NCBI GenBank assembly: GCA_023667765.1
Contig: JAMOZS010000012.1
Span: 1 to 54,882, forward strand
Direction: 5' to 3'
DNA length: 54,882 nt
Origin: Roseburia sp.
GTDB lineage: Bacteria; Bacillota; Clostridia; Lachnospirales; Lachnospiraceae
Shown one piece after another: positions 1-54,882 of the stretch. Position 1 is the stretch's first letter. Every line of letters begins with the position of its first letter. Position numbers and translations under genes: made by a program. The notes beneath the pieces are model-generated. The model did no database searches and was not told the DNA's origin. It worked only from the letters and a program-made list of their open reading frames with translations.

Positions 1-85
1 TGTCAATCCTTAGTTATGTCAGTCATAAAGTCAGTAGCCCCCGCATATCTTTGAATATAAGAGAAAAGACCCAAGGAGAATACGG

Positions 86-607
86 ATGAGTGCAAAAACA
101 AAAATTGTAGTACTTCGCATGAAGGAGTTAATTTATACAGGCATCTTCGCCGCGCTTGGTATTCTGTTTGTCATACTGCTTGTCATGATGTTTCTGCCGG
201 ATAAAGACAAGAGCGATGCAGATACCCCTTCCGGCGAAAATTCGGATGCCGCAGCGCCCTCCGACGCCGCCCTCACCAGCTCCGCGTCCCTTTACATACC
301 CGGCATCTACACCACAGAATTAGTATTGGGCGGCCAGACGGTAGATGTGGAGGTCATTGTTGACCACTCGGAAATTACATCCATACGGCTGGTGAATCCA
401 AACGAGGCGGTAACCACCATGTATCCCCTGCTACAGCCCACCCTGGAACACATCGGTACCCAGGTGTATCAGAATCAGTCTCTGGAAGGCATCACCTACG
501 ACGCAGACAGCAAATATACTTCTCTCGTCCTGTTACAGGCTATTCAGAATTCTCTGGATAAAGCACTGATTGAAAACCAACCGCCGGTAAGCGCCGGAGA
601 GGAATAG
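86..607 (+). CDS. Membrane-anchored protein with a degenerate FMN-binding-like domain
   Basis: A 173-residue protein with one membrane segment at about residues 17-37, a low-complexity Asp/Ser/Ala linker (about 40-65) and an extracytoplasmic domain from about 70. The domain begins GIYTTELVLGG and continues DVEVIVDHSEITSIRLV, a pattern like the FMN-binding (FMN_bind) fold of RnfG/NqrC. At the place where that family has its flavin-attachment SGAT motif the protein reads DSKYTS (141-146), so covalent flavinylation is unlikely. The start follows AAGGAG with normal spacing. It is monocistronic and ends in a terminator. Function is unknown; the fold assignment is by eye and moderate. Confidence 0.6.
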   Translation: MSAKTKIVVLRMKELIYTGIFAALGILFVILLVMMFLPDKDKSDADTPSGENSDAAAPSDAALTSSASLYIPGIYTTELVLGGQTVDVEVIVDHSEITSIRLVNPNEAVTTMYPLLQPTLEHIGTQVYQNQSLEGITYDADSKYTSLVLLQAIQNSLDKALIENQPPVSAGEE

Positions 608-624
608 CGCTTCCTTAGAAAAAA

Positions 625-672
625 CTGCCGCACCAGTTGGGAATTTCTTCTCAACCGGGCGGCAATTTTTTT
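625..672 (+). terminator. Intrinsic terminator, probably bidirectional
   Basis: TGCCGCACCAGTTGGGA pairs with TCTCAACCGGGCGGCA with few mismatches, followed by seven T on the plus strand. A run of A on the 5' side gives a T-tract on the minus strand too, so it can end both the upstream plus-strand gene and the convergent nadE transcript. Confidence 0.75.
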
Positions 673-694
673 GATTTCTATGATAGTCGGCTCC

Positions 695-2608
695 TTATCC
701 GAGAGCGTCCAGCTCCTCCAGCCAGATTCTCGCACAGGCGTCCGAGGGCATACGCCAATCCCCCCGGGGCGATAAGGCAACGCTTCCCACCTTGGGGCCG
801 TCCGGCAGACAGGAGCGCTTAAACTGCTGACTGAAAAATCTCCTGTAAAAGGTCTTAAGCCACTTTAATATGGTTTCCTCGTCATAAAGCCCCTTAAAAG
901 CCTTCTTCGCCACACGATACACCTTTGCCGGAGCAAAGCCGCAGCGCAATACATAATACAGATAAAAATCATGCAGCTCATAGGGCCCCACCAAATCCTC
1001 CGTCCTCTGGGCAATCTCGCCGTCCTTCGGGGGGAGAAGCTCCGGGCTCACCGGCGTATCCAGCACATCCAAAAGCACCTCTGTAAGCTCCGCATTGCCG
1101 CAGGTCTGGGCATAATAACTCACCAGATGACGCACCAGCGTCTTGGGCACCCCCCCGTTGACGCCATACATGGACATATGGTCCCCATTATAGGTTGCCC
1201 AGCCCAGCGCCAGCTCCGACATATCCCCGGTGCCAATCACCAGACCGTTCTCCTGATTCGCAATATCCATCAGCACCTGAGTGCGCTCCCTGGCCTGCCC
1301 GTTCTCATAAGTCACGTCATGACGATTGATATCCTGACCAATATCCCTGAAATGCTCGGTCACGGAATTACGGATATCCACCTCCTGCAAGGTGACCTGC
1401 AGAGTTTTTGCCAGCTTACAGGCATTGTCATAGGTTCTGTCGGTTGTGCCAAAGCAGGGCATTGTAATCGCCCGGATTCCTTTCCGGTCAAGTCCCAGCA
1501 TGTCAAAGGCACGCACCGTCACAAGCAGCGCCAGCGTGGAATCCAGGCCTCCGGAAATTCCCAGCACAGCCGTCAAAAGCCCTGTATGCTCATATCGCTT
1601 CTTCAGGCCATAGGACTGAATAGACAGGATTTCCTCACACCGTCTGCTGCGCTTTTCCTCCTCGGCAGGCACGAAGGGAGCCGCCCCAAATCGTCTGGTC
1701 AGGGTAGTCTCCTCCATCTGCAGCGTAAACTCCTGCTTCACATAACGGAGCTTGGGCTTCTTGCCAAAGCTCCCCATTCTTCGCCGCTCATTCACAAGCC
1801 TCTGCACATCGATTTCACTATAGACGCTCTCTCCTATAAAACGCTTTGACTGGGCTAAAACCGTACCGTTCTCCGCAATCATGTTATGCCCGCCAAACAC
1901 CAAATCCTGAGTGGATTCCCCTTCTCCGGCCGATGCGTAAATATAACCGCTAAGCAGCCTTGCGCTGGCTGACTTCACCAGCATTTCCCGGTATTCATCC
2001 TTTCCCACCACCTCGTTGGAGGCCGAAAGATTCACAATTACCGTAGCTCCCATCAACGCATGATTGGTTGCCGGCGGATTCGCCACCCACAAATCCTCGC
2101 AGATTTCGCAGCCCACAGTAAGCTCCGGCAGATTTCTACAGACGAAAAGCTGATTCGTCCCGAACAATACCTCCTGCCCCAATAGTTCCATGGGCTCTGC
2201 CTCGGTATTGCCCTCCGTAAAATGGCGGCCTTCATAAAACTCCGCATAAGCAGGTATATTGGCCTTGGGAACCAGCCCTAAAATCTTTCCGTCCTGCAGC
2301 GCCGCCGCCACATTGTACAACCTTCCCTCTCTCTCCAGCGGAAGTCCCACAAAGACCAGCGCATCATGCCCCACCGTCGCTTCCTCCACTGTCCCCAATG
2401 CCTTCCTGGCCTCCGTAAGCAGCTTTTCCTGCAAAAACAAATCTCCACAGGTATAACCCGTAAGGACAAGCTCAGGGAATACAATCACCTTTGCCTGCTT
2501 TTCATAGGCCTCCTGCAGACATTCGCAGACTGCCTGTCCGTTATACACCGGATCCGCCACTTTAATCTTAGGTGTAATCGCCGCCGCCTTGATAAATCCC
2601 TGCTCCAT
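695..2608 (-). CDS. nadE: Glutamine-dependent NAD+ synthetase
   Basis: Makes NAD+ from nicotinic acid adenine dinucleotide, using ammonia released from glutamine. The 637-residue length fits the two-domain form. The N-terminal nitrilase-type amidase shows Glu in FPELVLTGY (about residue 46), Lys in PKANIPAY and the nucleophile Cys in EICEDLW (about 170). The C-terminal synthetase carries the ATP-pyrophosphatase loop SGGLDS and the TGDMSELALGW segment. The start chosen is the ATG at 2608, preceded by AAGGAG; a 17-codon upstream extension lacks such a site. It is the last gene of a four-gene minus-strand run (COG2426 protein, methyltransferase, Hsp33, NadE). Confidence 0.95.
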   Translation of the reverse strand: MEQGFIKAAAITPKIKVADPVYNGQAVCECLQEAYEKQAKVIVFPELVLTGYTCGDLFLQEKLLTEARKALGTVEEATVGHDALVFVGLPLEREGRLYNVAAALQDGKILGLVPKANIPAYAEFYEGRHFTEGNTEAEPMELLGQEVLFGTNQLFVCRNLPELTVGCEICEDLWVANPPATNHALMGATVIVNLSASNEVVGKDEYREMLVKSASARLLSGYIYASAGEGESTQDLVFGGHNMIAENGTVLAQSKRFIGESVYSEIDVQRLVNERRRMGSFGKKPKLRYVKQEFTLQMEETTLTRRFGAAPFVPAEEEKRSRRCEEILSIQSYGLKKRYEHTGLLTAVLGISGGLDSTLALLVTVRAFDMLGLDRKGIRAITMPCFGTTDRTYDNACKLAKTLQVTLQEVDIRNSVTEHFRDIGQDINRHDVTYENGQARERTQVLMDIANQENGLVIGTGDMSELALGWATYNGDHMSMYGVNGGVPKTLVRHLVSYYAQTCGNAELTEVLLDVLDTPVSPELLPPKDGEIAQRTEDLVGPYELHDFYLYYVLRCGFAPAKVYRVAKKAFKGLYDEETILKWLKTFYRRFFSQQFKRSCLPDGPKVGSVALSPRGDWRMPSDACARIWLEELDALG

Positions 2609-2682
2609 AAAACTCCTTCTTTCCCGTATTTCTGTTCCTATCTTCCGGCTCTGCATCAACGTCCTCCGGCGCTATGATTGAA

Positions 2683-3561
2683 CTAACGCGCCGCCTCGCA
2701 TAGCTGCTCTAACTCTTCCACAGAAAATACATAATTCTTATTACAGAAATGACAGTTCACTTCAATCTCCTTTCCCTCGGAAATCATGTCCTGCAATTCC
2801 TCTCTGCCGATGCTGATTAAAGCCCTTTCCACTCTCTTCTTGTCGCAGCCACAATGGAATCTGACCGGCATCGTATCCGTAACCTCCGGCTGCAGCCCCT
2901 CTAACAGTATTTCCAACAACTGCTCCGGTGTATTCCCTTCATCCAAAATACCGGTAACCGAGTTGACCTTCCTGATATTCTCTTCCAGCCTGCCAATGAC
3001 CGCATCCTCTGCAAAGGGCATCAGCTGTACAATAAAGCCTCCCGCCTGTCTGACCGTATTATCCTTTTCCATAAGCACACCCAGACCCACACAGGAGGGC
3101 ACCTGCTCTGACGCCGCAAAATAATAAGTCAAATCCTCTGCAATCTCTCCGGTCTGTAAGGCGGTCTGCCCCACATAGGGCTCCTTCAGTCCCAAATCCT
3201 TGATGACGCTTAACATACCGTTTCCGATGGCCCCTGATACATCCAGCTTACCCACAGCATTAGCCGGCAGTATCACATCCGGCACATTGGCATAGCCTTT
3301 TACATTTCCCTTGGAATCTGCCGTCACGGTAAGTCCCCGAACCGGCCCGTCTCCCTTTATCTGTAAGGTGAGTATATCCTGATCTCCCTTTAACATACTG
3401 CCCATCATGGCGGCGGCGCTCATAAGCCTGCCCAGCGCCGCAGTAATAACAGGACTTGTATGATGGGCCTGTCTCGCTCTCTCCGCCACGCCCTTTGTGG
3501 TACAGGCAAATGCCCTGATTTGCGCCTCTGCGGCGCTGGCACGCACAATATAATCCGTCAT
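2683..3561 (-). CDS. hslO: Redox-regulated chaperone Hsp33
   Basis: A cytoplasmic holdase that is switched on by oxidation of a zinc-bound cysteine cluster. The 292-residue protein has the usual length, with the Hsp33 core from residue 1 and the C-terminal zinc switch CGC (237-239) followed by CHFC (270-273), the family's CxC...CxxC pattern. GAGG precedes the ATG. It sits 74 bp upstream of nadE and 46 bp downstream of a methyltransferase, so it is probably co-transcribed with both. Confidence 0.95.
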   Translation of the reverse strand: MTDYIVRASAAEAQIRAFACTTKGVAERARQAHHTSPVITAALGRLMSAAAMMGSMLKGDQDILTLQIKGDGPVRGLTVTADSKGNVKGYANVPDVILPANAVGKLDVSGAIGNGMLSVIKDLGLKEPYVGQTALQTGEIAEDLTYYFAASEQVPSCVGLGVLMEKDNTVRQAGGFIVQLMPFAEDAVIGRLEENIRKVNSVTGILDEGNTPEQLLEILLEGLQPEVTDTMPVRFHCGCDKKRVERALISIGREELQDMISEGKEIEVNCHFCNKNYVFSVEELEQLCEAAR

Positions 3562-3607
3562 AAGCTTCCTCGTTTCCTGCCGTCTGTTTTTGCTCTCCGG
3601 CGCAGCT

Positions 3608-4414
3608 TTAAACCTCCCGCTCTTTCCCCTGCTCCCGGGCTACGATATAGACCCGTTCGCTGGTCTCGCTCACCTGACTGCCGGTATCCGCATCCCGGAT
3701 TTCCAATACCTGCAGCCCGGCCTGCTCCACCAACTCCTTCATCTGTTCCGCACGGTAACCTCTTTGTATATGAGTCTCCTGAAAACGCCTAAACAGGTTC
3801 TCCTCTTCCCGTACAAAAACCGTCAAATCATATTCATTGATTTCCCCCTCAGAATCGAAATAATTTTCCCAGATAAAGCTGCAATTCTCCCGGTTTTCGG
3901 CAATTGTCGTATTACCGATTACTTTCTCATACTTATATACTGTATTGAAATCAAAAATAAAAATGCCTCCCGGATATAAATAATTGTTTACCAATCGGAA
4001 GCATTCTATTAACTCATCCTCCTCCAGGATATAATTGACGGAATCACAGACACTAACCACCGTACCCACCGTGCTGTACAGCTCCAGCTCCCGCATATCC
4101 TGAAGCAGATAAAGAATCTCCGCCCCGCTCTTCTCCTTTTTTGCCATGGCTATTTCCAGCATATCCTGAGAAACATCCACGCCAATCATATCATAGCCCC
4201 TGCGATATAACAGCTCCGTAAAAGTACCGGTCCCGCATCCCAAATCCAGCACCAGATTGCGCTCGGACGCCAACACATCTTCGCTATCCCGTTCTGGCTT
4301 TGATACCCCATACTCCTCTATAAAGGATACAATGGTCTCGCACCATTGCTCATAAGGCGTCGCATCCATCAGCTCGTCGTACACTCCGGCAAAATCCAGA
4401 TAACTCTCTGCCAT
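3608..4414 (-). CDS. Class I SAM-dependent methyltransferase
   Basis: A 268-residue Rossmann methyltransferase. The SAM-binding motif I is VLDLGCGTG (about 55-63), with the acidic end of strand 2 at D80 (MIGVD) and a conserved DMRELEL stretch further on. The N-terminal YLDFAGVYDELMD is typical of the small-molecule methyltransferases common in Firmicutes. The substrate cannot be told from sequence. An AAGG-containing ribosome site lies ahead of the ATG, 36 bp after the upstream membrane protein gene; it is probably in the hslO-nadE operon. Confidence 0.85.
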   Translation of the reverse strand: MAESYLDFAGVYDELMDATPYEQWCETIVSFIEEYGVSKPERDSEDVLASERNLVLDLGCGTGTFTELLYRRGYDMIGVDVSQDMLEIAMAKKEKSGAEILYLLQDMRELELYSTVGTVVSVCDSVNYILEEDELIECFRLVNNYLYPGGIFIFDFNTVYKYEKVIGNTTIAENRENCSFIWENYFDSEGEINEYDLTVFVREEENLFRRFQETHIQRGYRAEQMKELVEQAGLQVLEIRDADTGSQVSETSERVYIVAREQGKEREV

Positions 4415-4450
4415 CTTAAAACCTTACCTTTCCTCAGTCCGGCTGCGCCG

Positions 4451-4924
4451 CTAAAACAGCGCTTCCAATGCCCCGAATACACCGGCGCTCACCAGTCCCA
4501 TAATGATACCTGCCAGCACTACTCCCAGAAGCACGGCGATTACGCTCTGCTTAAAATCCATATCCAAAAGACTGGCAGCCAGCGTTCCCGTCCAGGCTCC
4601 TGTGCCCGGCAGCGGTATTCCCACAAACAAAAGCAGCGCCAAAAACAATCCTCTTCCCGCTTTCTCCTGCAGCTTCACGCCGCCCTTATGCCCCTTTTCC
4701 AGACAAAAGGTAAAAAATCTCCCTATGACCGGCTTATCCGCACCCCATTCCAGCACCTTTCTCGCAAAAAAGAAAATAATCGGCACCGGAATCATATTGC
4801 CGATAATACAGATAATATAACTGGGCGCCATGGGCAGGCCAAAAGAAACCGCATAGGGAATGGCGCCCCTTAACTCAATCAACGGCACCATGGAAATCAA
4901 AAAAATAATCAAATACTGCAACAT
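4451..4924 (-). CDS. Small multidrug export family (COG2426) membrane protein
   Basis: A 157-residue hydrophobic protein. The N-terminus MLQYLIIFLISMVPLIELRG, followed by AIPYAV, is the signature start of the COG2426/Sm_multidrug_ex family. A loop VGIPLPGTGAWTG precedes the last two membrane segments. About four membrane helices are visible. The family name comes from annotation rather than firm biochemistry, so a transport role is only tentative. GGGAGA precedes the ATG. It appears to be the first gene of the operon that ends in nadE. Confidence 0.8.
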   Translation of the reverse strand: MLQYLIIFLISMVPLIELRGAIPYAVSFGLPMAPSYIICIIGNMIPVPIIFFFARKVLEWGADKPVIGRFFTFCLEKGHKGGVKLQEKAGRGLFLALLLFVGIPLPGTGAWTGTLAASLLDMDFKQSVIAVLLGVVLAGIIMGLVSAGVFGALEALF

Positions 4925-4978
4925 AACACTTCTCCCATCTTTTTTTCATAATACTATCATATCAGAATCCTGTGGATT

Positions 4979-5104
4979 CTAGTACACGGGCTTTTTTCTT
5001 ATTATAGAATAATCGCCCGGCCCTCCCTTGTCAACCAACTTCTGCCAAAAAATATCCAGTGCAGGAAACCCCTTTTTCAGCGTTTTCTTAACAAAGAAAG
5101 CCAT
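4979..5104 (-). other. Possible small or remnant coding frame in a 319-bp gap
   Basis: The gap 4925-5243 between hisC and the COG2426 gene holds no recognised gene. On the minus strand an open frame reads MAFFVKKTLKKG, then FPALDIFWQKLVDKGG, and ends KKPVY. It stays open for about 33 codons upstream of the ATG with no good start, ending in LLHWVPGTGV. The ATG at 5104 has no visible ribosome binding site. The composition looks protein-like, so this may be a gene remnant. I do not recognise it. Confidence 0.2.
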
Positions 5105-5243
5105 CACACCGGTCCCTGGTACCCAGTGCAACAGCCTTCTGTTCTTTCGTTCTTTCACTATTGTATTTTTGTGTCTCTTCCTATTAAATATTTCGTCTAA
5201 ATATCAGAGAACTTTATAGCATTCGGATATATTTTTTATCATA

Positions 5244-6305
5244 TTACCTCCCGGCATTGACATACTCTGTCAAAAAAGCCGTCAGTCTGTCCATCTGTTC
5301 ATCTGTACCCACCGTTATCCGCAGATACTCGGAAATCCTCGGCTTATCCCAATGACGCACATAAATATTCTCCTTACGCAGCGCCTGGAATATCTCTGTT
5401 CCCGAAATGCTTTCATGGGCGGCAAAGACAAAATTAGCCTGCGAATCCGGAAAATGAAAACCCAAAGCCGAAAGCTCCTTCTTGAATCGCTCTCTGGTAG
5501 CGATAATCTTTGCCGTTGTCTCCTTAAAATAAACGTCATCCTTCACCGCCTCCACCCCTAATGCCTGGGACGGCAGATTCATCGTATACGAATTAAAGGA
5601 AAATTTTACATCCTTCAAAAAGCTAATCAGCCTCTCGTTTCCGATACAAAAGCCGATTCGCAGACCGGCCATTGCCCTCGACTTGGAAAAGGTCTGTACA
5701 ATCAACAGATTATCATAGCGCTCCAAAAGAGGCAGCGCGCTTTTCCCGCCAAAATCAATATAAGCCTCATCCACTATTACCACCACATCCTGATTGGCCT
5801 TTATGATTTCCTCCACCTGATCCAAAGGCTCATATATGCCGGTGGGCGCATTGGGATTCGGAAAAATCACGCCCCCGTTAGGTTGTCCGTAATCCCGAGG
5901 ATTGATTTTCCAATTCTCGTCCAGAGGACAGGTTTTATAGGGAATCCGATAAAGCTCCGCCCATACGTCATAAAAGGAATAGGTGATATCAGGAAACAAA
6001 ATCGGCTTATCACTGTTAAAAAAGGTCATAAACGCCATGGCCAATACATCATCCGAGCCCACCCCCACAAATACCTGAGAAGGCTTTACCTGATAATATT
6101 CCGCCAAAGCCTCTGTCAGCGGAGCCACCTGCGAATTGGGATACAATCTCAACGCATGATAATCCAGCTGCGCCGCCGCCCTCTCTACTCCCGGTGCCGG
6201 CGGATAAGGGCACTCATTGGTATTGAGCTTTATGATATCCTTCCCATCGGGCTGCTCACCCGCCACATAGGGCACAACCCTACGAACATTTTCTTCCCAT
6301 CTCAT
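5244..6305 (-). CDS. hisC: Histidinol-phosphate aminotransferase
   Basis: A PLP-dependent fold type I aminotransferase that makes histidinol phosphate in histidine synthesis; some members also act on aromatic keto acids. The 353 residues fit the family. Motifs: KLNTNECPYPP near 26-36 (substrate end), NPNAPTG (150-156), DEAY (179-182), catalytic Lys in TFSKSRAMAGLRIGF (K208), and R near the C-terminus in EYLRITVG. No other his gene is in the window, so it is outside any his operon. It lies 40 bp after a glycosyltransferase gene on the same strand. Confidence 0.9.
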   Translation of the reverse strand: MRWEENVRRVVPYVAGEQPDGKDIIKLNTNECPYPPAPGVERAAAQLDYHALRLYPNSQVAPLTEALAEYYQVKPSQVFVGVGSDDVLAMAFMTFFNSDKPILFPDITYSFYDVWAELYRIPYKTCPLDENWKINPRDYGQPNGGVIFPNPNAPTGIYEPLDQVEEIIKANQDVVVIVDEAYIDFGGKSALPLLERYDNLLIVQTFSKSRAMAGLRIGFCIGNERLISFLKDVKFSFNSYTMNLPSQALGVEAVKDDVYFKETTAKIIATRERFKKELSALGFHFPDSQANFVFAAHESISGTEIFQALRKENIYVRHWDKPRISEYLRITVGTDEQMDRLTAFLTEYVNAGR

Positions 6306-6345
6306 TTTTCATCTGTCCTCTTCTCTATCATCATTATTTTATGTC

Positions 6346-7359
6346 TCATCCTCCAAGCTCCGATAAAGCCTGTTGATATTGAGCTGCCTGCTCCGGCATA
6401 TGCAGCGCTCGATAACATCTGACCAGCCCCTCCAGAGGTTCCTTCCCGGCGCTAGTCAGCTTGAGTATCGGAGTCGTTTCATAAACCGCATTATAATACC
6501 ATATAACAGCCTCGTCAGGATTACCCATGGCCTCATAAAAGCTTCCCAGTTCACAGCATACCTCAGAACAACCTTCCGCAGCAATTATCTTTGTGGTATA
6601 CCTGAAAAAGTTCAGCATATCATCCGCCAGCCGGGCGGCCCTGGCCGCCACCAGACATGCTTCCATGATTTCATCGCTGTCCCGCTCCGTATCCGATGCG
6701 GAGGCCTGAAAGAAGTCTGCGGCTTCCAGAAAATCCTCCTTCTCTCCTGCCATATACAATTCTCTGGCATACATATGATGGAGCCGCTTATCCAGCCGGA
6801 TCCCCCGGGCCGTATGCCTCCTGAAATTTGCCAAATCCCGGGCGGCATGGCTTTCCTCCTGCATATGCGTAATAACGATATCGCTGTCATAGATTACCGG
6901 ATTCGTCCGTACGGTTTCATGGATGGGCCCCTCCCACACGAATTCCCTCTGTCGCTTAAACAGCTTCGGGCGATACTCTTCATCAAAATTATAAACCGAA
7001 CCATGCTGAAGCTGATTGCCATACTTCATCTGAACCAGCTCAATCTCAGGCAGCAGATTTTCTTTCAGCACACGAAAGCGCTCTCTGTTTTCCGGATTCA
7101 ATACCTCGTCCGCATCCGCTGAATAAATGTACTCCCTCGTAGCCTTGGAAAAGGCATAATTCCTTGCTGCGCTGAAATCATCCGTCCATTCAAAATCATA
7201 AATTTTATCCGTATAACGGGCTGCAATCTCCTTAGTCCTGTCTGTGGAACCGGTGTCTACAATAATCATTTCCTCCACCAAATCCGCCACAGTATCCAGA
7301 CAGCGCGCCAATATTCTCTCTTCATTTTTTACTATCATACACAATGATATTGTTATCAT
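6346..7359 (-). CDS. Family 2 glycosyltransferase with C-terminal helical-repeat tail
   Basis: A 337-residue protein. The N-terminal GT-A domain reads MITISLCMIVKNEERILARC, with VDTGSTD (about 34-40) for nucleotide-sugar binding and a DxD-type ADADE (81-85). After about residue 200 the sequence becomes helical and tetratricopeptide-like (for example CCELGSFYEAMGNPDEAVIW). This matches the bacterial SunS-like/WaaE-type glycosyltransferases that modify lipids, peptides or glycans; the acceptor is unknown. The start is the ATG at 7359, preceded by GGGAGG; a longer upstream frame overlaps the ABC ATPase gene and is not coding. hisC follows 40 bp later. Confidence 0.85.
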   Translation of the reverse strand: MITISLCMIVKNEERILARCLDTVADLVEEMIIVDTGSTDRTKEIAARYTDKIYDFEWTDDFSAARNYAFSKATREYIYSADADEVLNPENRERFRVLKENLLPEIELVQMKYGNQLQHGSVYNFDEEYRPKLFKRQREFVWEGPIHETVRTNPVIYDSDIVITHMQEESHAARDLANFRRHTARGIRLDKRLHHMYARELYMAGEKEDFLEAADFFQASASDTERDSDEIMEACLVAARAARLADDMLNFFRYTTKIIAAEGCSEVCCELGSFYEAMGNPDEAVIWYYNAVYETTPILKLTSAGKEPLEGLVRCYRALHMPEQAAQYQQALSELGG

Positions 7360-7417
7360 CCGAAACCTCCCGCACCGGGGTTCTTCCCGGAACTGCCCCG
7401 TCAAGCGACAAATTCCC

Positions 7418-8140
7418 CTACAAAACCTTCGACAGAAACTCCCTAAGCCTTGGGCTCCTGGGATTTGCAAAAAAATCCTGAGGAGTATTTTCCTCCATAA
7501 TATTACCGCCGTCCATAAAGAGCACCTTCGTGCCGACTTCCCTGGCAAAACCCATCTCATGAGTTACCACCACCATAGTCATGCCGCTCTCCGCCAGCTC
7601 CTTCATGACCTCCAAAACCTCTCCCACCATTTCGGGGTCCAGCGCGGAGGTGGGCTCGTCAAACAACATCACCTTGGGATTCATCGCCAGCGAACGCACA
7701 ATAGCGATTCGCTGCTTCTGACCGCCGCTCAGAGAACTGGGATAGGCGTCCGCTTTTTCCTCCAGTCCCACGCGCCTCAACAATCTCAGGGCATTTTCCT
7801 TTGCCTCTTCCTCTCCCATAATTTTAAGCTTCGTAGGAGACAGAATAATATTGTCCAGAATCGTAAGGTTATGAAACAGATTAAAGTGCTGAAACACCAT
7901 ACCCATATGCCGACGCACTTCATTGATATTCGTTTTCCTATCCGTAATCAGCTGACCGTCAAACCATATTTCCCCGCTTGTGGGCTGCTCCAACAGATTC
8001 AGACAGCGAAGGAAGGTACTCTTTCCCGAACCGGAGGGGCCTACCACCACAATTTTTTCTCCCGGATTGATATGGTAATTCACGCCCTGCAGAACAAGAT
8101 TATGCCCAAATTTTTTATGTAAATCCTTAACGGTTATCAC
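7418..8140 (-). CDS. Polar amino acid ABC transporter ATP-binding protein
   Basis: The 240-residue ATPase of a polar amino acid importer (GlnQ/HisP class). Walker A GPSGSGKS (34-41), Q-loop VFQHFNLF (Q84), signature LSGGQ (137-141) followed by KQR, Walker B VMLFDEP with catalytic E162, and the switch His in VVTHEMGFA are all present. It overlaps the permease gene by 14 bp, so the two are translationally coupled. The substrate is not determined by the ATPase. Confidence 0.95.
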
Positions 8141-8825
8141 TCCTGCGCAGCCTCCCTTCCAGCTTTCCTAACAAGATTGTCAGTATCTTAATAACGATAA
8201 AATAAACGACAGCCGCACCCATAAGAGGTACAAAAGCGTCAAAGGTCAGCGAGCTGATTTTATTGGCCACACGGGTCAAATCGCTCAACGCCACATAACC
8301 CACAATAGCCGTTTCTTTTATCAGCACAATAAACTCATTGACCAGAGGGGGCAATACATTCTTAAATGCCTGGGGTATAACAATATAACGCATCGTCTGG
8401 AAATTGCTTAACCCCAAAGAACGCCCTGCCTCCGTCTGACCCTTATCCACGGCCAGTATACCTGCCCGGACAATCTCCGCCACATACGCTCCGGAGTTAA
8501 TGCCGAAGGTAACGCTCGCTACCAGTATGCCATTCTTACACTTGGCAAACACCACAAACCACATAATCAAAAGCTGCAGCACCGAAGGCGTTCCCCGTAT
8601 AATATCGATATAAATATTCGCTATATGGGCAAAAAACGTAGGCCTGCCATTTCTCCTTTTCGACAGCTTCATAAACGCCGTTACCGTACCCAGAAGCACT
8701 CCTATCACCGCGGCAAATACCGCTACCTCCATGGTTACGCCGAAACCTTCCAGATATAGTTTCCATCTGTCCTCTTTGATAAAGGCCGCATAAATTTTCT
8801 GCCCGACACTTTCAAACCAACTCAT
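8127..8825 (-). CDS. Polar amino acid ABC transporter permease
   Basis: A 232-residue membrane permease of the HisM/GlnP class. It has about five membrane helices, a first helix near 25-48 ([20 protein letters not shown]), the conserved segment [14 protein letters not shown], and the cytoplasmic EAA loop [20 protein letters not shown], which contacts the ATPase. GAGGAAAGA precedes the ATG. It is separated from the upstream binding-protein gene by about 200 bp that contain a strong terminator hairpin. Confidence 0.93.
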
Positions 8826-8927
8826 TCTTTCCTCATTTCTGCACCGCTCTCACACCTGTTATCCCTATCTGCACCGCGGCGCGGACACCTGTCCGTCTAC
8901 AATCATACGCAACTATGCTTATCATAC

Positions 8928-8962
8928 CAAAAAGAGGATAATGACACAAGTCATTATCCTCT
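8928..8962 (-). terminator. Intrinsic terminator inside the ABC transporter operon
   Basis: A perfect 13-bp stem, AGAGGATAATGAC paired with GTCATTATCCTCT around an ACAA loop (8933-8962), is followed on the minus strand by five T. It stands between the binding-protein gene and the permease/ATPase genes. Partial read-through would give more binding protein than membrane complex. Confidence 0.85.
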
Positions 8963-9026
8963 AAGTTTTTATATCATAGGTAACTGAACCTATTGTCAAA
9001 CGACTGAAACCTGTCTTTGCCTGCTC

Positions 9027-9767
9027 TTATTCACCGATATACTGTGCTACCAATGCATCAAATGTACCATCCGCCTTCAGCTCTGCCAGAGCCTTATTGA
9101 TATCGGCTACCAGACTGCTTCCCTTCGGACAGGCGATTGCATAATACTCCATCTCAAAATCAAACAGAGCGCCGTCCAAAGCCTTTACCTTGTCGGAAAA
9201 CTTTTCGGCAAATACCATTGCAGGATTCTTATCGATAATTACGGCCTCCACTCTGCCGTTCATAAGGTCATTCACCGCATCTACTGCCTTGTTGTAATTC
9301 TGCACGGTAGTTCCTGCGATATCCTCGGCGGTATACATACCCGTAGTTCCCATCTGAACGCCGATAATCTTATTCTCCAAATCCGCCATTGTCGCAATCT
9401 CAGAATCCTTGGGAACAATCACATACTGCAAAGCCTCATAATAGTTATCGGTAAAATCCACCGACAGCTTTCTCTCCTCATCTACCGTCATACCGGCGAT
9501 AGCGACGTCAATCTTTGTACCTACAGCTGCCACAAGAGAATCGAAAGCCATATCCTCTACCTGTACTTCTCTTCCCAGCTTCTCCCCGATAGCCTTAATC
9601 AAAGCCACGTCAAAACCGTCCGGTTCTCCGTTTTCGCCTACATATTCAAAGGGTGGAAACTCTGCATTCGTACCGACAACCAAAGTTTTGCTGCCACTGT
9701 CGCCGCAGCCTGCCAACGCCCCCAGACAGAACGCGGCTGTAAATAATGCTGCCATAAATCTTTTCAT
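9027..9767 (-). CDS. Polar amino acid ABC transporter substrate-binding lipoprotein
   Basis: An extracellular solute-binding protein of family 3, 246 residues. The lipoprotein signal ends in LGALAGC (Cys 21). The mature domain starts LVVGTNAEFPPFEY, the typical opening of this family, with DFTDNYYEALQYVIV and GVQMGTTGMYTAEDI further on. The start is taken as the second of two close ATGs: GAGGAGG abuts the first ATG but stands 6 bases from the second. It forms the importer with the two genes downstream. The exact amino acid bound is not predictable here. Confidence 0.93.
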   Translation of the reverse strand: MKRFMAALFTAAFCLGALAGCGDSGSKTLVVGTNAEFPPFEYVGENGEPDGFDVALIKAIGEKLGREVQVEDMAFDSLVAAVGTKIDVAIAGMTVDEERKLSVDFTDNYYEALQYVIVPKDSEIATMADLENKIIGVQMGTTGMYTAEDIAGTTVQNYNKAVDAVNDLMNGRVEAVIIDKNPAMVFAEKFSDKVKALDGALFDFEMEYYAIACPKGSSLVADINKALAELKADGTFDALVAQYIGE

Positions 9768-9800
9768 AATCATCCTCCTCGTTATAGTGAAAATTTGCTT

Positions 9801-10505
9801 TTAAATTTGCATAACTATATCACCATTTCCAGAGAAAGTCAACAACCCCGCTGCGCATTTTCCCACCCACAGCGCCAGAAATGCCACCCCAATATAGGGC
9901 ACAAACGGAACCGGCTTCTTTAAGTTGCCTCTTGCATCGATATTATGGCAAAACCCCTGATGCATGCCCAACAATCCAAGGGAAAGAAGCATATGTAAGA
10001 AATAGAGCGAAAGCCTGCCGCCCTCCGCACAGAAGAGGAGACTGCAGCAGCAAAAAGCGTGACAGTCGGCCCTGCCGTATTTCCTGGAAAAAAATCCCTG
10101 CTGCAGCAGGCAGAAGCCTCCCCACTCGGCCAGACCGGTAAACAGCCTTCCCTCCGCCGCCAGCGCGCCGCAGCGGCAACAGAGCAGCATAATGCCGGCT
10201 CCTGCACAAATCCACCACACAAAACGATAGACCTGACTGCTCTCAAAATCCATTAACGCCGCAAAAAGTAAAGCCCCGTCCGCCACACAGAATATCATGC
10301 CCGATACGCCAAATACCGGATAACAATAACAGACTACCCCACCTCCCAGCAGACATAACCACCGATACCCTCGCCCTTCGATTAATTTTTTGCCCTTCCC
10401 ATGACACGTTTCTTTCATCAGAGAGGAAACGCAGCTTTCAACAATAGCTCCTATAAGAATACCATATATGACAGCCATACCTGCTTTTACCAATATTCCC
10501 CGCAT
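9801..10505 (-). CDS. A24-family prepilin peptidase of the Tad locus
   Basis: A 234-residue, highly hydrophobic, cysteine-rich aspartic peptidase, expected to cleave the Flp prepilin leader at the membrane. The two catalytic aspartates fit D86 (AALMDFESSQVYRF) and D147 (YGRADCHAF); the second normally sits in GxGD, here changed to GRAD. A conserved KKPVPFVPYIGVAFLAL lies near the end. AGGAGG precedes the ATG. It is the last gene of the pilus operon, so it probably serves that pilin. Assignment rests on the paired aspartates, topology and context. Confidence 0.75.
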   Translation of the reverse strand: MRGILVKAGMAVIYGILIGAIVESCVSSLMKETCHGKGKKLIEGRGYRWLCLLGGGVVCYCYPVFGVSGMIFCVADGALLFAALMDFESSQVYRFVWWICAGAGIMLLCCRCGALAAEGRLFTGLAEWGGFCLLQQGFFSRKYGRADCHAFCCCSLLFCAEGGRLSLYFLHMLLSLGLLGMHQGFCHNIDARGNLKKPVPFVPYIGVAFLALWVGKCAAGLLTFSGNGDIVMQI

Positions 10506-10559
10506 ATTTCACCTCCTCTGCGTTGTTTTCTGGGCAGAGCGTAATCCCCACTCCTCCTG

Positions 10560-13500
10560 TCAACGAAGCCTTGTCCTGATTTCGTCTAAAATGCTGTCTG
10601 TAACGGAAACCGTGCAGAGACTTGGATACTCCTCAATACAGCTCCCTCCTTTATAGGCACGCACCGTTATCCGATACTCTCCGTTAGCCGGTGTGTATAA
10701 AGGTATCATAAATACCAACTGCTCTTCCCGGCGCCACTGGGGACTCTCATAAACATAGGTATGATTCAGCTCCGGATTCAGCTCAGTCATCTCCGCCGGA
10801 AACTCCACCTCAATCCGGTCTGCATATCCCCATGCCCTGATTTTTAATACGCCGCTCTCCCCACATTTAAATACAGGGAGATGGGGCTCCAGAATTCTTT
10901 CCACCTCAGCAGAAAGTCCAAATTCCGTAAGCTCATATTCCAATATTCGTTCATTTCCAACTCTATCCGTCGCACAGATTGTCATTTTGAAATCACCGGC
11001 CAGCAATGGTGAATCCTCAGACAAATCGATTCTGATACAGCCATCCTCCTGAGGACTATAACGGACTTCCGAAAAGTCCGTACTGTTTTGAAGTATTGCT
11101 TCAAATTTCCCTACTCCGCTCAACTCATCCGCAGCAGTCAACAGGAGCTCCAAATCCGTTTCTTCCCTTTTTATTACCGCAATATTCTCCAGGACCTCCG
11201 CACCGGAAATTACCGGAGCCTCCCCGTCTCCAATAATGAACAGACCGTGTTTTTCATCCTCCTGCCAGTCTGAATACTGCACCCCCTCCTCATAATCGGC
11301 ACCCGCTACGGGAAGTACCTCCACCTGTTTCCCATTCCACTCCCCTCCTAAGGTAAATCCCTGGAAATAAGTGATTCCCTTACCATGCTCGAATCTTGTC
11401 CCGCCTCTTGCCGCTATCATGCCCAAAGGCTCCTTCGCTGTCAATTGCACGCGAATACTCTCACCGGGAAGCTCCTGTCTCTCCCTACTTAATTTTCCAT
11501 AAGGCGCTTCCGCTATAAAGCGCTGCTCAGTGCGGCCATCCCGATTCACCAGGATAATATTGTTTACCTGATAATCGCTTCTGGCCTCTCCCTGCAGTCC
11601 TGCCGTAAAGAGAAGCTGAAACGGCGTTTTGCCATCCGCCCTCACATAATAATGCTTATCATCTATCCGACAGACGCTTCCATATTCTGTTCCGGCCACC
11701 ATACTGCTGATTTCCAGCTGCTGCGTTCGGGGCTTCCACAGAAGCTTTGTATTTTGAAAACCACAGGGAATATGTATTGTATCACTGAGATTCCCTGCTC
11801 CGTCTACCGCTGCCAGATGAAGATACTGTTGCCCTGAGGCGGGCGTGAATGTAAGCGACCCGGTCTTTAGATACCTCCCGTCTTTTGCCGTCAGCCTGGA
11901 ATCGGCTTTACTGTCCAACAAGTAATAATACCCCTTGATTCCTGTACGAATCTCGGTATTTGTGATATTACTTGTGCAGATTCTTTCCTCATCCGCAACC
12001 CCAAAAGACTCTGCCTTGTGATAATACACCGTTCCATAATCAATCGGTTCCTTCCAGCTTATCTGAATGCTCCCATTACCTGCCGCTTTTTGTTCAACGG
12101 TATTTACTGCCACTTTATCCGGCGCCTCCAAATCCGGCGCTGCCACCCCTTTTAACTTCTGGCCATCCTGATATCCCACACTTACGGCTTTTATGACGGC
12201 CCTTCCGTCACCGCTCTGCACCCCGGCCTTCCTGCTGCTTTTCGCCGCCCCTTCGGCGACAAAGCTGCTCCCTCCATAGGCTGGTTTGGCAGAGAGTATC
12301 TGCCCTTTTGTATAGGGACAGATTTTTGTCTTTTTTGTGCCGCTCATAGACAGAGCCTTCCACGTCTGGGAATGATAATGATATACCTTATTGTTTGTAC
12401 GGAATCCCGACTTTATCTGAATCGTGCTTGTCCCTTCCGGAATCGCAATTTCCCCCACAAATTTCACATACTGCTTTACCGCTGTGGTTTCCACATTCTT
12501 TTCAGTCCACCTTACGCCGGAATCCGCCTTCAGATAGCTTTCCCGTCTGTCATCATATTTCTCATCATCCGAAGAAGTATCCGGAATCACCCTTAAGCTG
12601 TTCCTGTCCCCATACCATATTGTAGTGCCACTGTCATCCGTTATCTGAAGATATTGGTCATCCCTGCCTTCTAACATAGCGCCGCTGTTTCCTCCCTCTG
12701 CGCACATTTCCAGGGTAAAAGCTAATGTGGTATATCCCTTCGCCGGCAGCTTCTGAATATAGAAGGAAGAGGTACAGGCGTCCCCCTGCGCGCCTCCGTT
12801 ATGTCCCCCGATTCTATAATCTCCGGCGTCGGGATTGATTGTATTATCCATAGAATGCATATTCTCCACGCTGCTTTTATAAATGCCGACGCCAGTGGCC
12901 AGCACATCACATAGCATCGCATCCTCCCTGTAACATTCTTTTACATGCTCATGGGTGATATACTGGCCCGCCTTTCCTCCCACATAGCCGCCGCCACCGC
13001 CTGAATATCCATTTTCACCCTTAGCTGACATATCGGCATTCAGACTGGTTTCCTTTCCCCCCGCACCACCGTTCCCGGCAGGGCTGGCCCCGCCTCCGCC
13101 TCCTGCGGCAATCAGCATTCCCTTCTTCTTGGATACAATCGTAGTGGCTCCCCCGCCATTTCCGTATACGCTGCCCTTTCCTCCCCCGTTATATCGATTC
13201 TGTCCCCCTACCTTAACGGTTAACACATCACCCTTTTCCAGATACATTCTCGCCTCCGCCAAACCGCCCTTTCCTCCCGCGTATTTCTCATAATCTTCCC
13301 CCTGGGCTCCTGATGCCGTCAGCTCATAAAAACCGGCGGAAGGTATCACGACGGTTTGAGCGCTCCCCGTAAAAGCATAGCTTTGATTCAGCATTACCGC
13401 ATCTTCCTCCCGGGCGGCTCCCTTTAACCGTATATAATTTTTCCGGTCACGGCTCTGAGATAACAGATAGGTTTTTGGTATTGCGTCCGGCTGTGACCAG

Positions 13501-14858
13501 GCGAGGTCTATCGCTCCCTTTCCGTCATTTTCTTTATAATTCGGCGTTGCCGTAAGTATCAGCTGCACCCATTTCGCATAAAGGGTTATGTTCCTTGCAG
13601 GAGTATATGTTTCTCCGTCCATACCCACAGGACGGGTACAGGCTGCATCCTCATACCATCCTCCAAAGGACCATCCCTCCCGAGTGGTCTTTGGCAGAAT
13701 CACAGACTCCACAGCATATGTGGCAGTCATTGTGTCCACCGCTCCATTCTCCCCGCAGAAATAATAAATCTCTTCCAGATATCTTCCATAAAAGGGTTCC
13801 TCCAGCCTCCAGCCCTGAAAGCTGCGCTCCGCCAAAAGCTTTGCTGCCGCCTTTCCCCCCTGACTGTCAAAAGATACGGTAATTCCCTTTGGCGCTTTTA
13901 GCAGAGATAACTTCGGCGCATAAGAAGTTCCATATTCCTGGGTAATCATAACCATCTTAGCGCTTCCCATATAAGTTCCCCCTGCGGGGTCAATCCTCAA
14001 CGTACTCCTGCATGACTTCCACTGTGCATAAAGCACAATGGTCTCCTTATCCTTGCCGGTTAGATTCAGAATGGTCTGTTCCTCCTTATAGGCCGTGCCC
14101 TTCCCATCCGCCCTGGTATTCCATCCGTCAAAGGTATAACCAATCCGCTGATATGTATTTTTACGCAGCTTCCTTTCCCCATTTACTGCAATCCCTTCAT
14201 AGCTTGTGGCATTGTTGTAAAAGAACACGGAATCCTCCATATATCCGTTTGCATTTGGATTGTTTTTCTCATATTTTACGGTATATTTGTTCCAGGAAAT
14301 TTTTTTACACGCATGACTGACGGCTCGTCCCTGCTCCAGATTGTTACACAGCGGACATAAATAATAATAATCTACCCCCGCCGGCAGACAGGTCATACTC
14401 TGAGCCGTCTCCTTATCCATATAAAACAAAAAATCAATCTTCTCTCCACAGTCGGCACAGACCGCAATCCAGCCGCTTTTATAATATCCCCCGCAGTTTT
14501 TCTTTCCGAAGGTGATTCCATGCCAGCCCGACTCTATACCATAACTATTATGAATACAATGACCGGGAGAATACTTCACCTCCCACCTCTTAACAGGAAT
14601 ATCATCCTTTCTCTCCGTTATATAATAATGCTCCCCCGTTTGAAGCGCTCTCAGACCGGGGCTTACCCCTGTATTGACAGAAGTCCCTCTGGAATAGGCC
14701 ACATAGTCTCTTTCTTTGGCATCTGTGGTAAAGGCCTTTCTGTCCGGAGCCCAGGTAATATTCGGATTACCCTGCAGAGCCTGAGCCTGTGCCTTCACGC
14801 CGACTGATAAGCACAGACCGACAGCCAGTCCCAGCAGTCGTTTCATAATATGTCTCAT
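10560..14858 (-). CDS. Large secreted Tad-locus protein: zinc ribbon, InlB-type repeats, glycine-rich domain
   Basis: A 1432-residue protein with a Sec signal peptide (MRHIMKRLLGLAVGLCLSVG). In order: an N-terminal region with a double CxxC zinc-ribbon-like motif (CADC about 134-137, CPLC about 168-171); two InlB/Listeria-Bacteroides repeat units ending LYAQW (about 280) and LYAKW (about 430); a glycine-rich domain (about 515-635, with AAGGGGGASPAGNGG); then beta-rich, Ig-like segments with fibronectin-like stretches. No LPxTG or C-terminal membrane anchor is seen. The ATG at 14858 follows AGGAGG. It lies inside the Tad operon, so a pilus-associated adhesin or tip protein is the likely role (inference). 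Confidence 0.75.
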   Translation of the reverse strand: MRHIMKRLLGLAVGLCLSVGVKAQAQALQGNPNITWAPDRKAFTTDAKERDYVAYSRGTSVNTGVSPGLRALQTGEHYYITERKDDIPVKRWEVKYSPGHCIHNSYGIESGWHGITFGKKNCGGYYKSGWIAVCADCGEKIDFLFYMDKETAQSMTCLPAGVDYYYLCPLCNNLEQGRAVSHACKKISWNKYTVKYEKNNPNANGYMEDSVFFYNNATSYEGIAVNGERKLRKNTYQRIGYTFDGWNTRADGKGTAYKEEQTILNLTGKDKETIVLYAQWKSCRSTLRIDPAGGTYMGSAKMVMITQEYGTSYAPKLSLLKAPKGITVSFDSQGGKAAAKLLAERSFQGWRLEEPFYGRYLEEIYYFCGENGAVDTMTATYAVESVILPKTTREGWSFGGWYEDAACTRPVGMDGETYTPARNITLYAKWVQLILTATPNYKENDGKGAIDLAWSQPDAIPKTYLLSQSRDRKNYIRLKGAAREEDAVMLNQSYAFTGSAQTVVIPSAGFYELTASGAQGEDYEKYAGGKGGLAEARMYLEKGDVLTVKVGGQNRYNGGGKGSVYGNGGGATTIVSKKKGMLIAAGGGGGASPAGNGGAGGKETSLNADMSAKGENGYSGGGGGYVGGKAGQYITHEHVKECYREDAMLCDVLATGVGIYKSSVENMHSMDNTINPDAGDYRIGGHNGGAQGDACTSSFYIQKLPAKGYTTLAFTLEMCAEGGNSGAMLEGRDDQYLQITDDSGTTIWYGDRNSLRVIPDTSSDDEKYDDRRESYLKADSGVRWTEKNVETTAVKQYVKFVGEIAIPEGTSTIQIKSGFRTNNKVYHYHSQTWKALSMSGTKKTKICPYTKGQILSAKPAYGGSSFVAEGAAKSSRKAGVQSGDGRAVIKAVSVGYQDGQKLKGVAAPDLEAPDKVAVNTVEQKAAGNGSIQISWKEPIDYGTVYYHKAESFGVADEERICTSNITNTEIRTGIKGYYYLLDSKADSRLTAKDGRYLKTGSLTFTPASGQQYLHLAAVDGAGNLSDTIHIPCGFQNTKLLWKPRTQQLEISSMVAGTEYGSVCRIDDKHYYVRADGKTPFQLLFTAGLQGEARSDYQVNNIILVNRDGRTEQRFIAEAPYGKLSRERQELPGESIRVQLTAKEPLGMIAARGGTRFEHGKGITYFQGFTLGGEWNGKQVEVLPVAGADYEEGVQYSDWQEDEKHGLFIIGDGEAPVISGAEVLENIAVIKREETDLELLLTAADELSGVGKFEAILQNSTDFSEVRYSPQEDGCIRIDLSEDSPLLAGDFKMTICATDRVGNERILEYELTEFGLSAEVERILEPHLPVFKCGESGVLKIRAWGYADRIEVEFPAEMTELNPELNHTYVYESPQWRREEQLVFMIPLYTPANGEYRITVRAYKGGSCIEEYPSLCTVSVTDSILDEIRTRLR

Positions 14859-14946
14859 ATACTCTCCTCCTCTCATGTCTCCCATATGCCCAGCGCCATG
14901 CCTTTCTGCTATTTGATAACCCTCTCAGAAACACCTTCCGAACCCG

Positions 14947-15669
14947 TTACATGGAATCAAAATCCCATACCTTCACCACTCTCAGACTTCCCTGCTCTAT
15001 TCCACTATAAAACCGTTCCACATCCTTTCCATCCAGATAGACATTAATACGCTGGGCTGCCGTCTGCCTATCCTCGCCGGAAATAGCCTTACCGGAGCTG
15101 TCAAAAACCTGCTGTACATAAACCTCACTCCATACAAGCCGCACACTGTTTTCTTCCTCTACGCAATAAATATGTATCCTGTCCCCGGCCCGAAGAACCC
15201 CTCCTGCTACCTGGCTCAAATCCTCCGCTTTAAAACCTGCTATGACAGGCTGCTCCATATCTTTCGTAATTTCATTCAGCTGTTCAAACATCCCCTGTGT
15301 GAGCAGCACGCCCTCCTCAATAGAGAACAAAGCCGCCATTCCTTTTATCTGCTCCGGCTCCTTCAATGCACCGGCCGGAATACAGCTTGCGTCCAGGCTT
15401 CTGCCCGTAAAATATACCTCTCTGTTCTCAGGAGTAATGACCATACCCTTGGGTATCTCCTTTGCCGCAGTATAAATGATTCCTTGCTCATAGGGCTCCA
15501 GCAGCTTTTTCTCCAGCTGCAGCATAACCACAAATACCGTAACCGCCGCAATAAACGAGGTAATAATCACACCGCTCCAGAAGCGTCCGCTGCCGCTTTT
15601 TCCGACAGTACCCCTTCGCTTCCCTTTGCTGTCCTCTTTTGACTCTCTTTTCAAACCTTCTCTTCTCAT
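14947..15669 (-). CDS. cpaB: SAF-domain pilus assembly protein, CpaB/RcpC-like
   Basis: A 240-residue protein with a basic N-terminus, one membrane segment (about 32-52) and an extracytoplasmic SAF-like domain: AAKEIPKGMVITPENREVYF, then a second half with GGVLRAGDRIHIYCVEE. This is the CpaB/RcpC family of Tad systems, which in Gram-negatives links to the secretin; here no secretin is present and the protein probably acts in the cell wall. GGGAGG precedes the ATG. It stands between the TadE-like genes and the large secreted protein gene. Confidence 0.75.
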   Translation of the reverse strand: MRREGLKRESKEDSKGKRRGTVGKSGSGRFWSGVIITSFIAAVTVFVVMLQLEKKLLEPYEQGIIYTAAKEIPKGMVITPENREVYFTGRSLDASCIPAGALKEPEQIKGMAALFSIEEGVLLTQGMFEQLNEITKDMEQPVIAGFKAEDLSQVAGGVLRAGDRIHIYCVEEENSVRLVWSEVYVQQVFDSSGKAISGEDRQTAAQRINVYLDGKDVERFYSGIEQGSLRVVKVWDFDSM

Positions 15670-15705
15670 ACAACCCTCCCTGTTCGCATAGGCGTTTCTC
15701 TCACG

Positions 15706-16320
15706 TTAAGCTTCTCCCTGAATATCTACCAACTTACCCTTATGCGCTCTTACCTGTATTCCCCAAATTCCTCTTGTCATAAAGGCAATTTCGCTGTAAA
15801 TACCGGTTGCCTCCACTAAAATACCGTTAGGAGCTCTCACATTTCCCAGTACCCCTTCCGTTTCGCTTATCCGACCGTCTTCGGATACCCTGTAACTAAA
15901 GACCCTGTCCTGTTCCACATTAAAGATAATATAATTGACCACCTCTACCTTTCCGTCAATCAGACTCTTATTCCCGCACTCCCAATTCTGATTCAGATTT
16001 AAATTGCCTTTGATAGCCTCCCGGCAGCGCTCATATGCCTGCCCCGGGTTGCTCAAGCGTATCCTATGGGAAATACCATACTCTTCCAAGTCGATAATGG
16101 CCGACGCCAGATTTGATGCCGCCAGCGCATCCTCCAAATACAGGCCGGTGCTGCGATACTGCTCCAGCTGCAGCTGCGTGCTCAGCAGTACCGCTAAAAA
16201 CAGGATAAAAAACAATCCCAGACACCATCCTATCTGCCCCGATTCCTTTTCAGACAGCCATTTCCCGTTAATTTTTCGCCGTAGAAACCCTCTTCTCCTC
16301 AAATGTATACCTTCCTCCAA
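15706..16320 (-). CDS. TadE/TadG-like minor pilus protein, probable TTG start
   Basis: A 204-residue protein: a basic N-terminus, one membrane helix (about 30-48, GWCLGLFFILFLAVLLS) and a soluble C-terminal domain with no recognised motif. Size, topology and position fit the TadE/TadG/TadF pseudopilins of Tad loci. No ATG fits. The frame opens with TTG at 16320 preceded by AAGGA, or with a second TTG at 16302 preceded by GGAGG. Either way it overlaps the end of the upstream gene, which suggests translational coupling. Confidence 0.6.
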   Translation of the reverse strand: MEEGIHLRRRGFLRRKINGKWLSEKESGQIGWCLGLFFILFLAVLLSTQLQLEQYRSTGLYLEDALAASNLASAIIDLEEYGISHRIRLSNPGQAYERCREAIKGNLNLNQNWECGNKSLIDGKVEVVNYIIFNVEQDRVFSYRVSEDGRISETEGVLGNVRAPNGILVEATGIYSEIAFMTRGIWGIQVRAHKGKLVDIQGEA

Positions 16321-16633
16321 GCTTTCCTTTTATGCAGAGTGTAACCGGCGCTCCGTAACCGACCTGCTGCAAAGTCGTGCCGGCCAGACTGGTATCCGTC
16401 ACTCCTATTTCTCTCAGCTCCTCTCTGAGAGCAGATTCGTCAGGCTCTGTCAAATAACCTATCGTCTCCATGCGTAAAATATATTTTCTTGCCAACTGCC
16501 CTGCCATAGACTTCTGATGAATCAATTCCGTACACTCCATGTAGGCAAGCATCATCACGGTCATTGCAAGAATGCAAAGCCCCGTGGACAGAAGGTCTCC
16601 TATATTGCCCGGCTGCTTTTGCTTTTTCTTCAT
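16268..16633 (-). CDS. TadE-like (DUF4320-like) pilus protein
   Basis: A 121-residue protein with a short basic start (MKKKQKQPGN), one membrane helix (about 12-30), and a conserved-looking region CTELIHQKSMAGQLARKYIL followed by METIGYLT, as in the DUF4320/TadE-like proteins of clostridial Tad loci. The start is the ATG at 16633 after AAGGGG. It lies 69 bp after the pilin gene and overlaps the next gene by 53 bp. A minor pilin role is inferred from topology and context. Confidence 0.6.
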   Translation of the reverse strand: MKKKQKQPGNIGDLLSTGLCILAMTVMMLAYMECTELIHQKSMAGQLARKYILRMETIGYLTEPDESALREELREIGVTDTSLAGTTLQQVGYGAPVTLCIKGKLGGRYTFEEKRVSTAKN

Positions 16634-16702
16634 AGCTATACCCCTTGCGTGCTTCAGCACGCATCCCAAACTCAATAAATTAAGTTGAATGCATGATACC
16701 TG

Positions 16703-16948
16703 CTAGCTTGTCTTACCGAGAATATTTTTTGCTTCCAATGTCAGTTCATTGATAATTGTGGTAATAAAGTCTGAGAGACTATCCTTCATAACCACACATA
16801 ACAACAGCGCAATCACACACAGACCCACGGTAACCAATATGCCGTCGATTCCCTCGTCCTTTTTCCTGCCTTCCCGGCAAATTCCCCTTACTCCCATAAG
16901 AACTCTCTGTTCTAAATCCTTCGCCGCCCTTTTTATCTGAAATATCAT
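16703..16948 (-). CDS. Flp-type major pilin (DUF6133-like)
   Basis: A small protein of 81 residues with a basic leader and one long hydrophobic helix, EGIDGILVTVGLCVIALLLC, followed by a short amphipathic tail. This is the layout of class III Flp pilins in Firmicutes. The processing site probably lies near the EG/IDG junction. Two ATGs, at 16954 and 16948, are possible: AGGAGG stands 3 bases from the first and 9 from the second, so the second is preferred. The gene follows tadC, the usual place for a pilin in a compact Tad operon. Confidence 0.7.
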   Translation of the reverse strand: MIFQIKRAAKDLEQRVLMGVRGICREGRKKDEGIDGILVTVGLCVIALLLCVVMKDSLSDFITTIINELTLEAKNILGKTS

Positions 16949-16997
16949 ATTCATTTTCCTCCTATTCCGCCGCTTCAGCGGCTCTGTCATCTGCGTC

Positions 16998-17843
16998 TTA
17001 TAAGTGAATGGTTGCCGAAAACATCTGACTCACACAGGCATATAGCACAATCCCCATTACGGCAGCCAGAATACCAAGCTGATAAAAGGTTATGCTTCTG
17101 TCCAAAGCCTCTTTTTTTCCTGCCAGCGCCGAAAGCTCCATGTCCTTAATCTGCTCTGCCAAATCGCTTAGCAGCTCTGCTGCCTGACCGGATTCCATAG
17201 CCTGCAGAATAATTATGCATAACGAATCAATATGTCTGTTATCAAACTTATCCTGGAAGCGTTCCAGCGCTTCATACAAATCCCCATGCATTACGATATC
17301 TCCCGCCAGCTCCAAAAGGGCCTGCTTAAGACGCTTATCCTGCACACATCCATAGCATTCAGCCAGAGCTGACGTCACATAAACTCCCGCCCTGATTTGT
17401 ATCTCCAGCGCATGATACAGAAGCTTCAGCTCCTGCAGAAGGCGTTTGTTATCCTGAGCGTTTAAATATACCACCAGTCCCGACGGCAGCATATAAAGCG
17501 AAAGCATCGCCAGCAATCCATAAGAAATGCCAAGCTGAGAGAGCGTCAAAAAGCCTGCCGCCGCCAGAAGCAAACGTGCCGTCAGAAAACGAAAGGGCGT
17601 TATTTTCTCTCCCAAATGATAGGCCGCGCCATTTTTCCCAAGCCATCTTTCGCTTTTCCGATACCAGGTAAGCTCCTTTCCCCGACCGGTCATAAGCTCC
17701 ACAAAATCCCCACAGCTTTTCAAAAAAGCATGCTTTCGTATTTCCTGTCCCTGTCGGGCCAACTGCCAAAACAATAGCAATATCAGTTCTGCTGCCACAT
17801 AGGGCAAAAACTCCAGGCAAGCGCCAATCCATTTCTGCTCCAT
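16998..17843 (-). CDS. tadC: Type II secretion F-domain membrane protein TadC
   Basis: A 281-residue integral membrane protein. The central cytoplasmic domain has the T2SF pattern: LLYHALEIQIRAGVYVTSAL, GDIVMHGDLYEALERFQDKF, ILQAMESGQAAELLSDLAEQ, flanked by a membrane pair near 85-125 and a C-terminal helix. Together with TadB it should form the inner-membrane platform that TadA drives. AGGAG precedes the ATG, 56 bp after tadB. Confidence 0.8.
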   Translation of the reverse strand: MEQKWIGACLEFLPYVAAELILLLFWQLARQGQEIRKHAFLKSCGDFVELMTGRGKELTWYRKSERWLGKNGAAYHLGEKITPFRFLTARLLLAAAGFLTLSQLGISYGLLAMLSLYMLPSGLVVYLNAQDNKRLLQELKLLYHALEIQIRAGVYVTSALAECYGCVQDKRLKQALLELAGDIVMHGDLYEALERFQDKFDNRHIDSLCIIILQAMESGQAAELLSDLAEQIKDMELSALAGKKEALDRSITFYQLGILAAVMGIVLYACVSQMFSATIHL

Positions 17844-17899
17844 CCTACTCCTCCGTTTCTGCGGCTTTTTTGTTTCCTGCCTTCCTGACTCTTCTTTTT

Positions 17900-18832
17900 C
17901 TATTTATTCAGGCGCAGTACCTGTCGCCCGAAAAGGATAAATATCCCCAATACGATTCCCAAGGCCAGTCTCCCCGGCCAGGTTCTGTATAAAATCTCCC
18001 AAATAGAGGTGCTAATCAGCTTATCCACGGTCATCAGCGAAAACAGGGACAAGAAAAGCAGCAAAAGCATATTGATTGCGGCCTCCCGCAGCATACCCTT
18101 CCGTTCCCTGCGCAGTCTCAGATACTCACGCATGGACCTGCGGCTGCTGTTTACCAGCATGGTAAAATCCGCACAGTAACGGCTGGTAATCTCCATATTG
18201 CGCACCAACTCCTTGAACTTCGGATGCTCTATCCGCTCTTCCATGGAAAGCATGGCGGCTCCCACATCTCCCGTGGTCTGCGCCTCATAACAGCAGCCCT
18301 CCAGAGCGCTTTTCAAGGGCTCCTCCAAGTATCTTCCCACCTGTAAAAATATGCCGGTGATTTCTCCTGCCGTGACACTGTAATTTCCCAAAAAATCCAA
18401 TAGTTTCAACAGATTTTCATTCACACTTTTCATCTCCTTCATACGGGCATAGCCAAAAACCAGATATTCCAGCCCCAGCAGAAGGCTGATTCCGACTGCC
18501 GCCCCCAAAAGCCCTACTGTCAGCAACAGCAGCAGAAAGCAAATTGCAATTACTCCCATTTCCATGACAAGAAACCACTCCGCCGTAAACATGGGAAAAC
18601 GTCTTTTGATACCGCAATAGTCCAACTCCCGTTCCACCAGGGCGCAAAAGCCCTGCCTTTGCTTAAGCTTTGTCAACCCCGCTCTCTTCTCCAGGAGTCT
18701 GGCCCTGGCGGCGTCCTCAAGCCCGGCTCTCGTACTCTGCAAAAGTCTTGTAACGCTGCGCAGTACGGCAAAGCGATAAAACAGAGCTCCAAAGCCTGAA
18801 AACAGCAAGCCAAATATGATTATTCCGAACAT
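17900..18832 (-). CDS. tadB: Pilus assembly platform protein TadB
   Basis: A 310-residue integral membrane protein with helices at the N-terminus (about 1-20), in the middle (about 95-125) and at the C-terminus (about 255-305). The cytoplasmic part contains NYSVTAGEITGIFLQVGRYL and a CCYEAQTTGDVGAAMLSMEE stretch, as in T2SF/TadB proteins. GGAG precedes the ATG. It directly follows tadA and is followed by the paralogous tadC. Confidence 0.75.
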   Translation of the reverse strand: MFGIIIFGLLFSGFGALFYRFAVLRSVTRLLQSTRAGLEDAARARLLEKRAGLTKLKQRQGFCALVERELDYCGIKRRFPMFTAEWFLVMEMGVIAICFLLLLLTVGLLGAAVGISLLLGLEYLVFGYARMKEMKSVNENLLKLLDFLGNYSVTAGEITGIFLQVGRYLEEPLKSALEGCCYEAQTTGDVGAAMLSMEERIEHPKFKELVRNMEITSRYCADFTMLVNSSRRSMREYLRLRRERKGMLREAAINMLLLLFLSLFSLMTVDKLISTSIWEILYRTWPGRLALGIVLGIFILFGRQVLRLNK

Positions 18833-18874
18833 CCTGTATCTCCTTTCCTTCTATCATCACTGTTTAAATCCAGA

Positions 18875-20029
18875 CTAAAGAATCCGTTTATAACACAATG
18901 TCTTTTTTTCGTTGCTCCAACCCTCGCAGCTAAAAATCTGACTGACCTTGTAATGCTCCATAAAAATCATTGTGTGAAAACAATCTAACATTTTCATCAG
19001 TTCCTCTCTTGCATATCGACTCTCATACATGGCATAGTCCACCAGCTTATCCAGCGCTCTGTCCCCCGAGGCCGCATGTATGGTAGCTGCACATAACTGT
19101 CCCGTATAAGCTGCATTTAACAGATACAGAGCCTCCCCTCCCTTGATTTCACCTATAATAAAGCAGTCCACATCCATGGTCAGACCCGCTATACTGATAT
19201 CCTTTAAATCATAGCTTACCTGGCTGTCACCGGAGGCCGGCAGAGAATGCAGAAACATCATATCCGGGTGAAACCGGGTGGTCAGTTCATCTGCCTGCTG
19301 AATCACCAGCACTGCCATATCATCCGGCAAAGTCTCCTTCAGGGCATTCAGCAATGTGGTCTTTCCCGAAGAATTTCCCCCACAGATAAGAGTAGAGCCC
19401 TGTCTGAAACGACTAATCAACAGCTCGGCTGTCTCTCGATTCAGCATATTCTTTTCAATCAACTCCCTCATCTGCGGAAAACCTTTGGGTACTTTACGAA
19501 TGCACAGATAAGGTTCCTGTCCCGTATTGACCAAAGGCATGGAAACCGTAAACCTTAAGATAAAATCCGGATGACTTTCCGTGTCTGTAAAACGCTGAAT
19601 CGCATTAAGATTAGAGATATTTACCTGATTCTTTGTGGCTACATAATCCACAAACTGACGATATTCCTTCTCCGAAGCAAACGCTACGCCGCCGTCCATA
19701 CGCCGGCCTTCCCGCTTTACCCGAATACTGTCATAACCCACCACACGGATATCCGATACAGCCCTGTCGTCAATTAACGGGGACAGAATGGAATATCCGA
19801 ATATGTATTGCTCAAAGCTTCGAATCAACCTTTCCTCATCGGAAGGCGCCAATTCATAATAATGCGCTACATGCTTTCTGGCTTCCTCTAAGAATTCCGC
19901 CTTACTCAGGCTCCCCTTTTTTACCTGTAACAAAAGCACCTGCTTCTGGGTAATATAATCATTTACCAACTCCTGCAGCAGCTCCCCCATATCTTCCGTT
20001 GTAGCCTGTCTCAAATTTTGCCGCTTCAT
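18875..20029 (-). CDS. tadA: Pilus assembly ATPase TadA/CpaF
   Basis: The hexameric ATPase powering Flp pilus assembly, 384 residues. An N-terminal three-helix region and the CpaF domain (IFGYSILSPLIDDRAVSDI) precede the ATPase core: Walker A GNSSGKTT (about 218-225), an aspartate-box region, Walker B FIIGEIKGGE (about 291-300) and the His box AATIHA (about 314-319). The usual R in GEIRGGE is K here. The start is the ATG at 20029 after GAGGGGAG; a 27-codon upstream extension is unlikely. It is the first gene of the operon, behind the promoter at 20194-20222. Confidence 0.92.
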   Translation of the reverse strand: MKRQNLRQATTEDMGELLQELVNDYITQKQVLLLQVKKGSLSKAEFLEEARKHVAHYYELAPSDEERLIRSFEQYIFGYSILSPLIDDRAVSDIRVVGYDSIRVKREGRRMDGGVAFASEKEYRQFVDYVATKNQVNISNLNAIQRFTDTESHPDFILRFTVSMPLVNTGQEPYLCIRKVPKGFPQMRELIEKNMLNRETAELLISRFRQGSTLICGGNSSGKTTLLNALKETLPDDMAVLVIQQADELTTRFHPDMMFLHSLPASGDSQVSYDLKDISIAGLTMDVDCFIIGEIKGGEALYLLNAAYTGQLCAATIHAASGDRALDKLVDYAMYESRYAREELMKMLDCFHTMIFMEHYKVSQIFSCEGWSNEKKTLCYKRIL

Positions 20030-20156
20030 CTCCCCTCTTTTCACTCTGTATTGCCGCTCCGCGCGAAAAGCGTACAAAAACAAAGCCTTGTATTTCGTAC
20101 TTATAAACACTAAAACTTAAAATGATACTTCCGGCCGAAATGGCCTGAATAAAAGA

Positions 20157-20187
20157 TACTTAATCATCGCCTGACTGCGATTAAGTA
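20157..20187. repeat. Inverted repeat at the start of the tad message
   Basis: Arms TACTTAATC (20157-20165) and GATTAAGTA (20179-20187) are perfectly complementary around a 13-base spacer. The right arm lies at about the predicted start of transcription of the tad operon. It may be a repressor operator or a 5' mRNA hairpin. Confidence 0.55.
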
Positions 20188-20193
20188 ATTGAC

Positions 20194-20222
20194 ACTTTAC
20201 ACCGTTTATCTGTGTTTGTCAA
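20194..20222 (-). promoter_or_regulatory. Predicted sigma-A promoter of the tad operon
   Basis: On the minus strand TTGACA (20222-20217), a 17-base spacer and TAAAGT (20199-20194). The -35 box is a perfect consensus. The next gene downstream is tadA, about 165 bases away. Confidence 0.6.
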
Positions 20223-20237
20223 GCCCCAAAATGAATC

Positions 20238-20265
20238 TTGTACTTTTCCTAAAATATGATATACT
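20238..20265 (+). promoter_or_regulatory. Predicted sigma-A promoter of the 35-codon gene
   Basis: TTGTAC (20238-20243), a 16-base spacer and TATACT (20260-20265). It points away from the tad promoter, whose -35 box lies 15 bases away. Confidence 0.55.
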
Positions 20266-20321
20266 AATATCGTGAACTGAGAACAAATTGTTTTGATATA
20301 TCCTATAAGCGAGGTTTTAGT

Positions 20322-20429
20322 ATGTTTTTGTTATTAGCCGGTGGTTTGTTAATTATCATAATAGCTGTAATTATTGCAGTAGTAGCATCTGTCGTATCCG
20401 CTGTAGCCGCAGACCAGGATGTGGAATAA
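20322..20429 (+). CDS. Small hydrophobic peptide (35 residues)
   Basis: An ATG after GAGG opens a 35-codon frame that begins MFLLLAGGLLIIIIAVIIAV and ends AADQDVE. It is one almost uninterrupted membrane helix with a short acidic tail. It has its own promoter, and its stop codon merges into a small terminator hairpin. The family is unknown to me. Small membrane peptides of this kind can be subunits of membrane complexes, regulators or toxins; nothing in the sequence decides between these. It lies divergent from the Tad operon and upstream of the HPt gene. Confidence 0.55.
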   Translation: MFLLLAGGLLIIIIAVIIAVVASVVSAVAADQDVE

Positions 20430-20448
20430 AATGCGGCAAAGCATTTTT
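20428..20448 (+). terminator. Small terminator-like hairpin after the peptide gene
   Basis: AAAATGC pairs with GCATTTT around a GGCAAA loop, with a five-T tail. It overlaps the stop codon of the 35-codon gene. Its loop and arm can alternatively pair with bases downstream (see the leader at 20430-20556). Confidence 0.45.
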
Positions 20449-20556
20449 AGCGGAACAGAACGTATCAGGTGATTTGTAGGGGATTTGCCGCTTTACAGCG
20501 CAAATCCGGTGTGGGAAACCTTTCATCAGCGTTTCCCTAAGGAAGGAGAAAGGCCA
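20430..20556 (+). promoter_or_regulatory. Structured leader ahead of the HPt gene
   Basis: Two further hairpins precede the HPt start: GGATTTG...CAAATCC with an inner CGCT/AGCG extension (20481-20507), and GGGAAAC...GTTTCCC (20513-20537). GCGGCAAA (20433-20440) in the upstream terminator hairpin is complementary to TTTGCCGC (20484-20491) in the first of these, so the leader can fold in two exclusive ways. It does not match a known riboswitch class that I recognise. Confidence 0.4.
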
Positions 20557-20910
20557 ATGACTGCACAAGTTAAAGAAGAGTTAGTGGGAATCGGAATTGA
20601 CTTGGAGGGCGCCATGAACCGTTTTTTGAATAACGAGGCTCTTCTGGAGAAATTTTTAAAAAAGTTCCTGCAGGACCCCAATTATAACGCTCTGTTATCG
20701 GCTGTGGAGTCCGGCAGCTGTGAGGATGCTTTTCGTGCCGGACATACGTTAAAGGGCGTTACGGGCAATCTTTCCCTGCAGCCGCTCTACGAATGTGTCC
20801 GCGTTCAGGTGGAATATTTCCGAAGCGGTGACTTCGAAAAAGGGGCTGCCATGATGCCCGAGGTAACACGCCTCTATCATGAAATCATAGCAGCCCTTGA
20901 AAAAATCTGA
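20557..20910 (+). CDS. HPt phosphotransfer protein
   Basis: A 117-residue stand-alone histidine phosphotransfer domain. The phosphoacceptor is His63 in AGHTLKGVTGNL, the HPt signature HxLKG. The N-terminal helix has EGAMNRFLNNEALLEKFLKK, as in other four-helix HPt proteins. It would shuttle phosphate between a hybrid kinase and a response regulator, neither of which is in the window. The start is the ATG at 20557; GGAG stands 9 bases upstream. An upstream in-frame extension runs through leader hairpins and is rejected. It is convergent with the arabinofuranosidase gene. Confidence 0.9.
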   Translation: MTAQVKEELVGIGIDLEGAMNRFLNNEALLEKFLKKFLQDPNYNALLSAVESGSCEDAFRAGHTLKGVTGNLSLQPLYECVRVQVEYFRSGDFEKGAAMMPEVTRLYHEIIAALEKI

Positions 20911-20928
20911 TTCTGTCGAAAGAAGAGC

Positions 20929-22428
20929 TTACTCTGCTGTCTCCACTTCTACCAGCATAACGCTGCGAGGCGGCAGAACAAAGCTTATCTGATTCTCCTT
21001 TACAGTAAATTCCGTAAATTCCCTTGTGACAACGACATCCGGCGCATCAAAGGTATTATGCGCATCCATCTCTCCGGTCAAAAGGCGGCCCTTCACCGAT
21101 TTGATTTTTGTCTCTGCAAATACAGCCTCAATGGTCTCCGCCTCATCCAGAGAAAGGTTTGTCAGGGTAATATAAATGTTCCCGTCTACGCCCAGAGATA
21201 CGGACTCCGTCAGATTAGGCACCTTATCCTCCCCGCTGCCTATGGTTCTGGTTTCAACGGAGGATTCCAGAAGTTCTCCATCCTGATGAGCCTTATACAA
21301 ATCAAACACATACCAGGTAGGTGTTTTCACCATCTTCTCTCCCTCAGTAAGGAGGACAGACTGCAATACATTTACCATCTGTGCAATATTAGCCATCTTT
21401 ACCCTGTCACAATTCTTGTTAAAGAGATTCAGATTGATGCCTGCAACCATAGCATCTCTAACGGTATTCTGCTGATAGAGGAAGCCCGGATTCGTTCCCT
21501 CCTCCACATCAAACCAGGTACCCCATTCGTCAATAATCATTCCTATCTTTTTCTCAGGGTCAAACTGGTCCATAATGGCCCCATGCCGTTTAATCAGTGT
21601 TTCCATATAAAGCGTCTTATTTAAGGTGTTATACCAGTCCTTCTCATGAAAGCCTGTAGCCTGACCCTTGTGCTGCCAGTTTCCATAGGGAACCGTATAA
21701 TAATGCAGGGAAAGTCCATTCATAAATCCATTGCCATGGTCAAAGGTCGTCTCCAGCACCTTCCGGGTCCAGTGGTAATCATCCGCATTAGCTCCACAGG
21801 CTACCTTGTATATCGGATTGGCTCCGTCATAATTGCGGATATATGTCTGGTAACGGCGATACAAATCTCCGTAATATTCAGGGCGCATATTGCCGCCGCA
21901 GCCCCAGTTCTCATTTCCCACGCCAAAATAGTCTATCTTCCAGGGCTCCTCATGCCCATTCGCCGCTCTCATATCAGCCATGGGCGAAACTCCCTTAAAG
22001 GTCATATATTCCACCCATTCGCTCATTTCCTGCACGGTACCGCTTCCCACATTGCCGTTTATATATGTCTTACAGCCTAACTGACGACACAGCTCCATAA
22101 ATTCATGAGTGCCGAAGCTGTTGTCCTCCACAACGCCGCCCCAGTGGGTATTAATCATCTTTTTACGCTTCTCCTTAGGACCGATACCGTCCTTCCAATG
22201 ATACTCGTCGGCGAAGCATCCGCCGGGCCAGCGAAGTACGGGCACCTTAATCTGCTTCAAGGCATCCACCACATCGCTGCGCATACCGTTTACATTGGGA
22301 ATATCGGATTCCTCACCCACATATAAACCCTCATAGATACAGCGGCCCAGATGCTCCGAGAAATGTCCCTGCAATTCCGGATTAATATGCCCCTTTTTTA
22401 CCTTTGGATTCACATACAATTTTGCCAT
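20929..22428 (-). CDS. abfA: Alpha-L-arabinofuranosidase, GH51
   Basis: A 499-residue GH51 enzyme releasing L-arabinose from arabinan and arabinoxylan oligosaccharides. The acid/base Glu is in [11 protein letters not shown] (about E173) and the nucleophile Glu in [11 protein letters not shown] (about E301); [13 protein letters not shown] is also typical. There is no signal peptide, so it works inside the cell on imported oligosaccharides. The ATG at 22428 follows AGGAGG; 11 upstream codons are excluded. It is the last gene of the pentose operon, set apart by a hairpin at 22470-22499. Confidence 0.95.
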
Positions 22429-22469
22429 TACGTCCCTCCTTTTTCTGTCTTCTATGTACACAGATTTTT

Positions 22470-22499
22470 TAAAAAGGGCAAAGCCTGTGGCTCTGCCCT
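22470..22499 (-). terminator. Hairpin with T-tract between the isomerase gene and abfA
   Basis: AGGGCA and AGCC pair with GGCT and TGCCCT (22475-22499, one internal mismatch), and on the minus strand a run of T follows. It probably lowers abfA expression relative to the upstream genes. Confidence 0.6.
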
Positions 22500-22538
22500 C
22501 TCGTTTACATAATTTCCACCCTTTTATCTGCCACAGCC

Positions 22539-24023
22539 TTATCCCCAGGGATTCTCCGTAGGATACGGCAGGCTCTTCGGCTGATTGTAGTTCAAATCCT
22601 CTATCGGCACGCCGATATACTTGAATACTTCATACAAAGCCTTGCCAAAGTGACCAAATGCAACTGCGCCGTGATGAGGATAATTCTTCTCAATCAATAC
22701 ATGACGATAGAAACGTCCCATCTCGGGAATTGCAAATACGCCGATGGCACCGAAGGACTGCGTCCGTACATTCAAAACCTCGCCCTGAGCGATATAAGCG
22801 CGCAGCTTGCAATCAGCAGTAGACTGCAGACGATAGAAGGTAATCTCACCGGGAGCAATATCGCCCTCCAGCGTACCGTTGGTAACCTCTACAGGAAGAG
22901 AACGAGCCATAATCTTCTGGTTTCTCATCTCACAGAAGGCCAGCTTCTTGGAGCAGGTATTGCCACAATGGAAGCCCATGAAAGTATCCTTATGGGTGTA
23001 AGGGAATTTACCCTCTATAGACTCCTTAAACATATCGGCAGGTACGGAGTTGTTGATATCAAGCAGCGTAACGACATCCTCGCTCACGCAAGTACCGATG
23101 AACTCGCTCAGGCAGCCATAAATATCAACCTCACAGGATACCGGAATACCCATACCGGTAAGACGGCTGTTTACATAACAGGGAACAAAGCCAAACTGCG
23201 TCTGGAAAGCGGGCCAGCACTTACCGGCAATGGCAACATACTTTCTGTAACCTTTATGAGCCTCTACCCAGTCAAGCAAGGTCAATTCATACTGAGCCAG
23301 CTTCTCCAATACCTCGGGCTTCTTGTTTCCGGCGCCCAGTTCTTCTTCCATCTCTTTTATCTTTGCAGGGATTCTCTCATCACCGGCATGCTTATTGAAA
23401 GCCTCAAACAAATCCAGCTCAGAGTTCTCCTCAATCTCAACTCCCAGATTGTAAAGCTGCTTAATAGGAGCGTTGCAGGCAAGGAAATTCAAAGGTCTGG
23501 GGCCGAAGGAAATAATCTTCAAATCGTTCAGGCCGATAATAGCTCTTGCAATAGGAACGAATTCCTTAATCATATCTGCGCATTCCTCTGCAGTACCTAC
23601 AGGGTACTCAGGAATATATGCCTTGATATTGCGAAGCTTTAAGTTATAGCTTGCATTTAACATACCACAGTAAGCGTCGCCGCGGCCATCCATCAAATCG
23701 CCCTGGCTCTCCTCTGCTGCCGCTACGAAGATAGACGGGCCGTCAAAATGCTTTGCAAGCAGGGTCTCGGAGATTTCGGGACCAAAGTTGCCAAGGTATA
23801 CGCAAAGAGCGTTACAGCCGGCCTTCTTGATATCCTCCAAAGCCTGAACCATATGAATTTCACTCTCTACGATACAGATAGGACACTCATAAATATTGTC
23901 CATACCATACTTGTCGGCATAGGCCTTAACCAATGCCTTTCTTCTGTTTACAGATAAGCTCTCAGGGAAACAGTCACGGCTTACTGCAACAATACCGATT
24001 TTTACCTGGGGTAAATTATTCAT
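22539..24023 (-). CDS. L-fucose/L-arabinose isomerase family protein
   Basis: A 494-residue sugar isomerase of the FucI/AraA fold (COG2407 type). Visible features are [18 protein letters not shown] near the N-terminus, [14 protein letters not shown] (candidate metal-binding Glu/Asp), MGFHCGN (candidate metal His) and [20 protein letters not shown] near the end. It should interconvert an aldose and a ketose. Its neighbours, a kinase and GH51 arabinofuranosidase, point to L-arabinose, but the classical AraA sequence is not matched closely, so another pentose is possible. The start at 24023 follows AAGGAGG. Confidence 0.8.
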
Positions 24024-24146
24024 TTTTAAATCCTCCTTAGATTTTGTTAATACATAAACCATCGTCAAACATTTCTGCCTGCAGGCAGCTGCCCATCGGC
24101 TTTGACATCCGGTTTGCGCACAAGTTAATCAAAACAGAACCTTTTC

Positions 24147-24791
24147 CTATTCATTTATATTTAAATTTTTCCCTTTTAGCCCGATAAAGCTGCCCTCGTC
24201 CAGACCGCCCTCCGCATGACCGATTAACCACTTATTAACGGCTGTTATCAAAGCGTCCTCACTGGGAGCGCTGCCGTCCGCCGCTACAGCGGCATGTTTT
24301 GTGCCAAGCGGGTAATTCGTTCCCTTGGGAAGCACGATAGCCACCTGGAAGCCGGCGCCGTTCACACCGCAGGGAGCATAATGCAGCGTAGTGGCAAACA
24401 CCTCTACGGCAGTACCTGCAGGCACAAGAAACGCCTCTACCTTTCCGGTATCATACGTAAAATCGGGCTCTACGTCCTCAAGCTTACCCAGCATTAAAAC
24501 AGCGTCGGTGGCCGCCACATTTATCTCCGAGTCTCTGTGATACTCCAATGCGTTGAGCAGCTCATTATGTCCGTTACAATAGCCAATCTGAACAGGCATC
24601 TCGCCATAGGTTACGTCTGCCAGCGCTTTCATGGTTGCCGTAGCCTCCAATTCGGCTACACTGGGCTCGTACACCACGCCCTCGGGAATATCCGTCTTTT
24701 TCAGCGCTTCTACCAGCTCGGTGAAATCCACATTGGTAATAACACGGCCATACCTGCGAAAGGCAGGGTCGTTTACAGATAAAATCTTCAT
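24147..24791 (-). CDS. DUF4867 family protein, cupin-like, in the pentose operon
   Basis: A 214-residue cytoplasmic protein that I recognise as DUF4867. It begins MKILSVNDPAFRRYGRVI and contains cupin-like stretches: GYCNGHNELLNALEYHRDSE (candidate metal ligands His and Glu), FLVPAGTAVEVFATTLHYAP and FQVAIVLPKG. It sits between kinase and isomerase genes on one transcript, so a role as sugar mutarotase, epimerase or isomerase helper is a reasonable inference, not shown. Two ATGs, 24803 and 24791, are possible; the second has better ribosome-site spacing and fits the family start. Confidence 0.75.
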   Translation of the reverse strand: MKILSVNDPAFRRYGRVITNVDFTELVEALKKTDIPEGVVYEPSVAELEATATMKALADVTYGEMPVQIGYCNGHNELLNALEYHRDSEINVAATDAVLMLGKLEDVEPDFTYDTGKVEAFLVPAGTAVEVFATTLHYAPCGVNGAGFQVAIVLPKGTNYPLGTKHAAVAADGSAPSEDALITAVNKWLIGHAEGGLDEGSFIGLKGKNLNINE

Positions 24792-24848
24792 AGTTTGCTT
24801 CATCCTTTCTTTTTTATTGCCGCGGGCTTTGATTGAAACCGCCTTTTC

Positions 24849-26321
24849 TTACTTTGTAATCATGTCGAACAGAGGCTTGCAGGCAGGATAGATTTCCTTA
24901 AACTGCGCATAGCGCTCATCATACTTGGCAACCAACTCGGGCTCAGGCTCCACAGTATCCACAATCTTTACAACCTTCGCTGCGATTTCCTCCACGGACT
25001 GATACTCGCCGCAGGCTACGGCCGCCAGCATGGCGCCGCCCATGGCGGGACCTTCCTCTGACTCAATCACATCCACCTTCAGGTTTAAGATATTGGCAAT
25101 CATTTTCTTCCACAGAGGGCTTTTTGCTCCGCCGCCGCAAATTTTGGTGCGCTCCAGCCGAATACCCAGGGATTTTGCCACCTCCAAAGAATCGCGCAGC
25201 GCAAATGCCACACCCTCCAATACCGCCTGCGTCATATCGGCCCTGGTGCTGTCCATGGTCATTCCGATAAATGTCGCTCTTGCATTGGGATTGTTATGGG
25301 GAGAACGCTCTCCCATCAAATAAGGCAGGAAGTATACATGGTTCTCACCCAATTTTTCTATAGCCTTCTGCTCCTGTGCGTAGTCCCTGGTTCCGATAAT
25401 CTCATCCATCCACCACTTGTTACAGGAAGCAGCGCTCAGCATACAGCCCATAAGATGATAGCTGCCGTCCGCATGGGCAAAGGAATGCAGCGCATTATAC
25501 TTATCTACGCCGAAATTTTTAGAGGAGATAAAAATAGTGCCACTGGTGCCAAGAGAGATATTACACATATTGTCGCCTACCGTACCGGTGCCTACTGCCG
25601 CAGCAGCATTGTCGCCGGCTCCCGCCGCCACTATGGTCGTCTCGGGAATCCCTAACTCCTTTGCAATCTCGGGAAGCACGGTACCCACCGCCTCGTAACT
25701 CTCATAACACTTCGCCAGCTGACTTTCACTGATGCCGCAGATATCGCACATTTCCTTAGACCACTTACGATTCTTTACATCAAACAACAGCATACCGGAG
25801 GCGTCGGACACATCGGTACAATGAACACCGGTGAGCTTATATGCTATGTAATCTTTGGGAAGCATAATCTTCTCAATCTTCGCAAAATTCTCAGGTTCCT
25901 TATTTTTTACCCATAGTACCTTAGGTGCGGTAAATCCGGTAAAGGAAATATTCGCCGTATATTCGGAGAGCTTCTCCTTACCTATAACATGATTCAGATA
26001 ATCGCATTCCTCATAGGTTCTGCCGTCGTTCCAGAGAATAGCGGGACGAATGACTTTATCCTCCTTGTCCAGAATAACCAGACCATGCATCTGACCGCCG
26101 AAGCTGATTCCCGCCACCTGGGATTTATCAGCATCCCTGATTAAATCCTTAATGCCCTCTACAGTCTGCTCCCACCAATCCTCGGGCTTCTGCTCAGACC
26201 AGCCGGGGTGAGGGAAATACAGGGGATATTCCCTGGATACGATATTCTGAATCCTGCCCTCGCTGTCCATCAGCAGCAGCTTAACGGCTGACGTTCCCAA
26301 ATCGACACCGATATATAACAT
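24849..26321 (-). CDS. xylB: Xylulokinase-like FGGY-family carbohydrate kinase
   Basis: A 490-residue FGGY kinase that phosphorylates a ketopentose. It shows the N-terminal phosphate loop DLGTSAVKLLLMD, the xylulokinase-type PGWSEQKPEDWW, GQMHGLV, the catalytic-Asp region GAGDNAAAAVGTG and the C-terminal ICGGGAKSPLWKKM. The match is closest to XylB; because the neighbouring isomerase is fucose/arabinose-like, the true substrate could be L-ribulose or another ketose. AAGGAGG precedes the ATG. It is the first gene of the four-gene operon. Confidence 0.88.
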   Translation of the reverse strand: MLYIGVDLGTSAVKLLLMDSEGRIQNIVSREYPLYFPHPGWSEQKPEDWWEQTVEGIKDLIRDADKSQVAGISFGGQMHGLVILDKEDKVIRPAILWNDGRTYEECDYLNHVIGKEKLSEYTANISFTGFTAPKVLWVKNKEPENFAKIEKIMLPKDYIAYKLTGVHCTDVSDASGMLLFDVKNRKWSKEMCDICGISESQLAKCYESYEAVGTVLPEIAKELGIPETTIVAAGAGDNAAAAVGTGTVGDNMCNISLGTSGTIFISSKNFGVDKYNALHSFAHADGSYHLMGCMLSAASCNKWWMDEIIGTRDYAQEQKAIEKLGENHVYFLPYLMGERSPHNNPNARATFIGMTMDSTRADMTQAVLEGVAFALRDSLEVAKSLGIRLERTKICGGGAKSPLWKKMIANILNLKVDVIESEEGPAMGGAMLAAVACGEYQSVEEIAAKVVKIVDTVEPEPELVAKYDERYAQFKEIYPACKPLFDMITK

Positions 26322-26335
26322 ATACGTCCTCCTTT

Positions 26336-26376
26336 ATGATAATATGTATCATGTGTTTTTTACGCCTGTATCATGT
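26336..26376. promoter_or_regulatory. Operator candidates in the pentose operon leader
   Basis: ATGATA-ATATG-TATCAT forms a dyad (26336-26352). TGTATCATGT occurs twice (26345-26354 and 26367-26376), 22 bp apart, about two helical turns. They lie just downstream of the predicted promoter, a position suited to a repressor. AAGCGCT at 26379-26385 is a partial match to the core of a CcpA cre site. Confidence 0.5.
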
Positions 26377-26391
26377 ATAAGCGCTACTTTA

Positions 26392-26420
26392 ATAATAAGG
26401 TGTGATTGGGAAAAAATCAA
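26392..26420 (-). promoter_or_regulatory. xylB: Predicted sigma-A promoter of the pentose operon
   Basis: On the minus strand TTGATT (26420-26415), a 17-base spacer and TATTAT (26397-26392). Transcription would begin near 26385, just before the operator candidates. Confidence 0.6.
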
Positions 26421-26491
26421 GTGGTAATAACCAAAAGCAGCCGTTCTAAAAAATAAAAATCGGAAAAAAATCGAAAATTGTCATGACACCA

Positions 26492-26520
26492 TTGTCATTT
26501 ACAAGATATAGTGTTATAAT
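26492..26520 (+). promoter_or_regulatory. Predicted sigma-A promoter of the tocopherol-cyclase-like gene
   Basis: TTGTCA (26492-26497), a 17-base spacer and a perfect TATAAT (26515-26520). The palindrome TGTCATGACA (26479-26488) stands just upstream of the -35 box, and the motif TTGTCAT is repeated there. Confidence 0.65.
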
Positions 26521-26599
26521 GAGACGGTAGAGAACAAAATATAGGGATTACGCATTTTTTAACGGAAAACGACATCCTCACAAGAGAGTAGGACAAAAG

Positions 26600-27730
26600 A
26601 TGAATCAATCCGATACAAATAGAAATTCTTATATGCTGCAGGGCGCTCTGGCCAAAAGAGGTTATATGCGCTGGTGGCATTCCTTCCGGGGGAGCAATCC
26701 TGTCACCCGGCAAACTCGCACGTTTTTTATAGAATATTTTATGATAAATCCTTCCTCCGGCTGCGACCGGCCTATCCTGGGTCAACATCCCTATTACCGC
26801 AAAAGAGGCATAAGGCCCTCCTATGTCATGGTAAAGGCCGGTGTCTTTCCCGATGAAGAAGCGCCCGGTAAGCAGCTGCACGCCTTTTATCCCATTACCT
26901 CCCTCAGAGTTGTACGTAACCCCTTCTACCTGCAGGCGGAGGAATGCGTACTCTGTGAAAACCGCATTTCCGGTTATGTGGAAATGTCCGAGGCGGAGGC
27001 CGAACAACCTTTCTTTATGACGGATGCCGGCAGCATGGAATGGAATCTGGAGGTCTACAAATCCATTGCCTGCCATACCGGTTTCATTGCAGGCCCCCTA
27101 TCCAATGCCCTGAATCTTCTGGACAGCTTCTGGCATGGAGAGGGAATCCGAACCAACTATAGCGGTTCAGTAATGCTGGACGGTATAACCTATGAGGTTT
27201 CTTCTCAGGGGAGCTTCGGCTATGCCGATAAACACTGGGGCCGAAGCTTTAACCGTCCCTGGCTGCAGCTTAGCGCCTGCAAGCTGCGCAGCGAGCGCAC
27301 CGGAAAACTGTTAAAATATTCCGCCCTGGCTGTGGACGGCTGCTGTCCCAGACTGTTATGCTTTCCGTTAAGACCCAGACTGACGCTGCAGTTGACCTAT
27401 ACCGGAGAAGATTTCTGCTTCTCCTTTACAAGGCCCAGGCTTCGTTCCCGCATCAAATGGAGAAAAAAGGAAACCGGAAAACGCTTTATCTGGCACTTAA
27501 AGGCGCAGAACAAAAAAGCGGTATTAAAACTGTCCATGAATTGTCTGAAAAAGAATATGATGCCGCTCCACTACGAATCCCCCACGGGCCGCCGCAGGAA
27601 AGCCCCTCTTTACGCAAGCGGCAGCGGCATGGGGACTCTGGAGCTGTACCGGATGGCGCCGGAGGGACTTCAATGGATTGATACCCTGTATATCGAAAAT
27701 GCCCTCTGCGAATTTCAGGCCGGAGAATGA
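26600..27730 (+). CDS. Tocopherol-cyclase-like (lipocalin-type) protein
   Basis: A 376-residue protein rich in aromatic and beta-strand stretches. It contains MEWNLEVYKSIACHTGF, YEVSSQGSFGYADKHWGRSF and a C-terminal TLELYRM. The DKHWGRSF segment matches the HxWG-type motif of the tocopherol cyclase / CrtC hydratase superfamily, and the overall spread of motifs fits. Clostridia do not make tocopherol, so the true ligand is probably another lipid or isoprenoid. There is no signal peptide. AGGA precedes the ATG. It is divergent from the pentose operon and convergent with cysK, 27 bp away. Confidence 0.6.
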   Translation: MNQSDTNRNSYMLQGALAKRGYMRWWHSFRGSNPVTRQTRTFFIEYFMINPSSGCDRPILGQHPYYRKRGIRPSYVMVKAGVFPDEEAPGKQLHAFYPITSLRVVRNPFYLQAEECVLCENRISGYVEMSEAEAEQPFFMTDAGSMEWNLEVYKSIACHTGFIAGPLSNALNLLDSFWHGEGIRTNYSGSVMLDGITYEVSSQGSFGYADKHWGRSFNRPWLQLSACKLRSERTGKLLKYSALAVDGCCPRLLCFPLRPRLTLQLTYTGEDFCFSFTRPRLRSRIKWRKKETGKRFIWHLKAQNKKAVLKLSMNCLKKNMMPLHYESPTGRRRKAPLYASGSGMGTLELYRMAPEGLQWIDTLYIENALCEFQAGE

Positions 27731-27757
27731 ATGTTTTGTCTCCATCTCTGCCCAGGC

Positions 27758-28696
27758 CTACTCCTCCGTAAACATGGGACTGGAAAGATACCGGTCACCG
27801 GAATCCGGCAGCAGCGCCACAATTGTTTTTCCTTGATTTTCCGGGCGTTTCGCCAGCTTTACCGCCGCGGCCAGAGCCGCACCGGAGGTAATACCTGTCA
27901 AAATGCCTTCCCGTCTGGCCAAAATACGGCCGCTTAAAAATGCCTCCTGAGTCGTAATGGTAATCACCTCATCATATACCTGTGTATTCAAAACCGATGG
28001 CACAAAACCGGCGCCTATCCCCTGCAGCTTGTGAGGGCCGGGCTTTCCGCCGGAAAGAACCGGTGAATCGGCGGGTTCCACCGCTGCTATCCATATCTTG
28101 GGGTTCTGGGACTTTAAATAAGCGCCCACACCTGTCACCGTACCGCCGGTGCCCACCCCGGCCACAAAAATATCTACCCTGCCATCCGTATCTTCCCAAA
28201 TCTCAGGGCCGGTAGATGCGGCATGCGCCGCCGGATTTGCCGGATTGTCAAACTGTCCCAGAATAACCGCTCCGGGAATGCTGTCGCGAAGCTCCTCCGC
28301 TTTTTCAATGGCTCCCTTCATGCCCTTAGCCCCTTCCGTCAGCACCAGTTCGGCGCCATAGGCTCTGAGCAGCGTTCTTCGCTCCACGCTCATGGTGTCG
28401 GGAAGCGTAAGAATAGCCCGATATCCCTTGGCTGCGGCCACACTGGCCAGACCAATACCGGTATTTCCCGAGGTCGGCTCAATAATGGTAGCGCCGGCCT
28501 TTAAGATTCCTTTCTTTTCCGCATCCTCCACCATAGACAGCGCAATTCTGTCCTTTACGCTGCCGGCAGGGTTCAAATATTCCAGCTTAGCCAAAAGTTC
28601 CACGCCTTCTACTCCCTGCGCCCTGCTGTAATTCGCCACCTTCAGCAGCGGAGTATGTCCTATCAGCTGAGTTGCCCCGGTATAAATCTTACTCAT
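27758..28696 (-). CDS. cysK: Cysteine synthase A (O-acetylserine sulfhydrylase)
   Basis: Makes cysteine from O-acetylserine and sulfide with PLP. The 312-residue protein shows the PLP lysine in NPAGSVKDR (K48), the substrate loop TSGNTG (75-80), the phosphate-binding GVGTGGTVTGVG and the closing PDSGDRYLSS. The start is the ATG at 28696, 6 bases from AAGGAGG; an earlier ATG abuts the ribosome site and is unlikely. Confidence 0.95.
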   Translation of the reverse strand: MSKIYTGATQLIGHTPLLKVANYSRAQGVEGVELLAKLEYLNPAGSVKDRIALSMVEDAEKKGILKAGATIIEPTSGNTGIGLASVAAAKGYRAILTLPDTMSVERRTLLRAYGAELVLTEGAKGMKGAIEKAEELRDSIPGAVILGQFDNPANPAAHAASTGPEIWEDTDGRVDIFVAGVGTGGTVTGVGAYLKSQNPKIWIAAVEPADSPVLSGGKPGPHKLQGIGAGFVPSVLNTQVYDEVITITTQEAFLSGRILARREGILTGITSGAALAAAVKLAKRPENQGKTIVALLPDSGDRYLSSPMFTEE

Positions 28697-28769
28697 AATC
28701 ATCCTCCTTCCAGGCAAGAAATCTGCCCTTTCTATTTCCTAGTATTTTAATATGAATATTATAAATTCT

Positions 28770-28798
28770 AATTTACTCCTGATTTCCCGGTATGTCAA
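28770..28798 (-). promoter_or_regulatory. cysK: Predicted promoter of cysK
   Basis: On the minus strand TTGACA (28798-28793), a 17-base spacer and TAAATT (28775-28770). It lies about 75 bases upstream of the start codon. No T-box or SAM riboswitch was seen in the leader. Confidence 0.5.
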
Positions 28799-28848
28799 CC
28801 CATAATCATTTTGTTCGGGCGGGCATCAAAATGTTACCCGGCATATCA

Positions 28849-28877
28849 TTGCAGGCCAATCTAAAATATGTTAGACT
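28849..28877 (+). promoter_or_regulatory. aroA: Predicted promoter of aroA
   Basis: TTGCAG (28849-28854), a 17-base spacer and TAGACT (28872-28877), about 45 bases before the aroA start codon. Confidence 0.5.
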
Positions 28878-28921
28878 AATCATGCATAAACAAAAACAGA
28901 CATAAAAGAAGGGAATACCTT

Positions 28922-30259
28922 ATGATAAATCAAGACACCTACACCGTACCCTGTATCTGCCCATGCCCGGAAATTTCAAATCATTCACCCAACATCTCCC
29001 CGCTGAAGGTTACCGTACCCGGCTCCAAGAGCATCACCAATCGGGCGTTACTTTTAGCTACTTTGAGCTTAGGCATATCCACTCTGCGAGGGGTGCTTTT
29101 CAGCGATGATTCCAGGCATTTCTTAAAATGCATACAGACTCTGGGCTTTGAGACCACTGTGGATGAGACGAACGCCCGTATCACCGTCAGGGGAATGAGC
29201 GGACAGATACCCTTAAAGGAAGCCAGCCTGTACGTGGGCAGCGCCGGCACGGCCGCCCGTTTTCTTACCGCCTGTTTAGGCGTATCCCGGGGCGTCTACC
29301 ATATGGACGCCTCCGAACAGATGCGCAGGCGCCCGATGTCTCCTCTGTTAAACTCTCTTCGGGAATTGGGCTGCGAGATAAGCTTTCAGGAAGAAGAGGG
29401 CCACTTTCCCTTTACGCTGAAGAGTAACGGCTTTGGTCAAAATCACATCACCGTCAATATAGATCACAGCAGCCAGTTTTTGAGCGCCCTGCTTATTTGC
29501 TCCAGTCTCTGTAAGGAGGACTTTACCATTCAGGCGGAAGGAACTCATGGTATGTCTTATATTCGGATAACCGGCAAAATGATGGAACAGTTTGGCGTAA
29601 AGACCGACTGCCCGGCCCCAAACCGCTTTGTAATCAAAACGGGACAGCATTATCATGCCAGGGATTACCAAATAGAGCCGGATGTATCCGCCGCCTGTTA
29701 TTATTATGCCATATGCCCGCTTTTGGGAATCCCGGTACAGGTAGCGCATATTCATTTTAATTCTCTCCAGGGAGATGTAGAATTTATAAGAATTTTAGAG
29801 CGGCTCGGATGCCATGCCCTGGATACGCCCGAGGGGATATTGCTGACTCCCCCTGACAGAAAGGGCTATCCCGGCCTCACGGTGGACATGTCCGCCTGCT
29901 CCGACCAGGCCATCACGCTGGCCGCTCTGGCTCCTTTCGCAGACGGCCCCACTACTATTACCGGGATTGGACATATCAGACATCAGGAAAGCGACCGCAT
30001 CAGCGCCATTGCCACAGAGCTTGGCCGGCTGGGCATCCGCTGTACCGAGGAGGAGACTTCCCTCACCATCTATCCCGGAACGCCCGGTCCCGGCCTGATT
30101 CGGACTTATGAGGACCACCGTATGGCCATGGGCTTTTCCCTCATAGGACTTCGCTGCGAAGGCATTATAATAGATAATCCCGACTGCTGCCGCAAGACTT
30201 TTGAGCACTATTTTGAGGTACTGGAAAATGCTATACAGGATATAAAAAATATGTTATAA
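28922..30259 (+). CDS. aroA: 3-phosphoshikimate 1-carboxyvinyltransferase (EPSP synthase)
   Basis: Adds phosphoenolpyruvate to shikimate-3-phosphate on the way to chorismate. The 445 residues fit. Motifs in order: VTVPGSKSITNRALLLA, GSAGTAARFLTA, DASEQMRRRPM, the catalytic Asp region QIEPDVSAACYYYA, HQESDRISAIATEL, and EDHRMAMGFSLIGL. The first 25 residues are an extra lead before the conserved core, so a slightly later start is possible, but AGAAGGG precedes this ATG. The carbamate kinase gene follows 57 bp later and may be co-transcribed. Confidence 0.93.
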   Translation: MINQDTYTVPCICPCPEISNHSPNISPLKVTVPGSKSITNRALLLATLSLGISTLRGVLFSDDSRHFLKCIQTLGFETTVDETNARITVRGMSGQIPLKEASLYVGSAGTAARFLTACLGVSRGVYHMDASEQMRRRPMSPLLNSLRELGCEISFQEEEGHFPFTLKSNGFGQNHITVNIDHSSQFLSALLICSSLCKEDFTIQAEGTHGMSYIRITGKMMEQFGVKTDCPAPNRFVIKTGQHYHARDYQIEPDVSAACYYYAICPLLGIPVQVAHIHFNSLQGDVEFIRILERLGCHALDTPEGILLTPPDRKGYPGLTVDMSACSDQAITLAALAPFADGPTTITGIGHIRHQESDRISAIATELGRLGIRCTEEETSLTIYPGTPGPGLIRTYEDHRMAMGFSLIGLRCEGIIIDNPDCCRKTFEHYFEVLENAIQDIKNML

Positions 30260-30316
30260 TGTGTGATATTGGAAAAAGAAAAATGTTCAAAAAAAGATTT
30301 CGGAATGGAGCATGTT

Positions 30317-31252
30317 ATGAATAAAAAGAAGGTTGTTGTTTCCCTGGGGCATGACGCCCTTGGTTATACCACATTGGAGCAACGGGACGCCGTAAAAATT
30401 ACCGCCAGGGCTTTGGCTGATTTAATAGAAGAGAATTATCAGCTCACCATTACCCATTCAAACGGCCCCCAGGTCAGCATGATACATAAGGCTATGACGG
30501 AGCTTCGCCGTGTTTATACGGATTACACTCCCGCCCCCATGTGTGTATGCTCCGCTATGAGCCAGGGCTATGTGGGCTATGATATCCAGAATGCCCTGCG
30601 GGCAGAGTTGATTTCCCGGGGCATTTCCAAGCCGGTCAGCACCATTTTAACGCAAGTGACCGTAGACCCTTATGACGAAGCTTTTTATGAACCCAATAAG
30701 GTAATTGGGCGTTATATGTCCAAAGAGGATGCTGATTTGGAAATCAAAAAAGGGAATTATGTGAAAGAGTTTCCGGGAAAGGGCTTTCGTCGGGTTGTAG
30801 CCGCTCCCAGACCTATTGATATTGTAGAAATAGAATCCATCCGCGCACTGGTCGACGCCGACCAGGTGGTAATTGCCTGCGGAGGAGGCGGCATTCCCGT
30901 CATTGAGCAAAAGCATGCCCTGAAGGGTGCGTCCGCCGTTATTGAAAAGGACGCTATTGCCGGCAAGCTGGCATCAGACCTGAAAGCCGACGAATTAATC
31001 ATATTGACAAGCGTAGACTGCGTTTACAGAGATTTCGGTTCAAAGGAGCAGACCCCTCTTTGCTCCCTGACAATAGCGGAGGCAAAAGAAGCGATTACCG
31101 CCAATCAGTTTGAGGCAGGTACGATGCTTCCGAAGATTGAGGCTGCCATAACCTATTTAGAAAAGCTTCCCTCCGGGAAGGTGCTGATTACCTCCATGAA
31201 ATCCGTAAAAGACGCCGTAAAAGGCAAGACCGGCACTCTTATCACAGCCTGA
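30317..31252 (+). CDS. arcC: Carbamate kinase
   Basis: Interconverts carbamoyl phosphate plus ADP with carbamate plus ATP, as in fermentative arginine or agmatine use. The 311 residues carry family motifs: HSNGPQV, AMSQGYVGYDIQNALR, STILTQVTVDPYD, FRRVVAAPRPIDIVEI, VIACGGGGIPV, AVIEKDAIAGKLASDL, LIILTSVDCVY and GTMLPKIEAA. The first phosphate loop is altered: the usual LGGNAL reads LGHDAL (residues 10-15). No arginine deiminase or carbamoyltransferase gene is nearby. The start at 30317 has GGAG 6 bases upstream. Confidence 0.88.
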   Translation: MNKKKVVVSLGHDALGYTTLEQRDAVKITARALADLIEENYQLTITHSNGPQVSMIHKAMTELRRVYTDYTPAPMCVCSAMSQGYVGYDIQNALRAELISRGISKPVSTILTQVTVDPYDEAFYEPNKVIGRYMSKEDADLEIKKGNYVKEFPGKGFRRVVAAPRPIDIVEIESIRALVDADQVVIACGGGGIPVIEQKHALKGASAVIEKDAIAGKLASDLKADELIILTSVDCVYRDFGSKEQTPLCSLTIAEAKEAITANQFEAGTMLPKIEAAITYLEKLPSGKVLITSMKSVKDAVKGKTGTLITA

Positions 31253-31287
31253 ACCGGTGTACTCTAACAGTTTTTCTTTGTAGCGAA

Positions 31288-31331
31288 CAAAGCAGCCAAG
31301 TCCCTCAAGATTGAGGGACTTGGCTGCTTTG
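31288..31331. terminator. 20-bp perfect hairpin between convergent genes; repeat copy 1
   Basis: CAAAGCAGCCAAGTCCCTCA (31288-31307) pairs perfectly with its complement (31312-31331) around a 4-base loop. It stands between arcC and the convergent NlpC/P60 gene and can act as a terminator in both directions, although the T-tracts are short. The stretch 31301-31330 matches 39247-39276 at 28 of 30 positions. Confidence 0.6.
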
Positions 31332-31341
31332 CTGCGTCGGG

Positions 31342-32589
31342 CTATATAATTCTCCTTACTGCCAAAATTGTCCGGTATTCGGCATTTCCTACCTTAATTC
31401 CCGTTTTCTGAGTGCTGGCATGTACAATCTTCCCCCCGCCTATATAGATGGCCACATGACCTTCATAACAAATCAAATCGCCGGGCTGTGCCTCCCCATA
31501 GGTAACGCCGGTTCCGGCGCTTCTCTGCTCGTAGGATGTCCGGGGCAGAGAATAATTAAAATCATAATATACCCTCCAGGTAAAGCCGGAACAATCGGCT
31601 CCGGAGGTCAGGCTCGTCCCGCCGGATACATAGGGATTGCCAATATACTGGCAAGCGTACTTCGCAATCTTTTTACCCAAATCGCTGCCGGTGGCGCCGT
31701 CAATAATGTCCGTGTAACCGGTAGGCGTATAATTACCGCTGTCGGCCGAACCGCCGTTTCCTTTATTACTTCCGGCCGCATTCTGCGCCGCTCTGGCCTC
31801 TTCCTCCTGAAGCTTTTTCAGCTTTTTCTGTTCCTGTTGAATCAACTTCTTTTGTACGGCAGCCTCCTGCTTGGCCTGATTGATTTCCACATCAAAATTA
31901 GCGGATTCCGCTTCCTTTTGAGCCAACATTCCATTCAAGCTGCTCCTCTGGGTATTCAGCGCTTCCTTATCCAGCTCCAGCTGGTCCTTATCCGTCTCCA
32001 GCTGACCCTTTTCCAGCTCCAGCTGGTCCCATAAATCACGCACCTGAAGCTTGGTCTCCTCAAATTCCAACAGCTTTTTCCTGTCGTATTCATATATCTC
32101 TTCTATATAATCCATACGATTCAGAAGGCCGCCCAGTCCATCCCCAAGCAAAAAGCTGCTTAGATAATTACTGTCCCCGGTCTCATACATACGCTGGGTG
32201 CGGGTAATCATATCCTCCTGCTGCTTTTCCTCTCTGGCTTTTGCATCCAGATATGCCTGCTCGGTCAGATTGATTTCCTCCTGCTTATCTATAAGCTGCC
32301 GCTCTTTTTCTGCAATCTCATCCTCCTTCAGCCCAATGCTGGTCATGGTGTTAAGAATTTCCGCATTTAAATCGGCAATCATTTCCTCCAGGATTTCCTG
32401 CTGCTCCTCTAAAGCGTCAATCTCCTCCTGCATCTGAGACAATTCCTCCTGATGCTGGCTGATTTGACCCTTCAGGTCTGCGGAGGTCGTAGCTCTCACC
32501 GTCTCACTTGGCAGCAAAAAAGACAGTACAAGCTCCATATACAATGCCGCAGCTATGAAATTATTTATCTTTGTCCTTTTTTTTCTCAT
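31342..32589 (-). CDS. Secreted coiled-coil NlpC/P60 peptidoglycan hydrolase
   Basis: A 415-residue cell-wall hydrolase cutting peptide cross-bridges. A signal peptide (about 1-33, cleavage near VRA-TTS) precedes a long Glu/Gln-rich coiled coil (about 37-268), a Gly/Ser linker and a C-terminal NlpC/P60 domain (about 300-415). The catalytic residues are Cys333 (GADCSGFTW), His378 (YEGHVAIYIG) and His390 (KIVHAST). The PcsB/CwlO-like coiled coil suggests activation by an FtsEX-type partner. No good ribosome site precedes the ATG, so the start is the least sure part. Confidence 0.9.
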   Translation of the reverse strand: MRKKRTKINNFIAAALYMELVLSFLLPSETVRATTSADLKGQISQHQEELSQMQEEIDALEEQQEILEEMIADLNAEILNTMTSIGLKEDEIAEKERQLIDKQEEINLTEQAYLDAKAREEKQQEDMITRTQRMYETGDSNYLSSFLLGDGLGGLLNRMDYIEEIYEYDRKKLLEFEETKLQVRDLWDQLELEKGQLETDKDQLELDKEALNTQRSSLNGMLAQKEAESANFDVEINQAKQEAAVQKKLIQQEQKKLKKLQEEEARAAQNAAGSNKGNGGSADSGNYTPTGYTDIIDGATGSDLGKKIAKYACQYIGNPYVSGGTSLTSGADCSGFTWRVYYDFNYSLPRTSYEQRSAGTGVTYGEAQPGDLICYEGHVAIYIGGGKIVHASTQKTGIKVGNAEYRTILAVRRII

Positions 32590-32670
32590 ATCTACAGTCT
32601 ATCATATCCCACCGGAAATTTCATCCCATAATTCCTTAATATTTTAAAAAGCAATTTTAAAAACTTTCGC

Positions 32671-33789
32671 CTATTGGCCGGTAGCCAAATCGGTCAGAAA
32701 CTTCACCACATTCTGATACATAAAATAATCTCTGAACTCCTCCTTTGAAGTATCTCCGATATACTCTTCTACAGACTGGTATCCTGCCTGTCCGGCATAA
32801 TCCTCCAGCATGGCATCCAGCTCCTCGTCACTGATATTCAGCTGTTCCTGATTTGCCACCGCCTGACATGCCAGATTCAGTTTCAGCGACTGCTCCGCAT
32901 AACCGGCGATAAAGGTCTCCAAATCCGTTCCATAATACACAGACATATAGCTGTCTACCTCCATACCCGCCAACGCAGCCGATTGCTCCATATTCTTTTT
33001 GAGATTCTGACGGTATTTCTCCACCAAGGCCTCCGGCATAATGTCAAAGGTACATGCGTTTATAAATTGGGTCAATGTCTCATTCTCCATGTTCTCACGA
33101 TAATAAGAGTTGATATAGTCCTCCACATACCGACGAAGACCTGCCGCATCCGTAACCCCGTCAACCCCCATCTTCTCTACTGCCGTATCGTCTATTCCCT
33201 CAGGAATAATATAATTTACCTTTACGGTAAATACAACATCCTGTCCCGCCAGTTCCACATTTCCATAATTCTCCGGAAAAGTCAGAGGAAGGTCTACCGT
33301 CTCCCCGGGCATCACGCCAATCAGCCCATCCTCAAAGCCGTCAATAAACTGTCCTGAACCAATCGTCAGATTACTGCCCTGCGCCGAGCCGTTCTGAAAT
33401 GCCACGCCATCCTTTTTACCCTCAAAATCAATATTAGCCGTATCTCCCAGCTGTACAGCCCGCTCCGTTACCCTCATTTCAGCAGGATAATTGTCCGCAT
33501 ACACAGCCAGAAGATTGCTCTCAATTTCCTCCTGGGTCGCCGACTGCCCGTCTACCTTTAAAGCCCTATAATCACAAAGCGTCACATACTCTAAAACCAC
33601 CACATCCTTCAGGGCCGTATCTGACGTTACAGGCGTTTTCTCCGCATCTGTGCCGCTCTCTGTCCGGGATGCTTCCCCGCTGCCCGATTCGTCGGGAAGC
33701 TTCTCATCCCCTCCGCAGCCTGCCAAAAAAACTGCCACGGTCAGCACTCCCAGCATACGCATCCACTTGTTTATCTTTTTTCTTTTCAT
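32671..33789 (-). CDS. Trigger-factor-like peptidyl-prolyl isomerase lipoprotein
   Basis: A 372-residue exported foldase. The lipoprotein signal ends in FLAGC (Cys25). After a charged linker comes an FKBP-type domain (about 105-195) with GDTANIDFEGKKDGVAF, IGSGQFIDGFEDGLIGVMPG and the strand LAGQDVVFTVKVNYI. The rest resembles the helical C-terminal domain of trigger factor (ENETLTQFINACTF, then QSAALAGM). So it looks like a trigger factor that lost its ribosome-binding N-terminus and gained a membrane anchor, a role like that of PrsA. GAGAGGA precedes the ATG. Confidence 0.85.
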   Translation of the reverse strand: MKRKKINKWMRMLGVLTVAVFLAGCGGDEKLPDESGSGEASRTESGTDAEKTPVTSDTALKDVVVLEYVTLCDYRALKVDGQSATQEEIESNLLAVYADNYPAEMRVTERAVQLGDTANIDFEGKKDGVAFQNGSAQGSNLTIGSGQFIDGFEDGLIGVMPGETVDLPLTFPENYGNVELAGQDVVFTVKVNYIIPEGIDDTAVEKMGVDGVTDAAGLRRYVEDYINSYYRENMENETLTQFINACTFDIMPEALVEKYRQNLKKNMEQSAALAGMEVDSYMSVYYGTDLETFIAGYAEQSLKLNLACQAVANQEQLNISDEELDAMLEDYAGQAGYQSVEEYIGDTSKEEFRDYFMYQNVVKFLTDLATGQ

Positions 33790-33870
33790 AATACGCTATC
33801 CTCTCATTCTTCTCTCTCACATAAAGCCTGTCCCAAAAACATTGGCACTCGTTTCAGTGTAACACACTCC

Positions 33871-33938
33871 CGCCGCTTTTGAAAGCCTTTTTCCTCTTAT
33901 CGTCTTTTGGGGTCGGATACCTGCTTACAAAAGCGGCG
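33871..33938. repeat. 11-bp inverted repeat around the cls stop codon
   Basis: CGCCGCTTTTG (33871-33881) and CAAAAGCGGCG (33928-33938) are perfectly complementary with a 46-base loop. The right arm encodes the last residues of cardiolipin synthase. It may act in 3' end formation, but the loop is long and no T-tract follows the stem. Confidence 0.3.
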
Positions 33939-35397
33939 ACAAAAGCCTGCAGCCCTGCTCCTTCATGCGAATTTGCAATTTTCTGGAGGTGTAGATATCC
34001 TTTGTTATCTGTTTGCAGACCTTTAAGTCCTCCCTGAAAATCTCCTCCATCTCCTGAGCCTTTTTCCGATTATAAACAATGGCGTTCACCTCAAAATTCA
34101 GCCCAAAGCTTCGAATATCCATATTGGCTGTTCCATAACAGAGCGCCCTGCCGTCCACAATCATACCCTTGCTGTGCAAAAAACCATTGTTGTAGGTATA
34201 ACAGCGGGCGCCCGCCATCACCATATCTCCCACATAAGAATAAGTCGCCCAATATACAAAGGGATGGTCCGGCATACAGGGAATCATAATATTTACCTCG
34301 ATTCCGGAGCGCGCCGCAATCACCAATGCATTAAAAATCGCCTCGTCCGGAATAAAGTAAGGCGTCTGAATATAAATGCTCTTTTCTGCCTTTGTAATCA
34401 GTCTCAGATAATTATCCCTTATCTGCTTTCCGGTATGGTCGGGGCCGCTGCTGATAATCTGTACCGCGGCAGAATCCCTGCTTCCGCCTTCAAAGCCCTC
34501 AAAAAGCCCGGGCTGCTGCAGCAAATTCTCCTTCGCCGCGTAATTCCAATCCAGGATAAAGCGAATCTGCAGTCCCTGGACTGCGCTGCCTCTTATCCTG
34601 AGATGGGTATCCCGCCAATGGCCGAATTTCTCGTCCAAATCAATATATTCTTTCCCCACATTAAAGCCGCCCACATACGCAACCCTGTTATCAATCACCA
34701 CAATTTTCCGATGGTTACGGTAATTAATACGGGGATGAAAACGCCTTAACAGCGCAGGGAAGAACTCCGCCGTCTGTATCCCCTTGGCATTCAGACGCTT
34801 CCAGACACTCTGCCTGACATAGCGCGCACCCATGGCGTCAAAAAGCACGCGCACCTGTACGCCCTGCGCCGCTTTCTCCTCCAGCACCTTTTCAATTCTG
34901 GAAAACAGCACATCATCCTTTATAATGTAATACTGCATGTGAATAAAATTCTCGGCATGCTCTAAGTCCTTCAGCAAAGCGCCAAACTTCTCATTACCGT
35001 CCGTAAAGTAATCAATATCATTGTCATCTGTCAACACCGAACCGCAGGACTCCAGATTGTACATTATCAAATCCGTATAACCCTCCAGATTTTCGTCCTG
35101 CTGCTCCAGCTCCTTTGTCTTAATCTGCTTCTCCTGCCTGCGAATCGCCTCGCTCATACGGTCCTCCACTTCCTTCATGCGAAACAGCTTTCGTTTATGC
35201 ATATCCTGCCCCAACAGCAGATAAAAAGCAAAGCCCAGAAATGGAATAAAGACCAGCAGCAAAAGCCAGGCCCACACACTCTTGGGGTCCCGGCGTTCAA
35301 AAAAAACAATCACAATGGCGAACAGCATATTCCAGATAATAATATGTCCGGAAATAAACTCCAGTATATTTTTTACAGCCTCCCAAAAAACCTCCAT
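33925..35397 (-). CDS. cls: Cardiolipin synthase
   Basis: A membrane phospholipase-D-family enzyme that joins two phosphatidylglycerols into cardiolipin. The 490-residue protein has two N-terminal membrane helices (about 18-33 and 42-62) and two HKD motifs: HRKIVVID (H229, K231, D236) followed by YVGG, and HSKGMIVD (H408, K410, D415) followed by GTANMD. Length and layout match Firmicute ClsA. It is transcribed alone; the gene upstream is divergent. Confidence 0.93.
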   Translation of the reverse strand: MEVFWEAVKNILEFISGHIIIWNMLFAIVIVFFERRDPKSVWAWLLLLVFIPFLGFAFYLLLGQDMHKRKLFRMKEVEDRMSEAIRRQEKQIKTKELEQQDENLEGYTDLIMYNLESCGSVLTDDNDIDYFTDGNEKFGALLKDLEHAENFIHMQYYIIKDDVLFSRIEKVLEEKAAQGVQVRVLFDAMGARYVRQSVWKRLNAKGIQTAEFFPALLRRFHPRINYRNHRKIVVIDNRVAYVGGFNVGKEYIDLDEKFGHWRDTHLRIRGSAVQGLQIRFILDWNYAAKENLLQQPGLFEGFEGGSRDSAAVQIISSGPDHTGKQIRDNYLRLITKAEKSIYIQTPYFIPDEAIFNALVIAARSGIEVNIMIPCMPDHPFVYWATYSYVGDMVMAGARCYTYNNGFLHSKGMIVDGRALCYGTANMDIRSFGLNFEVNAIVYNRKKAQEMEEIFREDLKVCKQITKDIYTSRKLQIRMKEQGCRLLSPLL

Positions 35398-35520
35398 GTT
35401 CCTACCCCGTTTTTTCCTTTATCCGTTGTACAGATATGAGTATAGCACAACTTCCGGAAAAAAACTCTTAAATTCCTGTAAATGTTTTATTGCTAATTTA
35501 TAACAAACTGTGTTAATATA

Positions 35521-35535
35521 TACATTATTAATGTA
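35521..35535. repeat. Palindrome upstream of the 35634 gene
   Basis: TACATTA-T-TAATGTA, two 7-bp arms around one base, lies between the divergent cls and membrane-protein genes and may be a regulator site. An A/T-rich stretch resembling a promoter (TTGCTA with TTAATA) is just upstream. Confidence 0.35.
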
Positions 35536-35633
35536 CTGTATCGCTGATTTTTTATTTCTTTAAGCCTCGTTACATCTTGCGGCGGGACTGCTGATTTTCA
35601 ATGATACAGCAGGATATTCAGGAGGTTTTTCAA

Positions 35634-36110
35634 ATGAAAACAGGAACCATTGTATTTTTGATTATTCTGGCGGTTGTCGTTATCGCCCTGGTAGTACTAT
35701 ATTTCTTAGGTAAAAAGGCACAGAAAAAGCAGGCGGAGCAGCAGGAAATGCTGGAAGCCAACAAACAGACCCTGTCCATGCTGGTAATTGATAAAAAGCG
35801 CATGAAGATTAAGGATTCCGGGCTCCCCCAAATGGTGATTGACCAAACCCCCAAGCTGATGAGAGGCACAAAGCTTCCTGTCATTAAGGCCAAGGTAGGG
35901 CCTCAGATTGTAACCCTGATTAGCGATGAAAAGATTTTTGACTCCATTCCCGTGAAAAAAGAAGTGAAAGCCGTTATCAGCGGTATTTATGTCATCGGCG
36001 TAAAGGGGCTCCACGGCAGAACCGAAGCGGCTCCGGCCAAGAAAAAGGGCTTTTTCAAGCGGGCCATGGAAGCCGCGCAGGAAAAAGCCGGCGCAAAACC
36101 TGTAAAATAA
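35634..36110 (+). CDS. Single-helix membrane protein of unknown function
   Basis: A 158-residue protein. It begins MKTGTIVFLIILAVVVIALV, one membrane helix, followed by a Lys/Gln-rich stretch, a compact domain with IKDSGLPQMVIDQTPKLMRG and IKAKVGPQIVTLISDEKIFD, and a basic tail. I have no function for it; similar proteins seem common in Lachnospiraceae. The start is the ATG at 35634 with AGGAGG 9 bases upstream. It is divergent from cls and ends in a terminator shared with the murI 3' end. Confidence 0.7.
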   Translation: MKTGTIVFLIILAVVVIALVVLYFLGKKAQKKQAEQQEMLEANKQTLSMLVIDKKRMKIKDSGLPQMVIDQTPKLMRGTKLPVIKAKVGPQIVTLISDEKIFDSIPVKKEVKAVISGIYVIGVKGLHGRTEAAPAKKKGFFKRAMEAAQEKAGAKPVK

Positions 36111-36125
36111 GCGTTTTTGTGATTG

Positions 36126-36156
36126 CAGTCAATATTCTTCAATATTGACTGTTTTT
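36126..36156 (+). terminator. Terminator overlapping the 3' end of murI
   Basis: CAGTCAATATT pairs perfectly with AATATTGACTG around a CTTC loop, followed by five T on the plus strand. It ends the 35634 gene. Read on the other strand, the same bases encode the last residues and the stop codon of murI. Confidence 0.85.
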
Positions 36157-36968
36157 GCCGATAGAATACCGTATTTTATGATAGAATTGGCAAAGCGTTT
36201 GAACTTCTCCGCGCCGTCGCTTACAAAGAACTGATACTGATTGGCGCCCAGCGTCGGATGCGTCTCATTCAGCAGACTCTTTTCTGCCAGCATTTCCTTT
36301 AATTCCCGGGCCGTCTCGTAGGCCGGATTCACCAGTGTCACCCTGTCTCCCATAACTCTTCCCACCGTGGAACGTATCAGCGGGTAATGAGTACAGCCCA
36401 GAATCAGGGTATCAATCCCAATATCAATCAGCTCCATCAGATATCTTTTGGCAATTTCGTCCGTTACAGGGTCCTCCCACAGGCCCTCCTCCACCAGAGG
36501 ACAGAATAACGGACAGGCCTTCTCATATATTGTCACATCCCGATTCAACTGCTTTATGTACTGGGAATAAATCCTGCTGCCGATAGTGGCCTCCGTAGCG
36601 ATAACGCCTATCCTGCCGTTCTTCGTTGCCTCTGCCGCCACCTTGGCTCCGGGCTTTACCACCCCGATAAACGGGATATCCGTCTCTTTTTCCAGTTCCT
36701 CCAATGCACAGGCGCTGGCCGTATTACAGGCCACCACGATGGTCTTTACCTGATAGGTTCTCAAAAACCGTACTATCTGTTTTGAAAAGCGGGTAACTGT
36801 CTCCTTGGATTTGCTTCCATAAGGTACTCTCGCCGTATCTCCAAAATACACAATTTTCTCGTTGGGTATCTGCCGCATAATCTCCCGGGCCACCGTCAGC
36901 CCGCCCACGCCGGAATCAAATACCCCTATGGGAGCCTCTTTCAGATTCGTAAAATTCTCCTGGTTCAT
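36129..36968 (-). CDS. murI: Glutamate racemase
   Basis: Makes D-glutamate for peptidoglycan without a cofactor. The 279-residue protein has both catalytic cysteines, in VACNTASA (C81) and GCTHYPLI (C192), the substrate-binding GVFDSGVGGLTV (D18, S19) and FGDTARVPYG. GAGGG precedes the ATG. A small membrane protein gene lies 20 bp upstream on the same strand and is probably co-transcribed. Confidence 0.95.
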   Translation of the reverse strand: MNQENFTNLKEAPIGVFDSGVGGLTVAREIMRQIPNEKIVYFGDTARVPYGSKSKETVTRFSKQIVRFLRTYQVKTIVVACNTASACALEELEKETDIPFIGVVKPGAKVAAEATKNGRIGVIATEATIGSRIYSQYIKQLNRDVTIYEKACPLFCPLVEEGLWEDPVTDEIAKRYLMELIDIGIDTLILGCTHYPLIRSTVGRVMGDRVTLVNPAYETARELKEMLAEKSLLNETHPTLGANQYQFFVSDGAEKFKRFANSIIKYGILSAKTVNIEEY

Positions 36969-36988
36969 ACAATAACCCTCTTATTTTA

Positions 36989-37336
36989 TCATTCATTGAT
37001 TACTTCTGTCTCTTCTCTGGCATCCAGCCAGTCCTTTATCGTAAGATACAGCCGACTGCGCACCTTAATCCGGCAGGAATCAGCCTGAAGCAATTCACGA
37101 TAGCCCTCCTTGCGCTCATCGGCCTCCTGATTGGCCGCGCCTGCGGGAACACCTCTTCCTGCAGTTTGCTCCTCTTCCTCCCAGACCACTCTGTAGGTGT
37201 CGGAAGTCAAGGTGAGCTCAGGATACAAAAATCCCCACCAGCCCAGCGCCGCACAGATTACAGCCGCCAGCTTTAGTATCCTTCTTCCTGGGTCAGATTG
37301 CCTCGATGGCTTTCGTATCATTTCCAATAATCTCAT
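36989..37336 (-). CDS. Small membrane protein of unknown function
   Basis: A 115-residue protein with a basic N-terminus (MRLLEMIRKPSRQSDPGRR), one membrane helix (about 21-39, ILKLAAVICAALGWWGFL) and an extracytoplasmic tail rich in Glu. I do not recognise the family. The start is the ATG at 37336 with GGAG 5 bases upstream; seven earlier codons are excluded. It precedes murI by 20 bp. Confidence 0.6.
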   Translation of the reverse strand: MRLLEMIRKPSRQSDPGRRILKLAAVICAALGWWGFLYPELTLTSDTYRVVWEEEEQTAGRGVPAGAANQEADERKEGYRELLQADSCRIKVRSRLYLTIKDWLDAREETEVINE

Positions 37337-37453
37337 TTCTTCTCCGTTCCGAAGCATTATCCCTCACTTTTGCTTCCTTTTATGATTTACTGAGATTATT
37401 GACCGCTTTTACCGTTTCTATTCCTGTTGTTACCTATTGGCCTCATCTTTGCG

Positions 37454-38146
37454 TCATTCTTTGTTATGCTTTTCCTTTTCCAGCCGAATTTGCCGGATAA
37501 TCGCCTTTTCCTGATTATCTATGTGAAGCTTAGCCGCCTGACACGCTGTGTCCTTATCCTTCCTGACAAGACTTTCATAGATAATTCTATGCTCTTCCAC
37601 CAGCTTTTCATGCTGACTGAAATCCTTGATATACTCAAAGCGATAACGATACATTTGCTCCGACAGATTATTCACCAGCTGTATCAGACGCGCATTGCCC
37701 GTAGCCTGCACAATAATATCATGGAGCGCCACATCCGCCTGGGCAATCTTCTTGGCGTCCCCGGTTTTCACCGCCTGCTCAAAGCCCTCACAGGCAAGCT
37801 TTAGCTGCTCCAATTCCTCATCCGTAATTCGTTCGCAGGCAAGCTCTGCACAGAGTGCGTCCATGGCGCGCCTCACCTCCAGCACATCATTCATGCTCTT
37901 TTCCGTAATCTGTGCAACCTCCGCTCCTCTTCTGGGTATCATCGTGACCAGACCTTCCAGCTCCAGCTTGCGGATTGCCTCCCTGATAGGCGTTCGGCTC
38001 ACTCCCAGCCTGTTCGCCAGATGAATTTCCATCAGACGTTCGCCGGGCTTTAACTCCCCGGTCAGAATCGCCTGCCTCAGCGTATTGAATACCACATCCC
38101 GCAACGGTAAAAACTCATCCATTTTCACCTGTAAATAATCCTGCAT
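37454..38146 (-). CDS. GntR-family transcriptional regulator (FCD/FadR subfamily)
   Basis: A 230-residue repressor or activator. The N-terminal winged helix (about 10-75) reads PLRDVVFNTLRQAILTGELK, then RLGVSRTPIREAIRKLELEG. The C-terminal FCD domain has the metal-ligand pattern Asp/His in ADVALHDIIV, His in EEHRIIYESL and His in AAKLHIDNQE, so it probably binds a small organic acid through a metal. AAGGAGG precedes the ATG. No clear target gene adjoins it; ispE lies upstream on the same strand with a 98-bp gap. Confidence 0.9.
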   Translation of the reverse strand: MQDYLQVKMDEFLPLRDVVFNTLRQAILTGELKPGERLMEIHLANRLGVSRTPIREAIRKLELEGLVTMIPRRGAEVAQITEKSMNDVLEVRRAMDALCAELACERITDEELEQLKLACEGFEQAVKTGDAKKIAQADVALHDIIVQATGNARLIQLVNNLSEQMYRYRFEYIKDFSQHEKLVEEHRIIYESLVRKDKDTACQAAKLHIDNQEKAIIRQIRLEKEKHNKE

Positions 38147-38244
38147 GATACCCCTCCTTTCCCGGAACTATCCTGCTTCTTCTCAGACACAACGCTTCCC
38201 GTCTACCTGACAGCCAAGCCTGCGCCCGCCATGATACATATGAT

Positions 38245-39117
38245 TTAAACCAGCTTTGTGACAAACAGCTGCCTGGCCAGCCCTTCCTTCTCCATCCTTG
38301 CACACGCCTTCCGAGCCCCTTCCCCGTCCTGAAAGATACCGAACACCGTGGGCCCGCTGCCGCTCATCAGGCTGCCCCGGGCTCCCAGCTCCTTCATCCG
38401 TCTCTTAATCCTGTCAATCACCGGATAGGCCTCTATCGTGACACACTCCAGGACATTCCCCAGACGCCGGGTTACCCCGTCCAGATTACCCTCTCTGATA
38501 GCCGCCACCATGCCGTCCACATCCGGATGCCTCACTCCGTCTGCCGCATCCAGATGCTCATAAACATATTTCGTGGAAACGCTGATATCCGGCTTAGCTA
38601 CCAGCAATATACATTCCGGCGCTTTCGGCAGCGCCGTCAGTTTTTCGCCGATTCCCTCCGCCAGAGCCGTTCCTCCCATCACGCAATAAGGCACATCCGC
38701 TCCTAACCTCAACCCAAGCTCCATCAGTCGCTGTGCGGGAAGCTTTAAATCAAACAGCAGATTCATGGCCTTCAATGTGGCCGCCGCATCCGTGCTGCCT
38801 CCCGCCATGCCGGCGGCAATGGGAATATTCTTCTTAAGAGATACGCTGACCCCTTCCTCAATTTGATATTCCTCCTGCATCAACCGTATTGCCTGATATA
38901 TCAGATTATGCTCATCCAAGGGAAGCTCGCCGCAGTCCGACGTAAGACAGATTTCCCCGGTTGTCCTGCGAAAGGTCAGTTCGTCATAAATCCCTACTGT
39001 CTGCATAATCATTTTTACTGTATGATAGCCGTTTTCCAATTTTCCTAATACGTCCAGACATAAATTTATCTTCGCATATGCCCTCGTCAGATATTCCCCG
39101 TTTCGATTTTCTGCCAT
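38245..39117 (-). CDS. ispE: 4-diphosphocytidyl-2-C-methyl-D-erythritol kinase
   Basis: A GHMP kinase of the MEP isoprenoid pathway. The 290-residue protein has AYAKINLCLDV (catalytic Lys16), the ATP loop PIAAGMAGGSTDAA (about 99-112), and a C-terminal MSGSGPTVFGIF. It has a strong promoter about 90 bp upstream (39209-39237). The ribosome site before the ATG is weak. The GntR regulator gene lies downstream on the same strand. Confidence 0.93.
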   Translation of the reverse strand: MAENRNGEYLTRAYAKINLCLDVLGKLENGYHTVKMIMQTVGIYDELTFRRTTGEICLTSDCGELPLDEHNLIYQAIRLMQEEYQIEEGVSVSLKKNIPIAAGMAGGSTDAAATLKAMNLLFDLKLPAQRLMELGLRLGADVPYCVMGGTALAEGIGEKLTALPKAPECILLVAKPDISVSTKYVYEHLDAADGVRHPDVDGMVAAIREGNLDGVTRRLGNVLECVTIEAYPVIDRIKRRMKELGARGSLMSGSGPTVFGIFQDGEGARKACARMEKEGLARQLFVTKLV

Positions 39118-39208
39118 ATTTTACTCACTTCTGCGCTGCTTTGTGCGCATCTTATGATTTGTGAATGCTTGTTCTTATGATGTATTTTGTATACATGAAT
39201 TGTATTAT

Positions 39209-39237
39209 ATTATATACACAGATTGCCGCTTCGTCAA
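39209..39237 (-). promoter_or_regulatory. ispE: Predicted sigma-A promoter of ispE
   Basis: On the minus strand TTGACG (39237-39232), a 17-base spacer and a perfect TATAAT (39214-39209). Confidence 0.65.
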
Positions 39238-39246
39238 CTCCCTGTA

Positions 39247-39276
39247 TCCCTCAATCTTGAGGGACTTGGCTGCTTT
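39247..39276. repeat. Dispersed 30-bp repeat, copy 2
   Basis: It contains CCCTCAA-TC-TTGAGGG and then ACTTGGCTGCTTT, matching 31301-31330 at 28 of 30 positions. Here the long outer left arm of the copy 1 hairpin is missing, so only a 7-bp stem can form. Confidence 0.6.
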
Positions 39277-39377
39277 CGCAGCATATTTCCATTCGCACGA
39301 GTGCGCATCCTATTTTTATCTCATAGGAAATTCATATACTTTAGCCCTTCACAGTAACATAGTATTTCCTATGATTC

Positions 39378-39424
39378 AAAAAAGCGTCCGGTGCCGGATA
39401 AGTCTTACCCGCATCGGACGCTTT
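39378..39424 (-). terminator. Intrinsic terminator of spoVT
   Basis: AAAGCGTCCGGTGCCGG pairs with CCCGCATCGGACGCTTT (two mismatches), and on the minus strand a run of T follows the stem. It lies 34 bp after the spoVT stop. Confidence 0.8.
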
Positions 39425-39457
39425 GGTTTCACCATATTTCAGGGAAGGTATTCTCTT

Positions 39458-40003
39458 TTACTGTTCCATCTGCCTTCCCAGGAAGCCGGCAGCGGAAAGC
39501 ACCAGCTTTTGCTCCACCTCTCCCATCTTGCTCTTGTTATCGTCCTCCAACAGCACCACGCTGCCGATAATGTCCCCTTCGCAGATAATGGGGGCAATCA
39601 TCTGATGGAGATAAGTTTCCTCCCCATCCTCGCTAACCGGAATAAAGCTCCTGTCACCCTTAGAGGCCAGGATGGTCTCGCGATTGTTGACCTTCTCCTC
39701 CAGCTGAGGGCTCACAGCCTTATTAGTCAGATGCCTGTAACCGCCTGCCGTGGCAATAAACTGGTCTCTGTCCGCAATCAATGCCGCATGACCGGACACC
39801 TGCGCAAGGCTTTCCGCATACTGTTTGGCAAAGGTAGTCATCTCCCCGATAGGGGAATATTTCTTTAAAATAACCTGTCCCTCCCTGTCGGTAAAAATCT
39901 CCAACGGGTCGCTCTCCCTGATATGAAGCGTTCTGCGGATCTCTTTTGGGATAACAATACGGCCAAGGTCATCTATACGACGCACAATTCCTGTTGCTTT
40001 CAT
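39458..40003 (-). CDS. spoVT: Stage V sporulation regulator SpoVT
   Basis: A 181-residue forespore transcription factor. The N-terminal AbrB swapped-hairpin domain reads MKATGIVRRIDDLGRIVIPK, then EIRRTLHIRESDPLEIF; the C-terminal GAF domain covers about 57-181 (GHAALIADRDQFIATAGG). Two-domain length and sequence fit SpoVT rather than the short AbrB. GGGAGA precedes the ATG. It suggests the host sporulates or descends from spore formers. The leader contains small dyads (GCATG...CATGC, GCGGC...GCCGC), but no sigma-G promoter was identified with confidence. Confidence 0.9.
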   Translation of the reverse strand: MKATGIVRRIDDLGRIVIPKEIRRTLHIRESDPLEIFTDREGQVILKKYSPIGEMTTFAKQYAESLAQVSGHAALIADRDQFIATAGGYRHLTNKAVSPQLEEKVNNRETILASKGDRSFIPVSEDGEETYLHQMIAPIICEGDIIGSVVLLEDDNKSKMGEVEQKLVLSAAGFLGRQMEQ

Positions 40004-40168
40004 AATGAATTCTCCCTTTCTTACCTGAAATTAACTTTTTCTCCTGCTGCGGCGTCTGCCGCATTTGCATGACAGCCATGCTGTTTTTACCTTATGGCAT
40101 GTGCTGTTAGTATCTGTAAGAAATGGCGAATTATGCATCCCGTTAAAATTTACGAAACGGATAAACAG

Positions 40169-40624
40169 CTATCCGACGATTGCCTCCTCCAGCACATCGC
40201 CCCGATATCTCAGAGTGATATCCAGATGCCTTTCTCCTGCCATCAAACGCTTTAAAAATACCTGGTCGCCTTCCCACAAATTCAAATCAAGCACCTCGTC
40301 TTTGGGAATCCAGCGAAGCTCTCCCTCCCGGCAATCCGGGCGCAATGTTCCTGTAAAGCCGTCAGCCGTAAAAAGATACATCTCCTCATCCTCGAAACAG
40401 TCCGAGCGGAAATGTATCAGACCTGCCAGCGTATAGGAGGTGAGCGTCAGGCCCGTTTCCTCATAAGCCTCTCTCAGCAGACATTCCTCCGCGCTCTCTC
40501 CCGGCTCAAACTTGCCACCGATACCAATCCACTTGCCCTCATTGATATCGTTTTTCTTTTTGTTGCGAAGCAGCATTAAATACTGATTATCTTTTTCTAT
40601 ATAACATAATGTCGTATTTATCAT
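40169..40624 (-). CDS. Nudix hydrolase (MutT-like)
   Basis: A 151-residue pyrophosphohydrolase. The Nudix box is complete: GGKFEPGESAEECLLREAYE followed by ETGLTL. The opening MINTTLCYIEKDNQYLMLLR resembles 8-oxo-dGTP diphosphatase-type members, so nucleotide-pool cleaning is the likely role, but Nudix substrates are hard to call. The second of two close ATGs (40624) is chosen because GGGG stands 6 bases before it and the family core begins there. Confidence 0.85.
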   Translation of the reverse strand: MINTTLCYIEKDNQYLMLLRNKKKNDINEGKWIGIGGKFEPGESAEECLLREAYEETGLTLTSYTLAGLIHFRSDCFEDEEMYLFTADGFTGTLRPDCREGELRWIPKDEVLDLNLWEGDQVFLKRLMAGERHLDITLRYRGDVLEEAIVG

Positions 40625-40787
40625 AGGATACCCCATTTTTCATTTTTATCTTTTCGGTCGGACGGACTCCCGACTCTAATAAGGTATCATCCTCCCTTCC
40701 CCCTGTCAATCTGTTTTCTTTTCGTTTCTTTTTGTTTTCCTCAAATGCCTGTTATCAGGCAATCGCTTTTTTAAATTCTGCAAGCCG

Positions 40788-42938
40788 TCAGGACCCTCCA
40801 TCATATTTTGTTACGACAGGCAGTCTTGCCCCCATTCTACATAATAATTCATTGCTGATGCTCCCGGCGTTATCTGCCACGTCAGGCGCCGATATTCCCA
40901 TATCATCCTGCCCGCCAATCAATATTGCGACATCCCCTATCGCCACATCCGGGGCATCCGTGATATCAACGGCAAGAGAATCCATACAGATTCGGCCAAT
41001 GACTGGCACACAATATTGTCTAATCTGCACGCTGCCGCTGCCGCAGGACAGATGCCTCGGATATCCGTCTCCATATCCCACCGGCAATATGGCTATCCGA
41101 CTGTCCCGCCGTGCAATAAAACTTCTGTCATAACCCACGCTGTCGCCCCTACATATGGAACGTATCAATACCACCCTGCTTTTCAGGGAAAGAACGGGGC
41201 GCAGCTCCAGCTTCCACTCCGTAATGTCCCCGGGGGAGCTGAGTACACCGTACAGCGCTATCCCTGCTCTCACATAATCGCATCTGAGACCCGGATAATT
41301 CCAAAAACCATAGCTACTCTGCACATGGAGTCTGGGAATGGCAATCCCCCTTTCCTTCAAGGCCTCCACCAGACTATAGAAGCTGTCAATCTGCCCTCTG
41401 GTAAACGAAATATCATCAGGCCTGTGGCTCTCCGCGCAGCATAAGTGGGTAAACATCCCCTGAACCTGTATCTTCCTCATATCAAAGACAGCCGCCACCC
41501 AATCCGTATTCCTGCTTTCTATACCCAGCCGATGCATACCCGTGTCTATCTTAATATGAGCCTTCACCCCAATCCCCCTTTTATTCAGGGCTTCGGCATA
41601 AGCAAAGTCTATCAGAGTCTGGCTCAAATCATATTTTTTCAGCTCGGACGCCCGCTGCACATCCGTGTATCCCAGAATAAGAATCTCACCTCTCACCCCG
41701 CATTTCCTAAGCTTAATCCCCTCGTCAATCGTTGCAACGGCAAACGCTCTGACTCCCATTCTGCTAAGATGGACAGATATTACAGAGGCTCCGTGCCCAT
41801 AACCCTCCGCCTTTACAACAGCCATCAATCTGCACATGGGCGGCATGGCCCTCTGCAGCGTTCTTACATTATGCTCCAGGCTCCTTAAATCTATTTCCAC
41901 ATAGGCCCTCTCGGTATTGGGATTATGCTTCACCTTCACGGGTCTTACTTTCTTCCAAAGCGCTGCCATCACCATGCCGGAGGACACAGATAGCAGACAG
42001 ACCGTCAAATAATGCACGGCACTGTTTTGCACCAGCAGCTTTTGCAGTCCGAACAGCTTTGCAAACAGCCGGAGGACCACTATCACCATAGGATGTATGA
42101 TATAAATTATCAGGGACGCCGTTCTGAAATTCTCAAATCGTTTTCCCCTGAAATGCAGAAGGGCATAAAACAGAAAAAATACACAGGGCAGTAAAAACAC
42201 ATACATACTGTCATGACGCGGCAAAGCAAAATGATGCAAGAGCATACCCTCGCTCAACAGGCAGATAAGACTGATAAAAAAACCGGCCATACTTTTTCCA
42301 GGGGAATCCCTGTAACGATGCTCAGCCAAAAAACCTCCCATTACAAAGAATACAGGCGCAAAAAACAGACCGTTTCTCGTATAATCAAATAATTGGAACA
42401 ATAGTTCATATAATCCCCGCAGCCCGGGAATCCTCTCTGTTATTCCGTAGTAGCTGTCTCCCAACAATCCCAGCACATAAAGCCCCAGCGCAGCCTCCGT
42501 GACCCTTTTATAATCAAGCTTCTTTACCAGAAACCAGGCGACAGTCCCTCCCAACAGGGAGGCAGGCAGATACCATAAATGATATAGTGTGCCGTCAAAC
42601 ACGATATCCTTAAGGATATTCGGCAACAGCGCATCCCTTTTAAAATAACCGTTATACAAATTAACAGGAAGATAAAACAGTATCCCTGCTCCATAAAAAA
42701 GAGCCGTCCTCTTCAGGAAACGGCGCAGTCTTTCCCCGTCGCAGGTATACCGGGAAATCAGGAAAAATCCCGACGTCATAAAAAAGAACGGAACCGCCAC
42801 ACGGGCCACAATGCGCGTCAGTATCAAATCACCCGTTTCAGTGAAAGAGGCAAGCGGCGATGTGTGAATCGCGATAATCAACAAAGCAGCAAGCATTCGG
42901 AATACGTCGATTCCCCCATAATTTTCATTTTCATTCAT
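40788..42938 (-). CDS. vanT: VanT-type membrane serine/alanine racemase
   Basis: A 716-residue fusion. The N-terminal half (about 1-335) is an acyltransferase-3 type membrane domain with about ten helices (IDVFRMLAALLIIAIHTSPL), thought to take up or bind L-Ser. The C-terminal half (about 340-716) is an alanine racemase-type PLP domain with Lys376 in MAVVKAEGYGHGA, VGYDRSF with the catalytic-Tyr region, and GYGDGYPR. It should supply D-Ser for VanG. AAGGAG precedes the ATG at 42938. The gene lies 56 bp after vanG, but vanXY, usually between them, is missing. Confidence 0.88.
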   Translation of the reverse strand: MNENENYGGIDVFRMLAALLIIAIHTSPLASFTETGDLILTRIVARVAVPFFFMTSGFFLISRYTCDGERLRRFLKRTALFYGAGILFYLPVNLYNGYFKRDALLPNILKDIVFDGTLYHLWYLPASLLGGTVAWFLVKKLDYKRVTEAALGLYVLGLLGDSYYGITERIPGLRGLYELLFQLFDYTRNGLFFAPVFFVMGGFLAEHRYRDSPGKSMAGFFISLICLLSEGMLLHHFALPRHDSMYVFLLPCVFFLFYALLHFRGKRFENFRTASLIIYIIHPMVIVVLRLFAKLFGLQKLLVQNSAVHYLTVCLLSVSSGMVMAALWKKVRPVKVKHNPNTERAYVEIDLRSLEHNVRTLQRAMPPMCRLMAVVKAEGYGHGASVISVHLSRMGVRAFAVATIDEGIKLRKCGVRGEILILGYTDVQRASELKKYDLSQTLIDFAYAEALNKRGIGVKAHIKIDTGMHRLGIESRNTDWVAAVFDMRKIQVQGMFTHLCCAESHRPDDISFTRGQIDSFYSLVEALKERGIAIPRLHVQSSYGFWNYPGLRCDYVRAGIALYGVLSSPGDITEWKLELRPVLSLKSRVVLIRSICRGDSVGYDRSFIARRDSRIAILPVGYGDGYPRHLSCGSGSVQIRQYCVPVIGRICMDSLAVDITDAPDVAIGDVAILIGGQDDMGISAPDVADNAGSISNELLCRMGARLPVVTKYDGGS

Positions 42939-42994
42939 TATGATTCTCCTTATTCCTCGCAACCGTCGCAAGGAAGCCGTCTGTATTGTCTCCC

Positions 42995-44044
42995 TTATTT
43001 GACATACAGGCCTATCAGCCTGTCCAGCATCTCCCCGAAGGACAGACCAATTCCTTTCATCATATTCGGATAACGGCTATGGGAGGTGAACCCGGGAATG
43101 GTATTTACCTCATTAAAAACAATTTCACCGGCAAGTGTCAGGAAGCAGTCCACTCTGGCAAAGCCCGAACAGCCAAGCACCCTGTAAATAATTTTGGCAG
43201 TCTCCTGTATCCGCCGCTCCGTCTCCTCATCTACCCTGGCAGGCATATAAATTCTGGACGCCCTCAGGGTATATTTCTCCGTATAATCAAAGAAACCGCC
43301 CGACAGCTCAATCTCATCCACTCTTCCCACCGTCAGTTCCTCCCTGCCAAGCACAGCGCAACCCACTTCAAAGCCATCCACAGCCTCCTCAACGATAACC
43401 TCGTCATCATGCTCAAAGGCAAGAGCAATAGCGGCATTTAATTCCCGCTCTTTCATTATCCTTGTGATTCCAAAGGAAGAGCCTGCCCTGACAGGCTTCA
43501 CAAAAAGCGGAAACTTTAGCTTCTCGATAATTTTCTGCATGGCCGTATTCCTTTCAAATTCCCTGAAGGTGACAGCTTCCGGAACGGATATTCCTGCAAG
43601 GCTCACCAGCTTATGCGCCTTGTCCTTGTCCATACACAGAGCGGAACAGAGTGTGCCACAGCCTATGACAGGTATACCTGCCAGCTCAAACAGCCCCTGC
43701 ACAGTACCGTCCTCTCCGTTCTTTCCATGAAGTACGGGAAATGCCAGGTCAATCCGCACCGTTTTGTACTTATTCCCGGAAAGCTCCAAAAAGCCCCCAA
43801 CGCGGCAGCTTTGAGCCACAGCCACGGGAGAAAGAACAGTATCCTCCTGAAACCAGGTATTGTCCAGAATATGTTTGTATGCTCCCGTGTAGTGATACCA
43901 TTCGCCATCTCTGGTAATGCCAATCGGATAGACTTCATATTTTTCAGCATTAATATTTTCCAGAACGGAACATGCCGACGCCAGAGACACTTCATACTCC
44001 GTGGATTTTCCTCCAAATAAAACAGCTATTTTCTTTTTTTGCAT
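42995..44044 (-). CDS. vanG: VanG-type D-alanine--D-serine ligase
   Basis: A 349-residue ATP-grasp ligase that makes D-Ala-D-Ser for vancomycin-tolerant peptidoglycan precursors. Motifs: VLFGGKSTEYEVSLASACSV, FPVLHGKNGEDGTVQG, FVKPVRAGSSFGITR, VEEAVDGFEVGCAVLG, FDYTEKYTL and FNEVNTIPGFTSHSRYPNMM. It resembles VanG much more than housekeeping Ddl (for example GITRDGEWYHYTG). The gene is followed by vanT. Upstream stands a terminator in the same orientation and a truncated vanR, so expression may depend on read-through. Confidence 0.9.
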   Translation of the reverse strand: MQKKKIAVLFGGKSTEYEVSLASACSVLENINAEKYEVYPIGITRDGEWYHYTGAYKHILDNTWFQEDTVLSPVAVAQSCRVGGFLELSGNKYKTVRIDLAFPVLHGKNGEDGTVQGLFELAGIPVIGCGTLCSALCMDKDKAHKLVSLAGISVPEAVTFREFERNTAMQKIIEKLKFPLFVKPVRAGSSFGITRIMKERELNAAIALAFEHDDEVIVEEAVDGFEVGCAVLGREELTVGRVDEIELSGGFFDYTEKYTLRASRIYMPARVDEETERRIQETAKIIYRVLGCSGFARVDCFLTLAGEIVFNEVNTIPGFTSHSRYPNMMKGIGLSFGEMLDRLIGLYVK

Positions 44045-44089
44045 CTCTTTCCTCTTTTCTGCGGATGTACCGCCGTTTCAGCCCAAAGC

Positions 44090-44136
44090 AAAAACACTCC
44101 TGCTCCGGTACCTTTATTGTACCAGGAACAGGAGTG
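44090..44136 (-). terminator. Intrinsic terminator immediately upstream of vanG
   Basis: CACTCCTG/CAGGAGTG and CTCCGGTAC pair with their counterparts (44095-44136; one mismatch, one bulge), followed on the minus strand by five T. Only about 46 bases separate it from the vanG start, and no promoter is visible there. Confidence 0.75.
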
Positions 44137-44198
44137 CCCTTTATCTGTTTTTCCATAAGATATTCTGAAGATTTTCTGCAAAATTTCTTACAATTTTC

Positions 44199-44378
44199 CT
44201 ACGAAACCGGAAGCGTCGCATCCAGAATCGCCAAGTCCAGCTTTGTGTGCTCAATACAGTTCATTGCGTCAGCGCCATTATAAAACTTATATACCGTATA
44301 TCCGTCATTTTTCAGATAAACCTCAATTAAATCGGCTATCACCTTCTCATCATCCACTACCAAAATATTCTCGCTCAT
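44199..44378 (-). pseudogene. vanR: Truncated vanR-like response regulator
   Basis: A 59-codon frame begins MSENILVVDDEKVIADLIEV and continues YLKNDGYTVYKFYNGADAM, the N-terminus of VanR-type response regulators. It keeps the acidic pair D9-D10 and the phosphoacceptor D53 (LAILDATLP), then hits a TAG where a full regulator would continue through the rest of the receiver and a DNA-binding domain. After the stop another frame stays open for about 20 codons (RRKIVRNFAENLQ...). AAGGAG precedes its ATG, 11 bp after the galK stop. It looks like a deletion remnant of the vanRS genes. Confidence 0.85.
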
Positions 44379-44388
44379 TTTCCGCTCC

Positions 44389-45672
44389 TTACCATACCCG
44401 GACGCCGCCCTCCGGCCTTATCTTGAGGACATGGCAGCTGTTCTCCCCAAATACCGCCTCCATCCTCTCTTTATAATATGGTACCGCCTCATTTTTCACA
44501 AAAGCCTGAATCGTTCCTGCAAAGCCCCCGCCATGTATTCTGCACACGCCGTCCTCCCCCAATATACGCTCCGAAAGAGCCAGCGCCAGCGTTACATTCT
44601 GAGTCTCCACAGCTCTCGGACTATATATATTCTGTAGAAACTTTGCGGAAGAATCCCCGCTTCTCTTAATGACCTCCAAAAAGGCATTATAATCCGAGGC
44701 TCTCAGAGCCGCCGCCGCACGTTCAACCCGCTTATTCTCCTCAAAGAAATGAATCGCCCGCAGCAATGCCCTTTCCGAAACCTTCCCCCGCAGACGGGGG
44801 ATTCCCTGATAGAATTCCTGCTCCGACACCTCCCTCAGAACCTGTTTCCCGAAAAGCTTCGCCACGGCTCCCATCTCCAGGGGTACCGCCGCATAATCCG
44901 GCGTCAAATCCGCATGGGAACCCCCGGTGTCCACAATACACAGACTGATACCTGCCTTCTCAAAGTCACTTTCCACCCGCTCCACAACAGGACGTTCCCT
45001 ATCCTTGAAATCTATATAAACCATACCGCCCACACTACATGCCATCTGATCCATAAGTCCGCAGGGCTTTCCAAAATAGACATTTTCCGCAAATTGACCA
45101 ATCTGTGCAAGCTCCCCGGCAGAAATACGCTGCTCATTATATAAACCGGACAGAATCGTTCCCAGCAGACTTTCAAAGGCGGCGGAGGATGACATTCCCG
45201 AGCCCATCAAAACATCGCTGGTAATATAGGTCGTGAAACCGCCTGTCTGATAGCCTCTGTCTCTGATTCCTGCAATCACTCCCCGAATAAGCGCCGCGGT
45301 CGTATTCCTTTCCTCCTCCCGTACTTTCAGGTCGTCTATCTCCATCTCCACCACCGGGAAATCTCCTGATGCCAACCGCACAAACGGCTCCTCAGACTTA
45401 GCGACTATAGCTATTGCATCCTGATTCACAGAAGCCGCCAACACCATGCCTCCCTGATGGTCCGTGTGATTGCCGCATACCTCGCTCCTTCCGGGAGCAC
45501 TGTATATCTCCGCCTGAGTCTCGTTCGGAAACAGCTGCCGAAACCGCTCCAGAGCTATCCCATATCGTTCCCTCTGCCTCTCTATAGCAGCTTTGTCTAC
45601 ATAAATCGCTCTCATTCTTTCATCTAACCGCCCCTTTTCCAGCTCCTCCTTTATCCATGCGACACGCTTCAC
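44389..45672 (-). CDS. galK: Galactokinase
   Basis: A GHMP kinase phosphorylating galactose at C1 (Leloir pathway), 427 residues. Motifs: SAPGRSEVCGNHTDHQGG (sugar site), LMGSGMSSSAAFESLLG (ATP loop) and IHGGGFAGTIQAF near the C-terminus. The start codon is GTG at 45672, 8 bases from AGGAGG. No galT or galE gene is nearby. The vanR remnant follows directly. Confidence 0.92.
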   Translation of the reverse strand: MKRVAWIKEELEKGRLDERMRAIYVDKAAIERQRERYGIALERFRQLFPNETQAEIYSAPGRSEVCGNHTDHQGGMVLAASVNQDAIAIVAKSEEPFVRLASGDFPVVEMEIDDLKVREEERNTTAALIRGVIAGIRDRGYQTGGFTTYITSDVLMGSGMSSSAAFESLLGTILSGLYNEQRISAGELAQIGQFAENVYFGKPCGLMDQMACSVGGMVYIDFKDRERPVVERVESDFEKAGISLCIVDTGGSHADLTPDYAAVPLEMGAVAKLFGKQVLREVSEQEFYQGIPRLRGKVSERALLRAIHFFEENKRVERAAAALRASDYNAFLEVIKRSGDSSAKFLQNIYSPRAVETQNVTLALALSERILGEDGVCRIHGGGFAGTIQAFVKNEAVPYYKERMEAVFGENSCHVLKIRPEGGVRVW

Positions 45673-45773
45673 CTGTCGAACCTCCTCTCCTGCTTCCCAT
45701 CAAATGCTTCCCGTTTCCCTATCGATTGCCTGTCAAATAAAATCTTCCTCTACGTCATATGGTTTCTCTCTAT

Positions 45774-46838
45774 TCATGGAGTTGCAACACCCTCAACAGC
45801 CTCATTTCGAGGAATAGAATAACAATGTCCAAATTCATCAGTAATAGTGAGACGATTCTCGAATACGGCAAGCCGGATATTGGACGGGATGGAAATCCAC
45901 GCTTCTTCCATTTTACTTATAGGCGGCTTAATGTACTTCATAATATATTTACCCATCTCCCTGCCGGCACGGTTTATAAGCATGTTCCATGCGTCTTCAC
46001 CTATTGCATATCGGCCCCCCTCCTCAACATATTTTGCTTTGAGTCGATTCAAAAGCGGAGAAGGTGTTGAATCAAATACTATCAAAACAGGCGTTAGTCC
46101 AGCCTTTCGAACCTCATATGGAAAACTCATTTCCTCGTCAAATCGTCCTTGTCCACTGGCAGCGATTGTTACACGCAACTTCAATTCATAAGCCTCTCTC
46201 GCTTCCTCAATATAGCAATCGATTTGGCGTCCTTCTTTTGTTGGATTACCATTATCGTCAATACGCTTAACCGGAGAATATCTATGCGGCATCGGCTCAC
46301 CGCCAAGGCAGCTTGCTAAAATCGGCTCAAATAAATAGCCTGTTTCCTGAGCGCTGCGATTGTCCATATCATATATGAGCTTTCTCCAACTCATCCAGGA
46401 GAACAGTAAATCATCCTCGCAATTACCATATTCCAGTAAACACCTCGGCCCTATTTGTTCAGTTAATGGAAATGGTTGCGTTTTTAAGATATTGTAAAAC
46501 TTAAATCTTCTACGCCAAAGCTCCGAGAGATTTTTCAAATAAAGATATATAACATTTTCAGTATTGGTAGTTCCGGAGAGTTGCAAAAAGTTTATCGCTT
46601 CTTCAATCTCTACATCAGGCAGCTCTGCAACCCTTTCCGGTGTGATAGTATAAAAACTCTCCTTTGCAAGTCTGCAAAACGGACTGGAAAACCAATCCGG
46701 CTCATTGTCAAAAATGTCCAGATAAGCAATATGGATAAGCAGGACAACATCTTTTGGCGCAATTTCTACCATAGCAGAACCGACACCATGCTGTGAAAAT
46801 GTTTTGTAAAAAACTCTTTGTTGACGGGTTACAGACAT
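45774..46838 (-). CDS. Type II restriction endonuclease, possibly ApaLI-like
   Basis: A 354-residue protein with a PD-(D/E)xK-type active site: candidate E171 (YLFEPILA), D207 (RQIDCYI) and E218-L-K220 (AYELKLRV). The stretch ELKLRVTIAASGQGR, with VLIVFDSTPSPLLNRLKAKY and AIGEDAWNMLINRAGREMGK, recalls the ApaLI-type endonuclease family (target GTGCAC), but this is from memory. The ATG comes 4 bases after the methyltransferase stop, with GGAGG inside the end of that gene, so the two are tightly coupled. Sequence here reads as more AT-rich than the flanks. Confidence 0.75.
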   Translation of the reverse strand: MSVTRQQRVFYKTFSQHGVGSAMVEIAPKDVVLLIHIAYLDIFDNEPDWFSSPFCRLAKESFYTITPERVAELPDVEIEEAINFLQLSGTTNTENVIYLYLKNLSELWRRRFKFYNILKTQPFPLTEQIGPRCLLEYGNCEDDLLFSWMSWRKLIYDMDNRSAQETGYLFEPILASCLGGEPMPHRYSPVKRIDDNGNPTKEGRQIDCYIEEAREAYELKLRVTIAASGQGRFDEEMSFPYEVRKAGLTPVLIVFDSTPSPLLNRLKAKYVEEGGRYAIGEDAWNMLINRAGREMGKYIMKYIKPPISKMEEAWISIPSNIRLAVFENRLTITDEFGHCYSIPRNEAVEGVATP

Positions 46839-46841
46839 ATC

Positions 46842-48053
46842 CTATACCTCCATCCGCAATTGCTCATATTCATGAATCTGCAATGTTCTTAGCATATTGC
46901 ATGTTCTTTGTAAGGCCGGGCTCTTGGCTGTTGCTTTAGTAACATCAAATTTGGCCAATGACGGGCATTCTTCATTGGGCACATTTTCATCGCACATAAT
47001 AATTTGTTTTGCCATCTGTTCAGCAAATACGGGGGGAATCGCATTGGCGATTTGAAGTATTTTTTGTGCGTCAGTCCCACAAAACAAAAAAGAATCGGGG
47101 AAAGTTTGTACTCTTGCACATTCTCGAATCGTAAGAGTTCTATTCTGCGTAGGATGAACAAATTCTGATGGAGCGGCGCTTGTTATCGTCAGACATGGCT
47201 CATTATATGACAACCGTTTCAATCCGGAAGGCGCACCACCCCTTTTTTCAGAGGGAGTTCCATCACACACTCTTCTCGATGCTCTGCGCTTAAAAGAAGC
47301 ATGCTGCAAATGCTTGGGCAAATCCTTCATGGTTTGCCCAACTTTCAGTGCAGAGATTCGCTCCAGCTTTGTTCCGCTTTCCTCTTTTCGAATATGGTCA
47401 ATTTCAGGAATATCGCACAATTCCAAATCACTTATTGCTTCTCGTAAAGTAAATGATGAGTCTCTATATATTAACCCCGATGCCCTCTCAACAGGCTCAG
47501 GAAAATCAAATTTTTTACCTTCCCGATTGCCAACAATAATTACTCGTTTTCTTCGCTGTGGTACCGAGTATTCTTGCATATACATTTTTTTCAAATTAAC
47601 CGTATAGCCAACACTAATCATTTTCTTTATACATTCAACAACATATGTACCCGCAGCTGTTGTCAATATTCCCTCCACATTTTCCATCATAAACCAACGT
47701 GGATAGAACACTTCGAGTGCCTGTACATAGTTTTGCACCAGCTTGTTGCGAGAATCATCCCCAAAGCGATTCCCCGCTGTTGTAAATCCCTGACATGGCG
47801 GGCCACCAATAATTAAATCCAACTCACCGTGTTGCAATCCTAAACCGTTTCGTAACTGCAAAAAATCACACGACGCCAAATCAACATTGCGACAGATATT
47901 TACGCCAAAATTCATATTATAGGTGGCAATTGCAGACTCAGCATTTTCGAAAGCCGCAAGAATTTCAACCCCCGCATTCCTGAAACCTAATGAGCACCCA
48001 CCCGCCCCTGCAAACAAACTAATTGCCTTCCATATTTTTTTCTTTGTATTCAT
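46842..48053 (-). CDS. DNA cytosine-5 methyltransferase of the RM system
   Basis: A complete 403-residue m5C methyltransferase: motif I LFAGAGGCSLGF (13-24), motif IV GGPPCQGF with the catalytic Cys87, motif VI ENVEG (124-128), motif VIII QRRKRV (166-171), a target-recognition region (about 180-300), and motifs IX-X ending IANAIPPVFAEQMAKQI. It protects host DNA from the partner endonuclease that follows. GGAG stands about 10 bases before the ATG. Its start overlaps the AlkD-like fragment by 35 bp. Confidence 0.93.
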   Translation of the reverse strand: MNTKKKIWKAISLFAGAGGCSLGFRNAGVEILAAFENAESAIATYNMNFGVNICRNVDLASCDFLQLRNGLGLQHGELDLIIGGPPCQGFTTAGNRFGDDSRNKLVQNYVQALEVFYPRWFMMENVEGILTTAAGTYVVECIKKMISVGYTVNLKKMYMQEYSVPQRRKRVIIVGNREGKKFDFPEPVERASGLIYRDSSFTLREAISDLELCDIPEIDHIRKEESGTKLERISALKVGQTMKDLPKHLQHASFKRRASRRVCDGTPSEKRGGAPSGLKRLSYNEPCLTITSAAPSEFVHPTQNRTLTIRECARVQTFPDSFLFCGTDAQKILQIANAIPPVFAEQMAKQIIMCDENVPNEECPSLAKFDVTKATAKSPALQRTCNMLRTLQIHEYEQLRMEV

Positions 48054-48213
48054 CAGCGTTATTCTCCATTATCCTCCGTCCAAATTTCCTCTGCCGTAGC
48101 AACTCTCCAAATGCATGTGTGCAAAAATCATCACAATCTCCCCATCCCTTTACATAATTTTTCAGCCAGCGATAAAAAATATCGTATGTTGATTCGCTAT
48201 ACTGCTTTTTCAT
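48019..48213 (-). pseudogene. AlkD-like DNA alkylation repair fragment
   Basis: A 64-codon frame whose middle, IFYRWLKNYVKGWGDCDDFC followed by THAFGELL, matches my memory of a central segment of AlkD-family HEAT-repeat DNA glycosylases. Full proteins have about 210-240 residues, so both ends are missing. No ribosome site precedes its ATG, which comes 10 bases after the VOC gene stop. It probably marks a gene truncated by the arrival or rearrangement of the restriction-modification genes. A small functional protein is less likely. Confidence 0.5.
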
Positions 48214-48223
48214 TTGCTACTTG

Positions 48224-48664
48224 TCATAGTTCTTCTGTATAGTCGCCTGTAATCTCGATAGGATTTCCATCAGGGTCCATAAATGTAAAATACCAGTATG
48301 GCGAAAAAACATTTATAAACCGAATTTCCGTCATCTGCGTTGCAATTCCTAATTCTTTTATCCTATTGTATTCTGCCTTTAAATCCTCGACGCCTAAGTT
48401 AATAAATACCTTACGGGTATTTATACTATTCGCAATTTCACTTTGATTATCATATATTTCCCAGTATCCGCCTTTGGTTACTACCTCATCAGGGTGTTCA
48501 TTGTCATAATAACCATTCATGAGGCAGAGGTTAAGTCCTTCCGTATGAAACATTGCGAAACGCTTTCCGTTTACAGCGCTTACCTTCCTATCAAATACTT
48601 TTTCATAAAATGAAACAGATTTATCAAAGTCCTTAACAATCAAATAAATAGAACCATATCCCAT
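48224..48664 (-). CDS. VOC (glyoxalase/bleomycin resistance) family protein
   Basis: A 146-residue protein with two beta-alpha-beta-beta-beta units: MGYGSIYLIVKDFDKSVSFY starts the first, and YWYFTFMDPDGNPIEITGDY closes the second. Candidate metal ligands include the Glu in PIEITG. Function across this superfamily varies widely (lyase, dioxygenase, antibiotic binding), so none is assigned. The ATG at 48664 is 7 bases after GGGAGG. Confidence 0.85.
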   Translation of the reverse strand: MGYGSIYLIVKDFDKSVSFYEKVFDRKVSAVNGKRFAMFHTEGLNLCLMNGYYDNEHPDEVVTKGGYWEIYDNQSEIANSINTRKVFINLGVEDLKAEYNRIKELGIATQMTEIRFINVFSPYWYFTFMDPDGNPIEITGDYTEEL

Positions 48665-48929
48665 CGCTATTCCTCCCGTATGCAAACTCGTACTTTGTTG
48701 CCAATGATACTTTATATCATTTTATCGCAATTCTGATTAAAGTATAGCATAAACCGGCTATCTTGCATAGCATTCAAAGCACCCTAAATCAAAAATGCCA
48801 AATGCCAAACTTTTTGACACAGCATATTTTCTTTTTGGCAGAGCTATTATATAATGTCATTATTCCCATAAGCCAAAGCCAAACCATGTACGGGGCACCA
48901 CCCCCCAAAAAACGATTGGAGGAACAAAT

Positions 48930-50081
48930 ATGATTACGAAGGACATTCATTACATAGGAGTCAACGACCATCAGATAGACCTGTTTGAAGGTCAATACAA
49001 GGTAGAAAATGGTATGGCCTACAATTCTTATGTCATTTTGGATGAAAAAATTGCCGTTATGGACACAGTAGACGCGAATTTTAAGGAGGAATGGCTGGGC
49101 AAGCTAAAACACATTCTGGCCGGGCGCAGACCCGATTATTTGATTGTACAGCATATGGAGCCTGACCATTCCGCAGGCATCGCCTCCTTTATGGACGCTT
49201 ATCCTGACGCAGCCATTGTGGCTACCGCCAAGGCCTTTGATATGATGCGCCAGTTCTTCGGAGCAGACCTCGCCCACAATCGGCTGGCCGTAAAGGAGGG
49301 CGATACCCTTTCTCTGGGAGAACATACCCTGCGCTTTGTGATGGCTCCCATGGTACACTGGCCCGAAGTGATGTTTACTTATGATTTATATGACAAAGCG
49401 CTGTTTTCCGCAGACGCCTTCGGCAAATTCGGCGCTCTGGATGTAGAGGAAGACTGGGCCTGTGAAGCCCGCCGTTATTATGTGGGGATTGTGGGCAAAT
49501 ACGGTATACAGGTACAGAATGTACTGAAGAAGGCCGCCGCTCTGGATATTTCTATCATATGCCCTCTGCATGGGCCGGTATTGACAGAAAATCTGGATTA
49601 CTACCTCAATCTTTATCAAATCTGGTCAAGCTACGGCATAGAAAGCGAAGGCGTTATGATAGCCTATACCTCCGTCTATGGCAATACCAAAAAAGCGGTG
49701 GAGCTTCTTGCCGAAAAGTTGCGTCAAAAAGGCTGCCCCAAGGTGGTCATAAACGATTTGGCACGCTGCGATATGGCGGAGGCTGTAGAGGACGCTTTCC
49801 GCTACGGAAAGCTGGTTCTGGCAAGTCCCACCTACAATGCCGAAGTCTTTCCGTTCATGCGGGAATTTCTTGCTAATCTGACGGAACGAGGCTATAAAAA
49901 TCGCCTGATTGGGTTCATAGAAAACGGCTCCTGGGCGCCTGCCGCCGCCAAAACCATGAAAAAGCTGCTGGAGCCTTGTAGGGAACTCACCTATACAGAA
50001 AACACCGTCACAATTCTGTCTGCCCTGAATGAACAAAGCAAGGCGCAAGTGGAGGCCCTGGCCGAAGAGCTGTGTCGATAA
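48930..50081 (+). CDS. Flavodiiron protein (A-type flavoprotein)
   Basis: Reduces oxygen to water, or nitric oxide, protecting anaerobes. The 383-residue protein has a metallo-beta-lactamase-like diiron domain with HMEPDH (H75, E77, D79, H80), His in APMVHWPEVMFTYD, Asp in FSADAFG and His in CPLHGPVL, then a flavodoxin domain from about 250 (IAYTSVYGNTKKAVELLAEK). No rubredoxin domain is fused. GGAGG precedes the ATG by 7 bases. Confidence 0.95.
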   Translation: MITKDIHYIGVNDHQIDLFEGQYKVENGMAYNSYVILDEKIAVMDTVDANFKEEWLGKLKHILAGRRPDYLIVQHMEPDHSAGIASFMDAYPDAAIVATAKAFDMMRQFFGADLAHNRLAVKEGDTLSLGEHTLRFVMAPMVHWPEVMFTYDLYDKALFSADAFGKFGALDVEEDWACEARRYYVGIVGKYGIQVQNVLKKAAALDISIICPLHGPVLTENLDYYLNLYQIWSSYGIESEGVMIAYTSVYGNTKKAVELLAEKLRQKGCPKVVINDLARCDMAEAVEDAFRYGKLVLASPTYNAEVFPFMREFLANLTERGYKNRLIGFIENGSWAPAAAKTMKKLLEPCRELTYTENTVTILSALNEQSKAQVEALAEELCR

Positions 50082-50130
50082 AAAAGCGGGAAGGGGGCTG
50101 TCACAGCCCCCTTTTTATCCTTTGCCTTTT

Positions 50131-50442
50131 TCATCGGTATTTCACCGCCGTACCATAGGCAATTATCTCTGCGGCTCCCTGCATTACAGAGGACGAGGCA
50201 TAACGCACATTAATGACGGCGTCGGCTCCCAACTGCTGAGCCTCATCCACCATACGCTTTACGGCTATCTGGCGGGCGCTGTTTAACATCTCTGTATAAC
50301 TGACGATTTCTCCTCCCACTAAGGTCTTAAAGCTGGCCATGATATCCCGTCCCACATTCTTGGACATCACTACATTTCCCTTTACAATCTCCAATACCTC
50401 GAATTCCTTTCCCGGAATATAATCAATACTTACTAGCTTCAT
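50131..50442 (-). CDS. YbjQ/UPF0145 family protein
   Basis: A 103-residue small soluble protein matching the YbjQ/UPF0145 family (putative heavy-metal-binding, PF01906): SIDYIPGKEFEVLEIVKGNV, then QLGADAVINVRYASSSVMQG and EIIAYGTAVKY. Members form pentamers; the biochemical role is uncertain. The start is the ATG at 50442 after GGAGGAGA; it overlaps the end of the MerR gene by 20 bp, so it is translated with the regulator. Confidence 0.88.
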   Translation of the reverse strand: MKLVSIDYIPGKEFEVLEIVKGNVVMSKNVGRDIMASFKTLVGGEIVSYTEMLNSARQIAVKRMVDEAQQLGADAVINVRYASSSVMQGAAEIIAYGTAVKYR

Positions 50443-51076
50443 GCTCTTCTCCTCCATCTATCTCTTTTATTCTTTCACGCATTACCACAATAACGCCGCC
50501 AATCACAAGAATCGGTATCATCAGCACCACAACCGCAAACCACCAGGGCGGCGCCCCCGACGCCTGACTTTCCTGGGTCAGAGCCCAGAACATAAAGGCC
50601 TCCAGGAACACCATAAAGGCTATAAAGGCCAGTCCGGAACCGATGGAATTTCTCTTTTTCTTTCTGTCAATTTCTGTAAAATCCATAAAGCGCACTCCTT
50701 TCTCCTCCATTTCAAAGGTATGGTTTAAATACTCCTGAGGGTCTATGGTTTCATAGCCCGTTTCCTCATCCAAAAGCAGCCGACACAGCCGTCCTATCTC
50801 CTGCAGATTCTTCTCCTCATGCCCCAGAACAATTAAATGTCGCTCCAGAGCCTCCTTCAGACTCAGCCTCTTCCCCTGAATCAGCCTTATCTCCTCTATG
50901 GGAATGGACAGCTTACGCAGAAGCTTAATCTTTAACAGTGTTTCCACATCCTCCTTCGCATAGTCGCGATAGCCGTTTTCCTTATTGCGCAGGGGCGTAA
51001 GCAATCCCTCCTGTTCATAATAACGGATGTTTTTCTTGGTAATGCCTACTGCCGCCTCGACCTCATTGATTTTCAC
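50423..51076 (-). CDS. MerR-family regulator with two C-terminal membrane helices
   Basis: A 217-residue protein. The N-terminal winged helix covers about 1-70 (MKINEVEAAVGITKKNIRYY, then EQEGLLTPLR and GYRDYAKEDV), followed by the dimerisation helix. Unusually, the C-terminus has two membrane helices (about 145-166 and 176-198) instead of a ligand domain, so it should be a membrane-bound regulator sensing the envelope or a membrane partner. AGGAGG lies upstream of the ATG. A MerR-type promoter lies 127-157 bp upstream, which suggests autoregulation. It overlaps the YbjQ gene. Confidence 0.88.
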   Translation of the reverse strand: MKINEVEAAVGITKKNIRYYEQEGLLTPLRNKENGYRDYAKEDVETLLKIKLLRKLSIPIEEIRLIQGKRLSLKEALERHLIVLGHEEKNLQEIGRLCRLLLDEETGYETIDPQEYLNHTFEMEEKGVRFMDFTEIDRKKKRNSIGSGLAFIAFMVFLEAFMFWALTQESQASGAPPWWFAVVVLMIPILVIGGVIVVMRERIKEIDGGEEHEASKY

Positions 51077-51202
51077 TTTCTTCTCCCTCCTCTCCGCCCG
51101 CCTACAGTATCCATCCTCATACTGCCTAGCCGTTCCTGCAGATGCTACTCCCCGGCAGGAAATATGGCTCCTGTCTCAGATAGTTTTGCTGCTTCTATAT
51201 AT

Positions 51203-51233
51203 AAATTAGACCTTCCACCTTGTGGAAGGTCAA
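51203..51233 (-). promoter_or_regulatory. MerR-type promoter and operator ahead of the merR-ybjQ genes
   Basis: On the minus strand TTGACC (51233-51228) and TAATTT (51208-51203) are 19 bases apart, the stretched spacing of MerR-activated promoters. The spacer is filled by a perfect dyad GACCTTCCAC-CTT-GTGGAAGGTC (51209-51231), much like the CueR/copA operator core. Confidence 0.7.
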
Positions 51234-51286
51234 GTGATTCTTTCAAAAAATCATAGAGCAAATCTCCTGTCAGGCAAAATATCTTC

Positions 51287-51388
51287 CTAATCCTCCATAT
51301 ATTCCCTGTAATCCTCTTCACTGGCGAACAGAATATATTCGCCCTCCACATATCCCATATATCCGCCGGCTGTAGTATATCCTTTCAT
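51287..51388 (-). CDS. Small acidic protein (33 residues)
   Basis: An ATG 7 bases after AAGGAGG opens a 33-codon frame: MKGYTTAGGYMGYVEGEYIL, then FASEEDYREYMED. The strong ribosome site and aromatic, acidic composition with repeated GYxxY elements support a real gene. I have no function for it, though small proteins of this look seem familiar in Lachnospiraceae. A hairpin just upstream can hide its ribosome site (51392-51436). It lies between the MerR gene and the large lipoprotein gene on the same strand. Confidence 0.6.
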   Translation of the reverse strand: MKGYTTAGGYMGYVEGEYILFASEEDYREYMED

Positions 51389-51391
51389 AAA

Positions 51392-51436
51392 ATAACCTCC
51401 TTATCAAAACTGTTCTTTATTCTGATAAGAAGGTAT
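51392..51436 (-). promoter_or_regulatory. Hairpin masking the ribosome binding site of the 33-codon gene
   Basis: On the minus strand ATACCTTCTTATC pairs with GATAAGGAGGTTAT around an 18-base loop: 13 pairs including one G-U, with one bulged base. The right arm contains the AAGGAGG of the small gene. This could act as a thermometer or a protein- or ligand-controlled switch. Confidence 0.5.
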
Positions 51437-51481
51437 CATTTTTTGTGTACAATAAAACTCTCTTAATCGCAGTCCTACAGC

Positions 51482-53656
51482 TCACTTTTTCTCATTCAGA
51501 TACAGCCGTACACGATTCTGAACAATACCGGCGGCATCCTCCAGTTCTTTTGTATCGCTCAGATAACCGGCCATTTCCTCCAGAATGATATTCTGAATCA
51601 GGATTTCCTCCGGGGAATCTGTTCTCAGCGTATCCAAAGCTCTGCTTAACGTCTGCTGCCGCCTTTCCTCCAAAGCAGCCTCCTTTTCCTCTTTTTTCCC
51701 ATCTTCCTCCCCAAAGGCGTCCCTCATCTGCTTATCAAAAAGAGTGATTTTCGCCGGGAAAGCTCCTGCATCGCTCTCTTTGCTCTTCATATAAAACTCC
51801 CAGAATGCAAAGGCCCCTTCTTTATGTTCGCTTTTTGCCGAAATACAAAGCAGGGAATTTACAAGAGCATATGTTTCATTGTCATCCCCTGCGCCGGGAT
51901 AACCCAGCCAGAAAAGTTCGCTGTTATAATAGTTCTCCGCTTCAGCAAACTGAGATAAGCTACTGAGATATAACTCGGGAATCACATTTTCTCCATCAGC
52001 TGCCAGCCGCTCCCACTCTTCCTCATCATAGCTTTTCATCTCCAGATTGAGCGCCTTTATCCTCCTCATAAGCGTCTTAAATGCATCACCGTCAAAATAG
52101 CACTCTCCCCTTTCCAAGTCCACAAAGCGCTCCCAGCCGAACTTCATACAGACTTCCAGAACCCAATGCTTTCCGCCGCCCCATTGCAGTCTGCTCTCCG
52201 GATTATCCTCCAGATAATCCAGAAAATCTTCCATCGTATGTATTTCTTTATCCTCCAGACTATCCTTCTTCAGCGCATACCCCTGAAGCACAAACTGTGC
52301 CGGCAATGTATACAATTCGTCCCCGTTTTTAAGAGGTTCCACAAGCTCCCTTCTGTACTCCTCTTCCTTTATGCTGCTGCCTGCCAGATAGGGTATCAGA
52401 TTCTCAAAAACCTTTTGCTCCTTATAACTGCAATAATCTCTCTGACCTAACAATATCAAATCCGCCCTGCCCGATACCATTCCGGTATTCAGTTTTTCCA
52501 GAAGTTCGTCATGATTATAAACTCCTCCTTCGCTCAGAAACTCCAGTTCCACATGGTACGCGCTGTTTTTCCTGTTAAAGGCCTGAACCTTATACATCAA
52601 ATCATAGTCATTGTTTAAGCTTATCAGCGTAATTTTCTCTTTCTCCGAAACCGGTACCATTTCTCCGTTTTCCGGCCTTGTCAGCGTCACAATCTCCATA
52701 GGCTTCAAAGGATTCTGTTCTTCCCAGAAAATAAAGCGCAACGCATTTTCTCCGACATAAAATGCCGTTACACCGTACGAGCTGATATTATACTGCGTAA
52801 GTGCAAAAATTTTTTCGGCGCTATCATCATCGGGATAATACTCCACAAATTCATTTGCCACTGTATCAAAAAAACATATTCCGCCGTCCCGCCCGGTTGT
52901 CAGCTGGCTTCCCGTTATCGTTCTTTCCATTCCGGATGATAAATCCGCTACATTCAACTCCGCCAGACGGCTCACAGGTATTACCGCATCGATATCTATA
53001 TCCGAAAGCGCATATATCTTTCCTTCCCCGCTGCGCACTAAAGCCATAATATAGGAAAAAGGTGCGGCTATTGTTCCCCGGCTCTCCCCGTCTTTTGCAA
53101 AAATCAGAATGTTTTGTGCGCCCTTTAAATAAATATTACCCTGCGCATCTTGAACCATACCATAAATTCTGCCTCCCTCCGCCCTCTCTGACTCGGGTAA
53201 ATACTCCGTAATATCATTCTCCCACAAAAGCGCGCCCTCTGCGTCATAGGCAGAAAGAAAAAAACGCTGATTCCAGGCCTTATAATGGCAAAGAAGATAT
53301 CCCCCATCCTCACAGACATAAAATCCTTCATTATATTCATCTTCGGCAAGATGCATGGGCAGCTTGACCACCACCGGCTCCCTATCTCCCAGAAGCACTG
53401 TATAAAAATCGCAGAAAGAATGGTTGCTTGCGCTGAAATAAAAGGCATCCTCCGTCATCTGCCATACATTACAAAAACCCGGAATATCCTCCGGGATAAA
53501 AAAATCCTGGTATGTCAGGGCATACTCCCAGCCCTGTTCCTGTTCCTGCGTCGATAACACAGTTGCCGGTTCCTTCTTTTCCTCCTTTGAACCGCAGCCA
53601 CAGATACAGAACATAAAGATAAAACATAAATATCCTATTATCACCTTTGTATTCAT
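51482..53656 (-). CDS. Two-domain lipoprotein: propeller-like region plus solute-binding domain
   Basis: A 724-residue exported lipoprotein (signal MNTKVIIGYLCFIFMFCICG, then Cys21). The N-terminal part (about 60-330) has repeated strand units such as GMVQDAQGNIYLKGAQNILI and GKIYALSDI, suggesting a beta-propeller. The C-terminal part (about 345-700) resembles a family 1 extracellular solute-binding protein: KITLISLNNDYDLMYKVQAF, GRADLILLGQR and ALVNSLLCISAKSEHKEGAF. No ABC permease genes adjoin it, so it may be an orphan binding or sensing protein. The start is at 53656; a 53-codon upstream extension lacks a ribosome site. Confidence 0.7.
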   Translation of the reverse strand: MNTKVIIGYLCFIFMFCICGCGSKEEKKEPATVLSTQEQEQGWEYALTYQDFFIPEDIPGFCNVWQMTEDAFYFSASNHSFCDFYTVLLGDREPVVVKLPMHLAEDEYNEGFYVCEDGGYLLCHYKAWNQRFFLSAYDAEGALLWENDITEYLPESERAEGGRIYGMVQDAQGNIYLKGAQNILIFAKDGESRGTIAAPFSYIMALVRSGEGKIYALSDIDIDAVIPVSRLAELNVADLSSGMERTITGSQLTTGRDGGICFFDTVANEFVEYYPDDDSAEKIFALTQYNISSYGVTAFYVGENALRFIFWEEQNPLKPMEIVTLTRPENGEMVPVSEKEKITLISLNNDYDLMYKVQAFNRKNSAYHVELEFLSEGGVYNHDELLEKLNTGMVSGRADLILLGQRDYCSYKEQKVFENLIPYLAGSSIKEEEYRRELVEPLKNGDELYTLPAQFVLQGYALKKDSLEDKEIHTMEDFLDYLEDNPESRLQWGGGKHWVLEVCMKFGWERFVDLERGECYFDGDAFKTLMRRIKALNLEMKSYDEEEWERLAADGENVIPELYLSSLSQFAEAENYYNSELFWLGYPGAGDDNETYALVNSLLCISAKSEHKEGAFAFWEFYMKSKESDAGAFPAKITLFDKQMRDAFGEEDGKKEEKEAALEERRQQTLSRALDTLRTDSPEEILIQNIILEEMAGYLSDTKELEDAAGIVQNRVRLYLNEKK

Positions 53657-53940
53657 AGATTTCCAATACTCCGTAGTCCTGATTTCACCACAATGGCATT
53701 TTTCGACTTTTCTGTAAGTATTTACAGTAACTAAACAATTTGCAGCAACCGTCGTACCATTCGGCCCGCCCAAACAGCATATTACGAGCCTGTCATTTTG
53801 TCCATCCCGTCTCATAGGATATTCCCTATTTTCATCGTCCTTTTTCGTCTTTTTTTGAGATTGATTCGACCTTTCTCGACTATATCAGACAACCTCTGTA
53901 TTTCTCCCTTACAATCTCTCCCTCCTTTTTACGCTCCGGT

Positions 53941-54882
53941 TTAAACAGGCTCCCTGCAAAGCTCTCCCATACAGCCTAAAATTTCCTCCGTCATGCCCAG
54001 AAGCAGCTCCGCATCCGTCTCCACCAATCCCGTCCGTTTATATTTATAAGTAAGATACGGCGTGCCGTAAGCTGTAAAGCTCAGCGCCCTGCCATATTTT
54101 TCTATCAGCCCGGGAATACCCGCCGGATTGATACGGGCGTCAGGCCGAAAGGTAAAGACAATCCTCTCGTTTTTTCCCTTTATCTCCGACAGATACAGGC
54201 TATGAGCCACCACTCGAATCAGGGCAATGCGCAGCAAATTGTCCACAGACTTTGGCGCTTCCCCGAATCGGTCCAGCAGTTCGTCCAGCATATCCTCCTT
54301 TTCCTTCTCGTTTTCAATACCGGCAATGCGCTTATAGATATCCAGCTTCTGTACCTCGTTTACGATATAGCTGGGCGGAATAAAAGCATCCACATCCAAA
54401 TCAATCACGGTGGAGAAATCCTCGGGGGTCGTGGCTCCCTTCAGCTGTTGTACCGCCTCATTCAACATCTTACAATACAAGTCATACCCTACAGCCTCCA
54501 TATGTCCATGTTGACGCATACCCAGAAGATTTCCCGCTCCCCGGATTTCCAAATCCCGCATGGCAATCTTAAATCCGCTTCCCAAATCGGTAAATTCCTT
54601 GATTGCCGCCAGACGCTTCTCCGCCATCTCACGCAGCATTTTATCCCGTTTGTACATCAAAAAAGCGTATGCCGTCCGATTGCTTCTTCCCACGCGTCCC
54701 CGAAGCTGGTATAACTGAGCAAGCCCCATATTATCCGCATCATGGACAATCATGGTATTGACATTTGCGATATCCAGTCCCGTTTCAATGATTGTGGTGG
54801 ATACCAGCACGTCAATTTCGCCGTCTATAAAATCGTACATGATCCGTTCCAGCTCTCTCTCCTGCATCTGCCCGTGGGCAAA
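53941..54882 (-). CDS. mfd: Transcription-repair coupling factor, C-terminal part (cut by window edge)
   Basis: The last 313 codons of Mfd, which removes RNA polymerase stalled at DNA lesions and recruits UvrA. Helicase motifs V and VI are visible: VLVSTTIIETGLDIANVNTM and QLYQLRGRVGRSNRTAYAF. Next come the RecG-like TRG region (AIKEFTDLGSGFKIAMRDLE, then IRGAGNLLG) and the C-terminal D7 domain. The reading frame is open to the right edge (FAHGQ precedes the first visible Met), so the gene continues beyond the window. The strand and stop at 53941 are certain. Confidence 0.95.
   Translation of the reverse strand, partial: FAHGQMQERELERIMYDFIDGEIDVLVSTTIIETGLDIANVNTMIVHDADNMGLAQLYQLRGRVGRSNRTAYAFLMYKRDKMLREMAEKRLAAIKEFTDLGSGFKIAMRDLEIRGAGNLLGMRQHGHMEAVGYDLYCKMLNEAVQQLKGATTPEDFSTVIDLDVDAFIPPSYIVNEVQKLDIYKRIAGIENEKEKEDMLDELLDRFGEAPKSVDNLLRIALIRVVAHSLYLSEIKGKNERIVFTFRPDARINPAGIPGLIEKYGRALSFTAYGTPYLTYKYKRTGLVETDAELLLGMTEEILGCMGELCREPV

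What the first reader, a model, noticed from the sequence alone, without database searches (positions are those of the whole stretch)
40788..44378. vanG-vanT cluster lacking vanXY and vanS
vanG and vanT are intact and 56 bp apart. The D,D-peptidase/carboxypeptidase gene vanXY that normally separates them is absent, and so is a sensor kinase. A cell with this set could make D-Ala-D-Ser but could not remove D-Ala-D-Ala precursors, so it may give low-level resistance at most or serve another role for D-Ser in the wall.
Basis: partly seen in the sequence, partly recalled or inferred. Interest (0 to 1): 0.7.

Follow-up and report, generated by a model that had tools for sequence, protein, structure and literature searches.

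The report
Stripped vanG operon keeping vanG-vanT
A gut bacterium keeps the two genes that make a vancomycin-evading cell-wall building block but has lost, beside them, the gene that removes the normal block and the sensor switch, so it probably makes a mixed wall and is not truly resistant; many related bacteria lack the same gene.

Summary
Confirmed: intact vanG (42995-44044, -) and vanT (40788-42938, -), 56 bp apart, no vanXY or vanS beside them. New: the cluster looks like a full vanG-type operon reduced by two deletions whose scars remain. (1) vanR is a 59-codon stub (44199-44378): vanR codons 1-~54 run in frame into the last codons of vanS. (2) The vanG-vanT gap carries about 17 codons resembling the vanXY 3' end. 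VanR-box-like promoter sites survive. The genome (93.7% complete MAG) shows no VanX or VanXY and one VanY-like carboxypeptidase; it does hold a VanR/VanS-family pair elsewhere (contig C28), so "no sensor kinase" is true of the cluster only. Of 127 classifiable VanG loci (chosen by likeness, not a census), 59 lack vanXY beside vanG; the vanG tree needs at least 23 changes of state (12 forced by well-supported branches). XY-less vanG genes keep the tested catalytic residues and low dN/dS. Most likely: an operon decayed to its D-Ala-D-Ser branch, giving mixed precursors and no or marginal resistance; control by the C28 regulator is possible, untested. New variant of a known kind.

The parts
44199..44378 (-). 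vanR stub: 59 codons, ATG to TAG; vanR codons 1-~54 running in frame into the last ~5 codons of vanS (LPVS-stop)
   Evidence: Response_reg 1-53 of 111; NCBIfam vanR-D positions 1-57 of 232; 79% to L100 VanR over 1-57; vanS 3' ends of relatives end in like codons and continue into like DNA
44182..44204 (-). two VanR-box-like 12-mers, TCGTAGGAAAAT (44204-44193) and TTGTAAGAAATT (44193-44182)
   Evidence: only matches to the pattern in the window; 0 of 131 control stretches of vanG coding DNA match; the pattern was chosen after seeing these sequences; places
44090..44141 (-). 22-pair hairpin followed by Ts, with TACAAT in its loop; TACAAT equals the -10 quoted for P_YG of E. faecalis
   Evidence: fold of 44045-44150: -43 kcal/mol, z -5.64, 0 of 200 shuffles as good (place); -10 from PMC4405338; neither the sigma-70 nor the terminator scan picked it
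42995..44044 (-). vanG, D-Ala:D-Ser ligase, 349 aa
   Evidence: NF000091 558.3 bits, cut-off 495; 4fu0 4.9e-173; Phe252 where own Ddl has Tyr
42943..42993 (-). probable vanXY scar: 17 codons reading GDNTDGFLATVARNKEN, like the VanXY C-terminus SGNNxDGFIVTxWR
   Evidence: the first 11 residues score 22.0 on a profile of 59 VanXY C-termini; 0 of 1000 dinucleotide shuffles reach it, best 21.0
40788..42938 (-). vanT, membrane-bound serine racemase, 716 aa
   Evidence: PF01757, PF01168, PF00842; vanT-G-Cterm 532.6 bits, cut-off 460; 4ecl 6.7e-144; Asn of the SNEL motif kept
44389..45672 (-). galactokinase-like GHMP kinase just upstream; its stop ends 10 bp before the stub's ATG
   Evidence: PF10509, PF00288; sequence

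Best explanation
This is a vanG-type operon (vanR-vanS-vanG-vanXY-vanT) cut down by two internal deletions. One joined vanR in frame to the 3' end of vanS and left the DNA before vanG whole; the other removed vanXY except about its last 17 codons. [Read from sequence: stub, scar, intact vanG and vanT. Inferred: order and mechanism; vanR and vanS of relatives both carry an LP-coding CTTCC-like stretch at the join, so short-homology deletion is likely.] VanT would turn L-Ser into D-Ser and VanG would join D-Ala to D-Ser, while the host Alr and Ddl go on making D-Ala-D-Ala. Without VanXY the two dipeptides compete at MurF, giving mixed precursors and at most marginal resistance. [Inferred from family biochemistry.] Transcription needs either the VanR-family regulator of contig C28 acting in trans on the kept boxes, or a leaky promoter; otherwise the pair is silent. 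[Not shown.]
For: Scar 1: the stub ends ...ATLPVS-TAG, then GAAAATTGTAAGAAATT; vanS of L079 ends ...VTLPVS-TAG, then GAAAATTGTAAGAAATT, and the vanS-vanG distance is 152 (L079) against 155. Scar 2: 0 of 1000 shuffles. A parallel: in L074 vanR is cut at about the same codons and runs into the 3' end of vanW. No VanX (PF01427, 0 matches) and one PF02557 protein, which scores 74 bits against VanXY references where four vanG-linked VanXYs score 271-335 (a fifth is itself the reference). Own Ddl and Alr exist. Tested catalytic and specificity residues of VanG and VanT are kept, with one exception given opposite. VanR-family regulator elsewhere: 350.9 bits, cut-off 350; its helix stretch DNNNTVMKHIGKIREKL is close to [DN]NNNTVMAHIG[RK][LI]REK[LM], seen in 26 of 31 vanG-linked VanRs found by a motif filter.
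Against: The scar-2 margin over the best shuffle is thin (22.0 against 21.0). Scar 1 rests on relatives of about 70% identity; no near-identical strain is held. The genome is a 93.7% complete MAG in 101 contigs, so a vanXY elsewhere is not excluded. VanT has Ser where 50 of 56 compared VanTs have Gln after CMD. The C28 VanS is below NCBI's VanS cut-off (362.9 against 400), and C28 sits with M23 and C39 peptidase genes, so its signal may be another; no VanR box was found before the C28 vanR or after its vanS.
Confidence: 0.75

Rival explanations
1. The pair is a kept, working two-enzyme D-Ser module with a job other than glycopeptide resistance (wall with partial D-Ser), regulated in trans or constitutive.
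For: 59 of 127 classifiable VanG loci lack vanXY, with at least 23 changes on the tree; one 11-locus clade is wholly XY-less, with no vanRS in the 7 loci that have enough upstream DNA (4 cannot be told); dN/dS of XY-less vanG pairs is low (median 0.14 over 76 pairs, against 0.17 over 75 XY pairs); of 17 XY-less genomes searched 4 hold no PF02557 match and 16 no PF01427 match.
Against: In the window the stub, the scar and the orphaned boxes look like recent loss; no result here shows another role.
Confidence: 0.35
2. Silent, decaying pseudo-operon: no activator at its promoter, no product, soon to be lost.
For: vanR reduced to a stub, vanS and vanXY gone; a hairpin with a T run stands between galK and vanG and could stop read-through; of 24 clusters lacking both vanXY and vanRS only 3 still keep a box, the window among them, which fits recent loss.
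Against: vanG and vanT are full length with the tested active-site residues intact but for one in VanT; a VanR-family regulator is encoded on C28.
Confidence: 0.35
3. The D,D-peptidase is supplied from elsewhere (the C11 VanY-like protein), so the cell is resistant after all.
For: C11 has a VanY domain (129.9 bits) and matches chains named D-alanyl-D-alanine carboxypeptidase (5hnm 1.5e-36). In C. difficile a D,D-carboxypeptidase under dacRS lowers vancomycin susceptibility (PMC11326576, passages).
Against: It lies between ORFs that by eye are aroC and tgt, has near full-length relatives (43-50% identity) in six other genomes, two of them with a vanXY, and shows an N-terminal hydrophobic stretch by eye, so it would act outside the membrane and not on cytoplasmic D-Ala-D-Ala.
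Confidence: 0.1
4. Assembly artefact: reads of two clusters were joined.
For: MAG; no read data here.
Against: Both joins fall between genes of one operon in the usual order, with vanG promoter spacing as in relatives; XY-less clusters recur, also in records titled as strains (L112, L086).
Confidence: 0.05

Closest known systems
vanG operon of Enterococcus faecalis BM4518 (PMC4405338, passages)
   Same: VanG ligase, VanT membrane serine racemase, promoter with VanR sites and a TACAAT -10
   Different: There vanU-R-S and vanY-W-G-XY-T are present, and vanG, vanXY and vanT are called strictly required; here vanXY and vanS are gone and vanR is a stub
vanG-type clusters of Clostridioides difficile (L124, L129, L130) and Ruminiclostridium sufflavum (L100)
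   Same: gene order, with VanG 64-69% identical to the window's
   Different: they carry vanR-S-G-XY-T complete
vanR-S-G-XY-T of [Clostridium] aerotolerans DSM 5434 (L091)
   Same: vanG-type cluster, 68% VanG identity
   Different: complete, with VanXY; this strain is reported vancomycin resistant in vitro (PMC6868206, passage)
XY-less vanG-vanT loci, e.g. L066, L071, L085, L112
   Same: vanG followed at once by vanT with no vanXY; the L071 gap also scores as a vanXY scar
   Different: L071, L085 and L112 keep vanRS; in L066 neither vanRS nor a stub was found
L074 (uncultured Ruminococcus MAG)
   Same: vanR cut at about the same codons and running into a downstream van gene
   Different: runs into vanW; vanXY kept; its vanR piece is also frameshifted near the start (by eye)

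Membership tests
VanG-type D-Ala:D-Ser ligase | score over the NCBIfam NF000091 cut-off | tested here: met
   558.3 against 495
VanG-type D-Ala:D-Ser ligase | Phe at VanG position 252 (role recalled; not found) | tested here: met
   F in the window and in 59 of 59 XY-less loci; own Ddl has Y
VanG-type D-Ala:D-Ser ligase | makes D-Ala-D-Ser | not testable with these tools
   needs enzyme assay
VanT serine racemase | membrane domain plus racemase domain over the vanT-G-Cterm cut-off | tested here: met
   below the whole-length vanT-CELN cut-off (662.9 against 900)
VanT serine racemase | Asn in the SNEL motif that favours Ser over Ala (role recalled) | tested here: met
   N in the window and in 22 of 22 XY-less VanTs compared
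functional vanG resistance operon | VanXY D,D-peptidase | tested here: not met
   absent from the cluster, a probable scar only; no VanXY or VanX found in the genome
functional vanG resistance operon | linked VanR and VanS | tested here: not met
   vanR stub, no vanS
functional vanG resistance operon | VanR boxes at the promoter | tested here: inconclusive
   two box-like sites; -35 spacing does not match P_YG; binding not tested
functional vanG resistance operon | raised vancomycin MIC | not testable with these tools
   no culture
VanRS two-component system elsewhere in the genome (C28) | VanR over the NF033117 cut-off; VanS over the NF033091 cut-off | tested here: inconclusive
   VanR 350.9 against 350, VanS 362.9 against 400

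The most novel reading that the evidence does not exclude
Gut Lachnospiraceae repeatedly convert the VanG resistance operon into a two-enzyme D-Ala-D-Ser module without VanXY, here placed under a VanRS pair linked to wall-hydrolase genes (M23, C39), to build walls with partial D-Ser for a purpose other than glycopeptide resistance.
Probability: 0.25. Interest if true: 0.65.

Novelty: new variant of a known kind. Interest (0 to 1): 0.45.

Why it matters
Resistance catalogues list vanG and vanT as glycopeptide resistance genes. In the sample here nearly half of the VanG loci lack, beside vanG, the peptidase described as required for resistance, so such calls may overstate resistance. The repeated absence of vanXY with vanG kept under purifying selection also makes one question testable: does partial D-Ser in peptidoglycan have a use without vancomycin? 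The scars show one way such operons are dismantled: deletion out of vanR that leaves the vanG promoter region in place.

Tried and rejected
Ordinary Ddl: rejected. vanXY elsewhere in the genome: one PF02557 protein, VanY-like; no PF01427. Same chromosomal site in relatives: of 130 other loci only L168 and L176 have the AbrB, L192 a NUDIX, and L130 and L175 an FprA-like gene (E 1e-15, half length or more), so the locus is not syntenic. The galK homologue is in 15 of 138 genus genomes, the own one included; in the 14 other neighbourhoods fetched none of the other queried genes matched. C28 VanR in the genus at E 1e-85: only the own genome; the cut was too strict for a protein with a ~40-aa linker insert, so I asked again with C28 VanS at 1e-55: 68 of 138 genomes, of whose other matches 19 were fetched; 14 of those 19 have VanG beside them, and three (54-64% identity) are C28-like, two of them with the C39 gene. 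Both calls scored only 14-18 candidates a genome. Linked absence of vanXY and vanRS: Fisher p 0.0006 on 101 loci, but independent pairs on the tree give median p 0.22, so not claimed. dN/dS of the window's own vanG: synonymous sites saturated or nearly so. vanXY scars elsewhere: of 47 gaps scanned (12 of 59 XY-less loci left out for a missing vanT or a gap over 300 bp) only the window and L071 fall below 0.01, L102 at 0.03. XY-less clusters in print: none described (listings) or in the passages seen of PMC4405338, PMC11326576, PMC8146736, PMC4790382 and PMC6868206; PMC12366002 tabulates a MAG with vanW, vanG and vanT and no vanXY, without comment in the passages seen.
Full report
On the minus strand the order is galactokinase-like gene (44389-45672), vanR stub (44199-44378), vanG (42995-44044), vanT (40788-42938) and a NUDIX gene (40169-40636, named by eye). 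VanG passes NCBI's VanG cut-off and its best solved relative is 4fu0. VanT has the acyltransferase-type membrane domain and both racemase domains and passes the vanT-G catalytic cut-off. The gap is 56 bp.

The stub begins as a VanR (79% identical to L100 VanR over residues 1-57; NCBIfam vanR-D positions 1-57) and ends ...AILDATLPVS-stop. Many vanS genes of relatives end ...V.LP[VLM][SL]-stop or the like, and the DNA that follows in several (GAAAATTGTAAGAAATT...) is the same as that after the stub; from there to vanG is 155 in the window and 152 in L079 (in other relatives the distance ranges from 112 to 1708). So vanR codons 1-~54 run in frame into the last codons of vanS. VanR and VanS of relatives both carry an LP-coding CTTCC-like stretch there, so a deletion between short repeats is the likely cause (inference). 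L074 shows a second case: vanR cut at about the same codons and running into the last codons of vanW; that vanR piece is also frameshifted near its start, by eye. In 130 of 131 loci with more than 60 bases upstream (112 with 1200 or more) only these two such pieces were found; a third hit, L197, is a vanR of full length.

Between vanG and vanT one frame reads GDNTDGFLATVARNKEN, like the VanXY C-terminus SGNNxDGFIVTxWR. On a profile of 59 VanXY C-termini its first 11 residues score 22.0; none of 1000 dinucleotide shuffles did (best 21.0), and of 47 XY-less gaps only the window and L071 fell below 0.01. The margin is thin, but place, order and the longer match agree.

The genome (2.79 Mb, 101 contigs, 93.7% complete) has one PF02557 protein and no PF01427 protein. 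The PF02557 protein on C11 lies between ORFs that by eye are chorismate synthase and tgt, has an N-terminal hydrophobic stretch by eye, matches carboxypeptidase chains in the PDB and scores 74 bits against VanXY references, where four vanG-linked VanXYs score 271-335 and a fifth is itself the reference. Of 25 genomes searched, 17 are XY-less: 4 of these 17 had no PF02557 match, and no PF02557 protein of the other 13 scored above 92 bits against VanXY. Against a general absence: one, in the genome of L066, is a 172-aa protein without an evident membrane anchor, and the genome of L072 (G438) has three PF01427 matches, the best 146.7 bits, so a soluble peptidase elsewhere is not excluded in those two. 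A separate Ddl (C101) and Alr (C34) exist in the window's genome.

Regulation. Two VanR-box-like 12-mers stand at 44182-44204, the only ones in the window; 0 of 131 control stretches match. The pattern was chosen after seeing such sequences. Boxes occur upstream of vanG in 33 of 45 clusters with vanXY and vanRS, 2 of 10 with vanXY alone, 13 of 22 with vanRS alone and 3 of 24 with neither. Next to them a strong hairpin followed by Ts covers a TACAAT; P_YG of E. faecalis has that -10 and three VanR sites (PMC4405338, passages). The quoted -35, AAAACA, is present but 24 bp away instead of 16, and the sigma-70 scan found nothing there, so the promoter is not proven. The genome encodes a VanR-family regulator (350.9 bits, cut-off 350) and a VanS-like kinase (362.9, cut-off 400) on C28, with M23 and C39 peptidase genes. 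The recognition-helix stretch is DNNNTVMKHIGKIREKL against [DN]NNNTVMAHIG[RK][LI]REK[LM] in 26 of 31 vanG-linked VanRs caught by a motif filter. In E. faecalis a VanR'G of 65% identity stands in for VanRG, and in C. difficile 630 another two-component system is said to induce the vanG genes, though not in R20291 (PMC11326576, passages), so control in trans is possible; it is untested here.

How common it is. I classified 131 distinct VanG loci: 80 named loci (the best 80 of 426 confirmed candidates), 40 of 76 other VanG-bearing genomes of the genus, 20 of 44 others of the family sample, and the window; 10 duplicates were merged. 68 have vanXY next to vanG, 59 do not, 4 could not be told. The sample was drawn by likeness to this VanG and is not a census. 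On a quick LG+G4 tree the state changes at least 23 times, 12 forced by starred branches; shuffled labels need 42. The tree cannot tell loss from regain; the scars speak for loss in the window and L071. With the own genome counted, 45 of 299 genomes of the family sample and 77 of 138 of the genus have a VanG at E 1e-80. The genus is perhaps Acetatifactor: contig lengths of G022 and G422 equal those of records titled Acetatifactor, but G363 and G355 match records titled Blautia and Gastranaerophilales.

Function kept. In XY-less loci 12 VanG positions tested, known catalytic motifs among them, are invariant, and position 252 is F in 59 of 59 (67 of 68 XY loci; Y in own Ddl). In VanT the Asn of SNEL is kept in 22 of 22 compared (33 of 34 XY); 56 VanTs passed a motif filter, the rest were left out. 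The roles of these two residues are recalled. Against full activity: the window VanT has Ser after CMD where 50 of 56 have Gln. dN/dS among XY-less vanG pairs has a median of 0.14 (76 pairs), XY pairs 0.17 (75 pairs); pairs are not independent.

Mechanism. VanT makes D-Ser, VanG makes D-Ala-D-Ser, Ddl goes on making D-Ala-D-Ala, and MurF uses both (family knowledge). [quoted passage not shown] So a mixed wall and no or marginal resistance follow, if the pair is expressed. As a contrast, C. aerotolerans DSM 5434, whose cluster is complete here (L091), was vancomycin resistant in vitro (PMC6868206, passage).

What is new is modest: a stripped variant of a known operon with readable scars, and evidence that the same gene is absent in many separate branches. 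Searches for XY-less vanG clusters in print (listings, plus passages of the papers named) found no description of the pattern; only part of the literature is held.

Noticed in passing
L076 6001-8750; also L070, L080: vanG clusters without vanXY in which a hexapeptide acetyltransferase (EpsC/CysE-like, below cut-off; family search for L076 only) stands between vanG and a VanT catalytic domain that lacks the membrane part.
   Followed up: partly
L268 2877-7238 (G000:C28): VanR/VanS-family pair between an M23 and a C39 peptidase gene; VanR has a ~40-aa linker insert. C28-like pairs at 54-64% VanS identity in G393, G415 and G325, the first two with the C39 gene.
   Followed up: partly
L074 75-263: vanR piece running into the 3' end of vanW, cut at about the same vanR codons as in the window.
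   Followed up: yes
L103, L108, L111: vanG with no VanT found within 5-6 kb downstream.
   Followed up: no
L101, L109, L133: Clostridial-type vanG contigs in MAGs titled Bacteroides, Muribaculaceae or Gastranaerophilales: probably misnamed or mixed bins.
   Followed up: no
window 45774-48053: C-5 cytosine methylase and a 354-aa ORF without Pfam match, possibly its restriction partner, next to galK.
   Followed up: no
window 10560-20110: A run of ORFs that by eye resembles a Tad-type pilus cluster (a 1441-aa surface-protein-like ORF, two TadB/C-like ORFs, a CpaF-like ATPase); no family search done.
   Followed up: no
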